Assembly: GCF_963675165.1 (NCBI RefSeq)
Contig: NC_087377.1
Coordinates: 8,325,122 to 8,389,121, forward strand
DNA length: 64,000 nt
Direction: 5' to 3'
DNA from: Halichondria panicea
Lineage: Eukaryota; Porifera; Demospongiae; Suberitida; Halichondriidae
Shown here: positions 1-64,000 of the stretch, piece by piece
How the letters are laid out: every line of letters begins with the position of its first letter
Position numbering within the stretch: the first letter of the stretch is position 1
Made by a program: the position numbers and the translations under genes
Notes under the pieces: model-generated
What the model was told of the DNA's origin: nothing
Databases searched by the model: none
What the model saw: only the letters and a program-made list of their open reading frames with translations

Positions 1-539
1 CTGCAGCATACGTCTGAAAAGATACTTCCGATTGTCATTTCTTCAGCAACTTCGAGCTGAAATATATGGAGTCAACTAAACGTCCCATCCCTACCAAAAA
101 GAGCATGCACCCTACACTGTAGTGATCACTCTTTGAATCAGAATGGTTAGTATAGATGTGAAGTACGTACTATGTATGTAGTATGTGTAATGTATCACTA
201 CAAACAAAGGTATTTTCAACCAAGTCTGTGTCAGAGCTGGGAGAATAGCTGAGAGACTGGAAAAAAATTTCCCAGGAAACGATTGACCTCTTTCAAGGTA
301 CGTAAAACTATACAATTCTGTACTTGTGCAATTAGTAGCCTTTTACCATAACCCGTGCTATTATGCACTCTTTTAAACTCAACTATTTTTTTATATGCAG
401 TTGTGACATACACCCATAATTATTTTACATTGTAGAATTAATTGATAATACATAGAGCAAGAAAGGTGTTCTTGGAGCTGCCTGCATGAGGACCATGCTA
501 GTGCCGAAGGTTGGGCCACATGCATACAAAACTGTTAAG

Positions 540-815
540 AAAAAGGCACATCTTCCGGAATGAATTAACTGCCCAGCCTCTTCTGTGGATAAATGGGCAT
601 TACTCCAGCGAAGTTCAACTGACGAAGCTCTTTGTCGAGAGGGGTCTACTGGCAACGTTTCCACCAAAGATGGCACCTCTTGTGCTCCTGAGTACATTCT
701 AATCTGTCTTTTCACAGAAGGCTGTGTCAATTTCTACACAGCTTTGGAGGTATTCTTTCTTGACAGAAAATCTAAGAGAACAAAACTGAACAGGCTTTGT
801 AGCTGAGTTAAACAT
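540..815 (+). pseudogene. Broken terminal exon of a SAMD3-like protein (copy A)
   Basis: The plus strand encodes, across several frame breaks, PPKMAPL, a damaged stretch, then EGCVNFYTALEVFF followed by a Lys/Arg-rich tail. This is the layout of the last exon of the SAMD3-like gene at 21700-25199, which reads YVFNIQYPKACHMFYSFLEV. A second, better copy lies at 2509-2706. Stops and frame changes between the conserved blocks indicate a decayed exon. The assignment rests on comparison inside this window plus memory of the family. No start or promoter is visible. Confidence 0.5.
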
Positions 816-974
816 TTAGCTATAGGCTAGCTCTGCATCACCATGTTACCTTTAATTTATAACTTTTAAAGTACATGTATACTATCTTCTCTAATAATCA
901 TCATGCAGTGTACCATGCAGTACGTACTAACTATGGTTAAGTTGTGAAAAAAAATTAAACTGGAAACAAGAATC

Positions 975-1192
975 AGCTCAAAGAGACCTCAGGAAAAGCC
1001 AATCCCACGGCCGTTTCCTTTGCCTGAAAATGTTCAGACCACCATCATGGAAAGCCTCAAAAAGAATGTAAGGACAAGAACTAAATTTGTAACCACCATT
1101 GCAGAAGCCATATTCCAACATAAATCCTGGCCACTGCCTGAGGAATATCAGGAGGTCACACTCCAAGCAGTGAAAAAATGGAGAAGACACGT
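975..1192 (+). pseudogene. Isolated central exon of a SAMD3-like protein
   Basis: The open frame reads PIPRPFPLPENVQTTIMES, then a Lys-rich stretch, FVTTIAEAIFQHKSWPLPEE and AVKKWRRH, and meets GTATGT at the end, a plausible donor. It matches exon 2 of the gene at 21700-25199 (PLPEPFPLP, TTSAFITSIKGAILVYKKYP) in order and spacing but is clearly diverged. Family knowledge: SAMD3-like proteins carry this block before a region that begins with a Tyr-Pro motif. It has no stops. It sits between two copies of the terminal exon, so exon order is scrambled and it is probably not part of a working gene. Confidence 0.55.
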
Positions 1193-2508
1193 ATGTACGT
1201 ATATGCCACTAAAATATCATTTATTTGTACAATCATACTATTATACAATTCTAAGCTATAATTATCACACTCATTGGTTATAACTACATAGCAACAAAAT
1301 ATTCATTTTGTTATACGTGTATAATTTTCTGAGATCCTATTATAGTCACTTATGCATAGATTGGAAACGAAAATTTCACAGCAGGGAAAGAGAAATGTTG
1401 ACATGGAGTAATTCAAGCTAAACTCAGCAGAAATTAAAAACAGAGTAAAGACAACGGACTTAGAGCTTGTCAGTGGTGTAAACTTACTTCTCTAGAGTAC
1501 CTCCCATGCAGTGGTTGCTAGTGGATAGGAGAGCTAAATACAACCTCATAGCGGTCAACCACGAAAATATTCGCGATCACTAAATCATAATGCGGAGTGT
1601 TTCACAGAGAGGCTCCAATCCCCTTCCTTTTCAATCTATAAGTAAATGAACTAGGTTCGGAAACCAGACGGGGAAAAGAGGAGCGGAAAATCGAGAGCAA
1701 GAATGGGGACGAAAATGTTTTTCTTATAGTGCTCCTTCAAGCACACCATGCGCCCCTCTCAAAAGATAGGCCTGCTTTTGAACGGCACATAAAGATGCTA
1801 ACACTAGAGTGTAATAAGACACAATCAGGAGGTGATTGCATATATTGTCACGATTACCTATTTATCTGACCAGGTCACTCATGCTAAAGACATTCGGCTT
1901 TCGCCGAACCGAATTGAAATAATGGAGAGCACGAGCCCAATACCTAACATTGTGGCCAAATATCCACCACACGTACTATTTCAGCAAAATAACTACACAC
2001 ATGTATTACTATAATCATGCATTTAGTTGGTCAGGGAACTTGGCCGTATCGAGGGAAGAGAAATTACCACCAGGGCATGGGAAGTTTTGTGCCCCAAAAT
2101 AATACAGTCGACTAGCCGTAAAACATGAAATAATGTACGGTGATTCAAGACGCTCTAGCCAAGTTGAAGTGCACAATGGAATTTGTAACAGCTAGATACA
2201 ATGCCACTGGGGAAATTATTTGTAGAAAGGAGTACTGTAGCTAGACAAAGTAAACTGTATGTAACACGGTAACTGTTCGTATTGCTTCACTGCTGCTTGC
2301 ACATTACAGCCGAGTTTCACAGTATGTTGGGTTTATTCTGCCTCTATACTATATGCTAACCGACACCCGATTCAAGGCAGACCACAAGTGAATTATTCTT
2401 ACTGAGGTAAAGGCAAACATTACAATACATAATAATTATGCCTTCACTCTGTAAATATGAACTTATTATAGTGGCCAAAAACAGTAATAATCAAGATAAT
2501 AGCTACAT
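1193..2508. other. Intergenic stretch without recognised genes
   Basis: I see only short ORFs with no family resemblance, ATAATTAT words and ordinary AT-rich sequence. No RNA gene or repeat with clear boundaries was found here. Confidence 0.4.
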
Positions 2509-2706
2509 ATGCAACCTTGCCAAACCATGGTTGAAAGGAATTTTCCATCCAAGATGGCACCTCTTATTCTCCTAAGCACTTTCTATGTGTTCAACCTGTC
2601 GTACATAGAAGGCTGTGTAAATTTTTACACAGCTTTGGAGGTGTTCTTCCTGGCTGATTCCAGGAGAACCAAACTAAATAGGCTTTGTGCTGAGCTGGAC
2701 ATTTAG
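2509..2706 (+). pseudogene. Terminal exon of a SAMD3-like protein (copy B)
   Basis: The frame reads FPSKMAPLILLSTFYVFNLS, then YIEGCVNFYTALEVFFLADS and a short basic tail ending in a stop. It corresponds to the last exon of the SAMD3-like gene at 21700-25199 (FCLMAAYYVFNIQYP, FYSFLEVFVL). It is intact over ~55 codons, better preserved than copy A at 540-815. No other exon of the gene joins it in order, so it is best read as a relic on the plus strand. Confidence 0.55.
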
Positions 2707-2994
2707 AACTCTTGTGTATACTGCAAATGCAATAGCTAAACTTTGTCATTGTGCATGCTAGATCTATATTTTGCTGTATATATAACACAAATCTGAAGAG
2801 ATTGCATGCATGCAAGGCTTGTTGACAACATTGATGCATGTATATATATATATGCTAGATCTGTACGTATAACTGAATTTGAAGAGTGCAGCTTTTGAGG
2901 TGGATAAAAATGAATCACCAACGAAGAGCAAAAAAGTGCAGATGACAAAAATTCGCTATCAGAACCTTCCCACTGCCAACAAATTATTGCTCAG

Positions 2995-3310
2995 ATGTTG
3001 AGAAAACTCCGGGAACAGGGAAGATGACGGCAGAGACAACATCAGCTAGCCTTTATATTTAATACCTCGATTAAAGGTGCTATTCTGGTGTATAAAAAAT
3101 ACCCAACTGAAATTCGACATTCCCGCAAAGAGGAAATGGTATGAAAAACCATTCGCAACCCCCCGAAACTATTTTCAGCGACTAAACTTTTCTATAGCAA
3201 GGAAATGAGGTAGATCTACTATACGAATAATTTTTAACTAATCACGCTACTACTGATACAGTTGATGAGGGAGCTAGAAAGAATTACAGGAAGTTAAATT
3301 TCAGGGAAGA
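2995..3310 (+). pseudogene. Decayed SAMD3-like central exons
   Basis: Two blocks match the gene at 21700-25199 almost word for word, with frame breaks. Around 3008-3110 the sequence can be read as GTGKMTAETTSA, then SIKGAILVYKKYPTE after a shift. Around 3262-3312 LMRELERITGK, with a stop, is followed by REEVAKEW, matching LMRELERITGKLNAREEVA of exon 4. This copy is closer to the transposon-borne gene than the 975-1192 exon, so the plus-strand relics are of more than one age. Confidence 0.6.
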
Positions 3311-3454
3311 AGTTGCAAAGAATGGCACCCTGCATAATTGACCAGGACAAGTGGGAAATGTTAAGAAAAGCAGTAGAGCTGTAGATTCAAAATAATACCG
3401 AAGTGCGGGCATGGACAAGGATAGCATTAAGAACTTGGGTTAACCAAGCCAGTT

Positions 3455-3660
3455 GATGTTCCTCGAAATTTTCAGCCCCATGTTCAAGCTGGAGCATCTA
3501 ACAGAAAAATCGAGAGCAAAGTTTATTACAAGATTGGCGGAGGCAGTGTACAGATATAAGAGCTCTCGTGAACGTTGCTAGGATTGCCAGAAAAAGAAAT
3601 GCGCGAAAAAGTGAAGAAACAAGAAATTCGTCATCGTCCTGTCATCTTGTTGAAGATAAT
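3455..3660 (+). pseudogene. Further decayed SAMD3-like fragment
   Basis: Across frame changes the sequence reads ASNRKIESK, then KFITRLAEAVYRYKSSRERC followed by a Lys-rich run. This resembles the TKFVTTIAEAIFQHKS block at 975-1192. The match is short and weak, and the assignment is inferred mainly from position next to other copies. Confidence 0.3.
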
Positions 3661-3721
3661 ATATAAGTGGTTTTTGGACACGTACCTGTGAACGTGTGCA
3701 TGTGCAACGTGGGAAGTTGTC

Positions 3722-4372
3722 ATAGCAATGTAGCTGTTCCCATGCATTATTCTTCTACAGTTGAAAGCAAAGAGAGGTGGGTTTCTTTTCTCTGTGTTTG
3801 CATACCATTTTGAACAATTCTGTTACAGAATGAACCACCCACCGCCACCAGCAGCCGCAGGACTGGCTCTTGAGCCTCCTCTGCCACCAGCCGCAGGACT
3901 GGCTCCTCTGCCACCATCACCAGCAGCAGGAGTGGCTCGACTGCCACCACCAGCCGCAGGACTACTGCCTAATCCTGGACGTAGTCCTGCAGGTCCACCT
4001 ATAGAGCTCCACGGCCATGGCATCTGGCCAGGGCCGCAGGAAGAGGCGGTACATAGCAATGTAGCTGTTCCCATGCATTATTATTCTACAGTTGAAAGCA
4101 AAGAGAGGTGAGTTTCTTTTCTCTGTGTTTGCATACCATTTTGAACCAGAATGAACCACCCACCGCCACCAGCAGCAGGACTGGCTCCCGAGCCTCCTCT
4201 GCCACCAGCCGCAGGACTGGCTCCTCTGCCACCATCACCAGCAGCAGGAGTGGCTCGACTGCCACCACCAGCCGCAGGACTACTGCCTAATCCTGGACGT
4301 AGTCCTGCAGGTCCACCTAGAGCTCCACGGCCATGGCATCTGGCCAGGGCTAGGGCCGCAGGAAGAGGCGGT
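3722..4372 (+). repeat. Two-copy tandem duplication, period ~331 bp
   Basis: The segment starting CATAGCAATGTAGCTGTTCC at about 3721 recurs at about 4052. Both copies run through the same pyrimidine-rich stretch, ATGAACCACCC and Pro/Ala-rich coding sequence to GGGCCGCAGGAAGAGGCGGT. The second copy lacks ~13 bp, including TTCTGTTACAG just before the ATG. That removes an apparent splice acceptor, replaced by a CCAG immediately upstream. Confidence 0.85.
3830..4111 (+). CDS. Pro/Ala-rich short ORF, first tandem copy
   Basis: The ORF begins at an ATG directly after TTCTGTTACAG, a good acceptor preceded by a GTGGGT donor about 55 bp upstream, so a short 5' intron is likely. It encodes PPPPAAAGLALEPPLPPAAG-type repeats and runs out of frame where the second tandem copy starts. 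Function is unknown. Its partner copy at 4151 continues into an Arg/Gly-rich tail that this copy lacks, suggesting this is the truncated half of the duplication. Confidence 0.35.
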   Translation: MNHPPPPAAAGLALEPPLPPAAGLAPLPPSPAAGVARLPPPAAGLLPNPGRSPAGPPIELHGHGIWPGPQEEAVHSNVAVPMHYYSTVESKER

Positions 4373-4528
4373 AGAGTCCGAGGCCGAGGCCGTGGAGCTG
4401 GAGGAGGCCGAGGAGGTGCATGTGGGATGGGTTTTTTGGGAGCCCCACGCTCATGGCCGCCACCTGCACCTCCCCGGCCAGGGCCCAGGCCCCAAGAAGA
4501 AAGCAGAGTAGTTAATGTGAGTTGTTAG
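4151..4528 (+). CDS. Pro-rich/Arg-Gly-rich small protein, 125 aa
   Basis: The frame starts MNHPPPPAAGLAPEPPLPP and moves from Pro/Ala/Leu repeats (residues 1-60) into an RG-rich segment, GGRVRGRGRGAGGGRGG, then a Pro-rich end with EESRVVNV. GAR/RGG segments commonly bind RNA or are arginine-methylated, but that is general knowledge and not evidence for function here. Comparable short ORFs lie at 7955-8269 and 10414-10597 on the same strand, each with an RGG-like run and a similar ending (ANRSI, GRIINVTF), so a small local family is inferred. Low-complexity GC-rich composition could also give an open frame by chance. Confidence 0.4.
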   Translation: MNHPPPPAAGLAPEPPLPPAAGLAPLPPSPAAGVARLPPPAAGLLPNPGRSPAGPPRAPRPWHLARARAAGRGGRVRGRGRGAGGGRGGACGMGFLGAPRSWPPPAPPRPGPRPQEESRVVNVSC

Positions 4529-4529
4529 C

Positions 4530-5370
4530 TGTTGTTCAGAATATCTGTTCAATTGCATACTCTTTCCTTACAGATTTATCATGGTCAAGTGAACTATTAT
4601 AATTAGAATTATCGTCTTATTATAAATGTGTTCATAATCAATAATTATGTATAATTATTGGCCACAAAATTATGATGATGCTGATGATGCGATCAATCGA
4701 TTGAATGTACGTAGCTAGCTGCAATAATTATATCAGCACAAAATTATATATAATTATGCCTGGGGAAGTGTTACGAGAACGCCATGGCATACCTGCGTAA
4801 GCCAGATGGCCAAAAATAAGGAACAAGGACCACTGTTACAGTAGCTGTCTCAGAACTTAAGAAGTCAAAACAACCCTCTAAGTTGGCAATGCCACATTTG
4901 GTCGAACCATGTGAAGACTAGAACAGGACAACCACAAGAAATGGATACCTGACATCATTGAGCTTGCTAGACTAGAACAGGACTACCACAGAATCCAAGG
5001 CAAATTCAATGTCAACGAGATTTCTGACTGCAGCTTAAGAAGGTGAGCTTTTAATTATGGCGTACTTATTATTATGCATGTTGCACATACGCAATACTTT
5101 TGCAATAGCAAAGGTTAACAAAAATATAGCAGTATAATTATGCTAATGACTAATCTGCAACTCGCAATTACACTACATGGTTCTTGAGATGGAAGATATA
5201 GTAGATACATCGGAATTCTATTCAGACATTGTTCTTGGTATAAAGAGTGTTTGAAGATATTTTCCTTGCATATGGGAGTGATAGCTGCATGGACACCGTT
5301 GGAATGCCGGTGTTTGTCTCTCACAGCTCCAGTGCTGCCGGGTACTCAACTGCTTTCATGTGACAATCTT
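4530..5370. other. AT-rich intergenic stretch
   Basis: Many ATAATTAT words and short ORFs. The 15-base string ATATAGTAGATACAT occurs here near 5196 and again near 5562. No gene was recognised. Confidence 0.35.
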
Positions 5371-5379
5371 TTACGACAA

Positions 5380-5565
5380 ATCTGCCGTCATTAAAGTAGG
5401 GAGACCACTTCTATTTAGTAGAGAAGGAAAACTTTCCTGCCACAGCTTCAGACATATCTTAGAGCGAATTTCTGGACATCCTCCAGTGCTTTGATGTTCT
5501 TATTAAGGTAGGGGTCCCAGACAGCACAAGCATATTCCAATTCCAGTAGTGGAACGATATAGTAG
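5380..5565 (-). mobile_element. Non-LTR retrotransposon fragment, post-RT region
   Basis: The minus strand reads LELEYACAVWDPYLNKNIKA followed by LEDVQKFALRYV, with a stop, then damaged sequence. LEYA..VWDP followed by a conserved QKFALR is the hallmark of the region C-terminal to reverse transcriptase in CR1/Jockey-like LINEs. The RT core of the same strand lies at 6085-6500. The gap is occupied by a plus-strand LINE tail. Confidence 0.7.
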
Positions 5566-5621
5566 ATACATACAATCTCGATGACTGTGAAACTGTAAAA
5601 GTTCCGATACAGTATTCCTAA

Positions 5622-5927
5622 TTGTGCATGTGCAACATAAACACTCTAGCTGAGCGCCGCCGTAGCATAATCAGACTTTGCCTATTAACTCAGAAGACAT
5701 ATATCCTATCCCAATCCTCTGTAAGTGTTCACCATCAGAGATCAGCCTCACCAGTTAAGACACTCGAACACTACTCAGCTTTCGGTCCTGTTTTTTGCGA
5801 TATCTAACAGTTTCAAATCTTCCTTCTTCCCGGAAACTATATCAGCCTGGAATCAATTAGGTTTTGCAGAGATGGTGTATCACTTGTATTCTTTAAAAAT
5901 CAGCTACTGTAGATTAATTAAGTGTAT

Positions 5928-5964
<37 letters not shown>

Positions 5965-6075
5965 TTACATGTTCTGTTGTAGGTAACAGACTTGTATTAG
6001 CTTCTATTCTGGCTATTTTCTGTTCTACCTTTGCTTGTATGCATAAACTTGTTTAATAAAAAATAAATAAAAATT
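5622..6075 (+). mobile_element. LINE 3' end on the plus strand
   Basis: The forward strand carries SVSVHHQRSASPV and, after a frame change, SNSFKSSFFPETISAWNQL, the usual C-terminus of CR1/Jockey-type ORF2 (a ...SFFP.TI..WN pattern). It is followed by ~170 bp of AT-rich 3' sequence ending in an A-rich tract with AATAAAAAATAAATAAAAA near 6055-6075. It separates two minus-strand LINE pieces and looks like a later insertion into them. Confidence 0.6.
5931..5961. repeat. (TA)n microsatellite
   Basis: About 14 uninterrupted TA units lie in the 3' part of the plus-strand LINE fragment. Confidence 0.9.
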
Positions 6076-6084
6076 GTCTCCGAG

Positions 6085-6500
6085 CATTCTTTGTAATTTT
6101 ATCTATATGCTGGGACCAAGACAGGTCAGATGTAAAAATAATCCCTAGATACTTTATCTGCATGGTCTCTTATTTCCAAAAGCACATTGTTTCCAACATG
6201 GAGTGGGGAAGCAGGAGTTGAAATAATTATTACACTTTTTGAAGAACATGATGTAGCAATATTATTTTGTCAAAATTACTCCTTTTATCCAGGTGCAGAC
6301 AGACAGAATGTCTTGCTGCAAAATATGGAAATCCATACTGTCTTGTACAGCACTATGTCGTCAGAATACACCGCAAATTTACTGCTATTGGTTTACTGAA
6401 CTCAATACATGAGAAAAAGTAACGGGCCTAGCACCGATCCTGGGAGACACCAGATAATACATGTATAGAGTGCATGATTGAGCACCATCAAGAACCACAG
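6085..6500 (-). mobile_element. LINE reverse transcriptase core fragment
   Basis: Minus-strand reading gives, with frame changes, GSVLGPLLFLMY, then YSDDIVLYKTV (the catalytic [FY]xDD box as YSDD), and lower in the window IKYLGIIFTSDLSWSQHIDK. These are RT motifs in their usual order. Several stops show decay. The downstream continuation (LEYACAVWDP) is at 5380-5565 on the same strand. Confidence 0.75.
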
Positions 6501-6559
6501 ATTGAGATAGATAGTTGTAGATCCATTTGATAAGTACCGGGTTGATGTGCAGATCTCAA

Positions 6560-7820
6560 CTAGCAGTGAGTGGGGCCACTACAAAATAAAACGGCTAGCT
6601 ATATAATTAATGCATGGATATAATTAAGAAAATGCTACTAACCAACTCAACTGTGACGTGACAAGAATTCAAATAGAAAAAATTATGAAAACATCATGGC
6701 CCCTCCCTCCTTGCAGAGACGTTTATCCTTCTAATTCATCCTCTCCCTCTTGGAAAAGGACGATCAACTGTCGATGTACTATAGACTCTCAGCGTATGTT
6801 AGCATGCATGCACCAATGTGATTTGGTACATTCTATTCTAGTACAACAGAAGCAGTTATTTCGTTCACATCAGTTGTTTACACATTTAGTATACTCAAAA
6901 CATCACAACAGCAATCTGTCAAAAAAATTCAGTTGCTGAGAACAATCCAAGGGATCATTTCTCATCATTCTGTCGTAATCGATAACAAAGACGCTACTAA
7001 ACTGTGACGTGATGAATTTCAATAATCCAATTAATTGATTCAAAAGAAAAAAATTTGAAAAGCATTATGGCGTCTAATTCAACTCCTCCTTGGACAATTT
7101 TAAAACCTGCATGGTTGCAAAGAAACTCCAGCAGTGCTAAACATTTCTGCATGGCTGGACTTACTTTGATATACTTGTTACTGCATTATGACTTTGCGGT
7201 TAGTGCATTATGACTTTCAGCAGTGCATTATGCTGCATATTGCACTTGGCAACAACGTAGCAACGGGATATAAACTAGAATAATGGGTACAATAAACTGG
7301 AATAGGTTGAATTTTTGAGAATAGCCCAAAAGCATAATAGGCAAAAATAAAAAGCATAATTAATTTGTCAAGGCCTATACCCCTGGCTGATGGCTTTGTC
7401 AATTAAACCAAACAGCTAAGGTTGCAGAAAGTTGTTCTACTGCTTTACTGGGGCTGGCTCAGCGATTATATACTTCAACTGCAGCTACTCCAACTTGTTT
7501 AAAAGAGCTCAGAACCAATGATGACTGGTGAGTACAAGAAAACTTTAGGTAGTGAGTGGAATGCGGACAAGGATCCTTTGCGCTGCTTGAGAATTTATTC
7601 CTGCTACCATCAAAATGAATATCCTGCTAAATGGGAATATGATCCACACATAAAGGAAGTTTGGTTCAAGTAGAACTGACAAGAGCATAGGAATAGTTAA
7701 AGTAGTATAGCCATCTTGATCGAGATATGAGTACTTCGAAGATGAGTAGTCATTTATGTTGACCACCTGTATACATGTGCACATGTGCGTTGACAACCTT
7801 TGAAGGTGAATGGGGAAAAT
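6560..7820. other. Intergenic stretch
   Basis: A short phrase recurs: 'tgtgacgtgacaagaattcaa' near 6651 and 'tgtgacgtgatgaatttcaa' near 7003, suggesting a small diverged duplication. No coding family was recognised. Confidence 0.35.
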
Positions 7821-7827
7821 TCGCGAG

Positions 7828-7842
7828 CACTATATATAAAGC
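7828..7842 (+). promoter_or_regulatory. Candidate TATA box
   Basis: CTATATATAAAG lies ~120 bp upstream of the ATG at 7955, with a GTAAGT donor at 7900 and a CAG acceptor just before the ATG, so a short untranslated first exon is plausible. In AT-rich DNA a TATA-like string is weak evidence on its own. Confidence 0.35.
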
Positions 7843-7954
7843 AGTTCCCAATGCTGTTTTCATAAATATTTCTCAACAAAGTTGCTAAAACGTACGGTAA
7901 GTGACTTTTTTGTGTGGTTGCTTTGCTTACCAGTTTGAATAACTGTGATACAGA

Positions 7955-8269
7955 ATGGCAACTCCTTCTAAAGACACACCTCAGCGTACAGCACGGACCT
8001 CTGTTCGGGAATTAAGAGGCCTTCAAGCAGTCACTCCTTCTCCTAGGCCTGATCAGTATGAACTCCCTCCTCCTGATCCTGCAGTGCAAGGTATTAAAGT
8101 ACTTCCTGTCTCCATCTCACTTTTACTGACACTGAATCCTTTCCTAGTGGAGACAAATTCCACCAGTACCTCTTGTAGTGACGAGGAATACCTGCCTCTT
8201 GCTCCACAGCAAGGTCGAGGGGGCCGTGGCCGTGGTGGTGCAGGTGCAGGTGCCAACAGAAGTATCTAA
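7955..8269 (+). CDS. Small RGG-type protein, two coding exons (~85 aa)
   Basis: ATG at 7955 follows an acceptor (TGATACAG) with a GTAAGT donor ~55 bp upstream. Exon 1 (7955-8090) encodes a basic/Pro-rich start (MATPSKDTPQRTARTSVREL, ending PDPAVQ). A 57-bp GT-AG intron follows, and exon 2 (8148-8269) gives SCSDEEYLPLAPQQGRGGRG and an RG-rich tail. Splicing keeps phase 1 and yields a continuous ~85-aa frame. The RGG run and exon layout match the ORFs at 4151 and 10414. Function unknown; RNA binding is a guess from composition. Confidence 0.5.
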   Translation: MATPSKDTPQRTARTSVRELRGLQAVTPSPRPDQYELPPPDPAVQGIKVLPVSISLLLTLNPFLVETNSTSTSCSDEEYLPLAPQQGRGGRGRGGAGAGANRSI

Positions 8270-8339
8270 GTATTGAAGTTTTAATAGTGTCGTTTGAACT
8301 TTCCATAATTTCCTCCATATGCAGATCTGCAATGCCTCA

Positions 8340-9700
8340 GTAACTATAAACCAGCAGAAATCTTGAAGTGAACTTGTTATTAAACTCTAGCTCTTGCATG
8401 CATGCGATGTATAATTGTTGAAGTAGTTGCATTGATGATTTGAATGTTACATGTACATGACTAGCCTCGAGACCAACCACGCAGATCAGTGTTTTAACCA
8501 TGAAAAAAAAATATATTGTGTGCTTGCACATTCGCATACTCCCATTGCTTACTATAGGATGCTTCCGCCATAATAGACTCATATCGAAACATGCAGAATT
8601 GCACCTGAAGTGTATGGATTCGGTATTTCATGCCAAATTTCTAACCAGGATTATGGCGTAATGTATTGTGTACAAAAGTAATCCAAGTGCTGATGACCGC
8701 AAAAATGTTGCCGCTAACCCTTCCTGTTGTCGCCACTGGAAGGAACTGTAAGTTAACAATGTATATTGTAAATAATTTAGTATAGCTACCCATATTTCAG
8801 GGCCACATTGCAAAAACTCTGCGAAATAGAATAAGGGAGAAGAGGAGACAATAAGACAACTCCGCCTAGTGTGAAGATAGAACACATCATTGCATTTGAA
8901 ACACCCATGGAATGTTTTCTATATAAGGGGAAGACGAATGTTCCTATATATCCGCCACTGCAAGTATTTTACACTATAATTATATAGTAATAAATAATCA
9001 ATTTTGCAGGTTTCTCAGTGAAGAAATTTAAAAAAAGATATTCAAATAATTATGGCTTCTGTAAAGAACTCATGTGCCTAAGGAGATTTAAGGAGCGGTA
9101 CCCCCATCTCACGGGACTTACGGGAAAAGATGGAGCGAAATAACTTCATTGAATTTACCGAGCTTTTAGGAGGTGGCGTTCTAGTAAGCGTCGCATGGCT
9201 GTGATAGCTTCCATGCAGTCAACCTTGCGGCCTTCCCCGCATGTGCTACACACCTGGCGTTACCAAGCTTTTATTGTTCTGCTGCAAATCTGCCAAAATT
9301 AGTACCCGTCTTAAAAGGTATACATGAAATGGCGACCAACATCACTGACACGCATGATTTATTTGTGTCAGGTGATTGTCATGTGGGAAAACTCATCGCG
9401 GGTCTACGCTAAGTCTAACAAGCGTCTTGCCCGCACAGGAAATCTAGGACCCCAATATGGACTTTTCTTTCAATTTAGACAGGAGTAGCTGCCAATCATT
9501 TAGACGTAGATGAGTAAAAAGTTAAGTTTCAGCGGATAACTATTGTCTCATGTATGGTTCTAGTTTTACCACTGTTTTTTATACTACACTGCAGAATAAC
9601 TTCTGGTATTCCTGCTGCATCTTCTATCACCACTTCTTTACCATAAAATGATTCTACAAACACCAGTCCACATCTGCTGCAGCAACATTCTACGAACTAT
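8340..9700. other. Intergenic stretch, nothing recognised
   Basis: Short frames only. The block 9050-9300 is less AT-rich than its surroundings but shows no family motif that I recognise. Confidence 0.35.
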
Positions 9701-9715
9701 AACGACTACTGCCTT

Positions 9716-10262
9716 ATCTCCTGACCTTACTCATTATTCAAGTATACTCTTATGACGAATATAACAGCCTAATGGAAATGGCAACAGACAGCGGAGACAT
9801 TGTCATACCGAAAGCAAATAGTGAAGTAAGTTCTCATGTACATGCATAAATAAAATAATATATATTACATATAGGTGAAAGGTCTCAAAGGTCCCTCTTG
9901 GCTTGGGTGTCTGAAGAGCTTCGACATAGTGAATGGCATGTCTCCGGACTACATACACTGCTCCCTTCTTGGTGTTACTACGACCCTTTTGTACCTCTGG
10001 ACAGATAAGACAAAATGCCAGAATATATACCCTTCACGACTTGAGCAAAGACGTTCCATTACTTGACACACGTATAGCACTGATTGTTGTTCCATCAGAA
10101 GTACGTAGAAAGCCACGTGGGGTCAGCGACTTTAAGCACTGGAAAGGTATATATACATTATAATTGCGGCGGACGCATGAAATTTGATATTATGTTTTTT
10201 CTGTACACATGCAGCGTCCGAATTTAAATCGTGGGTACTCTTCTATGGCCTTCCAGTTTAGC
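9716..10262 (+). pseudogene. Decayed transposase-like gene (DYIHCSLLGVT type), three exons
   Basis: Exon 9716-9825 encodes SYDEYNSLMEMATDSGDIVI and ends at GTAAGT. Exon 9875-10146 encodes GLKGPSWLGCLKSFDIVNGM, then PDYIHCSLLGVTTTLLYLW, and after a frameshift near 10035 LHDLSKDVPLLDTRI and FKHWK. Exon 10215-10262 encodes SEFKSWVLFYGLPV. This order (VKGPS, DYMHC.LLGV..L..LW, then WKASE..LL.Y.LP) is typical of a widespread family of CACTA/Transposase_21-like proteins in invertebrates. The frameshift and missing ends show it is a remnant. It is a different subfamily from the gene at 25326-28479. Confidence 0.65.
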
Positions 10263-10413
10263 ATCGCATATAACTATGTCTTAACCCATTCTACGTTTTA
10301 TCCTCTCATCTCCACCACAGCTCAAGGCTACAGCCCCTCCAAGATTAGGAGTGTGATTCAAGGGAAAGTTATGCGTAATGTAATGTTATACAGTCTACAG
10401 TGATACTGTCTCA

Positions 10414-10597
10414 GGGGCCTTTGGCTATTGCTCTGGCTCTGGCTCCTCCACTGGCACCTCCAGCTTCTCCGGCGGCCTTGCCTCCTGCTCCTCCTCTTGC
10501 AAGAAAACATGGGAAGGGAGGACGTGGGCGTGGCGGCTATTGGAGAGGCCGAGGAGGCGTGCAGGGTCGAATAATTAACGTGACTTTTAGTATCTGA
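10414..10597 (+). CDS. Pro/Ala-rich then RGG-rich exon
   Basis: The exon follows an acceptor-like GTCTCAG and encodes GPLAIALALAPPLAPPASP, then KHGKGGRGRGGYWRGRGG and GRIINVTFSI to a stop. It has no ATG of its own, so an upstream exon would be needed. It resembles the tails of the ORFs at 4151 and 7955. It lies ~150 bp after a transposase relic on the same strand. Whether the two were ever joined is unknown. Confidence 0.4.
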
Positions 10598-10599
10598 GT

Positions 10600-11200
10600 T
10601 GCTTCATCATATTAAATTATTTTCCCCACATATCTACAATGGACAAGTAAACTTCACTTTTTAAGCATAATTATCTGTTATTGAATTGTAACAAAATTAA
10701 AGTTTATATTTGTGAATAGAGCATAGCGCGCTAAAGATAATTATGTGCATGCCCAAGAGGACACGCGCGCCTCGATTTATAGGCTAATTGCTCCCGCTAG
10801 TGCATATTTGGAAAGAGCATAATAATCATAAAAGTTATACTGGTACGATCTTTTCTCTAGAATTTTCTCCGCCCAACAATGAAGGGATCATGCAGGCTGT
10901 TGAGAGATCTGGTTAATAATAATAAGTGTCTTGTCAGATAAGGTCAAAAGTATATAATAATTATAATTTTATTACCATTTTATATACATACATTGTATGT
11001 ACATTCAGTGTGAATCATCGGAATCTCCATTGGCAGCTCAAATGCAGAGGATCCTGACGACTTTTAAGAATCTCTTGGTGTAGTCGACCACATAGCAGAG
11101 GATATTAGGAACTCAAAGATTTTGGAATCTATCGATTAATCAAGCTAGAGAACCTTGAACAGTCAGCAAAAAACAGCCTACTGGGCTGACAATACTTATA
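10600..11200. other. AT-rich intergenic stretch
   Basis: No recognised coding or RNA feature. CGCGC-containing words near 10725-10770 stand out from the AT-rich surroundings but are not a feature I can name. Confidence 0.3.
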
Positions 11201-11222
11201 GTCAATTATTCATACCTTGCAG

Positions 11223-11319
11223 AGGAATCGAGAGGATCCTCCAGATGTCAAGCTCTCCAAGTTCATTTCTTACATCTGCAGACACGGTGCCGAGAAGGAA
11301 AGAATCACTCTCCTCTCAG
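11223..11319 (+). pseudogene. Orphan exon resembling tRNA 2'-phosphotransferase (KptA/TRPT1)
   Basis: The exon lies between a CTTGCAG acceptor and a CAGGTAC donor and encodes DPPDVKLSKFISYICRHGAE followed by KERITL. The pattern D..LSK.LSY.LRHGA.K.G is the diagnostic N-terminus of the Tpt1/KptA family, which removes the splice-junction 2'-phosphate from tRNA in an NAD-dependent reaction. The catalytic remainder (~150 aa) is not seen downstream on either strand, so this is a fragment, a misplaced exon or one exon of a gene with very distant partners. The motif is short but specific. Confidence 0.5.
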
Positions 11320-11449
11320 GTACATATGAAAAATGTAGTCTATGTCTGCATGGTATTCAAACTATCGACTTGTTGCCAGTTCAGCAACCTCCATTAACGA
11401 GAAAATAAGAAGTTCGGACTATTGTGTTCAGTAAGTTAATGGATGTAAA

Positions 11450-12220
11450 TTACGAAGGTTTTTCTCTTTATTATATAATTATTGTGAGCTAAAGTACCCT
11501 GGCGTAAAAAACTCAAACGAGATCCAACCAGCAAATATGATAAATAACCAGGGTTTCAGGTTAAACAGGATTTTTAGGGGTCAGGAAATCGTTCTCTAGA
11601 AATTTTGTCACTGAGTGTCATGCTCACCAGCTGCTTACAATTCAAGTACATCCAGACAGTACAACGGTATAATTATTATGTATAGTTATACTATGGTTCT
11701 AGTCCGCCCTCGTGCTTGGTGGGTTTACTGCCATAAATCCCTAGCAACCATAGTATGAGTGTTATCCCACCCTGACTCCTCCTCCATGACTATAAAGCCT
11801 CACAAACTGCTAAACCAACCCATACCCACAGACCTGGAGCCAGACAGTGCGCAGTGTCAGGCAGAGTGGTGCCAAGGCTCCCAGGCTCTCACTAGCACTT
11901 GGACTGCACTAGCTCTAGCTCGAGAATCTCTTATCAAGTGCCTCACTATCATCTCCTCGCTATCTTCGACTTTGTAATCTAGTTACAGTACAGTAAAGCA
12001 ACCAGTACCAACCAGTACAGTAAAGCAACCAAACATTGATCATAATATTATATGGGCAGCCAGCACAAAATAAAAATAAATACAAAAGTAGACAAAATTA
12101 TCTACATGATCTTGTAGCAAACATGTCTGGGGATATATCAGAGGGGAATTGTCCTAGTTATCCCCTGGCCATATCTTAGCAACCGCATGAAAACAGGATA
12201 TATATATTATATATAATAAT
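11450..12220. other. Intergenic stretch
   Basis: Unremarkable short ORFs. The string accagtacagtaaagcaacc is tandemly repeated near 11990-12030. Confidence 0.35.
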
Positions 12221-12228
12221 TATATATA

Positions 12229-12590
12229 TACCGTAAGACCTCGATTTAAGGCGACCCTCCAAATATGCGACACCCAGGAGCTTCAGCAATTTTCTGACCT
12301 CTAAAAGTAGCGACAGCTGCGTTGACAATTATTCTTTAATGTCGCGTTCTAAATAGAGGTAAATGTAGCCACTCCCTAGCTTTGAATGTTAGCCCACTGG
12401 AAAATCAAAATCTGAAAATCTGTTTTTAAGCGGCCTGAAATCGAGGCAAGTAGACTCTGTAAAGTTACCTCCAATTATATGTGACCCTCTAAATACGCGA
12501 CACCAGGACTTCAATATAATTTTCACCCTCCAAAAGAAGTGACCTCTGGCTTCGTAATTATTAACCGCTTTAAATCGAGGTCTAACGGTA
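12229..12590. mobile_element. Miniature inverted-repeat element, 362 bp
   Basis: Ends are TACCGTAAGACCTCGATTTA and, inverted, TACCGTTAGACCTCGATTTA, about 25 bp with two mismatches. Subtracting TA at both sides gives CCGTAAGACC termini and a TA target duplication, as in Tc1/mariner-derived MITEs. The body repeats 'gcgaccctccaaatatgcgac'-like motifs. Relatives occur at 13829-14399, 23262-23398, 41553-41678 and as a fragment at 62244-62274. Confidence 0.75.
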
Positions 12591-12599
12591 CTTGTTTAA

Positions 12600-13820
12600 G
12601 ACAAAAATTGTGTTTACTACACTAGTAAATGACAATTGTGCACAAGGGGGAGTTTATTTATTTAAGTGGGCCAAGACCAGATCAGGAGAAGTAACTCCCC
12701 CCCCTCAAACCTCATTACTATGAAGTAATCCACACCGGATTGAATTTTGAGCTTGAGCCTCAAACTGTATCTTTGCTAGAAAATGTGTGCAATAGGGAAA
12801 GGGTGAGCTAGTAGCAAAAATATTAATGTGTGCGTATAATTATCTCATCCAAATCATTGACTTTGTTACGTTCGATAATCTTACCTCAGTTAATCTTTCA
12901 CAGGCTGGGAAAGCTTTACGATGCTTTATCGAGAGCTGTCCATTAAATCCCTGAGATCGATAACGTTCCACAGAAAAGTGCGATGTTCTGTTTTCAATTT
13001 ACATACATAATACTTGCGAAATGACGAAGATCACAATTGATTCTTGTAAAAATATAAAATTCTAGGTATACAACATTGTATTGATACATGCAATGCCTCG
13101 GTGTGCGCATGCAAGAGCGGTATATATAGTTTTGTGTGTGTCCAGAGAATCGAGGTTCGACATGCGTGCACAAATTTTGCTCAAAAACAGAGATACAAGT
13201 ACAAGTCAGTCTTGTACTAGCCTCCTTCACCGGCCTTCATAGAAAAGAAGACCTGCTATTGATTGCTTGCGCATGCACAGATATTTTTTCCTGTAAAATT
13301 TTCTTAGAATTTAGAATTCATAAGAGAACATATCCAGCTAGCTAGCTAGCTAGAGACAGAGCTGTGTAGGTTTGTTGTACAGCTACATGTATTTTCTTCT
13401 GCAGTAGCAGTAGTATAGTAGACTTTCACCAAAGTTAGTGTTAAATGGGCGTGGCCTGTCCATATAGGCTCTTGTCAGTCCGGTCAGACGATCGTCATCC
13501 ACACTGTTGCAGGCTGTGAGTCTTTTGTTAACATAGCAGGCTAAGGGTAGCTATCAGAGAATGCTATCCTATATGGGCTTCAATCCACTTCCATTCGTTG
13601 TGATGTCATAGTTTTACTGAGCACATGCAATGCTATCCAAAGCCCCCAGATACCGGGGGGGGATATTAGCGCATGCGCAAGCAATCGATACCAGGCCCAC
13701 TTCCCTGAGTGAAGTGCGGCCTGGAATCGAGGCTAGTCTTGTACTAGCCTCGATACCACGAGCAGCTATTTCTCAAGGTCCGATACACATCTGACCTCAA
13801 GACTTGTATGATAGTATATC
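12600..13820. other. Intergenic stretch with a short palindrome
   Basis: No gene recognised. AGCTAGCTAGCTAGCTAG sits near 13335. Inverted copies of GCATGCGCAAGCAATC occur near 13259 and 13668. Confidence 0.35.
13684..13730. repeat. Imperfect palindrome
   Basis: TCGATACCAGGCCCACTTC and its approximate complement GAAGTGCGGCCTGGAATCGA face each other across a few bases, giving arms of ~20 bp that could fold into a hairpin. Confidence 0.6.
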
Positions 13821-13828
13821 TGCTTCTA

Positions 13829-14399
13829 TACCGTATAACCTATATAAGGCAACCCTCTAGTTCTAAATAAGCGACACTTGGACATTTCGCCCATTATAGC
13901 AGCACCATATAAATTCATTTTTTGTGTACATTAAAAATTACCGCAATTGATGTAATTACAGCGCCATCATAACTTAAGCGCCACGTCAGCATCAGCATAA
14001 TTTGTCCTAAAAGAGTGCCAACCGTTGTTGGAATTATTTTTTTCTGGCGCTTATAAAAGGCTTGTTTGAGACATCAAGACAATCATCCTGCATCTTTGAC
14101 GTCCTTCACTTCTAAACAGTTGTCTACCCAGGGCTACAGTCAATGAACGTTGTTCACAAGTCACTCAGGTGCAGCTAGCAAGTGAAACTGAGCTAGACCA
14201 CACCCATTTTCTGTACAAATTCTATACTAGCTGTTGAACATAAGCGCCACCATAATTTAGGTGTTAGCTTGGGTTGGACGCAATTTTTTGTGTTCTAAAG
14301 ATGCGCCACTCAGAAGTGGAATTAATTTTTTTTGGCACTGCAATTACGGTAGCAAAACTAATTATTTAAAAGTGTCGCTTTAAATCGAGGTTTTACGGT
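13829..14399. mobile_element. Longer relative of the CCGTAAGACC inverted-repeat family, ~570 bp
   Basis: The left end is TACCGTATAACCTATATAAG and the right end, inverted, is CCGTAAAACCTCGATTTAA. The interior holds three alternating 'gcgcca' blocks. The stretch CACTCAGAAGTGGAATTAAT near 14311 reappears inverted at about 23145-23165 in another copy, so the family has a shared body as well as shared ends. Confidence 0.6.
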
Positions 14400-14904
14400 T
14401 TTACGGTTTTAAAGATCTACTCCCTATATAGCTACTCCCTATATAGCTCAAAACATCTCCCCACAAATTGTCATGGCCGGCTACGTCTACATGGCCAATT
14501 CCTCTAAATACTATCAAGTCAATGATGAAAACCATACATTTACTAGATAATGAACATACAGACTAGCTTTGCCAGTGGCTGTGCTTACTGCATGCAGTAT
14601 TCTTCACTTTCTTCTTGATCTTCTTTGGATGAAATCTTGCCAGCTGGGATTAATCGAGCTTATGCGCTTGCGCAATGCTGATGCACATGGTGGATCACAT
14701 GAGCTCGCTGTTGCTCTTCTCTAGAGCGCGCGATCGAAGGCTACATGCAGTACACTCTAGCTAGCTCTAGCCTGGCGTGATCTTCCGAGCTCGGTGATCT
14801 GCAGGTTCTTGCAACCTCCTGTTGTAGATCTACCATTGGACTTTAGGTAAGTTGAACAATTTATAAAGGTGTCAAAATTAATGCTTACCGTACTTCATAA
14901 ATAC

Positions 14905-15260
14905 AGGTACAGTAAGCTCTATTTAAGGCGCCACATTAAAATTATTCAGAGGTGGAAAATTAGTTTTGAGGCTGGATGGCGTGTTTTTAGAGGGCCGCAT
15001 TCTAATTGGGAGGTAAAAATGTTCATGTAGGATTGTTAACCCATGAAATCAGCGAAAATTAAGCCCCTCGAAAATTTCGCGTTGTACGGTGTACGTGTGT
15101 TAAAGTCCTGGTGTCGCATCTAACTATATAATTTATATTTGCCTCGATTTCAGGCCGCATAAAGACATGTATTTTCCATTGGTATATGATCGAGGCTATA
15201 GGGTGTGGCTCTTGCTTACCTCTATTTAGGATGCAACATTAAAAATAATTATCATCGCAG
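14905..15260. repeat. Diverged copies of the same repeat family
   Basis: Phrases such as CTCTATTTAAGGCGCCACAT, CCTCGATTTCAGGCCGCAT and CTCTATTTAGGATGCAACAT match the ends of the CCGTAAGACC family in degraded form. Boundaries are unclear. Confidence 0.4.
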
Positions 15261-15299
15261 CTATCGCTGACGTCATATTTTTGTGATGCAACATTCATT

Positions 15300-17750
15300 G
15301 GTTTAGTGACTACACAATCTGGAGTTTTCTGGAAGAGCTCTGGCCCAAGAAGGATACATGTACATATTAAAAAAACTGACTTAGCAGTTGTTGTATGTTT
15401 TTCTCTTCACTCATGCTCTCCCATTGCATACACTTCTATACAGCAAATATCTCCATTTTGGCGCGGACTACTAGTGTCTGGTGTCGGAAAAGCAATATAA
15501 TGAGGTTTGATTATTATTTATGGGAGGGAAGGATAGAATTGTACTGTTCGCCTTGCGAGTCTATTCTCCCCAAACGAGTGCATTTTCGAATAACTGATTA
15601 ACCGTCTACCCACTTATAGCCATGCAATCCAGGTTTTGGCATTTCCGTGTGTTATGGGGTGGTCATTCCATTATTGTTGTCGAATTTCTGAAGCGTCTTT
15701 TGTGCTAAATCGTGTTTTAGTCAACGAGCACAGTTGCTGTTTAGCCATGCTGCGAGGTGACCCCAACCCTTGGCAAAAATGAGGGATTGCACACTCACTG
15801 TTAGAAAGGTTGATGATGGCACAGTCGAGCGAAATAGGGTTTCATCTATATAGTTGGGGGGACAAGGATGCTCTTTCCCCCTAAAAATGTTTGACGTCAT
15901 CACATTAAGTAATAGTACTATACGTGACGTAATCACAATAGTACAACATCAGACGTCATTTTATGATATTAGTACAACATCAGACGCTTACCACGCCCCC
16001 CCCCCCCCCCCCCCCAACCCTAAATGAAACCCTGCCTTGCATGTGTTTTCTCTACAATGTGCAAACCAGCGTAGAATTCAATGAGGATTGCACTACATTT
16101 AATCTGCCATGTGTAAGAAAGTTTAGCCATTTATTACCCGTGCAAAAAGAGATGCCCTTTATCGCGTAATTCCGCGTATATATGCACTGTGGTGCTTGAC
16201 AGTTTGTACCAGCATGGCCTGCAGTGTCACCAGTGCCGTTGGAGCACTCTCCGTTCCTGCAGTCGTACGATGGGAAGTTCCTCCGTGGTAGCCATGGATC
16301 AGTAAAAGCAGTAGATAAACGAACAGCTCTAGCAAAGACGGAACAGCTCTAGGTACGTTACCTGATCAACAATAATTGTTACTACCATGAGTAGTCGGCA
16401 CTACCTAGAGTACCTCACACGCATGCGCTAGGCAGTGCAGTGCAGTCACGCTTCTGGCAATGCAGCACCAGGGTCCTTGATGTTAACTACATTTAATGTA
16501 CCATTAACTTCAAAGCTAGAATTGTACTGACTCTGGATCCTATAGGTACCCCAGTAGCTCTTTTATCTATACAGCAGCCTGGCAGGAGCCATACCTCCAT
16601 GACCAGGTTCCACAATGCATGCCTCATGTACATGTACCACTGTACTCAGCATAACCGTTCTGGTTTAGTTTTATTGCTCTTGAGTTTTGCTACATGCACT
16701 GCATTGTATCACTATACTCTTATAATCGTGTCACCAGCCGAGGGTTTGCACTTCAGTGCTCTAGTTGTCTATATAATTATAGCGCTGTGATCGTCTTAGT
16801 TAGCTTTATATAGAGTACCTATTAATAAAAATTTCTTGTTCCGTTTGCATACATAAACACCAATGAAACATAAATATTATTAAAAACCACTGATTATTCA
16901 TCTATCTCTGTAGTGTCATGCTGTAAAGCTCACATTAATATAAACTGCTGCATAATTATACTATTGTTATTATAATGATTATTGTTTGGGTTTCTTTCAT
17001 CTTCATCTCTGACTGAAACAATATCTCATTGACAAATTACAAGTGGTAATAGAACTTCTATATCATTGGTGAGAAATTTACTAGTATCGTGTGGCCTCTC
17101 CATTCAATTCTATGACTCGTGGTAGGACATTTCTTTGTCCGTGTGCACTTCTCAACACCACCAGCTGTTGCCGGTGCATATTTCCACTGTAATTCCCAAG
17201 TTTTTGGCTTCCTTAAAGAGTATCCTGGCTGCATAGCCCTCTGCTCCCTTGGACGTATCCCTGCATGTACAGCTCCTATAATTGAATCTTTGCCCTTTTG
17301 ACACAGGTGCTTTCGAAAGAGCATTTCACCTGATGAATGAATGGATTATATAACAGCCTCCATATAAACCATGATCACAGCATAATTAATGCACACGATA
17401 TAAGTAATGTATTATACAAACTGAGCTTGTCTTGCTATCCAATTGGAGAGTAAATGTCACACCATCAAATAGGGGACGAGCGTCTCGCAAAAAAGAATGA
17501 CCTAACGAGAAGTATAGTGCTACAATACCTTAATTTCGTGTATAGCTTAGTGATATTCAACGTCATAGACACAATGAGCATGTTCACAAAACTAGTCTAA
17601 TTACTATATCGATGTCCAATAATCGCATGTTCATGGCAGATGACTGTGTGCTTCTGCTCTTACTGGGTGCATGGGTATCTTGTCTTGCACACATAATTTT
17701 TTCCAATTATGTGGATCAGTACCCGAAGGGAGACACCCTACCTTGTACAG
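15300..17750. other. Intergenic stretch without recognised genes
   Basis: Several ORFs of 60-90 codons are present, none with a known motif. Short clusters of GACGTCA words occur at 15890-15960. Confidence 0.35.
15996..16015. repeat. Poly-C tract (20 C)
   Basis: An uninterrupted run of about 20 C, unusual in AT-rich surroundings. It is prone to length errors and can form G-quadruplex or i-motif structures. Confidence 0.95.
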
Positions 17751-17760
17751 TCAGAAGCAG

Positions 17761-18273
17761 CCCATAGTGACCTTGAGATCAAGTGCTTGCAGAACTCATT
17801 CATAAAAATGAAAGACAGTAATTATAATTATACTCAGGGAGCATTATATGAATACCCATCTCCAGTATTATACTGATTAGTATCCAGATCTCATTTTTAT
17901 GTGTTTCTTTCCAACCACACTGTTAGCATATTTATAGGTTTGTTTTCTCGGCTATGTGCAGTTTCACAAAGTCTATGAATGCAGTGTTAGAGGGGTCAAT
18001 TATTTCACAGTAGACTTAGCTTTTCGTAATGCATCCTCCCTTGCCATCTTTCTTCGTTTTGGAGTTGGAACAACACATCTACCAGCTCGTCTTCTTCTCA
18101 TCCCTCGCCCATGTCTTGGGGTCATTCCTCCCAATCTGCCTCCTCTCCTGCATGGCTCTGCCTCTGCCTGCGGGTCTGTTGGGGCCATTCCCCCCGCCAT
18201 TCCTCTCTGTCTGCCTCAGCATCCCATAGTGACCTTGAGATCAAGTGCTTACAGAACTCATTCATAAAAATCA
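17761..18273. repeat. ~48-bp direct repeat flanking 415 bp
   Basis: CCCATAGTGACCTTGAGATC and the following ~28 bases occur at 17761-17810 and again at 18226-18273 with one or two differences. On the minus strand both encode FMNEFCKHLISRSLW, part of a retroelement fragment, so the interval between them was inserted or duplicated inside that element. Confidence 0.8.
18000..18200 (-). CDS. Arg/Gly-rich ORF fragment between the direct repeats
   Basis: The minus frame reads RRGGRLGGMTPRHGRGMRRR and a Lys/Arg-rich end (VPTPKRRKMAREDA) to a stop. It is strongly basic. It may belong with the RG-rich short ORFs at 4151, 7955 and 10414, but no alignment was possible. Open frames in GC-rich low-complexity DNA arise easily, so this is weak. 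Confidence 0.25.
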   Translation of the reverse strand: MAGGMAPTDPQAEAEPCRRGGRLGGMTPRHGRGMRRRRAGRCVVPTPKRRKMAREDALRKAKSTVK

Positions 18274-18440
18274 TCTCCACAAAATGACACCACCAAGCCA
18301 AATCCGAGCGGGCACTGGCATTTAATTTGACATGATGGTCGGGCTTCTTGAATTTTGCGATTAAATCGAACAGTCTCCTGACAAAAGTCCGACCGGACTT
18401 CACCACCTTTGCTGCGTGCTGCAGCTTTCCCGTAATTGGC
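18268..18440 (-). mobile_element. DIRS-like retrotransposon RNase H fragment
   Basis: The minus frame encodes ITGKLQHAAKVVKSGRTFVR, then RLFDLIAKFKKPDHHVKLNA and RSDLAWW. GKLQHA..VV..GR.F.RR followed by H..LN...R.DL.WW is typical of the RT-RNase H region of DIRS-type (tyrosine recombinase) retroelements. It is open over ~57 codons but has no neighbouring RT core, so only a fragment remains. Confidence 0.7.
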
Positions 18441-18559
18441 GTCATGCACATGCATGTGTGATCGAAATAACTTTTTTTCATTGACCAGATAATAACAATA
18501 ACACATTCCTTGTCCATTCTGGCTATATGCACGTGATATAATACGCGGTAGTTCCAGTC

Positions 18560-18735
18560 CCCTTAGGCACCTCTGCAGAACTGTTCAGGCCAGGACCTTT
18601 TGGAGGTAGTACAAGACACCTTTGGGTACTCCCCATTGCACTCCGAACACGTGTGTCCAAATTTGCAACTATCGTAGTTGCACTTCGCTCCAGCATTGAA
18701 TGACCAACAGTACTTGGGAGTAGTCCCCCCTCAAA
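18560..18735 (-). mobile_element. Gag-like cysteine cluster, probably the same DIRS-like element
   Basis: The minus strand reads YCWSFNAGAKCNYDSCKFGH, TCSECNGEYPKVSC and a short continuation. The C..FN.G.C.Y..C.F.H.C..C.G.HP...C pattern is common in gag-like ORFs of DIRS elements in marine invertebrates (from memory). It lies upstream of the RNase H fragment on the same strand, as expected for one decayed element. Confidence 0.5.
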
Positions 18736-18869
18736 GTTTCTCGGTTTGTTCTCAAACTGACCACTCGGGTCTCGGCCCGATCCAGACAGACGGCTGTGAC
18801 CACTGATTTTGTATTTCTAGGCACTGAGTGACGCGTGAGTATCAGACAAGCAGTGGGCACACACCATGT

Positions 18870-20930
18870 TCCGGCTATTAAAGCACACTATATACATTGT
18901 CTGATCAATGTGTGTGACCAACACCACAAAAGTAGAAGTCGATATTGAGAAAACCGAGGTGCTACTAAGTCGCAATGAACATGCAGAGTCCTGGTAGCAG
19001 CGTACGTTTATAATAGCGCAATGTACCAGCGTACTACGAACGTACTACGTAAAAAGAACGGGTACTTTATATTGGCTGCTACTGTATGTGGTTCGGAAGT
19101 GTTGAACCAGCCTTACGTTCAGTTTTCCTTGACTTCACCCAGTACATTAATTTTTGTCTATGGTGAACAGACACAAAACAAAAGTTCAGTTTAAGCTATC
19201 TCAGCTGGTGCCTAAATTACAATGGTGTTTATGCGCTACAGCTAGTATGGGAAAAAATGCGTGTTCAGCTCTTTGCAGTATATATATAATTATATTGCTA
19301 TTATAATTTTACTATTATTATTGTTCTCATAATGAATTTAAATGAAAGCACCACGAGTGCTGATGCCTCGGTGGAAGAGCCAATTGACCATTTGCTCGTA
19401 TTCGACCACTTGCTCTACGCACGAGAACGAATCACTAAAAAAGAATGACTTTGCCAATTTTCTTTCTTGTTTTTCTAAACGTAAAATAAATTTGCGAGTG
19501 CTTATATATAACATAATTCAGGGCCCCACCCCATCCAATCAAAGTAGCAAGCCCCCACGGCGTATGTGAAACTGTCACTGTACAAGACTTGCTGCTTTAC
19601 CACTGTATTTGGACTTGTACTATGGTTGCACCAAAGATCAAAGGCTTCAGTTGTAGTTTATACTACTTATACAACCTGTCTGACCACAGCCATGGTATAT
19701 GGCTGTTATACCCTAGTGTATAACAGCCATATACCCGTGGCTTGTGGTCAAACTACATGTACAGCTAGAACTGAATACAGTATCCCACCTTTGCAACAAA
19801 ATTGACACACTACTCAATTCAATCAATATTAGCAATATTAGAGCTAGAGAGAATTCAATACAAAACAGACTACTAATGATTTTAGTCAACATAAAAAGAG
19901 CCAAGTTCGAGCGATGAATAGTTCCAAAAAGGAGGCAAATTTGGAAGAACTCCGTGAACTGAACGATACTGGTTTGTTTGTGTTGCTTTTTTTCAACTTT
20001 CAACATTGGTTGTCACAACCTGCTTATTACATTGCTGCATGGGACCAGGAGCAGTAAGAAGGGTCCAGACTGCCAAGTGTTTCTCAGACTAAAGAGACTG
20101 CACTGCACTGGGCCAGTACAGTAGGCTTGTGGAATGATATTTTCGGGTACATTTGCACTCTTTGTAGACAAGTAGCACCAGTGTACTTTCTTGAAGTGCC
20201 TTCTATAAAGATGCAGAAACACAGCCTTCACAATTGCTTGCTTGAATCATAGACGCTTGCTTGAATCAGCCATCGCTTTTTAAAAAGATAGCAAATTCAT
20301 TGCATAGCTATAGCAACAGTGACGTCAAACAGTAGTTATAAGCATATTCATTGAAGAAGCATGACAGGAAGTAGCTAAACATAGTAGTACAGTTCCAAAT
20401 ATACCACTCGAGGCCATTGTTTAACTATAACTTATACTAACACCGTCTACGCTATTCTCTAACACCTAACTATACATACAACCCACACAATTGTAGTTCA
20501 AGAACGATAACTAACATTAATGGTGGTGTAGTCAACACACATAACTTACTTTGGCTGCTACTGCTTCTGTTACTCTGAGATTACTGGATCCATGTAGCCA
20601 CACCTACATGTAGTGTATGTACGTATGTACGTACACAAAGCTTCTTAGCATAACCAATTTCCATAAAGCTTCTAGCAATTCTAATAAGGCATGCAACCAA
20701 GTACAAGTATGTACGTACGCAACGACAACTGCATGGTTGTAATATCTTACGGTCTGAATGAAGTCTATATAATTATTATAATAGGTGATCCAAACGCCAT
20801 CTGCACATGTTACTGCACGTTTCCACGACTCCAGCTCGTCGTCTTTCATCTCTTTCACACAGTTCGTCTTTAATGCAAACTTGTATTTACTCAATCTGTA
20901 GATACATGTATAGTTTCAAAGCTAGCTCTG
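18870..20930. other. Intergenic stretch
   Basis: Nothing coding recognised. It contains the palindrome at 19681-19750 and the start of the large repeat array near 20936. Confidence 0.35.
19681..19750. repeat. 70-bp inverted repeat with long arms
   Basis: TGACCACAGCCATGGTATAT and the following GGCTGTTATA are mirrored by TATAACAGCCATATACCCGT then GGCTTGTGGTCA, with only a few mismatches and a ~6-base loop. Arms of ~32 bp make it a strong hairpin or cruciform candidate, possibly a small fold-back element. Confidence 0.8.
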
Positions 20931-20935
20931 TATAC

Positions 20936-21207
20936 CGCACCCAAATCTTCCTTTCCCATACTGATAGGAGTATTTTTAGCCCACAATTTTCCATCTTGGC
21001 GAGCTCTGTATCATCGAACACCAAAGCCAATAATTATCTTCTCAAGATGTATAGCCCCAATCCTGAGAGCTGCTAAGACACCTCAGAGTTGCTTGTTGCC
21101 CTGTACTGAATAAATCATGGGTTGCACGCATGATCAATTATTATTATCGTTTGAGTAGTTCCTATACCGGTACTCGCTCTTAATTTTTAACGAGGGAGAG
21201 TAACATA
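20936..21207. repeat. Left part of array copy 1, cut by transposon
   Basis: Begins ACCCAAATCTTCCTTTCCCA and runs to GAGGGAGAGTAACATA, where the CACTA-like element starts. The remainder of the same unit resumes at 30382 with TATCGTTTGACTTAATTGAC. Confidence 0.9.
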
Positions 21208-21240
21208 CATTGTAAAAATAAAAGTGTGCTGTGCACACTA
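21208..21240. repeat. Left terminal inverted repeat
   Basis: CATTGTAAAAATAAAAGTGT then GCTGTGCACACT. Compared with the inverted right end CACTGTAAAAAATGTAGTGT it keeps ~80% identity over ~32 bp. Confidence 0.85.
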
Positions 21241-21395
21241 AAAATGGTGTGCCAGGCCCGTCGCGTATTGCACGCTCTTTTTGGTGTGTTCAGCACACTT
21301 TTAATTTGAGTGCGTTGTACACACTTTTCATGAGTGTGCTGGGCGCACTTTTAATGGTGTGATGGGCACACTTTTAATGGTGTGCTGAGCACACT
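21225..21395. repeat. Left subterminal palindrome cluster
   Basis: At least six copies of a ~16-bp near-palindrome, GTGTGCTGTGCACACT or variants (GTGTGCTGGGCGCACTT, GTGTGATGGGCACACTT, GTGTGCTGAGCACACTC), are spaced 20-30 bp apart, mostly joined by TTTTAATG. Subterminal repeats of this type are transposase-binding sites in plant Spm/CACTA elements; the same role here is inference. Confidence 0.85.
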
Positions 21396-21699
21396 CATAT
21401 ATTTATGTTGACCCAGCCGCCCCTGTAGCCATGGATCCATCCATGCATGCATGCAAGTATAACATAAACGTTCTCACAGATAAAATTCTATAAATTGAAC
21501 AGGATAATAAGAAATAATAATAATTATATAAGATGAGAACAAGCGGATTAGAGTATATAATTATATATAACAGCATGAGTCTGCATGCATGCAGTTGACA
21601 CAAATAAATATAATAATGGTGTCGAAAGTTTAGAGATGAGTATAATTATATATATATAATAATTATACTGTATAGATAATAATACGTATAAAAAATAGT

Positions 21700-24600
21700 C
21701 TACAATGCTTTAAGCCTGGCCAAAAAATGCTTAATTGTACTAGCTTTACCAGGCTCCATTTTCAGTACAAATACTTCAAGGAAGGAATAAAACATATGAC
21801 AAGCTTTAGGATATTGAATATTAAATACATAATATGCTGCCATTAGGCAGAACGGTAAGTCACGGGGTTGGATTTGGTCCAGTATTTTGTTGTCGATGAC
21901 CAAAAAGATGATATGGTCCTCCTGGACCAACAGCAGGTACGGCTCAAGCTGACTCTTTGCCGCAATTGCTTCCTCTACATCCACATTCTGCAAGTATATA
22001 TATATATATTATACAGAGTAATATCAGTGAATGCATTAGCTATTACCTCTATAATAATTATAGAGATCAGTGTACCATGCATGACTGTGTAATGTTGCTG
22101 AGCATGTGCAGTTTCCAGCATGTGTGGGTTTCATTTAAAGCCCAAATAAAAATTAGAAGCTGGAACTAACTATAGAAGTGAACGTGAACATGTGATGGAA
22201 CAAATAAGCTGGTGCATATGACAGTGACAAAAACCACTGAAAGACAATATATAAAGTGAGTTTTGACCTAATCAACTGTATAATTTGTATAATAATAGAG
22301 TCAAGGCATAATTATAATTGTGGATAATTATCCATTCCAGTGTTTGCTTCATTTAAGCGTTTGCTATAATTATACTTAGTCTCTCAAGTAGCATTCAGTG
22401 TGCTTATTTCGATCGCAAAAATTATGTTGACTGACTGCGTGCTGTAAGTGTGAATAATATTCAAGGAACAATTACATATACCGGATTAGAGGTCGCTCTT
22501 GTATAAACATTTAGTAGCCGCTCTCAAATAGTAGCCTCAGTGAACTTACATTTCCAGCCATATTAATACTATCAGCTAGCTATATACATGTTCGTAGCTA
22601 CTATAGGTACAGGTAGCAGCTTGTTATTGCTTCACAAGCTAGGACTTCCTCATGACAAGAGTTCAAGTTTATGATGACAAACTAAAAGTTGTTGAATTAG
22701 CTATAGAGCTAATAAACGGCGCTTTTGAACAGTGGCCTTTCTCGAACTGTAGCCTCCCCTTCCAGCAAAACAAAACATTTAGTTAGTAGCCGCGGCTCCT
22801 GATCATATACGGTACATTATTTTGTTCGGTTTGCAATTGAGTACAATAGTACAATAGTGTAAAAAATATTATAGTCACAATAGTGCCGTAGGGCCGTACA
22901 ATGGGCAATGCTTTAACAGCGTATCTAGATATTTTTTGGGTGTCCATGGCTAACACCCGGTAAACTAAAGCACTGCCTTTTGGCTTCTAAGTCTGATAGA
23001 ACTGACAAAAAGAGTCTAAACTAGTAGTAGGGAACAGTAATAATTATATAAAAAGCACAATCTTTGTTAAAAGCTTTATCACCTGCAATATAATACAGCC
23101 ACTTTTGATTTAGCATAGGAAAAGCAATTGAGTGCCAGAAAATTAATTCCACTTCTGAGTGGTACACCTTTTAGAACCCCAATGTAGCACTTAAATTCTA
23201 CAAGGGTTTTTGTGTTTGTCAACTGTGAGTGAGCTATATATAGTTGGTCTGAAGTACCTACTATAAAACCTCGATTTAAGGAGATACTTTTGTTTAGAGT
23301 TTAATGTAAGTTTTAATGTACACAAAAAAAGTGATAATTATGGGCGAAATGTCTAAGTGTCGCATATTTAGAAGGTTGCCTTAAATCGAGGTTTTATATG
23401 GTACTATAATTATTATATACAGTAAGTAAGGAAGTGATAAGAAATCAAAATTCCAGGCTCTTAAACAAATAGGGCAGTTTTGGTAATTACATAAATTACA
23501 GTACTGTTGTAAGTAAGTACCTGTGTTATGTGGAGTATTTTGCTCGGGTCACACTTCGTTCTAGGGTCAGGTAGTAGTGCTGGTAGAACTGCCATAGCTG
23601 TAATCTCTGCTTCTGTGATAATAACAAATTAATCAATATTTTGATTATAAATTCAAGTATTTACCTTCAGTGTTTGAATGTGTTAGAGACAGCTCTACTG
23701 TTTTTCTGGAAGTTTCCCGCTTGGCCTGATCAATTATTCGAGGTGCAATAGCTTGCCATTCCAGTGCAACTTCCTCCCTTGCGTTTAACTTCCCTGTAAT
23801 CCTTTCTAGCTCCCTCATCAGCTGTATCAGTAATAGCGTGATTAGATTTTTAGATAATAATTATTTGTACCTCATTTCCTTGCTGTAGAAAAGGGTAGTT
23901 GCTAAAAATAGTTTCGAGGGTTTGAGATTGATTTTTCATGCCATTCCTTCTTTTTGGGAATGTCCTCGACATGAGTGTTTCCACCACTTCTGGATTTCTT
24001 TTGGTTTTTTTGTATTCTGCTTTCAGAGTTTTGGTGTGACGCTCGTGGGACACGTCGTCCTCCCCTGGGAAAAGCTCCACTTTATTCAGTATCATAGGCT
24101 TCTTAATAACCTCCTTTTGAATTGATGAAGACTCTTTTCTTTTTGTGGGTGTACGTCTCAGCTCCTTAAATCTGTTTTGAAGGCTCATAACGATTCCTCC
24201 CTGCAAAAACCTTGTTGTATCAAACCAGAAATAGAATTACATATTTACTTACGTAAGGTGTTCCAACTGGTGAGGCAAGAAACTTGTACTTCCTTACTAT
24301 GGTTTTGGCCACCATTTCGAGGTCTCTTCCTGTTGGGTATTTTTTGTACACCAAAATAGCACCTTTAATCGAGGTAATAAAGGCTGACGTTGTCTCTGCC
24401 GTCATCTTTCCTGTTTCCAGAGTTGTTTCAACGTCTGACCGATAGTGTTTTGGCAGTGGGAAGGGTTCAGGTAGAGGAATTTTGTCCTCTGAACTTTTTT
24501 GCACTCTCCTTCTCTTCGTTGGTAGCTCAAGCTGGTCGTTAACACTCGACGTACTCACATCCTGCGTAGTCGAGTCCTGGAGCAATGATGTAGTCGAGTC

Positions 24601-25199
24601 CTGCAGCAATGACGTAGTCGAGTCTGATGTTTCTTGTAAATCCTGCAGCAATGAGTCCGATGTTTCTTGTAAATCCTGCAGCAATGACGTAGTCGAGTCC
24701 TGGAGCAATGATGTAGTTGAGTCCTGCAGCAATGTAGTTGAGTCCGATGTTTCTTGGCATCCTTCCAGCCCAGTTGTGTCGACCTGTATTTATTAAATAG
24801 TTTTCCTCTAACCCCTATAATAGCAAAACTTTTATTAGCAGTTTAGCATAATAGCTAACCCAAATAGCAGTGTCACAATAGCATGCAAGAGAAAAGACTT
24901 TCCTAAAGGTTGCATGAACATAATGGTATACTTACTCTTTTTGCAGGTTGAAAGGGCACAAGAATTGCTTTTAGTTTGTCCATGTGCTTCACAGTGTCCT
25001 TCTTGTCCTCTATGTCTACAAACTCTTCCCATTCTTTGTTGTAGCATTGAAACAAAACTTTGTTTTCTTGCTGTGTTTGCTGGTCAATTTTGAACACTTT
25101 CCAAAACTCCTGTTCGAGGTACTCATAGTCCTCGTAATTTGGAATGGTGACAAGCTTCTTGCTGCTCGAGTGAGAGAGGAGTACTGTTGTTGTCTCCAT
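21700..25199 (-). CDS. SAMD3-like protein with PB1-like N-terminus, 6 exons, ~553 aa
   Basis: Exons (minus): 25199-24936, 24783-24253, 24200-23871, 23821-23665, 23612-23521 and 21987-21700. They sum to 1662 nt with phases that fit, so the gene appears intact. Exon 1 (METTTVLLSHSSSK, with EDYEYLEQEFWKVF) looks like a PB1/ubiquitin-like fold. Exon 2 opens with six or more LLQDSTTS-type repeats, then a basic KRRR motif and the family block PLPEPFPLP, TTSAFITSIKGAILVYKKYP and IVRKYKFLAS. Exon 3 (LQNRFKELRRTP) and the final exon (YVFNIQYPK, FYSFLEVFVL) complete the pattern of fish and invertebrate 'SAMD3-like' proteins. No SAM domain was seen. Role unknown. It sits downstream of the transposase on the same strand inside the element. 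Confidence 0.7.
23262..23398. mobile_element. Short inverted-repeat element in the last intron
   Basis: TATAAAACCTCGATTTAAGG and its complement CCTTAAATCGAGGTTTTATA bracket ~137 bp. It belongs to the CCGTAAGACC family by its ends. A stretch just left of it (23110-23220) matches the interior of the 13829-14399 copy in inverted orientation. It lies within the 1.5-kb last intron of the SAMD3-like gene, a MITE nested in a transposon. Confidence 0.75.
24560..24765 (-). repeat. Coding minisatellite, LLQDSTTS repeats
   Basis: Units of ~24 and ~33 bp (GTCGAGTCCTGCAGCAATGA and variants, some carrying the codons for LQETSD) repeat at least seven times inside exon 2 of the SAMD3-like gene, all in frame. 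They give a Ser/Thr/Gln-rich linker whose length could vary between copies. Confidence 0.85.
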
Positions 25200-25325
25200 A
25201 ATAATAATAATTGTTGACTGGTTGTCATGCAGAATGCAGCTGGCTGCACTTATGTATTAATTATGTAATGTAGGTACTAGTACAATCTCATGTTAAAATT
25301 GTGTAATGAATTATTGTGTAATGAA

Positions 25326-28300
25326 TTATACAAGCTGGTGCTTCAAGGGAATATAAAAATCAGTTAATAGTTCATACATTGAGAGTGGGTAGTGATCAGC
25401 TAAATTGTTTGGGGTCGAGATTGCGTACTCAGTTGGAGATGCTGCAGTGACTTTGTAAGCATGATAGTGGTTGCTGTAATTCTCGGTATGGAGTAGTTTG
25501 CACACCAAGTAGAACTCGTCAGTTAAGAAAACCAGTATGTCCTCTATCAGGCCAAATGTAGGAATTTCTTCTGATTTAATAACAACAATAGTTCCACGCT
25601 TGTAGACTATGCCATTGACTTCAATCCATGAGAGCCTGTCAAATTAAGAGTTAACTTTTTACGCATTCGTGTTTATTACACCTACCTTGTAGCAATAGTG
25701 TCGTTTGTGGCGAAGTGCAGTTGCTCCTTGACAACTGTGCTATAGTTTAGCTCGCTTGTGCGAGTCAATGTGGCTAATGGAATAAAAATGGTGGGATAGG
25801 GTTAAGGTTTCTGTTATAGGTATCTTCTGTACAACTTACTTATTCCAACTTTTGTCTCTTTATGGTAGATACTTCTACTAGAGGTGGAAGTCATCTGGTA
25901 ACACACCTGTTCTTGGTTTAGACAAGCCATAGTCTTCGCTACATTCTTAAAGCACTTTACTCTATGTGCCAGATCTTTAAAGAAGCCGTGTCGTCCCTCA
26001 AAGCGCATACACCAATAGTGAACCATCGGTCCATACCTGCTTAATAGTTATATTTGATATTTTAGCTCAACTGCTACGTTACCTTGATATCATATCAGGA
26101 TAATGTACCATGTAGTGCATTTTTGGTGTAATGTTGCACTGGTATAGATCTTTGAAGGATTGATGGTGCCAGTTAATCTCGTCTCGTAGAAAAGCAATCC
26201 AGTCTTTTGAACATATTGGTGCAAAAAGGATGTCCACTATGTTTAGTAGGCGGGTGAAGTTTTCCCAGTGTGGGTCTCCCTCGGGAATGGTTTGTCCGAG
26301 CATTAGTGGCAGCAGTCGTCCAAAACACCACATCTGTGATGCTTATATAGCAAAGAACATTTATTATTATAGAAATAATTATGTATAATAACTTGCCTAC
26401 CTGTTTGCTTTAAGGAGTGGTCATTTGCTAGAAACACTTTCTTTGCACAAGGTGTTGGCTTGTTTCTTGCATCAATTCCTTTGTATGGGAATATCTCCAT
26501 TGTCTCTTCCACCTGTGCCTGAGTTAGCAACTTTTTCGCCATAAAAGCTTTTAGCATTTGTTTCACAACTAGTGGTAGTGCCCCCTCAAGCACATCATGC
26601 ATTATATCGGGTACAAGACCTTCCGTTACGTGAAAGTAGTCTGATGTGTTCAGGATAGAATCCCTGTGCACCCCGTAGGTGGTAGCATAGTGCTCGTGCA
26701 TAATCCCAGAGAGAGTGGCACACTGTGCTGTATGTGTCTGTCTGGTCCTTGGGAGGAATTTTTCTGGCAGGAACTGCAGGTGTTTAAACTGTGATTGCAA
26801 ACCAACATTAAAACAAAACTAGTATAAGGTACTTACAGTTGTCTGCATGTCTTCATTGACTGCCATGCAATGTCTACACTTTCTCAGCGCCCTCGAAAAC
26901 TGTTTGTATCCTCCAAGGTACTGACTGGCTAAATTATCTCCAGGAACTAAAGTAATGGTCCCAAACAAGAGCTCTTCATTGCCATTGATGTTTAGGGTTA
27001 CTCCATTCTATTGTTGTGAGCAATGAAGGCATCATAATTTATAGTAAACTTACTTCTAGTTTCTTTATCTCATCCATAATATTATTGGTGTCAGTATACA
27101 GTTTGCCCCGTATTTCACTAGTACAGATGACTTTGTTATAGCCAGCAACTGAATACTTTTCTCAGTAGAACGATACCTTGGTTGCACGTTGCCCAAGCAA
27201 TAATAGAAAAATGCTGTGTAGTTCGTTTTATCAGACAGGGTGTCAAGTAACATGTATAATAAACACAATACCTAGCTTATGTTTCGTAGCTTTAGACCCA
27301 AGTGGATTGCAAACCTCTACATCATCGTAGTAGATGATTAGCTGGAGTGCTTCCGGATTGTTCATGAAAAGTGGGTGTGATTTGTAGTAGGTCCCATCGC
27401 AATAATCCCCTAGTAGGTGATCAGAGCGTTCATGTCCACGTTGTACCTAAAAGTTGTAATACTATTATTGTACAATTACATTTCGTCATAATGCTTACCT
27501 CATGCAAAATAAATTCGTCTGAAAGCAGGAGTTGCAATGACTGAAGAATTGGAATTAGATATATATAGTCATGTTTGGAGTTTGTCTCTGCTGGCCCAAC
27601 ATCCAGTTTATGCTCAACAGGCTCCTGCATTGGGTGTTAGTTATTCAATCTTATAATGCGCTAGTGAGGTATCTCAAGAGAGAACGGTGCGTAGCTATTG
27701 GTACATTATAGCTGCAAAAGTAAGAAAAAATGCTGCAATAAATTTTATAGACTTTGAACTTTGGCATCCTTTTAGCAACAATCATAGTCGATCATTTCGA
27801 TCTAGTAGCCTCATGTTTGGCATCAACACCCGCTGTGCATGTAACCTATAACATTATTATGGCCATACATGGTATATTAACTTACAATGAAACCAAAATG
27901 TGATTTGTAGTATTGATGTCGTAAGTACTCAGTGTTGAGTTCCAAGAATGGTGTTGTTAGTCGTGGCTGTTGAAATACAGCAACAAGTTCACTGTCGAAT
28001 TCAACACCCCGTTTGTGAAGTAAGCAACCTAGTTGACTCTGCAGAGACTGTGTCCTTTCTTCATAAAACATCGAAACATCTTCAATGATTCCGTTTAGTG
28101 AGGTTTTTGACACCTTGTGCTTTACTGTTGTTTTCAATAGCAATAGGGCCGATTGTCTTGTGCTATCGCACACTGGAACTGTACTTGAGTTTTCTTCTTC
28201 GTCTGCAGCAGGCTCCAGGAATTCATGGTCGTCTTCTTGTTCAATGTGTTCGTGATCAGGATTGGTGGTTGTGGGATGGAGTTCGTCACTGTGTTTGCAA

Positions 28301-28479
28301 TACAGATGTCTCCTGTAGCTTTGGAAGTTGTCATATGTTTTGGGGCATTGATTCAATCCACATGTTACATGAAAACCTGCTTCCAAAGAATGTACTTGTT
28401 TGATGTGAGTCAAAACTCTAAGTAGTGTTGTAGCAGCAAACTGATGACAGGATTGGCATAGCCATTTTCTCTCAGACAT
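25326..28479 (-). CDS. C2H2 zinc-finger CACTA-type transposase, 10 exons, frameshift in exon 4
   Basis: Exons (minus, approximate): 28479-27886, 27624-27499, 27446-27272, 27213-27054, 27007-26837, 26788-26401, 26341-26083, 26036-25840, 25773-25686 and 25635-25326. ATG at 28479 (MSERKWLC) is preferred to the in-frame TTG nine bases upstream. Residues ~5-65 hold two C2H2-like fingers (CQSCHQF...H and CPKTYDNFQSYRRH). Then follow YYDDVEVCNPLGS, YCLGNVQPRYRSTEK, GDNLASQYLGGYK, CRHCM, PDIMHDVLEG and MWCFGRLLPLM, and later HYWCMRFEGRHGFFKDLA. The DDxEVCNPLG and PDIMHDxLEG blocks parallel the D-containing motifs of CACTA transposases (Transposase_21). Exon 4 needs a 2-base change near 27080 to stay open, so this copy may be inactive. 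Confidence 0.75.
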
Positions 28480-28499
28480 CTTGAACAATAGTTTTTAAA

Positions 28500-30190
28500 A
28501 AAAAGGCAGCTGTTAATAGGTTGTAGAACAGCATGTTTTTTGCAACTCAATCGTCCATGCATACATTTTATTTCTGCCTCTGATAGTGTGTACTGTAATT
28601 CATGTCATGAACCCGCTTAGTAGTCTGTTTAATTGTGTATTCTAAGATACTTTTGTTGTTAGTAGTAGTACAGAAGGAGCATCTAACTGTACATGGGTTT
28701 GGAAATCACATCTTATGTGTCTTCCTAAACGCCGCATTGCCTTATAAGTACTGTGTGTAAGTACTGTGTGCATAAATTACAGACTGCGGTCAGCCTGTAA
28801 ATATCATTAAGAACAGATTTTGTATGTAGTGCAGCAGGAGGAGAGCTAGGTCGAGCCAGAAAGAGCCAAAAAGAAAAGGTAGGCCTTATGGATGATGGTA
28901 TACATCATGGGAGAGACTGTCATTGGTAAGGTACAGAAAACTCTGAAGAGGAGCATATCCAGTCACTTTGTACAGAGAAGTTTGCTAGACCTAGACTAAC
29001 ACATACTAGGCGTTTGTTTTTGCAGTAGAGAGTCTCACTAGGGTTCTTAGAAGACAGAGCTTACTACCAGGCCTATAGCTAGCTAGCTAGCTGCTTTTCA
29101 CTTTTATTGTGGTAAAAGTGCACCGTCAGCTCAATTAGCACTGCCCGCAGATCCACTTAGCGGTTTTGCATATAAGGTCATGCTTTGTAAACATACACGA
29201 GATGTGATTCCCGAGGTAAGACGCTCTGCTCCTTCTGTAATGTGCTCCTGGTAGTTGTGTGGGTATTTACACAATCTTGGGGTACTATCAGTTGTGTATC
29301 AATATTAGCATCTTTTTGTCCATAACACGTACAGACTTTGGATTTGTTAGCTATCCTTTTGCAGATCAAGTAAGCCCACTTTTACTTGCTGGTCTTTGTT
29401 AGGGTATTTACACAATCTTGGGGTACTATCATGATCAGTTGTGTATCAATAATTATTAGCATATTTATAACATGTACAGATCGACACAGTAGACTGCTAT
29501 ATATATACAGCTGCACAAGGACCATCTACTAATATTATGTAGCTTTGGCACCTCTACCGAGGCACACCGTGGTGCTAATAATCATCTGCTTGTACAAATG
29601 AAGTTTCAATTCAGGTTACAATTTAGGTAGCTTTGCACTAGCTAGCTAAAGCGCTACCTATTTATTAGTTTTACGCTTATCAGTAAAGAGCAGCGCCTCA
29701 GGTAATAATGAACTGCCTCCTTATTTACAGAATTATACTAATGCTTTGTAACCAAAGCAGCATGTGCTCAAGGGCATTAATTGTATATCAGTGCTTTTAC
29801 ACTCGAAAAGCAATTATTATACTCCACTTTTATCAAAATAACTGATTATCAGTTCATCATGGGTTAGTATTGAGATGTTGTTGTTTTTTATCCCCTGCAG
29901 TGGATGGCTGAAAGGAACTAAGACGTGTTGGGCTTCAAAACAGTTCATTTCTTTTTCTTTCAATCTCTTATGCACAGTCATGTTTTACATTCTCTGATCC
30001 GTGTTGATTCTGTATAAGTAGAAAACTATAATTATGATTGTAACTACATCTTGTTGATGTTATGGATTAGCATGAATAATTATACATATGTATACAAATA
30101 TCACAGGCATTGAGAAAGAGATATCAAGATCATTGCCAAATTAGGGAAAAGATCGTGATCAAAACTTCCATAAATCAATGATGTTAATTT
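28500..30190. other. Non-coding right arm of the CACTA-like element
   Basis: Between the transposase ATG and the right subterminal repeats there is ~1.7 kb with no gene. The phrase GTATTTACACAATCTTGGGG recurs at about 29263 and 29404 (a ~140-bp diverged direct duplication), and AGCTAGCTAGCTAGCT is present near 29080. The promoter of the transposase should lie here, but I see no clear TATA box. Confidence 0.5.
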
Positions 30191-30195
30191 TCATT

Positions 30196-30366
30196 CATGT
30201 GCGAGTGTGCCATGCACACTTTCTCTGCTACGCGAATAGTGTGCTACACACACTTTATTTTGTTCACACTTTTATATGGTGTGCCCAGCACACTATAAAA
30301 ATCACTCAAGTGTAGCAAGTGTGTTGGCCACACTTCAATGGCAACCATAAGTGTGCTCAGCACACT
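30196..30366. repeat. Right subterminal palindrome cluster
   Basis: Six to seven near-palindromes such as GTGTGCCATGCACACTTT, GTGTGCTACACACACTTT, GTGTGCCCAGCACACTA, GTGTGTTGGCCACACTT and GTGTGCTCAGCACACTA mirror the cluster at 21225-21395. Confidence 0.85.
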
Positions 30367-30381
30367 ACATTTTTTACAGTG
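30348..30381. repeat. Right terminal inverted repeat
   Basis: AGTGTGCTCAGCACACTACA followed by TTTTTTACAGTG, ending at the TA duplication. It pairs with 21208-21240. Confidence 0.85.
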
Positions 30382-31620
30382 TATCGTTTGACTTAATTGA
30401 CTGACTCAAATCTCTTTCGCCCAAGCTCTTTTGAGGAAGCTGCTCTGGTGATGAATGATCACATATATGGCAATTGAGGGCTGTAGTAAGTGCTGGGTGT
30501 ACGGTGGGTAAAATCTTGGGTCCAAGTATTATTGTCATGTTGTGAAATCTCCCGTTTCACTACCGCTGCTAATTTCGTTTTTAACTACCTCAAAGTGCTT
30601 GTCGAATTTCTTCATTTAAAAACTTTTCAGTGTTTTTTGCAGGTCTTCAATTGAATTGTTTGTAAAATTTTTTGAGATAAATAAACCATAAGTCATAATA
30701 ATAATTATAACAACACAGTATTATATAGAGTCAACTAATAGCTACTTATATTATTGTAAGTTATGTGTATAACTGAATAATACAATGTATGTTCGTTCTT
30801 CTTTTTATTTGGGTTTTCTCTTTTGTTGTTTCCCCTTCGTCCTCCTCTTCCTCTTTCCCCATGGCTATTATAAGTTACTCCTACGTTAAATGTTACTGAG
30901 CAATGGGATATCTATATTGAAAGACAGAACATTATAATTAGTCATGAGTAAAATCATTAGCTTACTGTATTGACTAGATGGCCTGTCTCCTCCTCTAGTT
31001 TCTCCTCCTCCTTCCCCTGGTTCAGATTTGTTTCATCATCCTTATCTTCCTTTATCTTCTTGCGCCTCACCTCTCCTCTTCCTTCTCTTTTCTTCTACTT
31101 TTCCTCTCCTCTTCATCTCTCCGCATTTTTTCTTCTATTTTCTTCTCTTCTGACTTTTTTTCTGTCCATTTGCTTTTTAGCTCCCTTGCCTCCTTTTATC
31201 TCCTCTCCCTTAAGGTCCTAGCAATATTGTAATTATTATACTGAATTCATTGATTATAAACATAACTCACTGCATCTTGATGACGACCACCTGCACCAAC
31301 ATCACCAATAGCTAAATCTTTATCTGGTAAAAGATAAATGCAATGATACTACTCTGACACACGAAACAATGAGTTATTTATACCCTCCAGGTGATCAAGC
31401 AGGTGTTCGTCGTCCTCAGATATTCAAGGAGATCTATACACATGCACACTTTCTGTACCTAAATCCATTTCAACTTGCTCTTCCTCAGTACTTGCGCTTG
31501 GTAGTGTTGCCATGACTAATGAAACAACTTCTCTACTTTTAGAACATGCAACAGGATCATCCAGTTGGACCATTTGAATTACCCACCCACTTAAGTTTAC
31601 TTAAAAAGGCGCGATTTTCC
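30382..31620. repeat. Array copy 1, right part (type A)
   Basis: Resumes exactly where 21207 was interrupted and continues to the start of copy 2. Carries type A exon sequence on the minus strand (ESVHVYRSP near 31435). Confidence 0.9.
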
Positions 31621-33144
31621 TTAACCCAAATCTTTCTTTCCCATACTGATAGGAGTATTTTTAGCCCACAATTTTCCATCTTAGCGAGCTCTGTATCATC
31701 AAACACCATAGCCAATAATTATCTTTCTCAATAATTATGTATAGCCCCAATCCTGAGAGCTGCTAAGACACTTCAGAGTTGCTTGTTGCCCTGTACTGAA
31801 TAAATCATGGGTTGCATGCATGATCAATTATTATTATCGTTTGAGTAGTTCTTATACCGGTACTCGCTCTTAATTTTTAACGAGGGAGAGTAACATAATT
31901 ATCGTTTGACTTAATTGACTGACTCAAATCTCTTTCGCCCAAGCTCTTTTGAGGAAGCTGCTCTGGTGATGAATGATCACATATATGGCAATTGAGGGAT
32001 GTAGTAAGTGCTGGGTGTACGGTGGGTAAAATCTTGGGTCCAAGTATTATTGTCATGTTGTGAAATCTCCCGTTTCACTATCGCTGTCACTACCGCTGCT
32101 AATTTCGTTTTTAACTACCTCAAAGTGCTTGTCGAATTTCTTCATTTAAAAATTTTTCAGTGTTTTTTGCAGGTCTTCAATTGAATTTTTTGAGCCATAA
32201 GTCATAATAAAAATTATAACAACACAGTATATATGGAGTCAACTAATAGCTACTTATATTATTATAAGTTATGTGTATAACTGAATAATACAATGTATGT
32301 TCGTTCTTCTTTTTATTTGGGTTTTCTCTTTTGTTGTTTCCCCTTCGTCCTCCCCTTCCTCTTCCTCTTTCCCCATGGCTATTATAAGTTACTCCTACGT
32401 TAAATGTTACTGAGCAATGGGATATCTATATTGAAAGACAGAACATTATAATTAATCATGAGTAAAATCATTAGCTTACTGTATTGACTAGATGGCCTGT
32501 CTCCTCCTCTAGTTCTCCTCCTCCTTCCCCTGGTTCATATTTGTTTCATCTTCTTGCGCCTCACCTCTTCCTCTTCCTTCTCTTTTCTTCTACTTTTCCT
32601 CTCCTCTCTCCTCTTCATCTCTCCGCTTCTTCTCTTCTGGCTTTTTTTTTGTCCATTTGCTTTTTAGCTCCCTTGCCTCCTTTTTTCTCCTCTCCCTTTC
32701 CTAGCAACATTCCAGACTGTCGTGTGTTACTTATTACCTTACCTGTCGTATAGGCTGTTGTCTATCCAATTTGTAATTATTATACTGAATTCATGATTAT
32801 AAACATAACTCACTGCATCTTGATGACGACCACCTGCACCAACATCACCAACAGCTAAATCTTTATCTGGTAAAAGATAAATGCAATGATACTACTCTGA
32901 CACACGAAACAATGAGTTATTTATACCGTCCATGTTATCAAGCAGGTGTTCTTCGTCCTCAGGATATCTATACTCCTTCACAATTTCCATTTCTTCCTCA
33001 GCACTTGTGCTTGGTAGTGTTGCCATGACTAATGAAACAACTTCTCATAACATCTACTTTTATAGAACATGCAACAGGATCATCCAGTTGGACCATTTGA
33101 ATTACCCACCCACTTAAGTTTTACTTAAAAAGGCGCAATTTTCC
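31621..33144. repeat. Array copy 2 (type B), 1524 bp
   Basis: From TTAACCCAAATCTTTCTTTC to the next occurrence. Type B exon (EYRYPEDEEHLL) at 32930-33010. Nearly identical to copy 4, 3018 bp to the right. Confidence 0.95.
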
Positions 33145-34638
33145 TTAACCCAAATCTTTCTTTCCCATACTGATAGGAGTATTTTTAGCCCACAATTTTC
33201 AATCTTGGCGAGCTCTGTATCATCGAACACCATAGCCAATAATTATCTTTCTCAAGATGTATAGCCCCAATTCTGAGAGCTGCTAAGACACTTCAGAGTT
33301 GCTTGTTGCCCTGTACTGAATAAATCATGGGTTGCATGCATGATCAATGATTATTATTGTTTGAGTAGTTCTTATACCGGTACTCGCTCTTAATTTTTAA
33401 CGAGGGAGAGTAACATATCGTTTGACTTAATTGACTGACTCAAATCTCTTTCGCCCAAGCTCTTTTGTATGGCAATTGAGGGCTGTAGTGTAGATGGGTG
33501 TACGGTGGGTAAAATCTTGGGTCCAAGTATTATTGTCATGTTGTGAAATCTCCCGTTTCACTATCGCTTTCACTACCGCTACTAATTTCGTTTTTAACTA
33601 CCTCAAAGTGCTTGTCGAATTTCTTCATTTAAAACTTTTCAGTGTTTTTTGCAGGTCTTCAATTGAATTGTTTGTAAAATTTTTTGAGTTAAATAAACCA
33701 TAAGTCATAATAATAATTATAACAACACAGTATATATAGAGTCAACTAATAGCTACTTATATTATTATAAGTTATGTGTATAACTGAATAATACAATGTA
33801 TGTTCGTTCTTCTTTTTATTTGGGTTTTCTCTTTTGTTGTTTCCCCTTCGTCCTCCCCTTCCCCTTCCTCTTTCCCCATGGCTATTATAAGTTACTCCTA
33901 CATTAAATGTTACTGAGCAATGGGATATCTATATTGAAAGACAGAACATTATAATTAGTCATGAGTAAAATCATTAGCTTGACTAGATGGCCTGTCTCCT
34001 CCTCTAGTTTCTCCTCCTCCTTCCCCTGGTTCATATTTGTTTCATCATCCTTATCTTCCTTTATCTTCTTGCGCCTCACCTCTTCCTCTTCCTTCTCTTT
34101 TCTTCTACTTTTCCTCTCCTCTTCATCTCTCCACATTTTTTCTTCTATTTTCTTCTCTTCTGACTTTTTTCTGTCCATTTGCTTTTTAGCTCCCTTGCCT
34201 CCTTTTATCTCCTCTCCCTTAAAGTCCTAGCAACATTGTAATTATTATACTGAATTCATGTTTATAAACATAACTCACTGCATCTTGATGACGACCACCT
34301 GCACCAACATCACCAACATCACCAATAGCTAAATCTTTATCTGGTAAAAGATAAATGCAATGATACTACTCTGACACACGAAACAATGAGTTATTTATAC
34401 CCTCCAGGTGATCAAGCAGGTGTTCGTCGTCCTCAGATATTTGAGGAGATCTATACACATGCACACTTTCTGTACCTAAATCCATTTCAACTTGCTCTTC
34501 CTCAGTACTTGCGCTTGGTAGTGTTGCCATGACTAATGAAACAACTTCTCTACTTTTAGAACATGCAACAGGATCATCCAGTTGGACCATTTGAATTACC
34601 CACCCACTTAAGTTTACTTAAAAAGGCGCGATTTTCCT
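33145..34638. repeat. Array copy 3 (type A), 1494 bp
   Basis: Type A exon on the minus strand at 34366-34530 and a long Lys/Glu-rich exon at 33970-34230. Nearly identical to copy 5, 3018 bp away. Confidence 0.95.
33570..34600 (-). CDS. Putative multi-exon charged protein carried by each array unit
   Basis: Representative unit. The minus strand shows exon-like blocks with GT-AG edges. Block 1 holds MATLPSASTEEEQVEMDLGT, then HVYRSPQISEDDEHLLDHLE and INNSLFRV (34540-34380). Block 2 holds DKDLAIGDVG and GAGGRHQDA (34345-34285), ending in GTGAGT. Block 3 is a Lys/Glu-rich exon with KKQMDRKKSEEKKIEEKMW and RRKEKEEEEVRRKKIKEDK (34230-33980). A Glu-rich block MGKEEE-like (33880-33800) and KKFDKHFEVVKNEISSGS-type sequence ending SETGDFTT and a stop (33630-33545) follow. 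I recognise no family. Conserved alternative versions between units argue for coding use, but a promoter and complete splice set are not proven. Confidence 0.4.
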
Positions 34639-36162
34639 TAACCCAAATCTTTCTTTCCCATACTGATAGGAGTATTTTTAGCCCACAATTTTCCATCTTG
34701 GCGAGCTCTGTATCATCAAACACCATAGCCAATAATTATCTTTCTCAAGATGTATAGCCCCAATCCTGAGAGCTGCTAAGACACTTCAGAGTTGCTTGTT
34801 GCCCTGTACTGAATAAATCATGGGTTGCATGCATGATCAATTATTATTATCGTTTGAGTAGTTCTTATACCGGTACTCGCTCTTAATTTTTAACAAGGGA
34901 GAGTAACATAATTATCGTTTGACTTAATTGACTGACTCAAATCTCTTTCGCCCAAGCTCTTTTGAGGAAGCTGCTCTGGTGATGAATGATCACATATATG
35001 GCAATTGAGGGATGTAGTAAGTGCTGGGTGTACGGTGGGTAAAATCTTGGGTCCAAGTATTATTGTCATGTTGTGAAATCTCCCGTTTCACTATCGCTGT
35101 CACTACCGCTGCTAATTTCGTTTTTAACTACCTCAAAGTGCTTGTCGAATTTCTTCATTTAAAAATTTTTCAGTGTTTTTTGCAGGTCTTCAATTGAATT
35201 TTTTGAGCCATAAGTCATAATAAAAATTATAACAACACAGTATATAATTATAGAGTCAACTAATAGCTACTTATATTATTATAAGTTATGTGTATAACTG
35301 AATAATACAATGTATGTTCGTTCTTCTTTTTATTTGGGTTTTCTCTTTTGTTGTTTCCCCTTCGTCCTCCCCTTCCTCTTCCTCTTTCCCCATGGCTATT
35401 ATAAGTTACTCCTACGTTAAATGTTACTGAGCAATGGGATATCTATATTGAAAGACAGAACATTATAATTAATCATGAGTAAAATCATTAGCTTACTGTA
35501 TTGACTAGATGGCCTGTCTCCTCCTCTAGTTCTCCTCCTCCTTCCCCTGGTTCATATTTGTTTCATCTTATTGCGCCTCACCTCTTCCTCTTCCTTCTCT
35601 TTTCTTCTACTTTTCCTCTCCTCTCTCCTCTTCATCTCTCCGCTTCTTCTCTTCTGGCTTTTTTTTTTGTCCATTTGCTTTTTAGCTCCCTTGCCTCCTT
35701 TTTTCTCCTCTCCTTTTCCTAGCAACATTCCAGACTGTCGTGTGTTACTTATTACCTTACCTGTCGTATAGGCTGTTGTCTATCCAATTTGTAATTATTA
35801 TACTGAATTCATGATTATAAACATAACTCACTGCATCTTGATGACGACCACCTGCACCAACATCACCAACAGCTAAATCTTTATCTGGTAAAAGATAAAT
35901 GCAATGATACTACTCTGACACACGAAACAATGAGTTATTTATACCGTCCATGTTATCAAGTAGGTGTTCTTCGTCCTCAGGATATCTATACTCCTTCACA
36001 ATTTCCATTTCTTCCTCAGCACTTGTGCTTGGTAGTGTTGCCATGACTAATGAAACAACTTCTCATAACATCTACTTTTATAGAACATGCAACAGGATCA
36101 TACAGTTGGACCATTTGAATTACCCACCCACTTAAGTTTTACTTAAAAAGGCGCAATTTTCC
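34639..36162. repeat. Array copy 4 (type B), 1524 bp
   Basis: Near-identical to copy 2, including the type B exon at 35950-36030 and the segment CCAGACTGTCGTGTGTTACT that type A units lack. Confidence 0.95.
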
Positions 36163-37640
36163 TTAACCCAAATCTTTCTTTCCCATACTGATAGGAGTAT
36201 TTTTAGCCCACAATTTTCAATCTTGGCGAGCTCTGTATCATCGAACACCATAGCCAATAATTATCTTTCTCAAGATGTATAGCCCCAATTCTGAGAGCTG
36301 CTAAGACACTTCAGAGTTGCTTGTTGCCCTGTACTGAATAAATCATGGGTTGCATGCATGATCAATGATTATTATTGTTTGAGTAGTTCTTATACCGGTA
36401 CTCGCTCTTAATTTTTAACGAGGGAGAGTAACATATCGTTTGACTTAATTGACTGACTCAAATCTCTTTCGCCCAAGCTCTTTTGTATGGCAATTGAGGG
36501 CTGTAGTGTAGATGGGTGTACGGTGGGTAAAATCTTGGGTCCAAGTATTATTGTCATGTTGTGAAATCTCCCGTTTCACTATCGCTGTCACTACCGCTGC
36601 TAATTTCGTTTTTAACTACCTCAAAGTGTTTGTCGAATTTCTTCATTTAAAACTTTTCAGTGTTTTTTGCAGGTCTTCAATTGAATTGTTTATAAAATTT
36701 TTTGAGTTAAATAAACCATAAGTCATAATAATAATTATAACAACACAGTATATATAGAGTCAACTAATAGCTACTTATATTATTATAAGTTATGTGTATA
36801 ACTGAATAATACAATGTATGTTCGTTCTTCTTTTTATTTGGGTTTTCTCTTTTGTTGTTTCCCCTTCGTCCTCCCCTTCCCCTTCCTCTTTCCCCATGGC
36901 TATTATAAGTTACTCCTACATTAAATGTTACTGAGCAATGGGATATCTATATTGAAAGACAGAACATTATAATTAGTCATGAGTAAAATCATTAGCTTGA
37001 CTAGATGGCCTGTCTCCTCCTCTAGTTTCTCCTCCTCCTTCCCCTGGTTCATATTTGTTTCATCATCCTTATCTTCCTTTATCTTCTTGCGCCTCACCTC
37101 TTCCTCTTCCTTCTCTTTTCTTCTACTTTTCCTCTCCTCTTCATCTCTCCACATTTTTTCTTCTATTTTCTTCTCTTCTGACTTTTTTCTGTCCATTTGC
37201 TTTTTAGCTCCCTTGCCTCCTTTTATCTCCTCTCCCTTAAAGTCCTAGCAACATTGTAATTATTATACTGAATTCATGTTTATAAACATAACTCACTGCA
37301 TCTTGATGACGACCACCTGCACCAACATCACCAATAGCTAAATCTTTATCTGGTAAAAGATAAATGCAATGATACTACTCTGGCACACGATACAATGAGT
37401 TATTTATACCCTCCAGGTGATCAAGCAGGTGTTCGTCGTCCTCAGATATTCGAGGAGATCTATACACATGCACACTTTCTGTACCTAAATCCATTTCAAC
37501 TTGCTCTTCCTCAGCACTTGCGCTTGGTAGTGTTGCCATGACTAATGAAACAACATCTACTTTTAGAACATGCAACAGGATCATCCAGTTGGACCATTTG
37601 AATTACCCACCCACTTAAGTTTTACTTAAAAAGGCACAAT
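36163..37640. repeat. Array copy 5 (type A)
   Basis: Near-identical to copy 3. The charged exon at 36921-37196 encodes the same 91 residues as 33903-34178. Its right edge has a duplicated AAAAAGGCACAATT. Confidence 0.95.
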
Positions 37641-38790
37641 TAAAAAGGCACAATTTAACCGAGCTCTGTATCATCAAACACCATAGCCAATAATTATCTT
37701 TCTCAAGATTTAGAAAATGCTTGTAGTAATACTGCAATCTGATAGGTCACTGAGAGGTCCATTATTTCACTTATGGACCTGAGGTCTTCTAAGTAGGTCT
37801 ATTATACTGATTATGCCTACAGGCAAGATGATGTCAAGATTAACTTGTATGGAACATGGCAACACCACACAGTTTATGTTGAAGTCATAGTAACGATGAT
37901 ACAGTGCATCATTAAAAATTAATTTTTTTTTAAGTTTTGCGTTCTGCAGTGCCGCTTTGCAGCTTTTATCTCTCTCTTGCAGCTACAATAGCTAGTGCTC
38001 TAGTGCAGAGCTAACTACTATGACAATAGCAACTTTTTATTTGCAATGCGTGATTCTCAAGAAACAGAAACTGCCTTCATCAATGTGAGTTTTTTTATGT
38101 AGACTAGCCAGAGCAAAGCTTTAACGTTGCTTGAGGCTTGTAGAAACTCTTGGTTTCAGAGTCTTCTTTGTGTTAATATAGCCTAGCTTGCTTAGCACTA
38201 TTCTAAACCAGTTATAGGCCTCGTCAACGGTCACTATGGAGTTTTGAGACCCTCAGGCCCTTAGTAGCACCCTCGCTACGCTCGAGATGCTACAGCCTCG
38301 GGCCTTCAGGTCTCAAAACCCCATAGAGACCTTGGACTCAGTCTATAACTATTATGTATAGCCCCAATCCTGAGAGCTGCTAAGACACTTCAGAGTTGCT
38401 TGTTGCCCTGTACTGAATAAATCATGGGTTGCATGCATGATCAATAATTATTATCGTTTGAGTAGTTCTTATACCGGTACTCGCTCTTAATTTTTAACGA
38501 GGGAGAGTAACATATCGTTTGACTTAATTGACTGACTCAAATCTCTTTCGCCCAAGCTCTTTTGAGGAAGCTGCTCTGGTGATGATCACGTATATGGCAA
38601 TTGAGGGAGTGCTGGGTGTACGGTGGGTAAAATCTTGGGTCCAAAGTATCATTGTCATGTTGTGAAATCTCCTGTTTCACTATCGCTGTCACTACCGCTG
38701 CCAATTTCGTTTTTAACTACCTCAAGTGCTTGTCGAATTTCTTCATTTAAAGACTTTTCAGTGTTTTTTGCAGGTCTTCAATTGGAAGCC
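37641..38790. repeat. Array copy 6, truncated and interrupted
   Basis: The unit starts at about 37655 (GAGCTCTGTATCATCAAACA), is interrupted at about 37709 by ~640 bp of unrelated DNA, resumes at about 38352 (TGTATAGCCCCAATCCTGAG) and is lost after CAGGTCTTCAATTG near 38780. Confidence 0.85.
38209..38352. mobile_element. ~140-bp inverted-repeat element
   Basis: AGTTATAGGCCTCGTCAACG, then CTATGGAGTTTTGAGACCCT, is matched in inverted orientation by AGGTCTCAAAACCCCATAG and CCTTGGACTCAGTCTATAAC. Arms of ~50 bp flank a short GC-rich centre, so it is a fold-back MITE within the insertion in array copy 6. Confidence 0.7.
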
Positions 38791-39439
38791 TTCTCAGCAC
38801 ATTTTCCCCTTTTTTCTTCAATGGTTAAAGGATATCGGTATATGTTGCTAGTTATAGTATAGCTCTTTAGCTGCTATTGAGAGTTCTTTTTCCTGTGTGT
38901 ATTAATTATTACCCTAAAATTATTAATTCTGTACCATAAACACCGGCTACACTATTTTGACCTATTCTCAACAAAATGTTTGGGTTGTAACTCCTTTGTG
39001 TATAACAATATTTATTGAGCTATGCTAACTTAAATATGACATAATTATACTAGTATAATCCACCCAGAAAACAACGCTTTATTGAATAGTTCTAACTATT
39101 GTTCAAGAAAGTACCAGTACCTCGTCATCATTCTTTAGAGGAGAGGAGGGTATGTGCTTAGCACTGATTGTAGCGTTGGGGAGCTCTTACTCATTATATC
39201 CGCTCTCCTGAACGTATAATTATGTTCTAGTCATAAGATCGTCTGTGACCTGCAGTTAGTTTTCTCTTTTCACAGTAGTTAATGTCTGTGCATCATAACA
39301 GGTGGGATTTAATTGTTTCCCTATACTTCAACATTTACAGGCCGCGGCGTTAACCTATAAGGTCTGTACTGTAATTAAATGGGAGCATATAATTTTTATA
39401 TACTTCTCTGTTTGTCGGCTTGCCGTGTTTATACTCCTG

Positions 39440-39585
39440 TGCACACCTATGGAATTCGGCGAGTGCATAATCCTCGGCCTCTTAGCCTTAGATCTAGGCC
39501 TCCTCCTCCTCGATCTCCTGCTCCTCGGCCTCTACAGTCCCTGGCGGGTCTGGCCCTAGCCCTAGCTTTGGCCCAGTGCCACAGA
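39440..39585 (-). CDS. Arg/Gly-rich exon fragment
   Basis: The minus frame gives RARARPARDCRGRGAGDRGG, then LDLRLRGRGLCTRRIP, similar in composition to the RG-rich short ORFs at 4151 and 10414. There is no ATG or clear splice site. The opposite strand is also open (Leu/Pro-rich), so the coding strand is uncertain. Confidence 0.25.
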
Positions 39586-39837
39586 CCTGATATATTTCTT
39601 TGTGTATGCCTATGGAGGTGCCGTGTAAATGCATGTCTATCTTCCCCTGTGGAAGGTAACGGCTTCTGGCATGTTGGAAAGCTCTTTTTTGTTTAATTCA
39701 GACCTTGAGTGGCTTTTGTCATCCTTCCGTTTTATTCTATTTTTAGACGCAGCTCCCTTGCGATATATTCCTTATAGGTTTACACTGGGTATTAGATTAC
39801 AGACCTGATATATTTACACACACAATTTCAACTTACA

Positions 39838-40035
39838 TAATCTGCATTCACCATGGCCATTTTTTGCCATTTCTTTACCCACATGTCGTAACTCTTCCCC
39901 AGTTGGGTTACTCTTGTGAGAAAAGAAGGCATCCGCCACATTGGACATGAGCTTTCCCTTTTTAAAACCGTACAGCTTCCCGTCTTTCAGCCCTTGAGCT
40001 AGTAGATGGAAAAGGTCGTGGTAAGGGTGGCTTCT
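39838..40035 (-). pseudogene. SAMD3-like central exon, damaged
   Basis: The minus strand reads KKGKLMSNVADAFFSHKSNP followed by TGEELRHVGKEMAKNGHGE and a GTAAGT donor. Upstream, PLPRPFP appears in a neighbouring frame, so one base has been lost or gained before KKGKL. Layout equals exon 2 of the gene at 21700-25199 (PFPLP, then ...AFITSIKGAILVYKKYPTG) and the plus-strand relic at 975-1192. Confidence 0.5.
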
Positions 40036-40039
40036 ATTC

Positions 40040-41000
40040 TCTTTTTACAACTCTGTACTTCTGTCGCTTTATGACTGTTGGCTGGTGTTCTGGTCCTGTA
40101 TGACAACGATTGTATAGATACCGAATGCACATGCTCTAACCCATTTAGATCCTAGTTTTCATTGGCTAAACAAAACATTACCCCAGGCAAAACATTGTAA
40201 TCGGTTTGTTGCTAAAATTCAAGGCACATGTAATGCACATGCGCATTAAAGTCACATGCCTATTCAGGCAAGACTCAAAGCTTGTCTATAATATACTTTG
40301 AGCAAGTTCCCTATTTGTATTGATATCACACCAGGCTTCTTTCTGACTCTGCTGTGATCCTATATTATAGTCCATTTGAAAGACTTTTCATAGCTGATAT
40401 GTACATCCATCTATAAGCTTTGTTTTCAGCATGTGACGAAGACTGGTTTAAAGATAAAATTATTGTGAAAATACCGTTCTTAACTATTATGCTCCGACAA
40501 CGCCGAGGGTTCCGCCATAGTTCCCTTGTTATTTGGTTGCCGGCTTAATTAGCTCAGTGCATGGTTGGCGTGCAATTAATGGCATACCATTAATAGCCGG
40601 TGTAACTCCAAGAAAAAAATCAAGACTCTTAAATTAATATGTAATACGTATTCTGTATTCTGTAGATTTACTTCTACACTCTGGGCCTCTTCATTCATGC
40701 ATGGGTGTTGATTCCTTGACATAGTTTGTTGTATAATAGTTCATACGTGTGTATTATTTTCGAGGCTCACCCTTGTATTTTGTCTAGCCATAGAGTTTTC
40801 GTCCAATGGCTGCTGAGTATTAAAGATATTGTGAAGAATTAGTGTTATTGCATGCCTGTGTATTTCTCACTCACCTTTGTTTTGTTACTGCTTATTGATA
40901 GCTGTGCAAATGTATGATATAAGTAATTGTTTTGAACGTACCATACTATTGAATGAGTGATCCTCCTCATTAAGCGAGTCATCATCAGGAATCTTAAAAT
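40040..41000. other. Intergenic stretch
   Basis: No gene recognised. A TTAGCTCAGTGCATGG string near 40550 vaguely resembles a tRNA A box. A 110-bp piece at about 41000-41145 repeats array sequence (ACTGGATGGCCTGTCTCCTC and the charged-exon DNA). Confidence 0.35.
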
Positions 41001-41169
41001 CATTAGCTTACTGGATGGCCTGTCTCCTCCTCTAGTTTCTCCTCCTCCTTCCCCTGGTTCATATTTGTTTCATCATCCTTATTTTCCTTTATCTTCTTGT
41101 GCCTCACCTCCTTCTCTTTTCTTCTAATTTTCCTCTCCTCTTCATCTCTCTAAGAGAGAAAAGATGCCG

Positions 41170-41530
41170 GTATTGTTTTAGTCAAACAGAATGTCCTCAG
41201 ACACTCCGGGGTAGTGAAGGCAGGAAATCGACGTTTTGCCTCGCACCACGTACTGGAGGTAGTTATCCTGGGATGGAATTATACGAGTCTTTACTTTGTC
41301 CTGAATGTGCTGTAAGCTTCTTCCGGAGAAGTTGCCCCTTTCTGGTGTTCTTTCAGGAAAGCCTGTGCTCTGTCAGAGTTTGGTGGTTTGGTATCCTTGC
41401 TAGGTTTGAAGTAATCGCTTATTAGTCCATTCTCAGTTTCTGTGAAAAACCTCCTCTTTTTTGTTGGTGGTTCTTCCTTGTCAGTCTGGTTGTTGAGCGA
41501 GGTATAGACCGACACTGCCTGCTCACTTGA
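41170..41530 (-). pseudogene. Unassigned exon fragments (KKRRFFTETE, IQDKVKTRI)
   Basis: The minus strand encodes TKKRRFFTETENGLISDYF, KPSKDTKPPNSDRAQAFLKE, then after a frame change IQDKVKTRIIPSQDNYLQY. The basic stretch followed by acidic residues suggests a nuclear protein. I have a vague memory of similar sponge repeat proteins but cannot name the family. Confidence 0.3.
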
Positions 41531-41552
41531 CTTAATAAAATAATGTGCTTGT

Positions 41553-41678
41553 AGTTCCAATTAGATGCGACCCTCTAAATATGCGACACCAGGACTTAAT
41601 AATTATCAACCTCCAAAAGAAGCGACCTCTGGCTTCGTAATTATTAAAAAGTGTCGCTTTAAATGAGGTCTTACGGTA
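41553..41678. repeat. Partial copy of the CCGTAAGACC repeat
   Basis: GATGCGACCCTCTAAATATG through AAGTGTCGCTTTAAATGAGG and TCTTACGGTA matches the right two thirds of the 12229-12590 element. The left end is missing. Confidence 0.7.
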
Positions 41679-42124
41679 GACATGCACTGTTTTAGACATG
41701 CACTGTTTTAGGAAATTTATATCATAGCAACTCATTATAGCCAATCACTGTTCTTATCTTGCTACATAGTTGTAAGTACATGATTGTCTATAATTTACAG
41801 TGTGGATTATAACGGTCGGCATTCGGCTATTTACCGACCCAAGAACCTGAATAACCGGCTCTGGGCTGCCACAATGACCTGCCAGTACTCGAGATCTAGT
41901 TGCGCATGCGCCCTATGCATGCTGATTCAGCAAGCTAATTAGTTGCTACAAACCTTTGCAGAGTTCTTGCAACCAGCAACATGTGGTAATTGGTGCCTCA
42001 TGTGCTGCATATAATTATTGAGGTGTACATCCGGTCACACCCACACACGTAGTTTACCGCGAAATTGAGAAATTCAAAATTTAATAATGATGGCCACATC
42101 TTGTGAAAAAAGGAGATGCTCTGC

Positions 42125-42328
42125 GATCAGTGTATTAAAGCGGCCATTCTAGAATGTCTGTGTTTTTTGCCAAAAAGTCAGGAAATTAGGGAGTGCTTGC
42201 ATTTACCAATTTCTGGATTCTTAAATCTTTAAATTTCCATTAATGCGAGTTTCCAGAACTCAACGTTTCCTGGTATTTTGAAAACACGAGGGGGAGAAAT
42301 TTTAACATTACAACCCCTGTGGCAGTTA
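42125..42328. repeat. Left terminal inverted repeat (204 bp)
   Basis: GATCAGTGTATTAAAGCGGC to GGCAGTTA. It is almost identical to the inverted right end, with a handful of substitutions (e.g. AAATTTTAACATT versus ATATTTTAATATT). Confidence 0.92.
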
Positions 42329-42776
42329 TAAGTTTGTGCAATAGGTGAATAATTGTATACCAGTCATATCTCCTGTTTGGAACATTTCTAAGATAATGTG
42401 CTGATACCATTGTGTATATTTCCATAGCAACATAGGGTGGTGGGTTTGTGGTAGAACAGCAAAAAAAATTGGTAATCAGTTATAGGGAGAGAAAAGACCA
42501 TGCAACGGTTTCCAGCCAGGTCTGGGACTTTGTCACAATGTCTATAAGAGTTTGGCTATCTTATAATTATGCAAGGTTCAATCTTGCTTACATATCTACA
42601 CATCCCCCGCAGTGCTCAAAATTGTTAGCCCGTTTCAGTTGAAAGGCTGTGAAGTTCACATAATAATAATAATAACAAGAATAAGAATAAGAATAAGAAT
42701 AAATGCATGAAACAAGAGTATACATATACTCTTGATGAAAACACAACAGGGATACAAGTTCACCAATAAATGTTCA

Positions 42777-43991
42777 TTAGTCAGAGCTTGACAATGGAGA
42801 AGGCGTATGCTTTCGAAGAAATTCTTGGAAGCTTCTTACAAGGGGTAACTTTGGGCAGTCCTTGAGAGTCAAAGAGGCACGACAATGTGGGCAGGTTGAC
42901 TGGGCCTCCAGCCATTGTGCCACACACACCTCACACCCCAAAATAACATTACAACAGGGAGACACCACAGCTGGGAATGATGTCTGAGACTTGCATACGA
43001 GGCATTCGAATACAGTTTTATCCATAGTGCCTAGGGAAGATGGTGCCAATGGTAGAGACATTTTTTTTGCTCTGTGCTGTGGGGCAAAATCAAAATCACT
43101 ATCAGAGCTCGAGTCCAAGGAAATAACCCTTCCTTTCTTTACTTCAGATTTTCTAACGGCTCGAATACGTTTGGAGGTTTTCCAAAACCTTGATCCTGGA
43201 TAGAGAAAGTAAGCACTAGTAATGGCATAATCAGTAACTGCTGAATTAACAAGTTATTAAAGAGTCAGCACAATGAATACATCGAGCTTCTTACCTCGAG
43301 TAGTAGAAGTATTCGGTATCTTCAGGTAGTCTATGTCCATAAGTACGCATTCTTCACCATTGAATAGCTCGTCACTAACCATCTTCGACACATTTGGAAC
43401 GCTGGCAATTTCCTCAGAAAGGTCGATGGGGACATTGCTCACTTTCTTCCATTGTTTATCAGCTTCATTCCATTTGCACACCTCAATATACTTTCTCCAT
43501 TCGGGACGGCTGCTAGAACTTGAAGACATTGTGGAAGGGCCTGCACCATCAACACTCGGTTCAGCTCGAGCTCGAACTCCAGGTGGCTTCTGTCCTGAGG
43601 CAGAGCTTGCACCTAGCAAGGCTGACGTGAACTTTGGACTCCATTTTGGCGGTCGTCCTCTTTTTCGTGATGTTGCTTGTGATGTTGCTTGTGAAGGAGG
43701 CTGGTAAGAGAAAGAGGCTACTTGCTGGTCTTGAGGCAAACCATCTGCCTTGAGCGAATCCCCGTTCACAACCCACTTTGATAGGTCATCTACATCAAGA
43801 AACTTTCCCTCATGGTCTGGTGTTTCCACAAACCCATCGTCAGAAATCAAAATAATGGAATCGGGGAACAGTCCAAACACTTTACCAATAACTTGAGTAG
43901 TTAGCTGTGATGGTTTGAGCTTCACGGTTTTGCCATCTTTCTCTATGGTATACAGGCTGTAGTTGTACAAGTTGCTTACACTCGAACTCAT
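42777..43991 (-). CDS. AT-hook and RING-type accessory protein, 2 exons, ~371 aa
   Basis: Exon 1 is 43991-43295 (ATG at MSSSVSNLYNYS; an in-frame ATT/TTG-type extension upstream to 44072 is possible) and exon 2 is 43195-42777. The 99-bp intron keeps phase 1 (ACTCGAG|GTAAGA). The N-terminal ~90 residues form a compact domain (LYTIEKDGKTVKLKP, GLFPDSIILISDDG). An AT-hook-like RKRGRPPK lies near residue 115, a Ser-rich linker follows, then an acidic SLDSSSDSDFDF. The C-terminus has a RING-like CLVCKSQ, CCNVILGCEVC, CPHC pattern. Such a partner might guide DNA binding or ubiquitination; this is inference. It lies divergent to the transposase inside the same inverted repeats. Confidence 0.75.
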
Positions 43992-44192
43992 GTTCCTAGG
44001 CCCTTCTTTCACGGTATCAGCGCAGCATAGAGCTAAATAGAGAGGACACTTGCAATTTTGTGCCCAGGCCATGTGCTTTTGACCGTATGTTGATCTACAT
44101 GTAGATTTATCTATTTAAAAAGCAATCGCAAAATATTTATTAGGCTAGGGTGCGGCTAATTCGAATCCAGGCGTGTATCGAGGCTAAGAAGG

Positions 44193-45666
44193 ATGGATGT
44201 GGATGAAGTGTTTGAAATGGTTACAAGTGGTATGACCCACGAAGATATAAGTAATACACTCAAGACCCGCTTTCCAGGAATAAGAGGCTTCTCTGCAAGA
44301 AGTGTTCGGCGATTCTGCTCTGAAAATGGCATTCATAAACCAGATTCTGCTCAAGTAGATGCTGTAGTCGAATGTGCTGTTACTGAAGTAAGCTAAACGT
44401 AGTATAGGGCTTAATACTAAGAATATTACCGTAGCACCGGAGAATACAGTCCATGTGCGTAATTAGCTAAGTACCACAAAAAACATTTCTAAATTAATTA
44501 TGACTTGCAGGTTGGACATGTGTATGGCCGGAGAATGTTAAAGGGTGTGCTTGAGTCTAAAGGTATTAAGGTATCTGAGAAAAGAGTTTCAGAGTCCTTA
44601 CAGAGAGTGGCCCCTTTGCAATATGATCAGCGGCGGAATGACACCTTAGACCGTACTAATCCACTGCAATACTCGGCTCTCCACTTTGGGCATAAACTTC
44701 ATATTGACCAAAATGAAAAGATCACAATGTTTGGTGCTACCCACATAGTTGCAAGGGATGGATATTCAGGCAAGATAATTGCTTACTGTACAATGCCAGT
44801 CAAGAACAATTTGGCTATATACGACAGTATTTTGAGGTATTGTTCAACTCATTGAATAATAGTTACATCAGTAACACGTATAATTTCCATATCAGGTCAT
44901 CTACTAAAACGTATGGTCTTTGGAAGCAAATTCGAGTCGACCATGGAAGAGAATTTTATCTTCTTTTGTATGTACAAGAAGCACTTCGTTGTCGTGTTGG
45001 CCCTCGGGATATTCTTCCTTACGTTCAATCTCCTTCAACAGAAGTAAGGGTACTGATATTGCTTACATGCATTAACTTTTCTCTCTACAGAACCACACTG
45101 TTGAACGCATTTGGGTTGAAGTAAATTCTCGTATTAACTACCCCCTAAAGCGACACTTGATATCAATGGAAGCTACTAATCTGATTAACATGAGTGATGA
45201 AACTACAAAATTTTGTGTTTCGTTTGTTACGTGCAATGTTGCTTATCATGGATTATCATTGTTTGTTGCAGCTTGGAATCATCATTCTATACCAGGTAAA
45301 TGTAATGACATTATTATTGATGACACATGCGCTATTATAATATGTGATACAGGTCGAGGAGTACCCAATCATTTGCAGGTGCAGCGTTATGAAACTATAC
45401 CCATTCCAGATGGGGAAGTACCGGGTACTGATGAAGCTGCAGATGCATACCGTTCTCAAGGTGGTCAGCTAAGAGAGTTTGGACTTTTTGGTTGCGATCC
45501 ACTCAAGGATCGACAGGATCTAATTATGAAAAGGGAGCAATATTTCCTCTCTCGCTGTCGTTTTGGGGACATCTTTAGTAATGTGGTATCAGGAAATGGA
45601 CAAGCATATTCATATGCAATTGCTGAGTTCATTAGAATAACGAACTCTCTAGAAGCTTATCTATAG
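44193..45666 (+). CDS. Integrase-core (rve-type) DDE transposase, 5 exons, 395 aa
   Basis: Exons 44193-44387, 44511-44836, 44896-45043, 45091-45295 and 45353-45666 join in frame (1188 nt). Residues 1-65 are helix-turn-helix-like (DVDEVFEMVTSGMTHEDISN, SARSVRRFCSENGIHKP). The catalytic core shows LHIDQNEKI (first Asp), IRVDHGREF (second Asp) and HTVERIWVEVN (Glu), with DGYSGKI between. This arrangement is that of 'integrase core domain' proteins known from fish and invertebrates. Introns are 52-123 bp. No stop or frameshift is seen, so the gene appears functional. It lies in the plus orientation ~200 bp from the divergent RING gene. Confidence 0.82.
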
Positions 45667-45732
45667 TCTAAGAGCCATTTTACTTGCTCATAATCATTAT
45701 AGAGTGTTTAACATTAACTGAGTACTACAAGT

Positions 45733-45934
45733 TAACTGCCAGGGGTTGTAATATTAAAATATCTCCCCCTCGTGTTTTCAAAATACCAGGAAACGTTGGG
45801 TTCTGGAAACTCGCATTAATGGAAATTTAAAGATTTAAGAATCCAGAAATTGGTAAATGCAAGCACTCCCTAATTTCCTGACTTTTTGGCAAAAAACACA
45901 GACATTCTAGAATGGCCGCTTTAATACACTGATC
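45733..45934. repeat. Right terminal inverted repeat (202 bp)
   Basis: Reverse complement of 42125-42328, beginning TAACTGCC and ending TTAATACACTGATC just before the CTCTGC duplication. Confidence 0.92.
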
Positions 45935-46337
45935 CTCTGCGCATAGCGAAGATCTAAGATGGAGAATAGTTTGGCAGAAAGAAGGCCTAAGCCTTACTAA
46001 TGACATGATACCAAGAAATCTACAAATCAACAGTTTCAAGAATATTGTCTCTCTTTCATAGTTACAAGTACTGCCTGTAAGAAAGTGTATGCAAAAGAAA
46101 AAGCATATCGAAAGCTTACTACTCCAGTGATTTTAATGATTTTTCACCTTATGCTAACCAAGCCTGGAATATATTTGCACGAGATACAAACTGAGGTTTC
46201 CAGTACACTGCTAGTAGATGTTGACACATCTACAATATGCAGGTGCCAAAGTTGAAGATTACATCCTCTGTAAATCATCAAATGATATTAACGAAATCTT
46301 TGCTTGTTGACTACCCTCTGTATAGCCAACATTAAAG

Positions 46338-46560
46338 TTAGGGGGACAATGAAACTTGATCACCAAACTCTTTTTTAATTTTCAGCCTCAGCTCACTAAC
46401 AGAACGAAGCCATGAAAAAAAGTTGTTTAAATATCTTGTATTAACCTCACTTTTTTTCTGTGGATTTATAATTTTCACTTCATAAGTATAGGTAGCTCGA
46501 TCAGCAGGAGGCAACTGTGGACTTACAACGGCTCCAGGTGATGCATTCAATTGAATAACT
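46338..46560 (-). pseudogene. PB1-like first exon of a TE-associated gene
   Basis: The minus frame starts MNASPGAVVSPQLPPADRAT and continues YTYEVKIINPQKKSEVNTRY, RSVSELRLKIKKEFGDQVS to a stop or splice. Many invertebrate transposon-associated proteins open with such a beta-strand block followed by SV.ELR..I..EFG. Further exons are not found. A 460-bp inverted-repeat insertion begins just upstream. Confidence 0.45.
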
Positions 46561-46581
46561 GAGCCACGATTTCCAGGCTGC

Positions 46582-47041
46582 TAATTATAGTAATGGTCAG
46601 AGCTGGATGCTCACAGTTTCAAATTGTAAATGAATGATTGGTTGGTTTAGCCTTCTTTCGAGTGAATCCTAGGCGTAGACAGCATAATGTGGCAGCACTT
46701 TAGATCTACCAGTAATCTGAAGCAATTGGGTCTGAATTTTAGGTAGTCGGCTTTTCTCAAATCAATCATCGTGAGATCATCTAGACAGTGCTCCCTTGGG
46801 CTGGCTTTATAAGCAGCGACACATCTCCAGTGCATTAAAATCTATCAACAACCCTTGGGCCAAACATGTAGTAGCTTCAGCAACAAACAATCTATCTGCT
46901 GCTTCCCGATGGTACAGCAATTGACAAGCTTTTGCCATACCATTCTCCACCTCAGATACAAGGATTTTGTACAGCCAGGTTCCCCCATTATTACTTGCAT
47001 TTACTGTGAGCATGCCCAGCTCTGACCATTACTATAATTAT
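46582..47041. mobile_element. 460-bp inverted-repeat element
   Basis: TAATTATAGTAATGGTCAGA and the following GCTGGATGCTCACAG are mirrored by CTGTGAGCATGCCCAGCTCT and GACCATTACTATAATTA at 46998-47041. Arms of ~38 bp with small differences. TA-rich flanks make the exact duplication uncertain. The interior has two open minus-strand frames without recognised motifs. Confidence 0.75.
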
Positions 47042-47399
47042 ATGTACACATACCTGAGGTCAATTAGTGGTACATTTCTTTTTTGTTTTTAAAATGTACA
47101 TTTCAAGTGAGGTTAAAAAGGTTGTACTCTTGCTTTGCTGACTTGTAACACCGGACTAGCTGTGTCTGTTGTTTGGCTGGACCAAGATTAGCTAGACTAT
47201 AGGGTAGAGTATAGTTCAGTGGTGCTGTATGTAGCTTGCATTGTACTGGCTGGCAAGAATCTAGTAAACACTGTATGCACTGATAACTCGCCAGAATAGA
47301 GGGGATCGCTGGGGATCGGGTTGGTTAATGAATGCTTTATATTCAAAGTAGCCAGAGAAGTGGGACAAACACACACAGTCACATTGCATTCTCATAATC

Positions 47400-47645
47400 G
47401 TCTTTAGTACATAAGCAATAAGCCTGTGTGTGGGGGATGTTGTGTAGAGTACATTAGCTATAAACCTGTGTGTGTGGGGGGGGGGGGAAGCTATACAGTA
47501 CATCGGCTATAAGCATGCGTGTGTGTGTGGGATGTTGTGTGGAGTACATTAGCTATAAGCCTGTGTGTGTGGGGGGGGGGGAGCTATAAGCATGCGTGTG
47601 TGGGGGGGATGTTGCATGCATACAGTACATACGCGCGGTCAGGGT
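47400..47645. repeat. G-rich minisatellite
   Basis: Four to five diverged units of about 60-100 bp contain AGCTATAAGCCTGTGTGTGT, poly-G runs of 7-12 and GATGTTGTGTGGAGTACATT. Closely spaced G runs could form G-quadruplexes. Confidence 0.85.
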
Positions 47646-47856
47646 GTCATAAAGGGGGGATATCCCCCACCTTGCATTGAGGTACTGGCTATAACAAGGT
47701 ATTGAATAAGTAAAAAGTTCTGGTTATTTTCTTATTAATTTCCCCCCTCTGTTTCAAAATCCTGCAGGACACCCTGGCGGTGCTGGTATGTGGTGCTAAG
47801 AGTAGGCTGATAGTTCTATTCAACAAATTATTGGCAAATTCGAATAAAGTCTAGAG

Positions 47857-48185
47857 TTAGTTCGCAATTGGTTGGCATGCAGGTCCCCCTGCGATTGGTG
47901 GTTGGCACGCGTCCTGGAAGTCTACATGCCCAATGTAGACATCTTTGGTCTTGGAAAAATGTTGTAAGCCATGTATGGCTGGTATTACTATCTTCTTGTT
48001 GCAAACCATAGTAAGGAACACAACTTTCCATCCACCAGCTGGCTCGGTAAACTGGTCTAATTTCATTTGCAGTGCTTTACGATTCTTACCAACCGTTATT
48101 TGGATCAAAAAATTACCAACGATAAAGTCGTAACCCATAATATTTTTTATTGTTACTGGCGATTGGTTGATATACAACGTTCGAC
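47857..48185 (-). CDS. Open frame of unknown family downstream of the ParB-like fragment
   Basis: The minus frame encodes LYINQSPVTIKNIMGYDFIV, then GNFLIQITVGKNRKALQMK, GGWKVVFLTMVCNKKIVIPA and a Gln/Pro-rich end. It follows the ParB-like frame on the same strand after a GTAAGT-like junction near 48228, so it might be a later exon of that gene. I do not recognise it. Confidence 0.25.
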
Positions 48186-48224
48186 TCGGCGGATTTTTGA
48201 ATTCTATAACTTACATAATTGTAT

Positions 48225-48570
48225 AGTCCCGATGTATCAGCTTGTGGATAAAATGGCTGTTTGTGTTGTGGCGAGAGGCGAGCCTAAGTGCTTCATCGTC
48301 TGTCAGACCAACATACACCTCAGCAAGGACAGTCTGTAGCAACGTATTATCAGGAGACTTAGCTGCTATGCTATCCTTCTTGCCAAGGCTGTATGCTGGC
48401 CTCCAAGCAGCTCGTACCTGTAGGCGTCCACTCTGTTGGTGTCAAACACCTCTATACTCTCCACTGAAGTACTCAAAACAGCGATCGGAAGTACACCTGG
48501 AGCAGAGAGATCCTTGGTGAACTTCTTCACTAGTTCTCCAACCAATATAGTGTCAGCTGTTAGGCAGCGG
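48225..48570 (-). pseudogene. ParB-like domain fragment
   Basis: The minus strand reads LPIAVLSTSVESIEVFDTNR, VDAYRYELLGGQHTALAR, then after a one-base shift AEVYVGLTDDEALRLASRHN and HFIHKLIHRD. LLGGQHT followed by VYVGL.D.EAL.LA..HN resembles the ParB/Srx-type fold (GG.HR..A, then ..lsd.ea...a...N) found in uncharacterised repeated proteins of corals and sponges. The frameshift near 48388 suggests a relic. Confidence 0.5.
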
Positions 48571-48648
48571 GTTCTGAAAGGTTTCGTAGCAATAGTTTTT
48601 GCAATGCATTTTCAAGTGAAATTGCATGTGTAATCATTTGATACAGTT

Positions 48649-48663
48649 TTTGGGGGGGGGGGC
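48649..48663. repeat. Poly-G run
   Basis: About 12-13 consecutive G, the same type of homopolymer as in the 47.4-47.6 kb minisatellite. Confidence 0.9.
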
Positions 48664-48919
48664 GTGAAAGCTCTCCATCTCGGGGCTAAGAAAAATTAGA
48701 ATGTACAAATTACAATGTACAAAAGAAGGAAGTAGCTAGTTTAGTGATGGTAATTATGTAGCAGTCAAAAATGGAGGATGGGGAAAATAAAAACAAAGTG
48801 AATATATATCATAATATATATCATAAGTAGTTCATAGAGGAATTATGTATTCAGGGGGGGACGCGCCCCTCCTGAGATACAAGGTTGATATTGTCCATGT
48901 AAACTGGTCTATGCAACGA

Positions 48920-49270
48920 TGAGCAGCTTCCTCGAATGCACATTATTGCAGAGCGAATTGATGCAAAAGATAGCCTGCATCTAAGCCATCCATTACAGCT
49001 GGGTAGGGATTTTGTCTTTTCGAGGCTAACAAATCAGCGAGCCTCTTGTAGAAGGTTGCTGCTTCTTTGACCATTAATTTGATACAGTTGACAAACATAT
49101 GCATGCAGCTTCTTGGTGAAGATTGCATTGTCTATTGGATTTTGTCTTTTCGAGGCTAACAAATCAGCGAGCCTCTTGTAGAAGGTTGCTGCTTCTTTGC
49201 CCATTTGATACAGTTGACAAACATATGCATGCAGCTTTTACCAATCTTCTTGGTGAAGATTGCATATCCT
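48920..49270 (-). pseudogene. TE protein C-terminal fragment with a ~140-bp tandem duplication
   Basis: The minus strand encodes ATFYKRLADLLASKRQNPYP, AVMD and, after a shift, WLRCRLSFASIRSAIMCIR, a C-terminal phrase I recall from repeated coral and sponge proteins (...YS..L.WLRC.LSFSLLRSAI.C.RG). The part encoding KEAATFYKRLADLLASKR is duplicated in tandem (about 48998-49130 and 49139-49262) with small deletions. It is a relic of an unspecified element. Confidence 0.5.
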
Positions 49271-49679
49271 CCATAGCTTTTTGTACTTCATTCTCTTTCT
49301 AGATACTTCTTCCTGCTGCTAAATTCTCTTTTCTCCAAGCTGGCTGCCGTCTATGCTTTGGGTGCTTGAAGACAGCGAGTGGTCATCCAAGACAACACCT
49401 CCTCAGTTACACAGTTAGCAACTCCAAACTGGTGGGGAAGGAAGCCATGCAGTTAGCTAGTGTAGATTATAAGCACTCAGTTTGGCATGATGAGAATTCA
49501 CACGTATACAAACATTGATTGGCATGCACTGATTGGATGATCAACTGTTTTCTTATATCCTATACATGATGCATGCATGTATTGAAATGTCAGTTATGCT
49601 TAGCTAGATTAATGAAAGATTTGGACACGGCAGAAAATACAGGAACTGAAGAACACATGGCATACACTTATATAAGAGT

Positions 49680-50122
49680 TCACAGAGAATGTTCTAGTAA
49701 TAAGGATACTAAATATAGAATTGTCCATATAAGTACATTTAACAAGTGCATGTCAGCATAATTCCAACACTCCTTCTCACTTGTGTAAGAGATGAACAGG
49801 AAGAGATGAGCAGGTGCAGAGACAATTCCCGCTTCATTTTGTAGCTTTTCGAATGTAACACTTGGCAGTCCTTTCGTGAGCATGTCTGCAATCATACAAT
49901 CTGTAGGGCAATAATATTGCCCTACAGATTGTATTCTCGCACAAATTGATGTCGTAGGTCAAAATGTTTGGTCCTTCCATGGTATTGTGCGTTTTGTACT
50001 GAATACTGCATGCATGGCATGCACTCTGTCGGGCTGTCAGAGCCGAGCTCTTGCATCCCTATGCCGAGATGTTGTGTTTCCAAGGAAATACAGATCGCAT
50101 CTGATAATTGTAATACTGTCAC
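49680..50122 (-). mobile_element. Ty1/copia-type pol C-terminus (RNase H) fragment
   Basis: The minus strand encodes NAQYHGRTKHFDLRHQFVRE, then after a break DCMIADMLTKGLPSVTFEKL. N...H.RTKHID...HF.RE followed by .ADMLTK.LP...FE.L is the standard end of copia pol. The break falls exactly on the perfect palindrome at 49894-49934. No LTRs were seen nearby. Confidence 0.75.
49894..49934. repeat. Perfect 41-bp palindrome
   Basis: ATACAATCTGTAGGGCAAT, then AAT, then the exact complement ATTGCCCTACAGATTGTAT. The right arm on the minus strand belongs to an inverted copy of the codons for CPTDCM in the copia fragment, so it is probably a small inverted duplication. Confidence 0.9.
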
Positions 50123-50339
50123 CCCAATGTTGTTGTCAATATAAGCAACTGTCTAAATCAGTCTTGTTTTGTTTGTGCATTACACGCCCTTTTACCTGAC
50201 GCACTTTGATGTCTGGCGACTTACTCTACTTTACCTCATAAATTTTGTGTGAAGGATATTTCTCTTTAGTTTGGTGATTCCTAAGGATTAATATGAATGT
50301 GTTTCCTGTTAGTATTAAGCAGCGTTAATTTTGCCAAAA

Positions 50340-50780
50340 ACGCCAGCGTCTAGACTACTGCAATGTCAAGTTACAAAAACAAAAGAAAGCCCCCTGAGAA
50401 ACTCTATCCTATTGACATCATCGACATTTTGTTGAATACTGATACGGACTTATATTCTGAGTGTTGAACCAAAATAAAAGTAGCTGCAGAAGAAAAGAAA
50501 GTTCTACAGTAAGAATTGAACTGCTGTTTTATTTGAAGGTGGCGGCTTGTGATACACCCTCTCGATACTATTGGGGAGGGAATAGGTACAAGTTTTCTGA
50601 TTTGGTACCAGTACTTGGCACTTTGGTGGCAAAATTCTCTCGGTGATTTTGTTTTGTCATCCCGGAAACAGTCGAGTTTTACTTACATAAACGTTCACCT
50701 CTCGTGGAGTTCTGTATATTATATGTAGCTATAATTATTGTGTGTATACTACTTTTCCGTGTGTCCTTCTTTTAGCTTTC
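50340..50780. other. Short stretch with one unassigned ORF
   Basis: From 50363 the plus frame reads MSSYKNKRKPPEKLYPIDII, then DILLNTDTDLYSEC and a stop. It is basic-to-acidic and of unknown meaning. Confidence 0.25.
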
Positions 50781-51560
50781 TCTTCATTCGTTGATGCCCA
50801 GTACATTCGAGATATTCGAGGTGGTTTCTTTTTTCCCTGTGATTTGTGTCTCTCAGGTGTAGTGTTTGGTTGTGAGGTTGTTTAACTTTTCCAGTCAAAA
50901 TTTTGAACAATTTCCATGTAAATCGATAAATTCATGGATGTGCCATGGCAGTGCGTACGGTGTTATTTTGTTTCGTTTGATAAACTGCACGAAATTCCTT
51001 TACCCATTGTTGAGCTTGCGATTTGAAGTCCTCAGCATTATTTTACATTTTCGTTCAATAGCTTCACCAAAACGTATAATGATGACCAAAGAGCTTGAAT
51101 GCTTGCACATTTAGGAATCAGAGATGTTATATAATTATTTATATTGCTAAATAGCCGATGCTTCTCTGGGCCGAAATTCTTCACACCTCGTTCAAAACGG
51201 TCTCTAGGGTGAGTTCGTTCCAGTTTGAAAGATTTCTTTTTATCAATTTCATCTTGCCGTCTAAGTTCCGTAATCAGCAAATCACCAATACGGAGAGGTA
51301 GGTATTGAGAAAATGGGACATCCAAAATTCTTCTTTGAGGATTGGCCACTCAGTCCTTGCCCCCTTCGTGATGGTGTCCATGTCCCAATGATTTTGGGTC
51401 TTGCATTTGCACCAGATACAGCTATAGTCTGCGTTGGCTGCGTTGGCTGATTTCAAAACTTCCAATCCCCGCTTTAAAAGTTGCCATTGATATTGATGTG
51501 TGATAATTCTTTTACCTCTTGTGCGATGTTTTTTAGTCCTGCTGCTAACCTTCACCTGTT
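50780..51560 (-). pseudogene. Decayed transposase-like gene
   Basis: Minus-strand blocks, with frame changes, read YQWQLLKRGLEVLKSA, CIWCKCKTQNHWDM, PLRIGDLLITELRRQDEID, then WVKEFRAVYQTKQN, HPWIYRFTWKLFKI and HREKRNHLEYLEC. The series WV.EF..VYQTK, H...F...Y..I, NHR.....LEYL is the C-terminal half of a repeated, transposase-like protein family of cnidarians and sponges (from memory, unnamed). Several stops interrupt it. Confidence 0.55.
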
Positions 51561-51569
51561 TTTAATATG

Positions 51570-52700
51570 GCCAGGGTCCCACAACAGAGAGAACATAACC
51601 CAGACAATGTGTTTTTAAATGTACAAGATTATTTTGAATTAACTAGGGCGACCCACACACAAGTCGTATGTAGAATTTCACCAGGTAATCGATGTAGTGG
51701 CGGACAGCAAAGACACAATGATGTCAGTCATAGATGTGTTGAGAACAAGAAAGATTATCGAGGGAGATGCTAAAATTTATGACGTACTGAAGTCAGAATA
51801 CGGGGACGACCTTAGTTGGCTAATTCCCTATCCAGGCACATGCTGATGAATTACCAGTAAGTACCCACTCATTAAGGCTTATTTTGATGCTGGTCTGAAT
51901 TTAAATCATTAGCAAAAGCTGCTGGATAGCTCAGATTCAACACTGTGCACAGTTCAAGAGGACCCATTAAAAATTTGGGAGGCATTTCAATCTACATTGA
52001 ATGAGGAACAGGTATCAAATACTAAAGACTTAGAAACAAGTATTTCGACTTGCCGTTGAAAACGATCAACAATTGGAATACATACTAATCACCACTTTGC
52101 CCAATTTGAAACCAAAGTTGCTCAAAACTACAAACAATTCAGACGCTTTCTAAAAGATAGCTCAATTGGACTATACATGGAGATTTTGTATAGATGCCAT
52201 GGCGAATACCTATCAAGGATTGCTAGTGGATAAGTTATAAGCTGTCACCACAGTTCACAATCCAGATTGCTGTTTGTTGGAGGGAGTGTTTATTATTAAC
52301 ACAGCATTCACAAGACACTTAATAATAAGCGTTACATCATCACTTACTTAAGTCAAGGTTACAAGGAAAGTACACGTTATCTTCGACAACCCGGTCACCT
52401 AGGAAACACACCCAAATGCTTTGAACAGGCACGAAGAGACGAATCAGCTAATGTATCGACTAACCACTACTATGATGACATCAATATCACCCTTGCTGAC
52501 ACGGAACATTTTGGCTGGAAAATTATTGATAAAGAACTCAGGATTGTTTGGAACTCAGAGGAGAACATCAGCAAAATCCAAACACGTTCCTAAAAGGCTG
52601 CCGGTGTGGATGTAAAAAGAAGGACTCGCTATGTTCGGAGGTGTGAATTGCGAGCAATCAAATACAGCAAGTGCAGTCACAGATGACGTAATGTTAGAAG
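51570..52700 (+). pseudogene. Decayed TE gene, PYPGDWH family
   Basis: The plus strand shows VIDVLRTRKIIEGDAKIYDV, then LKSEYGDDLSWLIPYPG, IKAYFDAGLN and LAKAAG, then RFLKDSSIGLYMEIL. Y...DL.WLIP.PGDWH followed by LK.YFDAGL is a phrase typical of repeated proteins in hydrozoans, fish and sponges. Stops and missing bases are frequent. The opposite-strand relic at 50780-51560 may be another part of the same type of element, but orientation differs. Confidence 0.45.
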
Positions 52701-52746
52701 TGAGTCTTGAAGAGTCAGATAATTATAATGGGAAGAAGTGGACGAA

Positions 52747-53450
52747 CTAATGGACTGGGTATTTGGGCCTAGTAAGAAGTGGAACATTTATCACACATAG
52801 AGGACCAAGATTTTCTATTTCTAGTTTACATATAATTTGTACAAAGAGCGGTATATTAATGTCTAGTGGAACATTTATCAGACACAGAGGAACAATTAAG
52901 ATTTCTATAAGCACATTCCTATATTTTTTCAAGTGTAAACTTTTTTTATGACAACATTCACCTATTCAAACTTTGCAATACAACATACCTAAAATTGGAG
53001 TTGTTCTAGATCATGGCTATCGCTCAGTGTTGGGTCAAAGTAAGACAATACCCTCGTGTTCAATGTTTAGACCATTTAGAGTTCAAATTCATGTTCTTTT
53101 AGAACATTTCAACAACAGACTGCAAGTAGAAAAATATGTGGGTATACCACACCTACCCCATGGTTACTCCGAATTTTCACGCTAAACTACGTTTCTTACA
53201 CAAGCTCAATGGTGCATATGCAGAATGGCAAACCAAGCAAGAACGACACCATACTACAGATTTTGTAAACGTGTACGTGTATTTATTTACACGCTCAAAT
53301 TTGTGTGGGGTGTCCTCACTATCTGCCACAAGAAAAGAGCACAGCACCTTGTACCAAAAGAGTATAGTGATGACTAGCATTACTACTCTCAGTAAAACAC
53401 AACCATGAGTTGGTTACGATTCAGGCTCTCTCAATTATGCATTAGGGGCG
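52747..53450. other. Spacer with a two-copy short repeat
   Basis: GTGGAACATTTATCACACAT at about 52781 recurs as GTGGAACATTTATCAGACAC near 52865, followed in both by GAGGA-CAA and ATTTCTAT words. No gene recognised. Confidence 0.4.
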
Positions 53451-53460
53451 CATGTTAGGC

Positions 53461-54040
53461 CACTAAAAGAGAAAAACACTAAAAGAGAAATACCGGAAAT
53501 AAAGTTCAATAATGGGTGTGGCATTGGGCATGCATACAATAGCGGGGTCCAATTTGCTTACGGGTAGTAATAGCAGCACCAGATGATTATATCTACCAGT
53601 ATCTGCTACATTGACAAGATCAAGATCCAGGGTTTCACTTCCAGTCTCACTTATACTCACTACCTAGATCAACAATTATAATTATACTGAGGACAATGTA
53701 TGCATGTCATTCTGTTATTGATTGTTGAATGAAATGCATGCATGCATGAGTTGATCTATTATACATCACTATAGTTGTAACTTGCATGTTTTAAAGTGTC
53801 ACAGAGCCAGTAAAGAATGTTTAAACATATTTTAGTGTGAACCTGCCGACCTCACACTAAAAGAGAAACGTTACACTACTGCATGTGTAACAGTTGCATG
53901 TTTATATTCACTGCATTGCATACATTTACCACAGAGACCAATAACAAACCTAAAAGCTGCATTTCTCATTTATGTGAACCTCACACTAAAAGAGAAATGT
54001 TACACAGTATAGTGCCGACCTCACACTAAAAGAGAATGTT
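53461..54040. repeat. Five dispersed copies of CACTAAAAGAGAAA
   Basis: The 14-mer begins near 53461, 53477, 53855, 53984 and 54024, three of them in the longer context CCGACCTCACACTAAAAGAG or similar. An inverted copy, TTTCTCTTTTAGTG, lies at 61975-61988 beyond transposon 3. Confidence 0.8.
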
Positions 54041-54404
54041 ACACAGTATAGTGTAACATTTGTTTTGCATGTTTATTACTTGCATCTACATCACTATTAC
54101 ACTGTTTGAAAGTACCACAGAGACCAACATCTTCAATATAATATTATAAGGTCATTTCAAAACAGTGCAAAGAAAATAATGCTTTTAGAGGCCTTGCATT
54201 CACTCAAAATTGTTGTGTTATATATACGGTTTACTATATCACGTACTGGATGTATCATGTTCACGTATGTTATATAATTATATATACATGCAGCAAACAA
54301 CCATTCACGGTGAAAGCTGTATACGTGAGCACCTTCAGTCAATTGAGCACGCAGATAATACATGGCATTGCATCTCTGTTACAATTATAATGTATATTTA
54401 TATT

Positions 54405-54871
54405 CAGCCACAGTTGCGGCAGCTATGTGCTATACTCAGCACTATAGCACTGTGAGTACACCAGCTGGATGGATGAAGGTTGCTCTAAAGCAGACTAATT
54501 TATCGTTACGAAGTTTGAGATTTCAAACTGGGCACGTGTTCCCCATACAGGGCCATTCACCTCTCGTGAGTTTAACACTGCATGCATGCATGCATGTAAT
54601 TACAATGATGATTTTTCTCCCTGCATGTATACAGGAAAAAGAAGTACTGTACTTCAATATACTCCTCAGTGAATCAGAGAAGCCCCAACAATCGCTAAGC
54701 CATCCCTTTGATGTTACGTTTTACACTCTGGTCCCTGAAGTAAGGATAATTTGCTGCATGCATGTATGCACTTCACATGCACTTCTATTATTTCAGGCAA
54801 TGATAAAATTATATCACTCATCAGCAGAGGAAATAACTTACCATAATTATAATGAAGCTGTGGGGATATAA
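54405..54871 (+). CDS. Small three-exon gene of unknown function
   Basis: The last coding block of exon 1 reads STPAGWMKVALKQTNLSLRS and LRFQTGHVFPIQGHSPLV, ending at a GTGAGT donor near 54566. Exon 2 (54634-54738) reads EKEVLYFNILLSESEKPQQS, LSHPFDVTFYTLVPE. Exon 3 (54797-54871) reads AMIKLYHSSAEEITYHNYNE, then AVGI and a stop. Introns are ~60-70 bp with consensus edges and the frame is kept. The true start is unclear: ATTCAG at about 54407 could be an acceptor. No family recognised. It differs from nearby relics by lacking damage, so it may be a host gene. Confidence 0.45.
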
Positions 54872-55305
54872 TATGTAGCACAAACACTACCTGCACAATG
54901 AACACTATAATCTATAGTTATGATGCATGCACGACTTGTAAACTTATATTCTGCACGTATACATATAGCTGCACGTACATAGATTGTTAAGTATTCGCAA
55001 TTGTGCTATAATAATTATGATCATTAATTTATGTAACTTTGATGCAAGATCATCAATTGATGTCTTTACTATTATTGCGTTAGTGTAGCTATAATTACCC
55101 TTCCATTCACTTGACAATGAGATTTAACCTAACTGCACCGTTTTATACATGGCATCATAGCCATATGAGGCATGCATGCAGCCTATATTATAATTGATTC
55201 AGTGACAGGTTACTCTGTGAAAAATGGTATGCAGACAGCCAGTTAAACAGAAGGCTGTTTTTTATGTATCTATGGTCCTATGCGTGCTAGTTATTAGATG
55301 CGGTA

Positions 55306-55860
55306 GAGTAATCAATCGAATATCGGGCGGCACCTATTTCCGGACACGGCCACGCCTAACTAGAGAACAGCTGTGATCATTTATTGCCAGCAGTACATAG
55401 CAGGGGCCCCTACTAACCTGGACACAAAATTTCGAGTCGTATCATTAGTCGTAGTAGAAGCAAGAGCTCTTGAAACGCAAAATACGGACATACGCATGAT
55501 CATCCAATCTGTTGTATTCTCGTTTAGCCACGTACTGCAGAGACCTCTTGTAAAGAGCAAACAGAACGATAAGTATACCTAAAGAAAGATAGACTACTGT
55601 GCTATACAAACAGCATCTAAACAAAACTCTTGGTGCCAGTTCAAGTAATCGTTGTAGTGAAGGTTAAAGTGCGGACATCTTCTCTTCCATTGCTGCCTCC
55701 CTGATCACACTACCTCAGCAGATCAATTTCAAACACGTGGATGGATTAAAGTTAGCTGATGAACGTGTGCATGTGAAGGGCTCTGTACTGGACCTTTAGC
55801 TTGCTTTGAAATTTGTGAGTTACACTTACTTGGTTGTAATGTTTTTGTACACAGTGTGTA
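55306..55860. repeat. Left inverted repeat, 555 bp
   Basis: Runs from GAGTAATCAATCGAATATCG to GTACACAGTGTGTA. It includes CTTACTTGG where the right arm has CTTGG. Confidence 0.93.
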
Positions 55861-55861
55861 T

Positions 55862-55934
55862 GATTAAACTGTTACATGAACCTGAGACTTTCTGAATAAT
55901 AGTCAGATGCTCTTACTACTGAGCTACCAGAGCT
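55862..55934 (-). tRNA. tRNA-like sequence, probably degenerate or SINE-derived
   Basis: The minus strand reads GCTCTGGTAGCTCAGTAGTA, AGAGCATCTGACTATTATTC, AGAAAG and GGTTCATGTAAC. TAGCTCAGTAGTAAGAGCA fits a D-arm/A box, TCTGA..TCAGA forms an anticodon stem with loop CTATTAT (anticodon ATT), and GGTTCATG is a weak B box. Acceptor arms do not pair, so a working tRNA is unlikely. It sits directly inside the left inverted repeat of the pogo element. Confidence 0.4.
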
Positions 55935-56259
55935 CTTAGGCATTGGAACGGAGAATATAATTTCAAATTCAAGCCTAGAGCTTTGTAATAGGCCATATGT
56001 GTAGTTTAGCCTGTAAAGGGGCATGTGATTGGCATGCCAGCACACCTAAGGCCAGGCACGTGTGTAAAAGTATGCCCCTTGAATAGAAATATAGTGCTAG
56101 CTATTCTGCACATACATTTAAACGTACATAGTCTCATGCCCAGCCACTTTACCTGTGGTAGGCTAATTGCAAGAACCTGCTGTTGTGGGTATAAGGCACA
56201 GGATACAAAGTATTCCTTTGGTTTTTAATATGCATATTTTTGTTGTTTGCAGTTGTTTG

Positions 56260-59200
56260 ATGGCTCAGCTCAGCTTGAATGACCGTGTGTTTGTCGCACG
56301 AAGAACTTTTACTCTCTCGCCACCGCGATCGTCTTATATACCCACAGTTGCGAAACGACCAACCTCTTACAAGTCATGGACTGAAAGTACCCTCTATAAA
56401 GCATACTTAGCACATATTGAAGATGGGCTCTCAGTACGAGATGCTGCCGAGGCATATGGAGTACCTAAGTCAACTCTTCAGGATCGCGTCAGTGGACGAG
56501 TTAAGTTTGGGGCGAGAAGTGGCCCACCAAAGCTCCTCACTGATGAGGAAGAGAATGAACTTGTTAGTTTTCTCTGTGGTTGTGCATCAATGGGCTATGC
56601 AAAATCCAAACAGGAAGTTTTGGCACTGGTTCGTAACATTGTTCAAACAAAAGGACTTCGAACTGCCGTAGTCACTGATGGGTGGTGGACCTCGTTTAAG
56701 AAGAGGCATGGTGAACTAGCTGTACGTGCTGCAGAGCCATTATCATACTCAAGGGCTGTAGCAAGTTCTCCCCAAGTAATTTCTTGCTATTATGACTTGT
56801 TGGAGCAGACGCTGACAGAGAATGATTTACTCGATTGCCCATCCCAAATCTACAACATGGACGAAACAGGCATGCCCCTCGACCCTGCACCTCCAAAAAT
56901 CATCACTGTCAGAGGTGTAAAACACCCAATTAAAATCTCAACCGGAAATAAAGCACAGCTTACATGTGTTTCAGCTGTCAGTGCAACAGGTCAAATCATT
57001 CCTCCTATGATTATATTTGACAGAATGAACATTAAAACAGCTTGGACTTATGGAGAAGTACCAGGAACTAGGTATGGAACATCAAAAAATGGATGGATTG
57101 ATAGTGTGTTGTTTGAAGACTGGTTTAAGTGCCAATTTTTGCCTAATGCATCTCCAGTGCGTCCTGTGTTGTTAATAATGGATGGCCATTCTACCCATTA
57201 CCAGCCGAGTACTGTGAGACTTGCAGCTTCGGAGCAGGTAATACTCTTCTGTCTCCCGCCGAATACAACGCATTTAACACAACCCCTTGATAAGGGCTGT
57301 TTTGGGCCACTGAAGCGTGCCTGGAGGAAGGAATGTCATAGTTATATGGCACAAAGTGGTGGAAAAATGGTGACCCGATACGAGTTTTCTCGGCTGTTCA
57401 ACAAAGCATGGTTTGCATCAATGACCCCAGCTAATGCCATAAGTGGATTTCGATGCACAGGCATAGTCCCTTTTAATCGAGAGGCAATTAGGCTACCTGT
57501 TGCTGATTTTAAGGATCGGGTTTCAAGCTTGGCACAGGAAACAGGCCTTAATTTCATACCACTCTACAACTGCAGTCCATCAAGATCTATACATCTACAT
57601 GATGCAAGTGTTGAAGAAACAGACTCTTCTGATGGTGACTCCCCTGCTAAGAGTCCTGCTAAAAACAGCTGTGTTCTACGACAGACTGCTGTTACGAAAT
57701 GTCTTTCTGCAGTGACGGTGCCTGAGTTGCACACCCAACAAGCTAAGCCAGTTGGCAGTGGACGGGTGCTAACAAGTTCTGAAAATCTGAAGATTATTAA
57801 CCAAAAGGAACAAATGAAGCTTGAGAAGGAACTTAAGAAGAAACAAGCTCAGCAGAAGAGACTTCAGAAGCAAGAAGCAAAGAAACAGAAACAGAAGCAA
57901 ACTCTCACACCCGCAAGGTTGCCCAAAGAATCGACTAACTGTGAGTCAAAGTACTGTTATGTTTGGTCGTATAATTATAGCTTATAATTATTTATGCAGC
58001 TGTTCCTGAGAGTGATGTTGTCTTCACCGACAACGAGTGGGACCGTTTTGAAACGAGGCTGCTTGAAGGCTATGATCTTGCACCAAAGGGAAGGTATAAA
58101 CTATGGCTTGAAATGTATCATCCACAAGGTGGGTTTTGTGTGTTACATGTGGAACGTTACATTCGTTCTCTAGAGTGTACACGTACTGTACACACATTTT
58201 TGTTTCATACATGTAGCTGGTGGTACCTGTAACAAACAAACTGACGAGCGTGAGTCGGATTTAGAAGTGTCTCCTCAACCAGGTACTTACATGTACAATA
58301 CACTTCATTATACACTTTACGTAATATTTGTTTCCTGCTTTTGAAGATGCTGATGATTCAGAAGGTAGAAGATCGTTCGGACCAGGTACATGTACATATT
58401 ATATGTGCTGTATTGGATTTGCGAACACAATAATGACTGGTTTTTTTTTATTACTGTAGATGATTATTGTGATCCTATTGTGGATGCCCTTTTTGATAGT
58501 TGGTGCTATTCAGGAGATGAATCTATTGGACCAGGTAAAGAATATAATATGTACTCATGATACAGCGTGTTTGATTTTCACTCTGTAATACAGTTGTGTA
58601 CCCTATAATAACATGCTGCTTTGTTCAGATCGTGAAACAGAGTCTGTGCCTGATACTACTGGCAGTTGTCTGCCGAGAGCTGGTGAGCTACAATGTAAAT
58701 GTTTGCTGTACTATAATTGTACAAAGTTACATAATTAATTTATACAGTATGTTTATTAGAAACTTTTTTATTTCAGGCTCACAGGAAGTTACTCCACCTG
58801 TTCCTGGGAACAGTCAAGGTATATCTCACACATGAATATGTGAATGAGTGTGCATACATGTACCATATACAGGTACAGTTGCATACATGATAAGCCAACA
58901 TGATTCACACAGATCCGTTATCAGTAAAGAGCTGTAAATATACTCTTAGGAGTTCAAGGAAAACTGGTAAATTATTGGGTAGTTTTTGGAAAGTTCATTT
59001 TGCGCCATTTTAGTCTCGCAGAAAGTTTCACCACCTGGTCCTGTGAACAGTACAGAGTCTGTGTCCAACAAGAAGCTTCCCCCTCTTGGGCGCCCACGGA
59101 AAACTGGTACAGTATGTTTTGTATAATTTTACTGTGAGGGGACAAACTTATAAATTTCATTTTTGCGTAGTCTCCCAGAAGGTTACTCCACCCATTAAAA

Positions 59201-61118
59201 TAACTGTAAATAGTCAAGGTGTTTAAAAAATACATGCAGACGTTGTGGCTTTGAAAATTAACGTCTAATTAATTTATTTAGGAGCTGAGAATAGTGGGTC
59301 AAGAGTTGAGGGTATATGTACATTTGATTTGTACTTACATGTAACCATTAGGCACTAAAATTTAATGGTACATAATCGCTACATGTACTTGTATAGCATG
59401 ATCACATGTACTAGCTACATGTACGTGTATATGGATCGTACAGTGTAATAATAATGTTAACTATTGGATCATAATAGTAACCTTTACTGGATCATAATAA
59501 TAACTATTTGCATATTAATAACTTTATTATGATACAATAGTTTATACGTTATTATTACAATCCAATGGTTGCGTTATTATTACGATCCAATGGTTGCGTT
59601 ATTATTACGATCCAATAGTTAACGTTATTATTACACTGTGCGATCCAATTAAATGCATACATGTAGGTGACCTTCATGTTTTATAATTGTCACAGAGCCT
59701 GTGTCAGCTGCTGCGAAGAAAAATGGCAGTCTCATCAGTCAAGGTCCAGACAGCAAGAAACGCCCTGTTAGGTGCCCAAGGAAAACTGGTATGTTGTATA
59801 ATTATGCTGTAAGCCTGTGGGACAAACTTATAAACTTTCATTTTGCTTCTTTTTAGTCTCCCGGAAGGTTACTCTACCTGTTACAGCAACTGTGAACAGT
59901 CAAGGTGTTTAAAAATACATGCAGACATTGTGGCTTTGGAAATAATTATTAAGGTGTCTCGTTTATTTATTTAGGAGCTGAGAATACTGGATCACAGGAA
60001 GTTGAAGGTATATTATACCATCATTAGGCACTAAATGGTTCATGATCGCTACTTGGTGTAGCATGATCCAACCTACAGACATGTAGTAGTTAATTATAAA
60101 TGCGTTAATTGTCACAGAGCCTGTGTCAGCTACTGCGAAGAAAAATGGCAGGCTCATCAGTCAAGGTCCAGACAGCAAGAAAGGCCCTGTTGGCCGCCCG
60201 AAGAAAACGGGTATGTTGTATAAATATGCTGTGAGGGGACAAACTTATAACTTTTCATTTTGCTTCTCTTTAGTCTCCCGGAAGGTTACTCCACCCGTTA
60301 CAGTAACCGGGAATAGTCAAGGTGTTTAAAAAATACATGCAGACATTGTGGCTTTGAAAATTAACGTCTAATTAATTTATTTAGGAGCTGAGAATAGTGG
60401 GTCAAGATCACAGGAAGTTGAAGGTAAACCAGTAAGTTGTATACACTGTTCCATTTTTGTCTCAATAATGGAGGTAAATATGCACCACACTGTCTGCACC
60501 TAGCCTCACGTCATGTGCTTACTGTCTGGTTATTGTACATAATGTAAATTTATGATCTTTGCAGAGCCTGTGTCAGTTACACACTGTAGTACTGCTGGTC
60601 ATGCAACGAGAACTGGTAAGCTACAGTTAATTTAGAATAGTAGTACACACTTACTTATAAGTTTTACATGTATACACCTTTATATTTGTTTTCTTAAAAT
60701 TAGTGCTGCGGAGGGTTTCTCCACTTTGTCCTATGAACACTCGAGGTATTACACACACACACACTCATGACATTGAGCTCTACAGTTATACAAATCATTT
60801 TCTCTCAGAGTCTGTGGCTATCAACAAGCACAATGTTGGGCGTCCAAGGAAGACTAGTAAGTTGTGAGAAAGTAACGTATATATTAGAAACTTGATATTG
60901 CTCCATATTTCAGTCTCGCAGAAGGTTACTAAAACTGGTGTTGTGAGCAGTCAAGGTATTCCCTTCACACTTGTATGCACCCATTGTCATTAAAGTTAAT
61001 GTTTCTTGTGTAGGTCTGTGCATCAGCCGTAGGTGCACTAATGCTGATAGTGGTGATTGGGTGAAGTGTGACAATTGTGGGCAATGGTATCACTGTGAAT
61101 GTGTGGGAATTGTTATAG
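56260..61118 (+). CDS. Pogo transposase with AT-hook-like exon modules and truncated PHD finger
   Basis: ATG at 56260 (MAQLSLND) follows a TTTGCAG acceptor. Exon 1 (56260-57940) encodes an HTH (DGLSVRDAAEAYGVPKSTLQ), a second DNA-binding part (GWWTSFKKRHGE) and the DDE_1 core: YNMDETG, LLIMDGHSTH, LPPNTTHLTQPLDKG. A Lys/Gln coiled-coil tail follows. Exons then continue at 58000-58128, 58217-58282, 58347-58385, 58460-58534, 58629-58682, 58777-58818, 59014-59106, 59171-59218, 59282-59311, 59696-59788, 59857-59904, 59975-60007, 60118-60210, 60274-60321, 60385-60423, 60565-60615, 60704-60745, 60809-60856, 60914-60955 and 61014 onward. Virtually all are phase 1, and several encode GRPRKT or GRPKKT. 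The last exon is PHD-like (CDNCGQWYHCEC) but stops early at VIEP. Confidence 0.75.
59171..60423 (+). repeat. Tandemly repeated three-exon module
   Basis: A 48-nt exon (VSRKVTPPVT...NSQ), a 30-39-nt exon (AENSGS...) and a 93-nt exon (EPVSATAKKNGRLISQGPD, then GRPKKT) recur in that order starting near 59171, 59857 and 60274, with intron sequence also similar (e.g. GGACAAACTTATAA). Lengths are multiples of three and phases are 1-1, so modules can be added without breaking the frame. Confidence 0.85.
59433..59646. mobile_element. ~214-bp inverted-repeat element in a transposase intron
   Basis: GGATCGTACAGTGTAATAAT, then GTTAACTATTGGATCATAAT, is mirrored by ATTACGATCCAATAGTTAAC and GTTATTATTACACTGTGCGA. 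The interior contains several further ATTATTACGATCCAATGGTT units. The CAGTGTAATAATAA ends suggest a MITE. Confidence 0.75.
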
Positions 61119-61212
61119 AGCCGTAGGTGCACTAATGCTGATAGTGGTGATTGGGTGAAGTGTGACAATTGTGGGCAATGGTATCACTGTGAATGTGTGG
61201 GAATTGTTATAG
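61025..61212 (+). repeat. 94-bp tandem duplication in the PHD exon
   Basis: AGCCGTAGGTGCACTAATGC... to ...GGAATTGTTATAG occurs at 61025-61118 and again, apparently identical, at 61119-61212. Because 94 is not a multiple of three, the first copy ends in a stop soon after the PHD H-C pair, and the last Cys pair (FECC) in the second copy is out of frame. Confidence 0.92.
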
Positions 61213-61369
61213 AAAATGCCAAAGAAATCCGTTTTGAATGCTGTTAGATCTATTTTTTTGTGAATCATTTTGCAGTATTGTGTTATATAACTGTTCATTA
61301 GTTTTATAATTTTTCATTAGTCATGTGTTTTTCATTAGTCATGTGATGTTTGGTATGATTGGTAGAGTC

Positions 61370-61920
61370 TACACACTGTGTACAAAAACATTACAACCAA
61401 GTGTAACTCACAAATTTCAAAGCAAGCTAAAGGTCCAGTACAGAGCCCTTCACATGCACACGTTCATCAGCTAACTTTAATCCATCCACGTGTTTGAAAT
61501 TGATCTGCTGAGGTAGTGTGATCAGGGAGGCAGCAATGGAAGAGAAGATGTCCGCACTTTAACCTTCACTACAACGATTACTTGAACTGGCACCAAGAGT
61601 TTTGTTTAGATGCTGTTTGTATAGCACAGTAGTCTATCTTTCTTTAGGTATACTTATCGTTCTGTTTGCTCTTTACAAGAGGTCTCTGCAGTACGTGGCT
61701 AAACGAGAATACAACAGATTGGATGATCATGCGTATGTCCGTATTTTGCGTTTCAAGAGCTCTTGCTTCTACTACGACTAATGATACGACTCGAAATTTT
61801 GTGTCCAGGTTAGTAGGGGCCCCTGCTATGTACTGCTGGCAATAAATGATCACAGCTGTTCTCTAGTTAGGCGTGGCCGTGTCCGGAAATAGGTGCCGCC
61901 CGATATTCGATTGATTACTC
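61370..61920. repeat. Right inverted repeat, 551 bp
   Basis: Reverse complement of 55306-55860, ending CGATTGATTACTC followed by TA. Confidence 0.93.
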
Positions 61921-61924
61921 TACC

Positions 61925-62740
61925 CGCCAGCAAAACGAACCGCCACGTTCATCGTTTCTGTTTTACTTCTGTTATTTCTCTTTTAGTGGCGCAAGATTGT
62001 CCCCATAAATTGGCCCTGCTTATTCTCACCTAATTAACACTGTAACTCCATGACCTCCAAACATTTAATTAGTGACAATGGCGTACTTCCCTCCTCTGAT
62101 ACATACTGCATACATACAATCTAAAACTCCATACTTTCTTATCCTTCTGTTTTTTAACTGTTCGCCCTTTACAGGACATGCAACCCACAGTGACACTGTG
62201 CATCGATGCCTGCCCAAATAAAATAACAAGTAACTACAAGTACGGCGACCCTCCAAATATGCGACACCCAGGAGCTTCTACATTGGAGAATTCAGCATTA
62301 AATTTAGTGAATGTAATCTTGTTGAAGATAATAATGAGACATCGGTAAGTGGGGAGAATTTTGTTGGGTCATGGCTGCACCTGCACCTCCCCATGAAGAG
62401 TTGGTAGCTATAGCTGTTGTGTATGGAGCGCCAATCAGGTCAAAAATGCATGTCATTGAATCACACCAATCGGTTCATCGATCATTTCCAATTGGTTTGT
62501 CGATCTTTAATTTTGCCTCTATGCTTGACCCTTGACCTGAGCTCTCAACCTTCACCTTGACACTAAAAAGTACTGACTAGACTGGAACTCGACTACTTAC
62601 GTATTACGTACCTATATAGCTAGCTATTAAAGATCAAGACAGAAGTGAAGCTCGAAGAGGGCCAGTCGTATTATGAATTCTGATGTTTCCCAAGTTGCAT
62701 GCCCTCTCTTTTTTTATACGCCCTTGGTATTTGTGTTTAT
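61925..62740. other. Spacer with a repeat fragment
   Basis: CGACCCTCCAAATATGCGAC at 62246-62274 is the left part of the CCGTAAGACC repeat family without its end. Nothing else recognised. Confidence 0.5.
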
Positions 62741-62744
62741 GCAG

Positions 62745-62956
62745 GAAGTGATGTCGTCCCTTTGAGCAAAATCCTGGCTTTCTTCACTGGCCATGGGGCA
62801 GAGTTGTCGCCTGTCTGCCCAAAAGGAATGTTCCCCACATCATCAACCTGTGCACTCCACCTTACACTACCAACACAGTACCACAACCAGCCAGCTCTTT
62901 TCAAAGAAAAAATGCTGTATGGCCTCAAGAACCATGGAGGTTTTGGGAAGCGCTAA
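62745..62956 (+). pseudogene. C-terminal HECT-domain exon (G2E3-like)
   Basis: After a TTTATGCAG acceptor the frame reads GSDVVPLSKILAFFTGHGAE, LSPVCPKGMFP, SSTCALHLTLPTQYH and LYGLKNHGGFGKR to a stop. The pattern ..L.FFTG....P..GF...P.ASTC.L.L.LPT......F...M..GI.NHGGFG is the end of HECT-like E3 domains of the G2E3-like group, with the catalytic-type Cys in STC. The rest of the domain is not found upstream, so it is an isolated last exon. Such HECT tails are often repeat-associated in corals and fish. Confidence 0.6.
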
Positions 62957-62959
62957 GTG

Positions 62960-64000
62960 TTGCTCACTCTGTAAACACACTCTCATTTATGCCAGAACAT
63001 GTTTTCTGTATTGAACCTCTTTGGACCATGTTTTCATAAACGTGTTATCATGTAATTTGCGTCACTTATTCATCCAGTATTGTCTCACACTGTTTTCTGA
63101 AGCTGTATTCTGCATTATAATTATATCTTTCACTTCAATTGACATGTGCACATACAATACAATTGAAGTGTTTCTGACCCGAATGGTTGTGAATATCTTT
63201 CATATACCATGGTCAAGTAATCATGAACTTGGATGTATATTGTTAGTTACCAATTAATATTGCAATGCTTCTTTTTATCGGCGAGCAAAAACAAGCTTAA
63301 ATTATAGTTGATCTGTCGGGATCAGGCTCGGCATGCATTGGCCATTAGGTGCACTAAATATGAACAAAGCCTGCCAAAAAGGTATACGTAGTGAAGGCGT
63401 TAATGGTAGCGAAGGACGGCAGTGGATAAAACAGACACTGTACCTTCATGCAGATATCTTGGCAATCATCTTGATTCTAGTCCGAGTAACGCAATAAGGT
63501 ATCCAGCTCCGTCGATCGCCTCTTCCTCTCTATCTCCATCTTTATCCATCAACTTGTGCACGGAAACCCGGCCAAAAGTGCATCGATGCTGAAGTGCTTT
63601 CTGCTGATGCACGCAATGACACTGCTCGCTGAATCCCTGACCTGGCTAGACAATCATTGTAGGCAAGAAACACCCGCACGATTGTTAATCAATTTCTCCA
63701 ATTGAACTATCGCATGACTTTCTTTGTGTGAAGGGGTGTAGCGTGCGAAACTAAAATCTGAGCATTATACTACCATAGTGAAACGAAAAACAAGTGTTTG
63801 GACACTACAGTGCATTGGGTTGACCTTTTCGCTATTTTAGTTACTGCATTCCTGCAGCATGACAGGATTACTTACTTACAAGGTGTAGCCTAACATAATT
63901 ATCATACAAAGAAAACATAATTATCATACAAGTTTCGTGTACAAAGAAAGAAAACGGAAGCATAACGCATAACACCGCTCAGCTAAAAGACTACAAACAA
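62960..64000. other. Intergenic stretch
   Basis: Short ORFs and AT-rich words only; nothing recognised to the end of the window. Confidence 0.35.

Follow-up and report, generated by a model that had tools for sequence, protein, structure and literature searches.

A CACTA-like transposon of Halichondria panicea inserted with a two-base target-site duplication in one unit of a tandem array

In a 64,000-nucleotide stretch of the Halichondria panicea genome (the window), unit 1 of a tandem array is interrupted by a 9174-bp element. The element is very probably a cut-and-paste CACTA/EnSpm transposon (CMC group) of the animal-type lineage with CACTG...CAGTG termini, which inserted at the TA of AACATATCG and duplicated two bases. 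Both boundaries, the duplication and the empty sites were observed directly, as were the recurrence of the family, 2-bp duplications in its own and sister families, homology to tnp2-type (Transposase_21) transposases and palindromes at both ends. The interrupted unit next to intact ones is a clean natural record of a single insertion, and this record together with the sister-family copies in the same genome gives a duplication length of two bases, matching published animal cases. A 2-bp duplication has already been published for animal CACTA elements; the element is ordinary for an animal, its accessory gene less so.

The junctions were read directly as GAGAGTAACATA/CATTGTAAAAAT on the left and ATTTTTTACAGTG/TATCGTTTG on the right, with a TA on each side, which bore out the original prediction that both ends of a 9174-bp element can be read. 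The flanks fused with a single TA formed one array unit, as had been proposed, with 88.7-95.2% match over four units and 91.7% match to a fifth, shorter array copy. The uninterrupted site AACATATCG was found in three array copies (motif starts 33406, 36424 and 38503). These empty sites, and the TA/TA flanks of two other long copies, both on C7, support the proposed TA target duplication. Two array copies (31886 and 34899) carry AACATAATTATCG, with an extra ATTA at the exact insertion TA, a feature absent from the original prediction. The features are listed in Table 1.

Table 1. Features of the element and of the surrounding array, with positions in the window.
Feature	Positions	Strand	Evidence
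Array unit 1, left part, broken by the element	20936..21207	.	Array alignment
TA target-site duplication, left copy	21206..21207	.	Direct reading; only one TA at the empty sites of the array
Left terminal inverted repeat, 34 nt, 82% complementary, TA counted in	21206..21239	+	Inverted-repeat search
CACTA/EnSpm-superfamily transposon (very probable), 9174 bp without TA flanks, CATTGTAAAAAT...ATTTTTTACAGTG	21208..30381	.	Junction reading and comparison of long copies
Left subterminal array, 5 palindromes GTGTGC-N3-GCACAC, at most 1 mismatch	21224..21394	.	Palindrome count
Second gene, conserved C-terminal part	21703..22008	-	tblastn and relatives
Second gene, part c2	23648..23860	-	A single short match (L047, E 0.002)
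Second gene, conserved part c1	23853..24236	-	Comparison with relatives
Second gene, conserved middle part, contains 24-bp repeats	24223..24789	-	Comparison with relatives
Second gene, N-terminal PB1-like domain (putative)	24906..25199	-	Structure prediction and structure comparison; relatives found
Transposase exon 9	25326..25643	-	tblastn E 3e-5
Open frame with transposase exon 8, final E candidate (RFEGRHGFFK)	25814..26047	-	tblastn, motif alignment
Transposase exon 7, H(3)H motif (HYMVH)	26088..26342	-	tblastn E 6e-17, motif alignment
Open frame with transposase exon 6, MHDVLEG	26303..26818	-	Open frame, motif alignment
Transposase exon 5, second D (GDNLAS) and C(2)C motif (CRHC)	26828..27007	-	tblastn, motif alignment
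Transposase exon 4	27050..27211	-	5-bp insertion relative to the C7a copy shifts the frame
Transposase exon 3, first D candidate (YYDDVEV)	27271..27447	-	tblastn E 1.5e-18
Transposase exon 2 (E2)	27500..27626	-	Inferred; boundaries are splice-like signals
Transposase exon 1 (E1), zinc-finger-like N-terminus	27880..28485	-	Pieces of the sister protein as tblastn queries, E 8e-10 and 1e-9
233 bp, about 1.3 units of a 180-bp repeat	29248..29480	.	Repeat analysis, copy comparison
Right subterminal array, 4 palindromes GTGTGC-N3-GCACAC, at most 1 mismatch	30205..30365	.	Palindrome count
Right terminal inverted repeat, partner of the left one	30350..30383	-	Inverted-repeat search
TA target-site duplication, right copy	30382..30383	.	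Direct reading; empty array copies
Array unit 1, right part	30384..31623	.	Array alignment
Array units 2 to 5, element-free, each about 1.5 kb long; TAATTA at the site in units 2 and 4	31623..37660	.	Array alignment
Partial array copy, empty site AACATATCG	38354..38751	.	Array alignment

The right terminus was CAGTG in all six long right ends (the window copy counted), each followed by TA, and a seventh, short right-end match had TG outside. The left terminus was CATTG in the window copy and CACTG in the copies C7a, C7b and C12. These three left ends and the six right ends agree with the CACT(A/G)...(T/C)AGTG termini of CACTA/EnSpm elements. The reiterated subterminal motifs characteristic of the superfamily were present at both ends, where all nine of the palindromes GTGTGC-N3-GCACAC found in the whole window with at most one mismatch are located. 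A search with an end pattern lacking the TA found 21 ends, 14 of them with TA outside, and a control pattern found 0. Because identical ends recur, chance is no serious alternative.

The original prediction had named two findings that would speak against it, namely genomic copies with ends elsewhere or a consistent 3-bp duplication. In the genomic copies the ends were constant, and a 3-bp duplication was found in none of 19 copies, nor, by eye, in a 20th (L047). A matching 2-bp duplication was found in 17 of 20 copies in four families (16 of 19, plus L047), the chance of a 2-bp flank match being 0.069 per copy; the flanks in this tally were entered by hand from the copy readings. The unmatched flanks were those of C12 (AG/TA), C5:3523889 (CA/AT) and C1:2190195 (TT/TA). 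The second ends of 11 short copies were picked by eye within 150 bases, where a scripted search gave none, and a strict-pattern search for double-ended short copies gave only 3. The full second end TTTTACAGTG was present in four of the 11 (L024, L027, L029 and L031), and the second ends of L022 and L028 (CAGTG only) and of L025 (TAGTG only) were weak choices; a stricter tally without these three gave a 2-bp duplication in 15 of 17. L023, L026, L030 and L032, with no readable second end, and C10, C6:5389484 and C6:6327445, with only the right end found, were left out of the tally. Two further copies, L034 and L035, were 99.99% identical over 9843 of 9901 bases, and therefore no ends could be read from that pair. 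Among the nine matching duplications of the window end type, six were TA and the other three TG or CA, these latter two being the duplications of its short copies; the sister family had CT, AA, TG, CA and TT. The duplication is thus of the animal type (2 bp) and not of the plant type (3 bp), and the claim of a TA duplication stands as to its two bases, but the sequence is variable, with TA preferred rather than obligatory.

Eight window pieces gave no meaningful score in a Pfam search; therefore, relatives were used. A profile comparison of the window transposase family (A2) with four PF02992-positive ORFs of the same genome (A1) gave a probability of 98.6 and an E-value of 1.2e-15 over 391 columns, whereas the controls (the reversed profile and eight column shuffles) all gave 0.1 or less. 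The link to the superfamily, and with it the homology to tnp2/Transposase_21 (PF02992), is based on relatives and this profile comparison. The 636-aa frame of the sister matched PF02992 in Pfam with an E-value of 0.012 (15.2 bits, under the 28.6-bit cut-off), and 25 of 45 PF02992 matches were above the cut-off. A PDB sequence search with the transposase profile gave no relevant match. Between the window exons and relatives, C(2)C, MHDxLEG, H(3)H and E were conserved; the C(2)C and H(3)H motifs read CRHC and HYMVH in the window and CRTC and HFLLH in the sister, and C(2)C and H(3-4)H lie between the second D and the last E, as in CMCT transposases. The termini, subterminal repeats, transposase homology and motifs support the designation of the element as CACTA-like. 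The exon model was built on homology and splice-like signals, and exon 1 is called zinc-finger-like after weak Pfam matches of the sister piece that stayed under the cut-off. By direct comparison, 4-bp insertions were found in the transposase of C7b, one of them also in C10, and none in C7a. The window copy is probably non-autonomous, to judge from its sequence, because the transposase frame and the left terminus are altered; the earlier description of it as complete holds for its length but not for its function.

TA is present on both sides of the window copy and of two other long copies, which might suggest that the element is CACTA in looks only and belongs to a different group that duplicates TA (Tc1/mariner, Mirage or fungal ESTA); TA duplications define ESTA (PMC12730594). 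However, short copies with this end type, like members of the sister family, also have two-base duplications other than TA, and on this ground Tc1/mariner, for which TA is obligatory, was rejected. The strong profile match of the transposase to PF02992-positive transposases also argues for a CACTA/EnSpm element, and the other origin is very unlikely. Mirage and ESTA, considered here from their descriptions, both belong to the wider CMC/CMCT group (PMC12730594).

Array units 2 and 4 have TAATTA at exactly the TA hit by the element in unit 1, and this could be read as a scar left when a member of the same element family inserted at that TA earlier and was excised again. However, when near-identical copies were compared, TA had changed to TAATTA in about 10 places, some of them within exons of the element itself or in unit 4 only; ATAATTAT occurs about 18 times as often as the median for 8-mers of equal composition, and the CACTG/CAGTG ends supply no AT. 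We therefore rejected TAATTA as this family's own scar, which has only a small chance of being correct, as too frequent elsewhere; a separate, frequent process accounts for it better. The window and C7a element copies had 63 differences in 9112 columns, compared with 22 differences in 1539 columns between array units 1 and 3, indicating that the divergence of the element is younger than the split of these units. The proposal that the insertion followed the rise of the array thus holds for the unit 1/unit 3 split, but not for its order relative to the later event in which units 2-3 gave rise to 4-5, because that event and the divergence of the element are of similar age. An insertion older than the array, precisely lost afterwards from the other units, is extremely improbable, since the younger divergence of the element and three residue-free empty sites, including that of the outer partial copy at 38354, stand against it, and no support for it was found.

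To our knowledge, little is understood of what the second gene does in animal CACTA elements. A VIA-align comparison of the predicted N-terminus of the second gene in the window gave six rows with Z of at least 8 (8.0-8.9), although the tool itself cautions that best Z values of 7-8 are frequent; all six were PB1 entries or an aPKC-Par6 complex, chain B of which we take to carry PB1. The best Foldseek E-value for this N-terminus was 6.8e-4 (model pLDDT 57.5), and PB1 was not found in the N-terminal piece by Pfam or PDB sequence searches. The N-terminus of the sister second gene matched SAM_1 with an E-value of 0.1 (13.4 bits, cut-off 23), and CAAP1 was slightly better on an overlapping sister stretch (E 0.042, 14.7 bits), also below its cut-off of 25. 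An N-terminus that is PB1-like here and perhaps SAM-like in the sister family is unproven. The AlphaFold model of the middle domain had three helices with a pLDDT of 53.8, too poor to name a DNA-binding fold. A viral-contig scan with a single sister protein gave no match, and a literature search for publications naming at least three of EnSpm, transposase, PB1 domain and SAM domain found none.

In the proposed mechanism, a transposase that combines a D-D-E core with a zinc-finger-like N-terminus would cut at CACTG/CAGTG, and the ends would be joined to the target with a 2-bp stagger, TA being favoured. By analogy with plant TNPA, the second protein probably brings the subterminal palindromes together, with oligomerisation probably driven by its PB1-like N-terminus. 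It is possible, though doubtful, that the accessory gene of animal CACTG-type elements has a conserved body and an exchangeable N-terminal self-association domain (PB1-like here and in a diverged relative that lacks the transposase, SAM-like in the sister family), and that its product polymerises on the subterminal palindromes and joins both ends, like plant TNPA but with protein parts of independent origin. If so, what the second gene contributes to animal CACTA elements would become testable.

The closest known systems are compared here as far as the available parts of the papers describe them. The animal TRC elements (SmTRC1 of Schistosoma and relatives in Tribolium and Aedes; PMC1636069) share the Transposase_21-type transposase, the 2-bp duplication and empty paralogous sites, but their termini start with CCC instead of CACTG, and the available part of that paper makes no mention of a second gene like the one described here. 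Spongebob_HMa of Hydra (PMC4298943), also an animal element of the CACTA superfamily with a 2-bp duplication, likewise differs in its CCC termini. CCC termini were also seen in the CCCTATTA family (L036/L037) of the window's own genome. ENS1_Cis of Ciona savignyi and the CMC-NA MITEs (PMC6004678) are alike by description in their CAC...GTG termini, 2-bp duplication and CMC group. Plant Spm/En and Tgmt* (PMC2613891, PMC4158355) share CACTA-type termini, repeated subterminal motifs forming palindromes and a transposase with a second protein, but have a 3-bp duplication; plant TNPA is reported there to bind the subterminal motifs, whereas binding by the second protein of the window element is putative. 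The fungal EnSpm-like ESTA (PMC12730594) resembles the window element in its CMCT motifs C(2)C and H(3-4)H and its TA flanks, although TA is merely preferred in the latter, and the ESTA families described carry a TET/JBP gene.

The 180-bp repeat of the window copy was tandemly amplified in three other element copies.

The element's two boundaries fell where the original prediction had placed them, between GAGAGTAACATA and CATTGTAAAAATAAAAGTGTGC on the left and between GCACACTACATTTTTTACAGTG and TATCGTTTG on the right, both read directly from the sequence. With its flanks joined through one TA, the site could be aligned along the remaining copies of the tandem array, three of which carry the bare insertion site AACATATCG. 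The predicted empty site in neighbouring copies is therefore present, and the TA/TA flanks of the element, together with the single TA in the empty copies, agree with the predicted TA target duplication. Two array copies (31886 and 34899) carry AACATAATTATCG, with 4 added bases precisely at the insertion TA, a variant absent from that prediction.

The ends were searched for in the assembly (131 Mb, 39 contigs), which is eukaryotic, judging from the introns. The left 215 bp turned up at three additional sites; for the right 194 bp there were five further, nearly complete matches and one short one. These further copies, which the prediction had proposed to look for, include two long ones flanked by TA/TA, C7a and C7b; the outer flanks of C7b exclude a 3-bp duplication for this copy. 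Counting that of the window copy, there are six long right ends, each with TA directly outside; the short seventh has TG there. When the end motif was searched for as a pattern that leaves out TA, 21 ends were returned, 14 of them with TA on the outside; a control pattern returned 0.

Coordinates of the element, its relatives and other features (bare coordinates count along the window)
Feature	Location	Details
Element, window copy	21208-30381	9174 bp, flanking TAs not counted
Second coding region	25199-21703	same strand as transposase, downstream of it
C7a, long copy	contig C7 3994788-4005146	flanks TA/TA
C7b, long copy	contig C7 6194762-6204791	flanks ACGTA and TAGTA
C12 copy, deleted	C12:5054187-5058845	flanks AG/TA, without duplication
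L047, element with second gene only	L047 2266-5084 (G000:C4)	2.8 kb, CACTG-ended, flanks TA/TA
L024, double-ended relative	C4:5916950-5916999	just 50 bp, matching flanks TA
L031, double-ended relative	C9:5109225-5109281	just 57 bp, matching flanks TG
180-bp unit, window copy	29248-29480	roughly 1.3 units
180-bp unit, L006	644-2024	7.7 copies
180-bp unit, L008	751-1531 and 2914-3341	4.3 plus 2.4 copies
180-bp unit, L010	2582-3959	7.7 copies
605-aa open frame	56170-57984 (+)	DDE_1 (E 4e-24), HTH_psq (E 1e-6)
94-bp unit	61025-61213	two identical tandem copies

Both flanks were read for 20 copies, comprising this end type, the related sister family CACTGAAAAAACAA, the CCCTATTA family and L047. Among long copies of the element's end type, the window copy, C7a and C7b have a TA duplication and the C12 copy has none. 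Short copies with a full second end gave TA, TA, TG and TG, those with only CAGTG as second end gave TA and CA, and one short copy had no match; a script looking for the second ends of these short copies returned none, and they were identified by visual inspection. The sister family gave CT, AA, TG, CA and TT with one mismatch (TT/TA); its member L013 is 6083 bp long and 99.8% identical to a copy on contig C5. The CCCTATTA family (L036/L037) gave TG and TT, and L047 gave TA. A 2-bp match, expected by chance at 0.069 per copy, was thus found in 16 of 19 copies before L047 was added and in 17 of 20 with it, or in 15 of 17 once the three short copies whose second end is weakly defined are omitted. 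A consistent 3-bp duplication had been named as the result that would speak against the prediction; a 3-bp match occurs in 0 of the 19 copies, and four of them match at 4 bp too (TATA twice, TGTG twice). A 2-bp duplication is already published for animal CACTA relatives and is not new with this element: it is described for SmTRC1 in 7 of 14 copies (PMC1636069), for ENS1_Cis (PMC6004678) and for Spongebob (PMC4298943).

The insertion had also been placed after the array arose, which holds in part. The window and C7a elements differ by 63 substitutions in 9112 alignment columns and array units 1 and 3 by 22 in 1539; the unit 1/3 split predates the window/C7a split, so the insertion is later than at least the unit 1/3 duplication. 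However, the 3-kb duplication by which units 2-3 gave rise to units 4-5 is, judging from divergence (units 2/4, 8 substitutions in 1530 columns; units 3/5, 11 in 1488), similar in age to the window/C7a split, and its order relative to the insertion cannot be set. Gene conversion between units could have blurred the age order.

Minus-strand exons of the window copy match the zinc-finger-like part and the 636-aa open frame of the sister (E 8e-10, 1e-9, 5e-38, 1.5e-18, 6e-17 and 3e-5). The sister frame matches PF02992 (Transposase_21) weakly (E 0.012, 15.2 bits, cut-off 28.6); stronger matches exist in the same genome, with 25 of 45 rows above the cut-off, one of them only together with its neighbours. 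In profile comparison, the window/sister family matched four PF02992 ORFs with a probability of 98.6 (E 1.2e-15, 391 columns) and the sister pair alone with 95.7 (1e-8), while a reversed profile and eight column shuffles gave 0.1 or less. In the alignment, D, D, C(2)C, DxMHxxLEG, H(3)H and E all fall on paired positions; for the CMCT group, PMC12730594 names C(2)C and H(3-4)H as motifs. Nine 15-base palindromes, each deviating from GTGTGC-N3-GCACAC by no more than one base, occur at the element's ends, five left and four right, and none elsewhere in the 64-kb window. Allowing as many as three mismatches raises the total to 34 and places 21 of them beyond the ends, compared with 12-27 per window in ten simulations matched for dinucleotide composition. 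Subterminal repeats of plant CACTA elements share this layout, and PMC2613891 reports that plant TNPA binds them.

The middle, c1 and C-terminal pieces of the second gene match the sister's second gene in the same order (E 0.002, 1e-4 and 1.8e-6, in a comparison limited to few pieces). The window element has this gene in tandem with the transposase; the sister has it divergent, as does L015, judged from a single matching piece. The window gene matches L047 more strongly than it does the sister; L047 carries a PB1-like second gene and a different subterminal motif (CCCACC/GGTGGG), and this element on C4 has no transposase match within 9.9 kb. For the N-terminal 98 residues, a poor single-sequence model (pLDDT 57.5) had PB1 domains as top structural matches (Foldseek best E 6.8e-4; Z 8.0-8.9, although the tool itself cautions that top Z values of 7-8 are frequent), with ubiquitin-like and RA/FERM domains ranking close behind; sequence searches of this N-terminus found no PB1. 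The sister's N-terminus, hand-joined across one intron, matched SAM_1 weakly (E 0.1, 13.4 bits, cut-off 23 bits) and CAAP1 slightly better (E 0.042), likewise under the cut-off. We therefore offer as a hypothesis that the N-terminus of this gene carries exchangeable self-association domains.

The window copy is probably inactive, because its left terminus is altered (CATTG, versus CACTG in three other long left ends) and exon 4 is frameshifted by a 5-bp insertion relative to C7a. In C7b, exon 1 and exon 7 are interrupted by 4-bp insertions, that of exon 1 being shared with the C10 copy, and about 1 kb is missing; C7a has none of these three changes. The 180-bp unit inside the element, expanded in other copies of it (L006, L008 and L010), is a minisatellite growing within the transposon.

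Among small indels between near-identical copies, TA to TAATTA accounts for 12 of 27 four-base keys; two of the sites fall under two keys each, which leaves about 10 different ones. Examples lie at the two AACATAATTATCG copies and, in C7b, at sites equivalent to window 28335 and 26215. One site, in unit 2, is not an exact change of this kind, for its counterpart in the other units is CAAGATG. These changes are confined to this element family and this array, none being found in the pairs L013/L014, L013/L040 and L036/L037, and occur alongside related insertions (TAGCTA, GATCGA and TCGATC). They may be the scar of another mobile element or the product of a mutational process. The window contains 74 occurrences of ATAATTAT, spread over 67 distinct contexts, compared with a median of 4 for the 70 8-mers made up of four A and four T and expectations of 3.0 (first-order model) and 9.1 (third-order model); further palindromes are likewise enriched. 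The window also holds a tandem 94-bp unit and a 605-aa open frame, which we take from its DDE_1 and HTH_psq pairing to be a pogo-type transposase.
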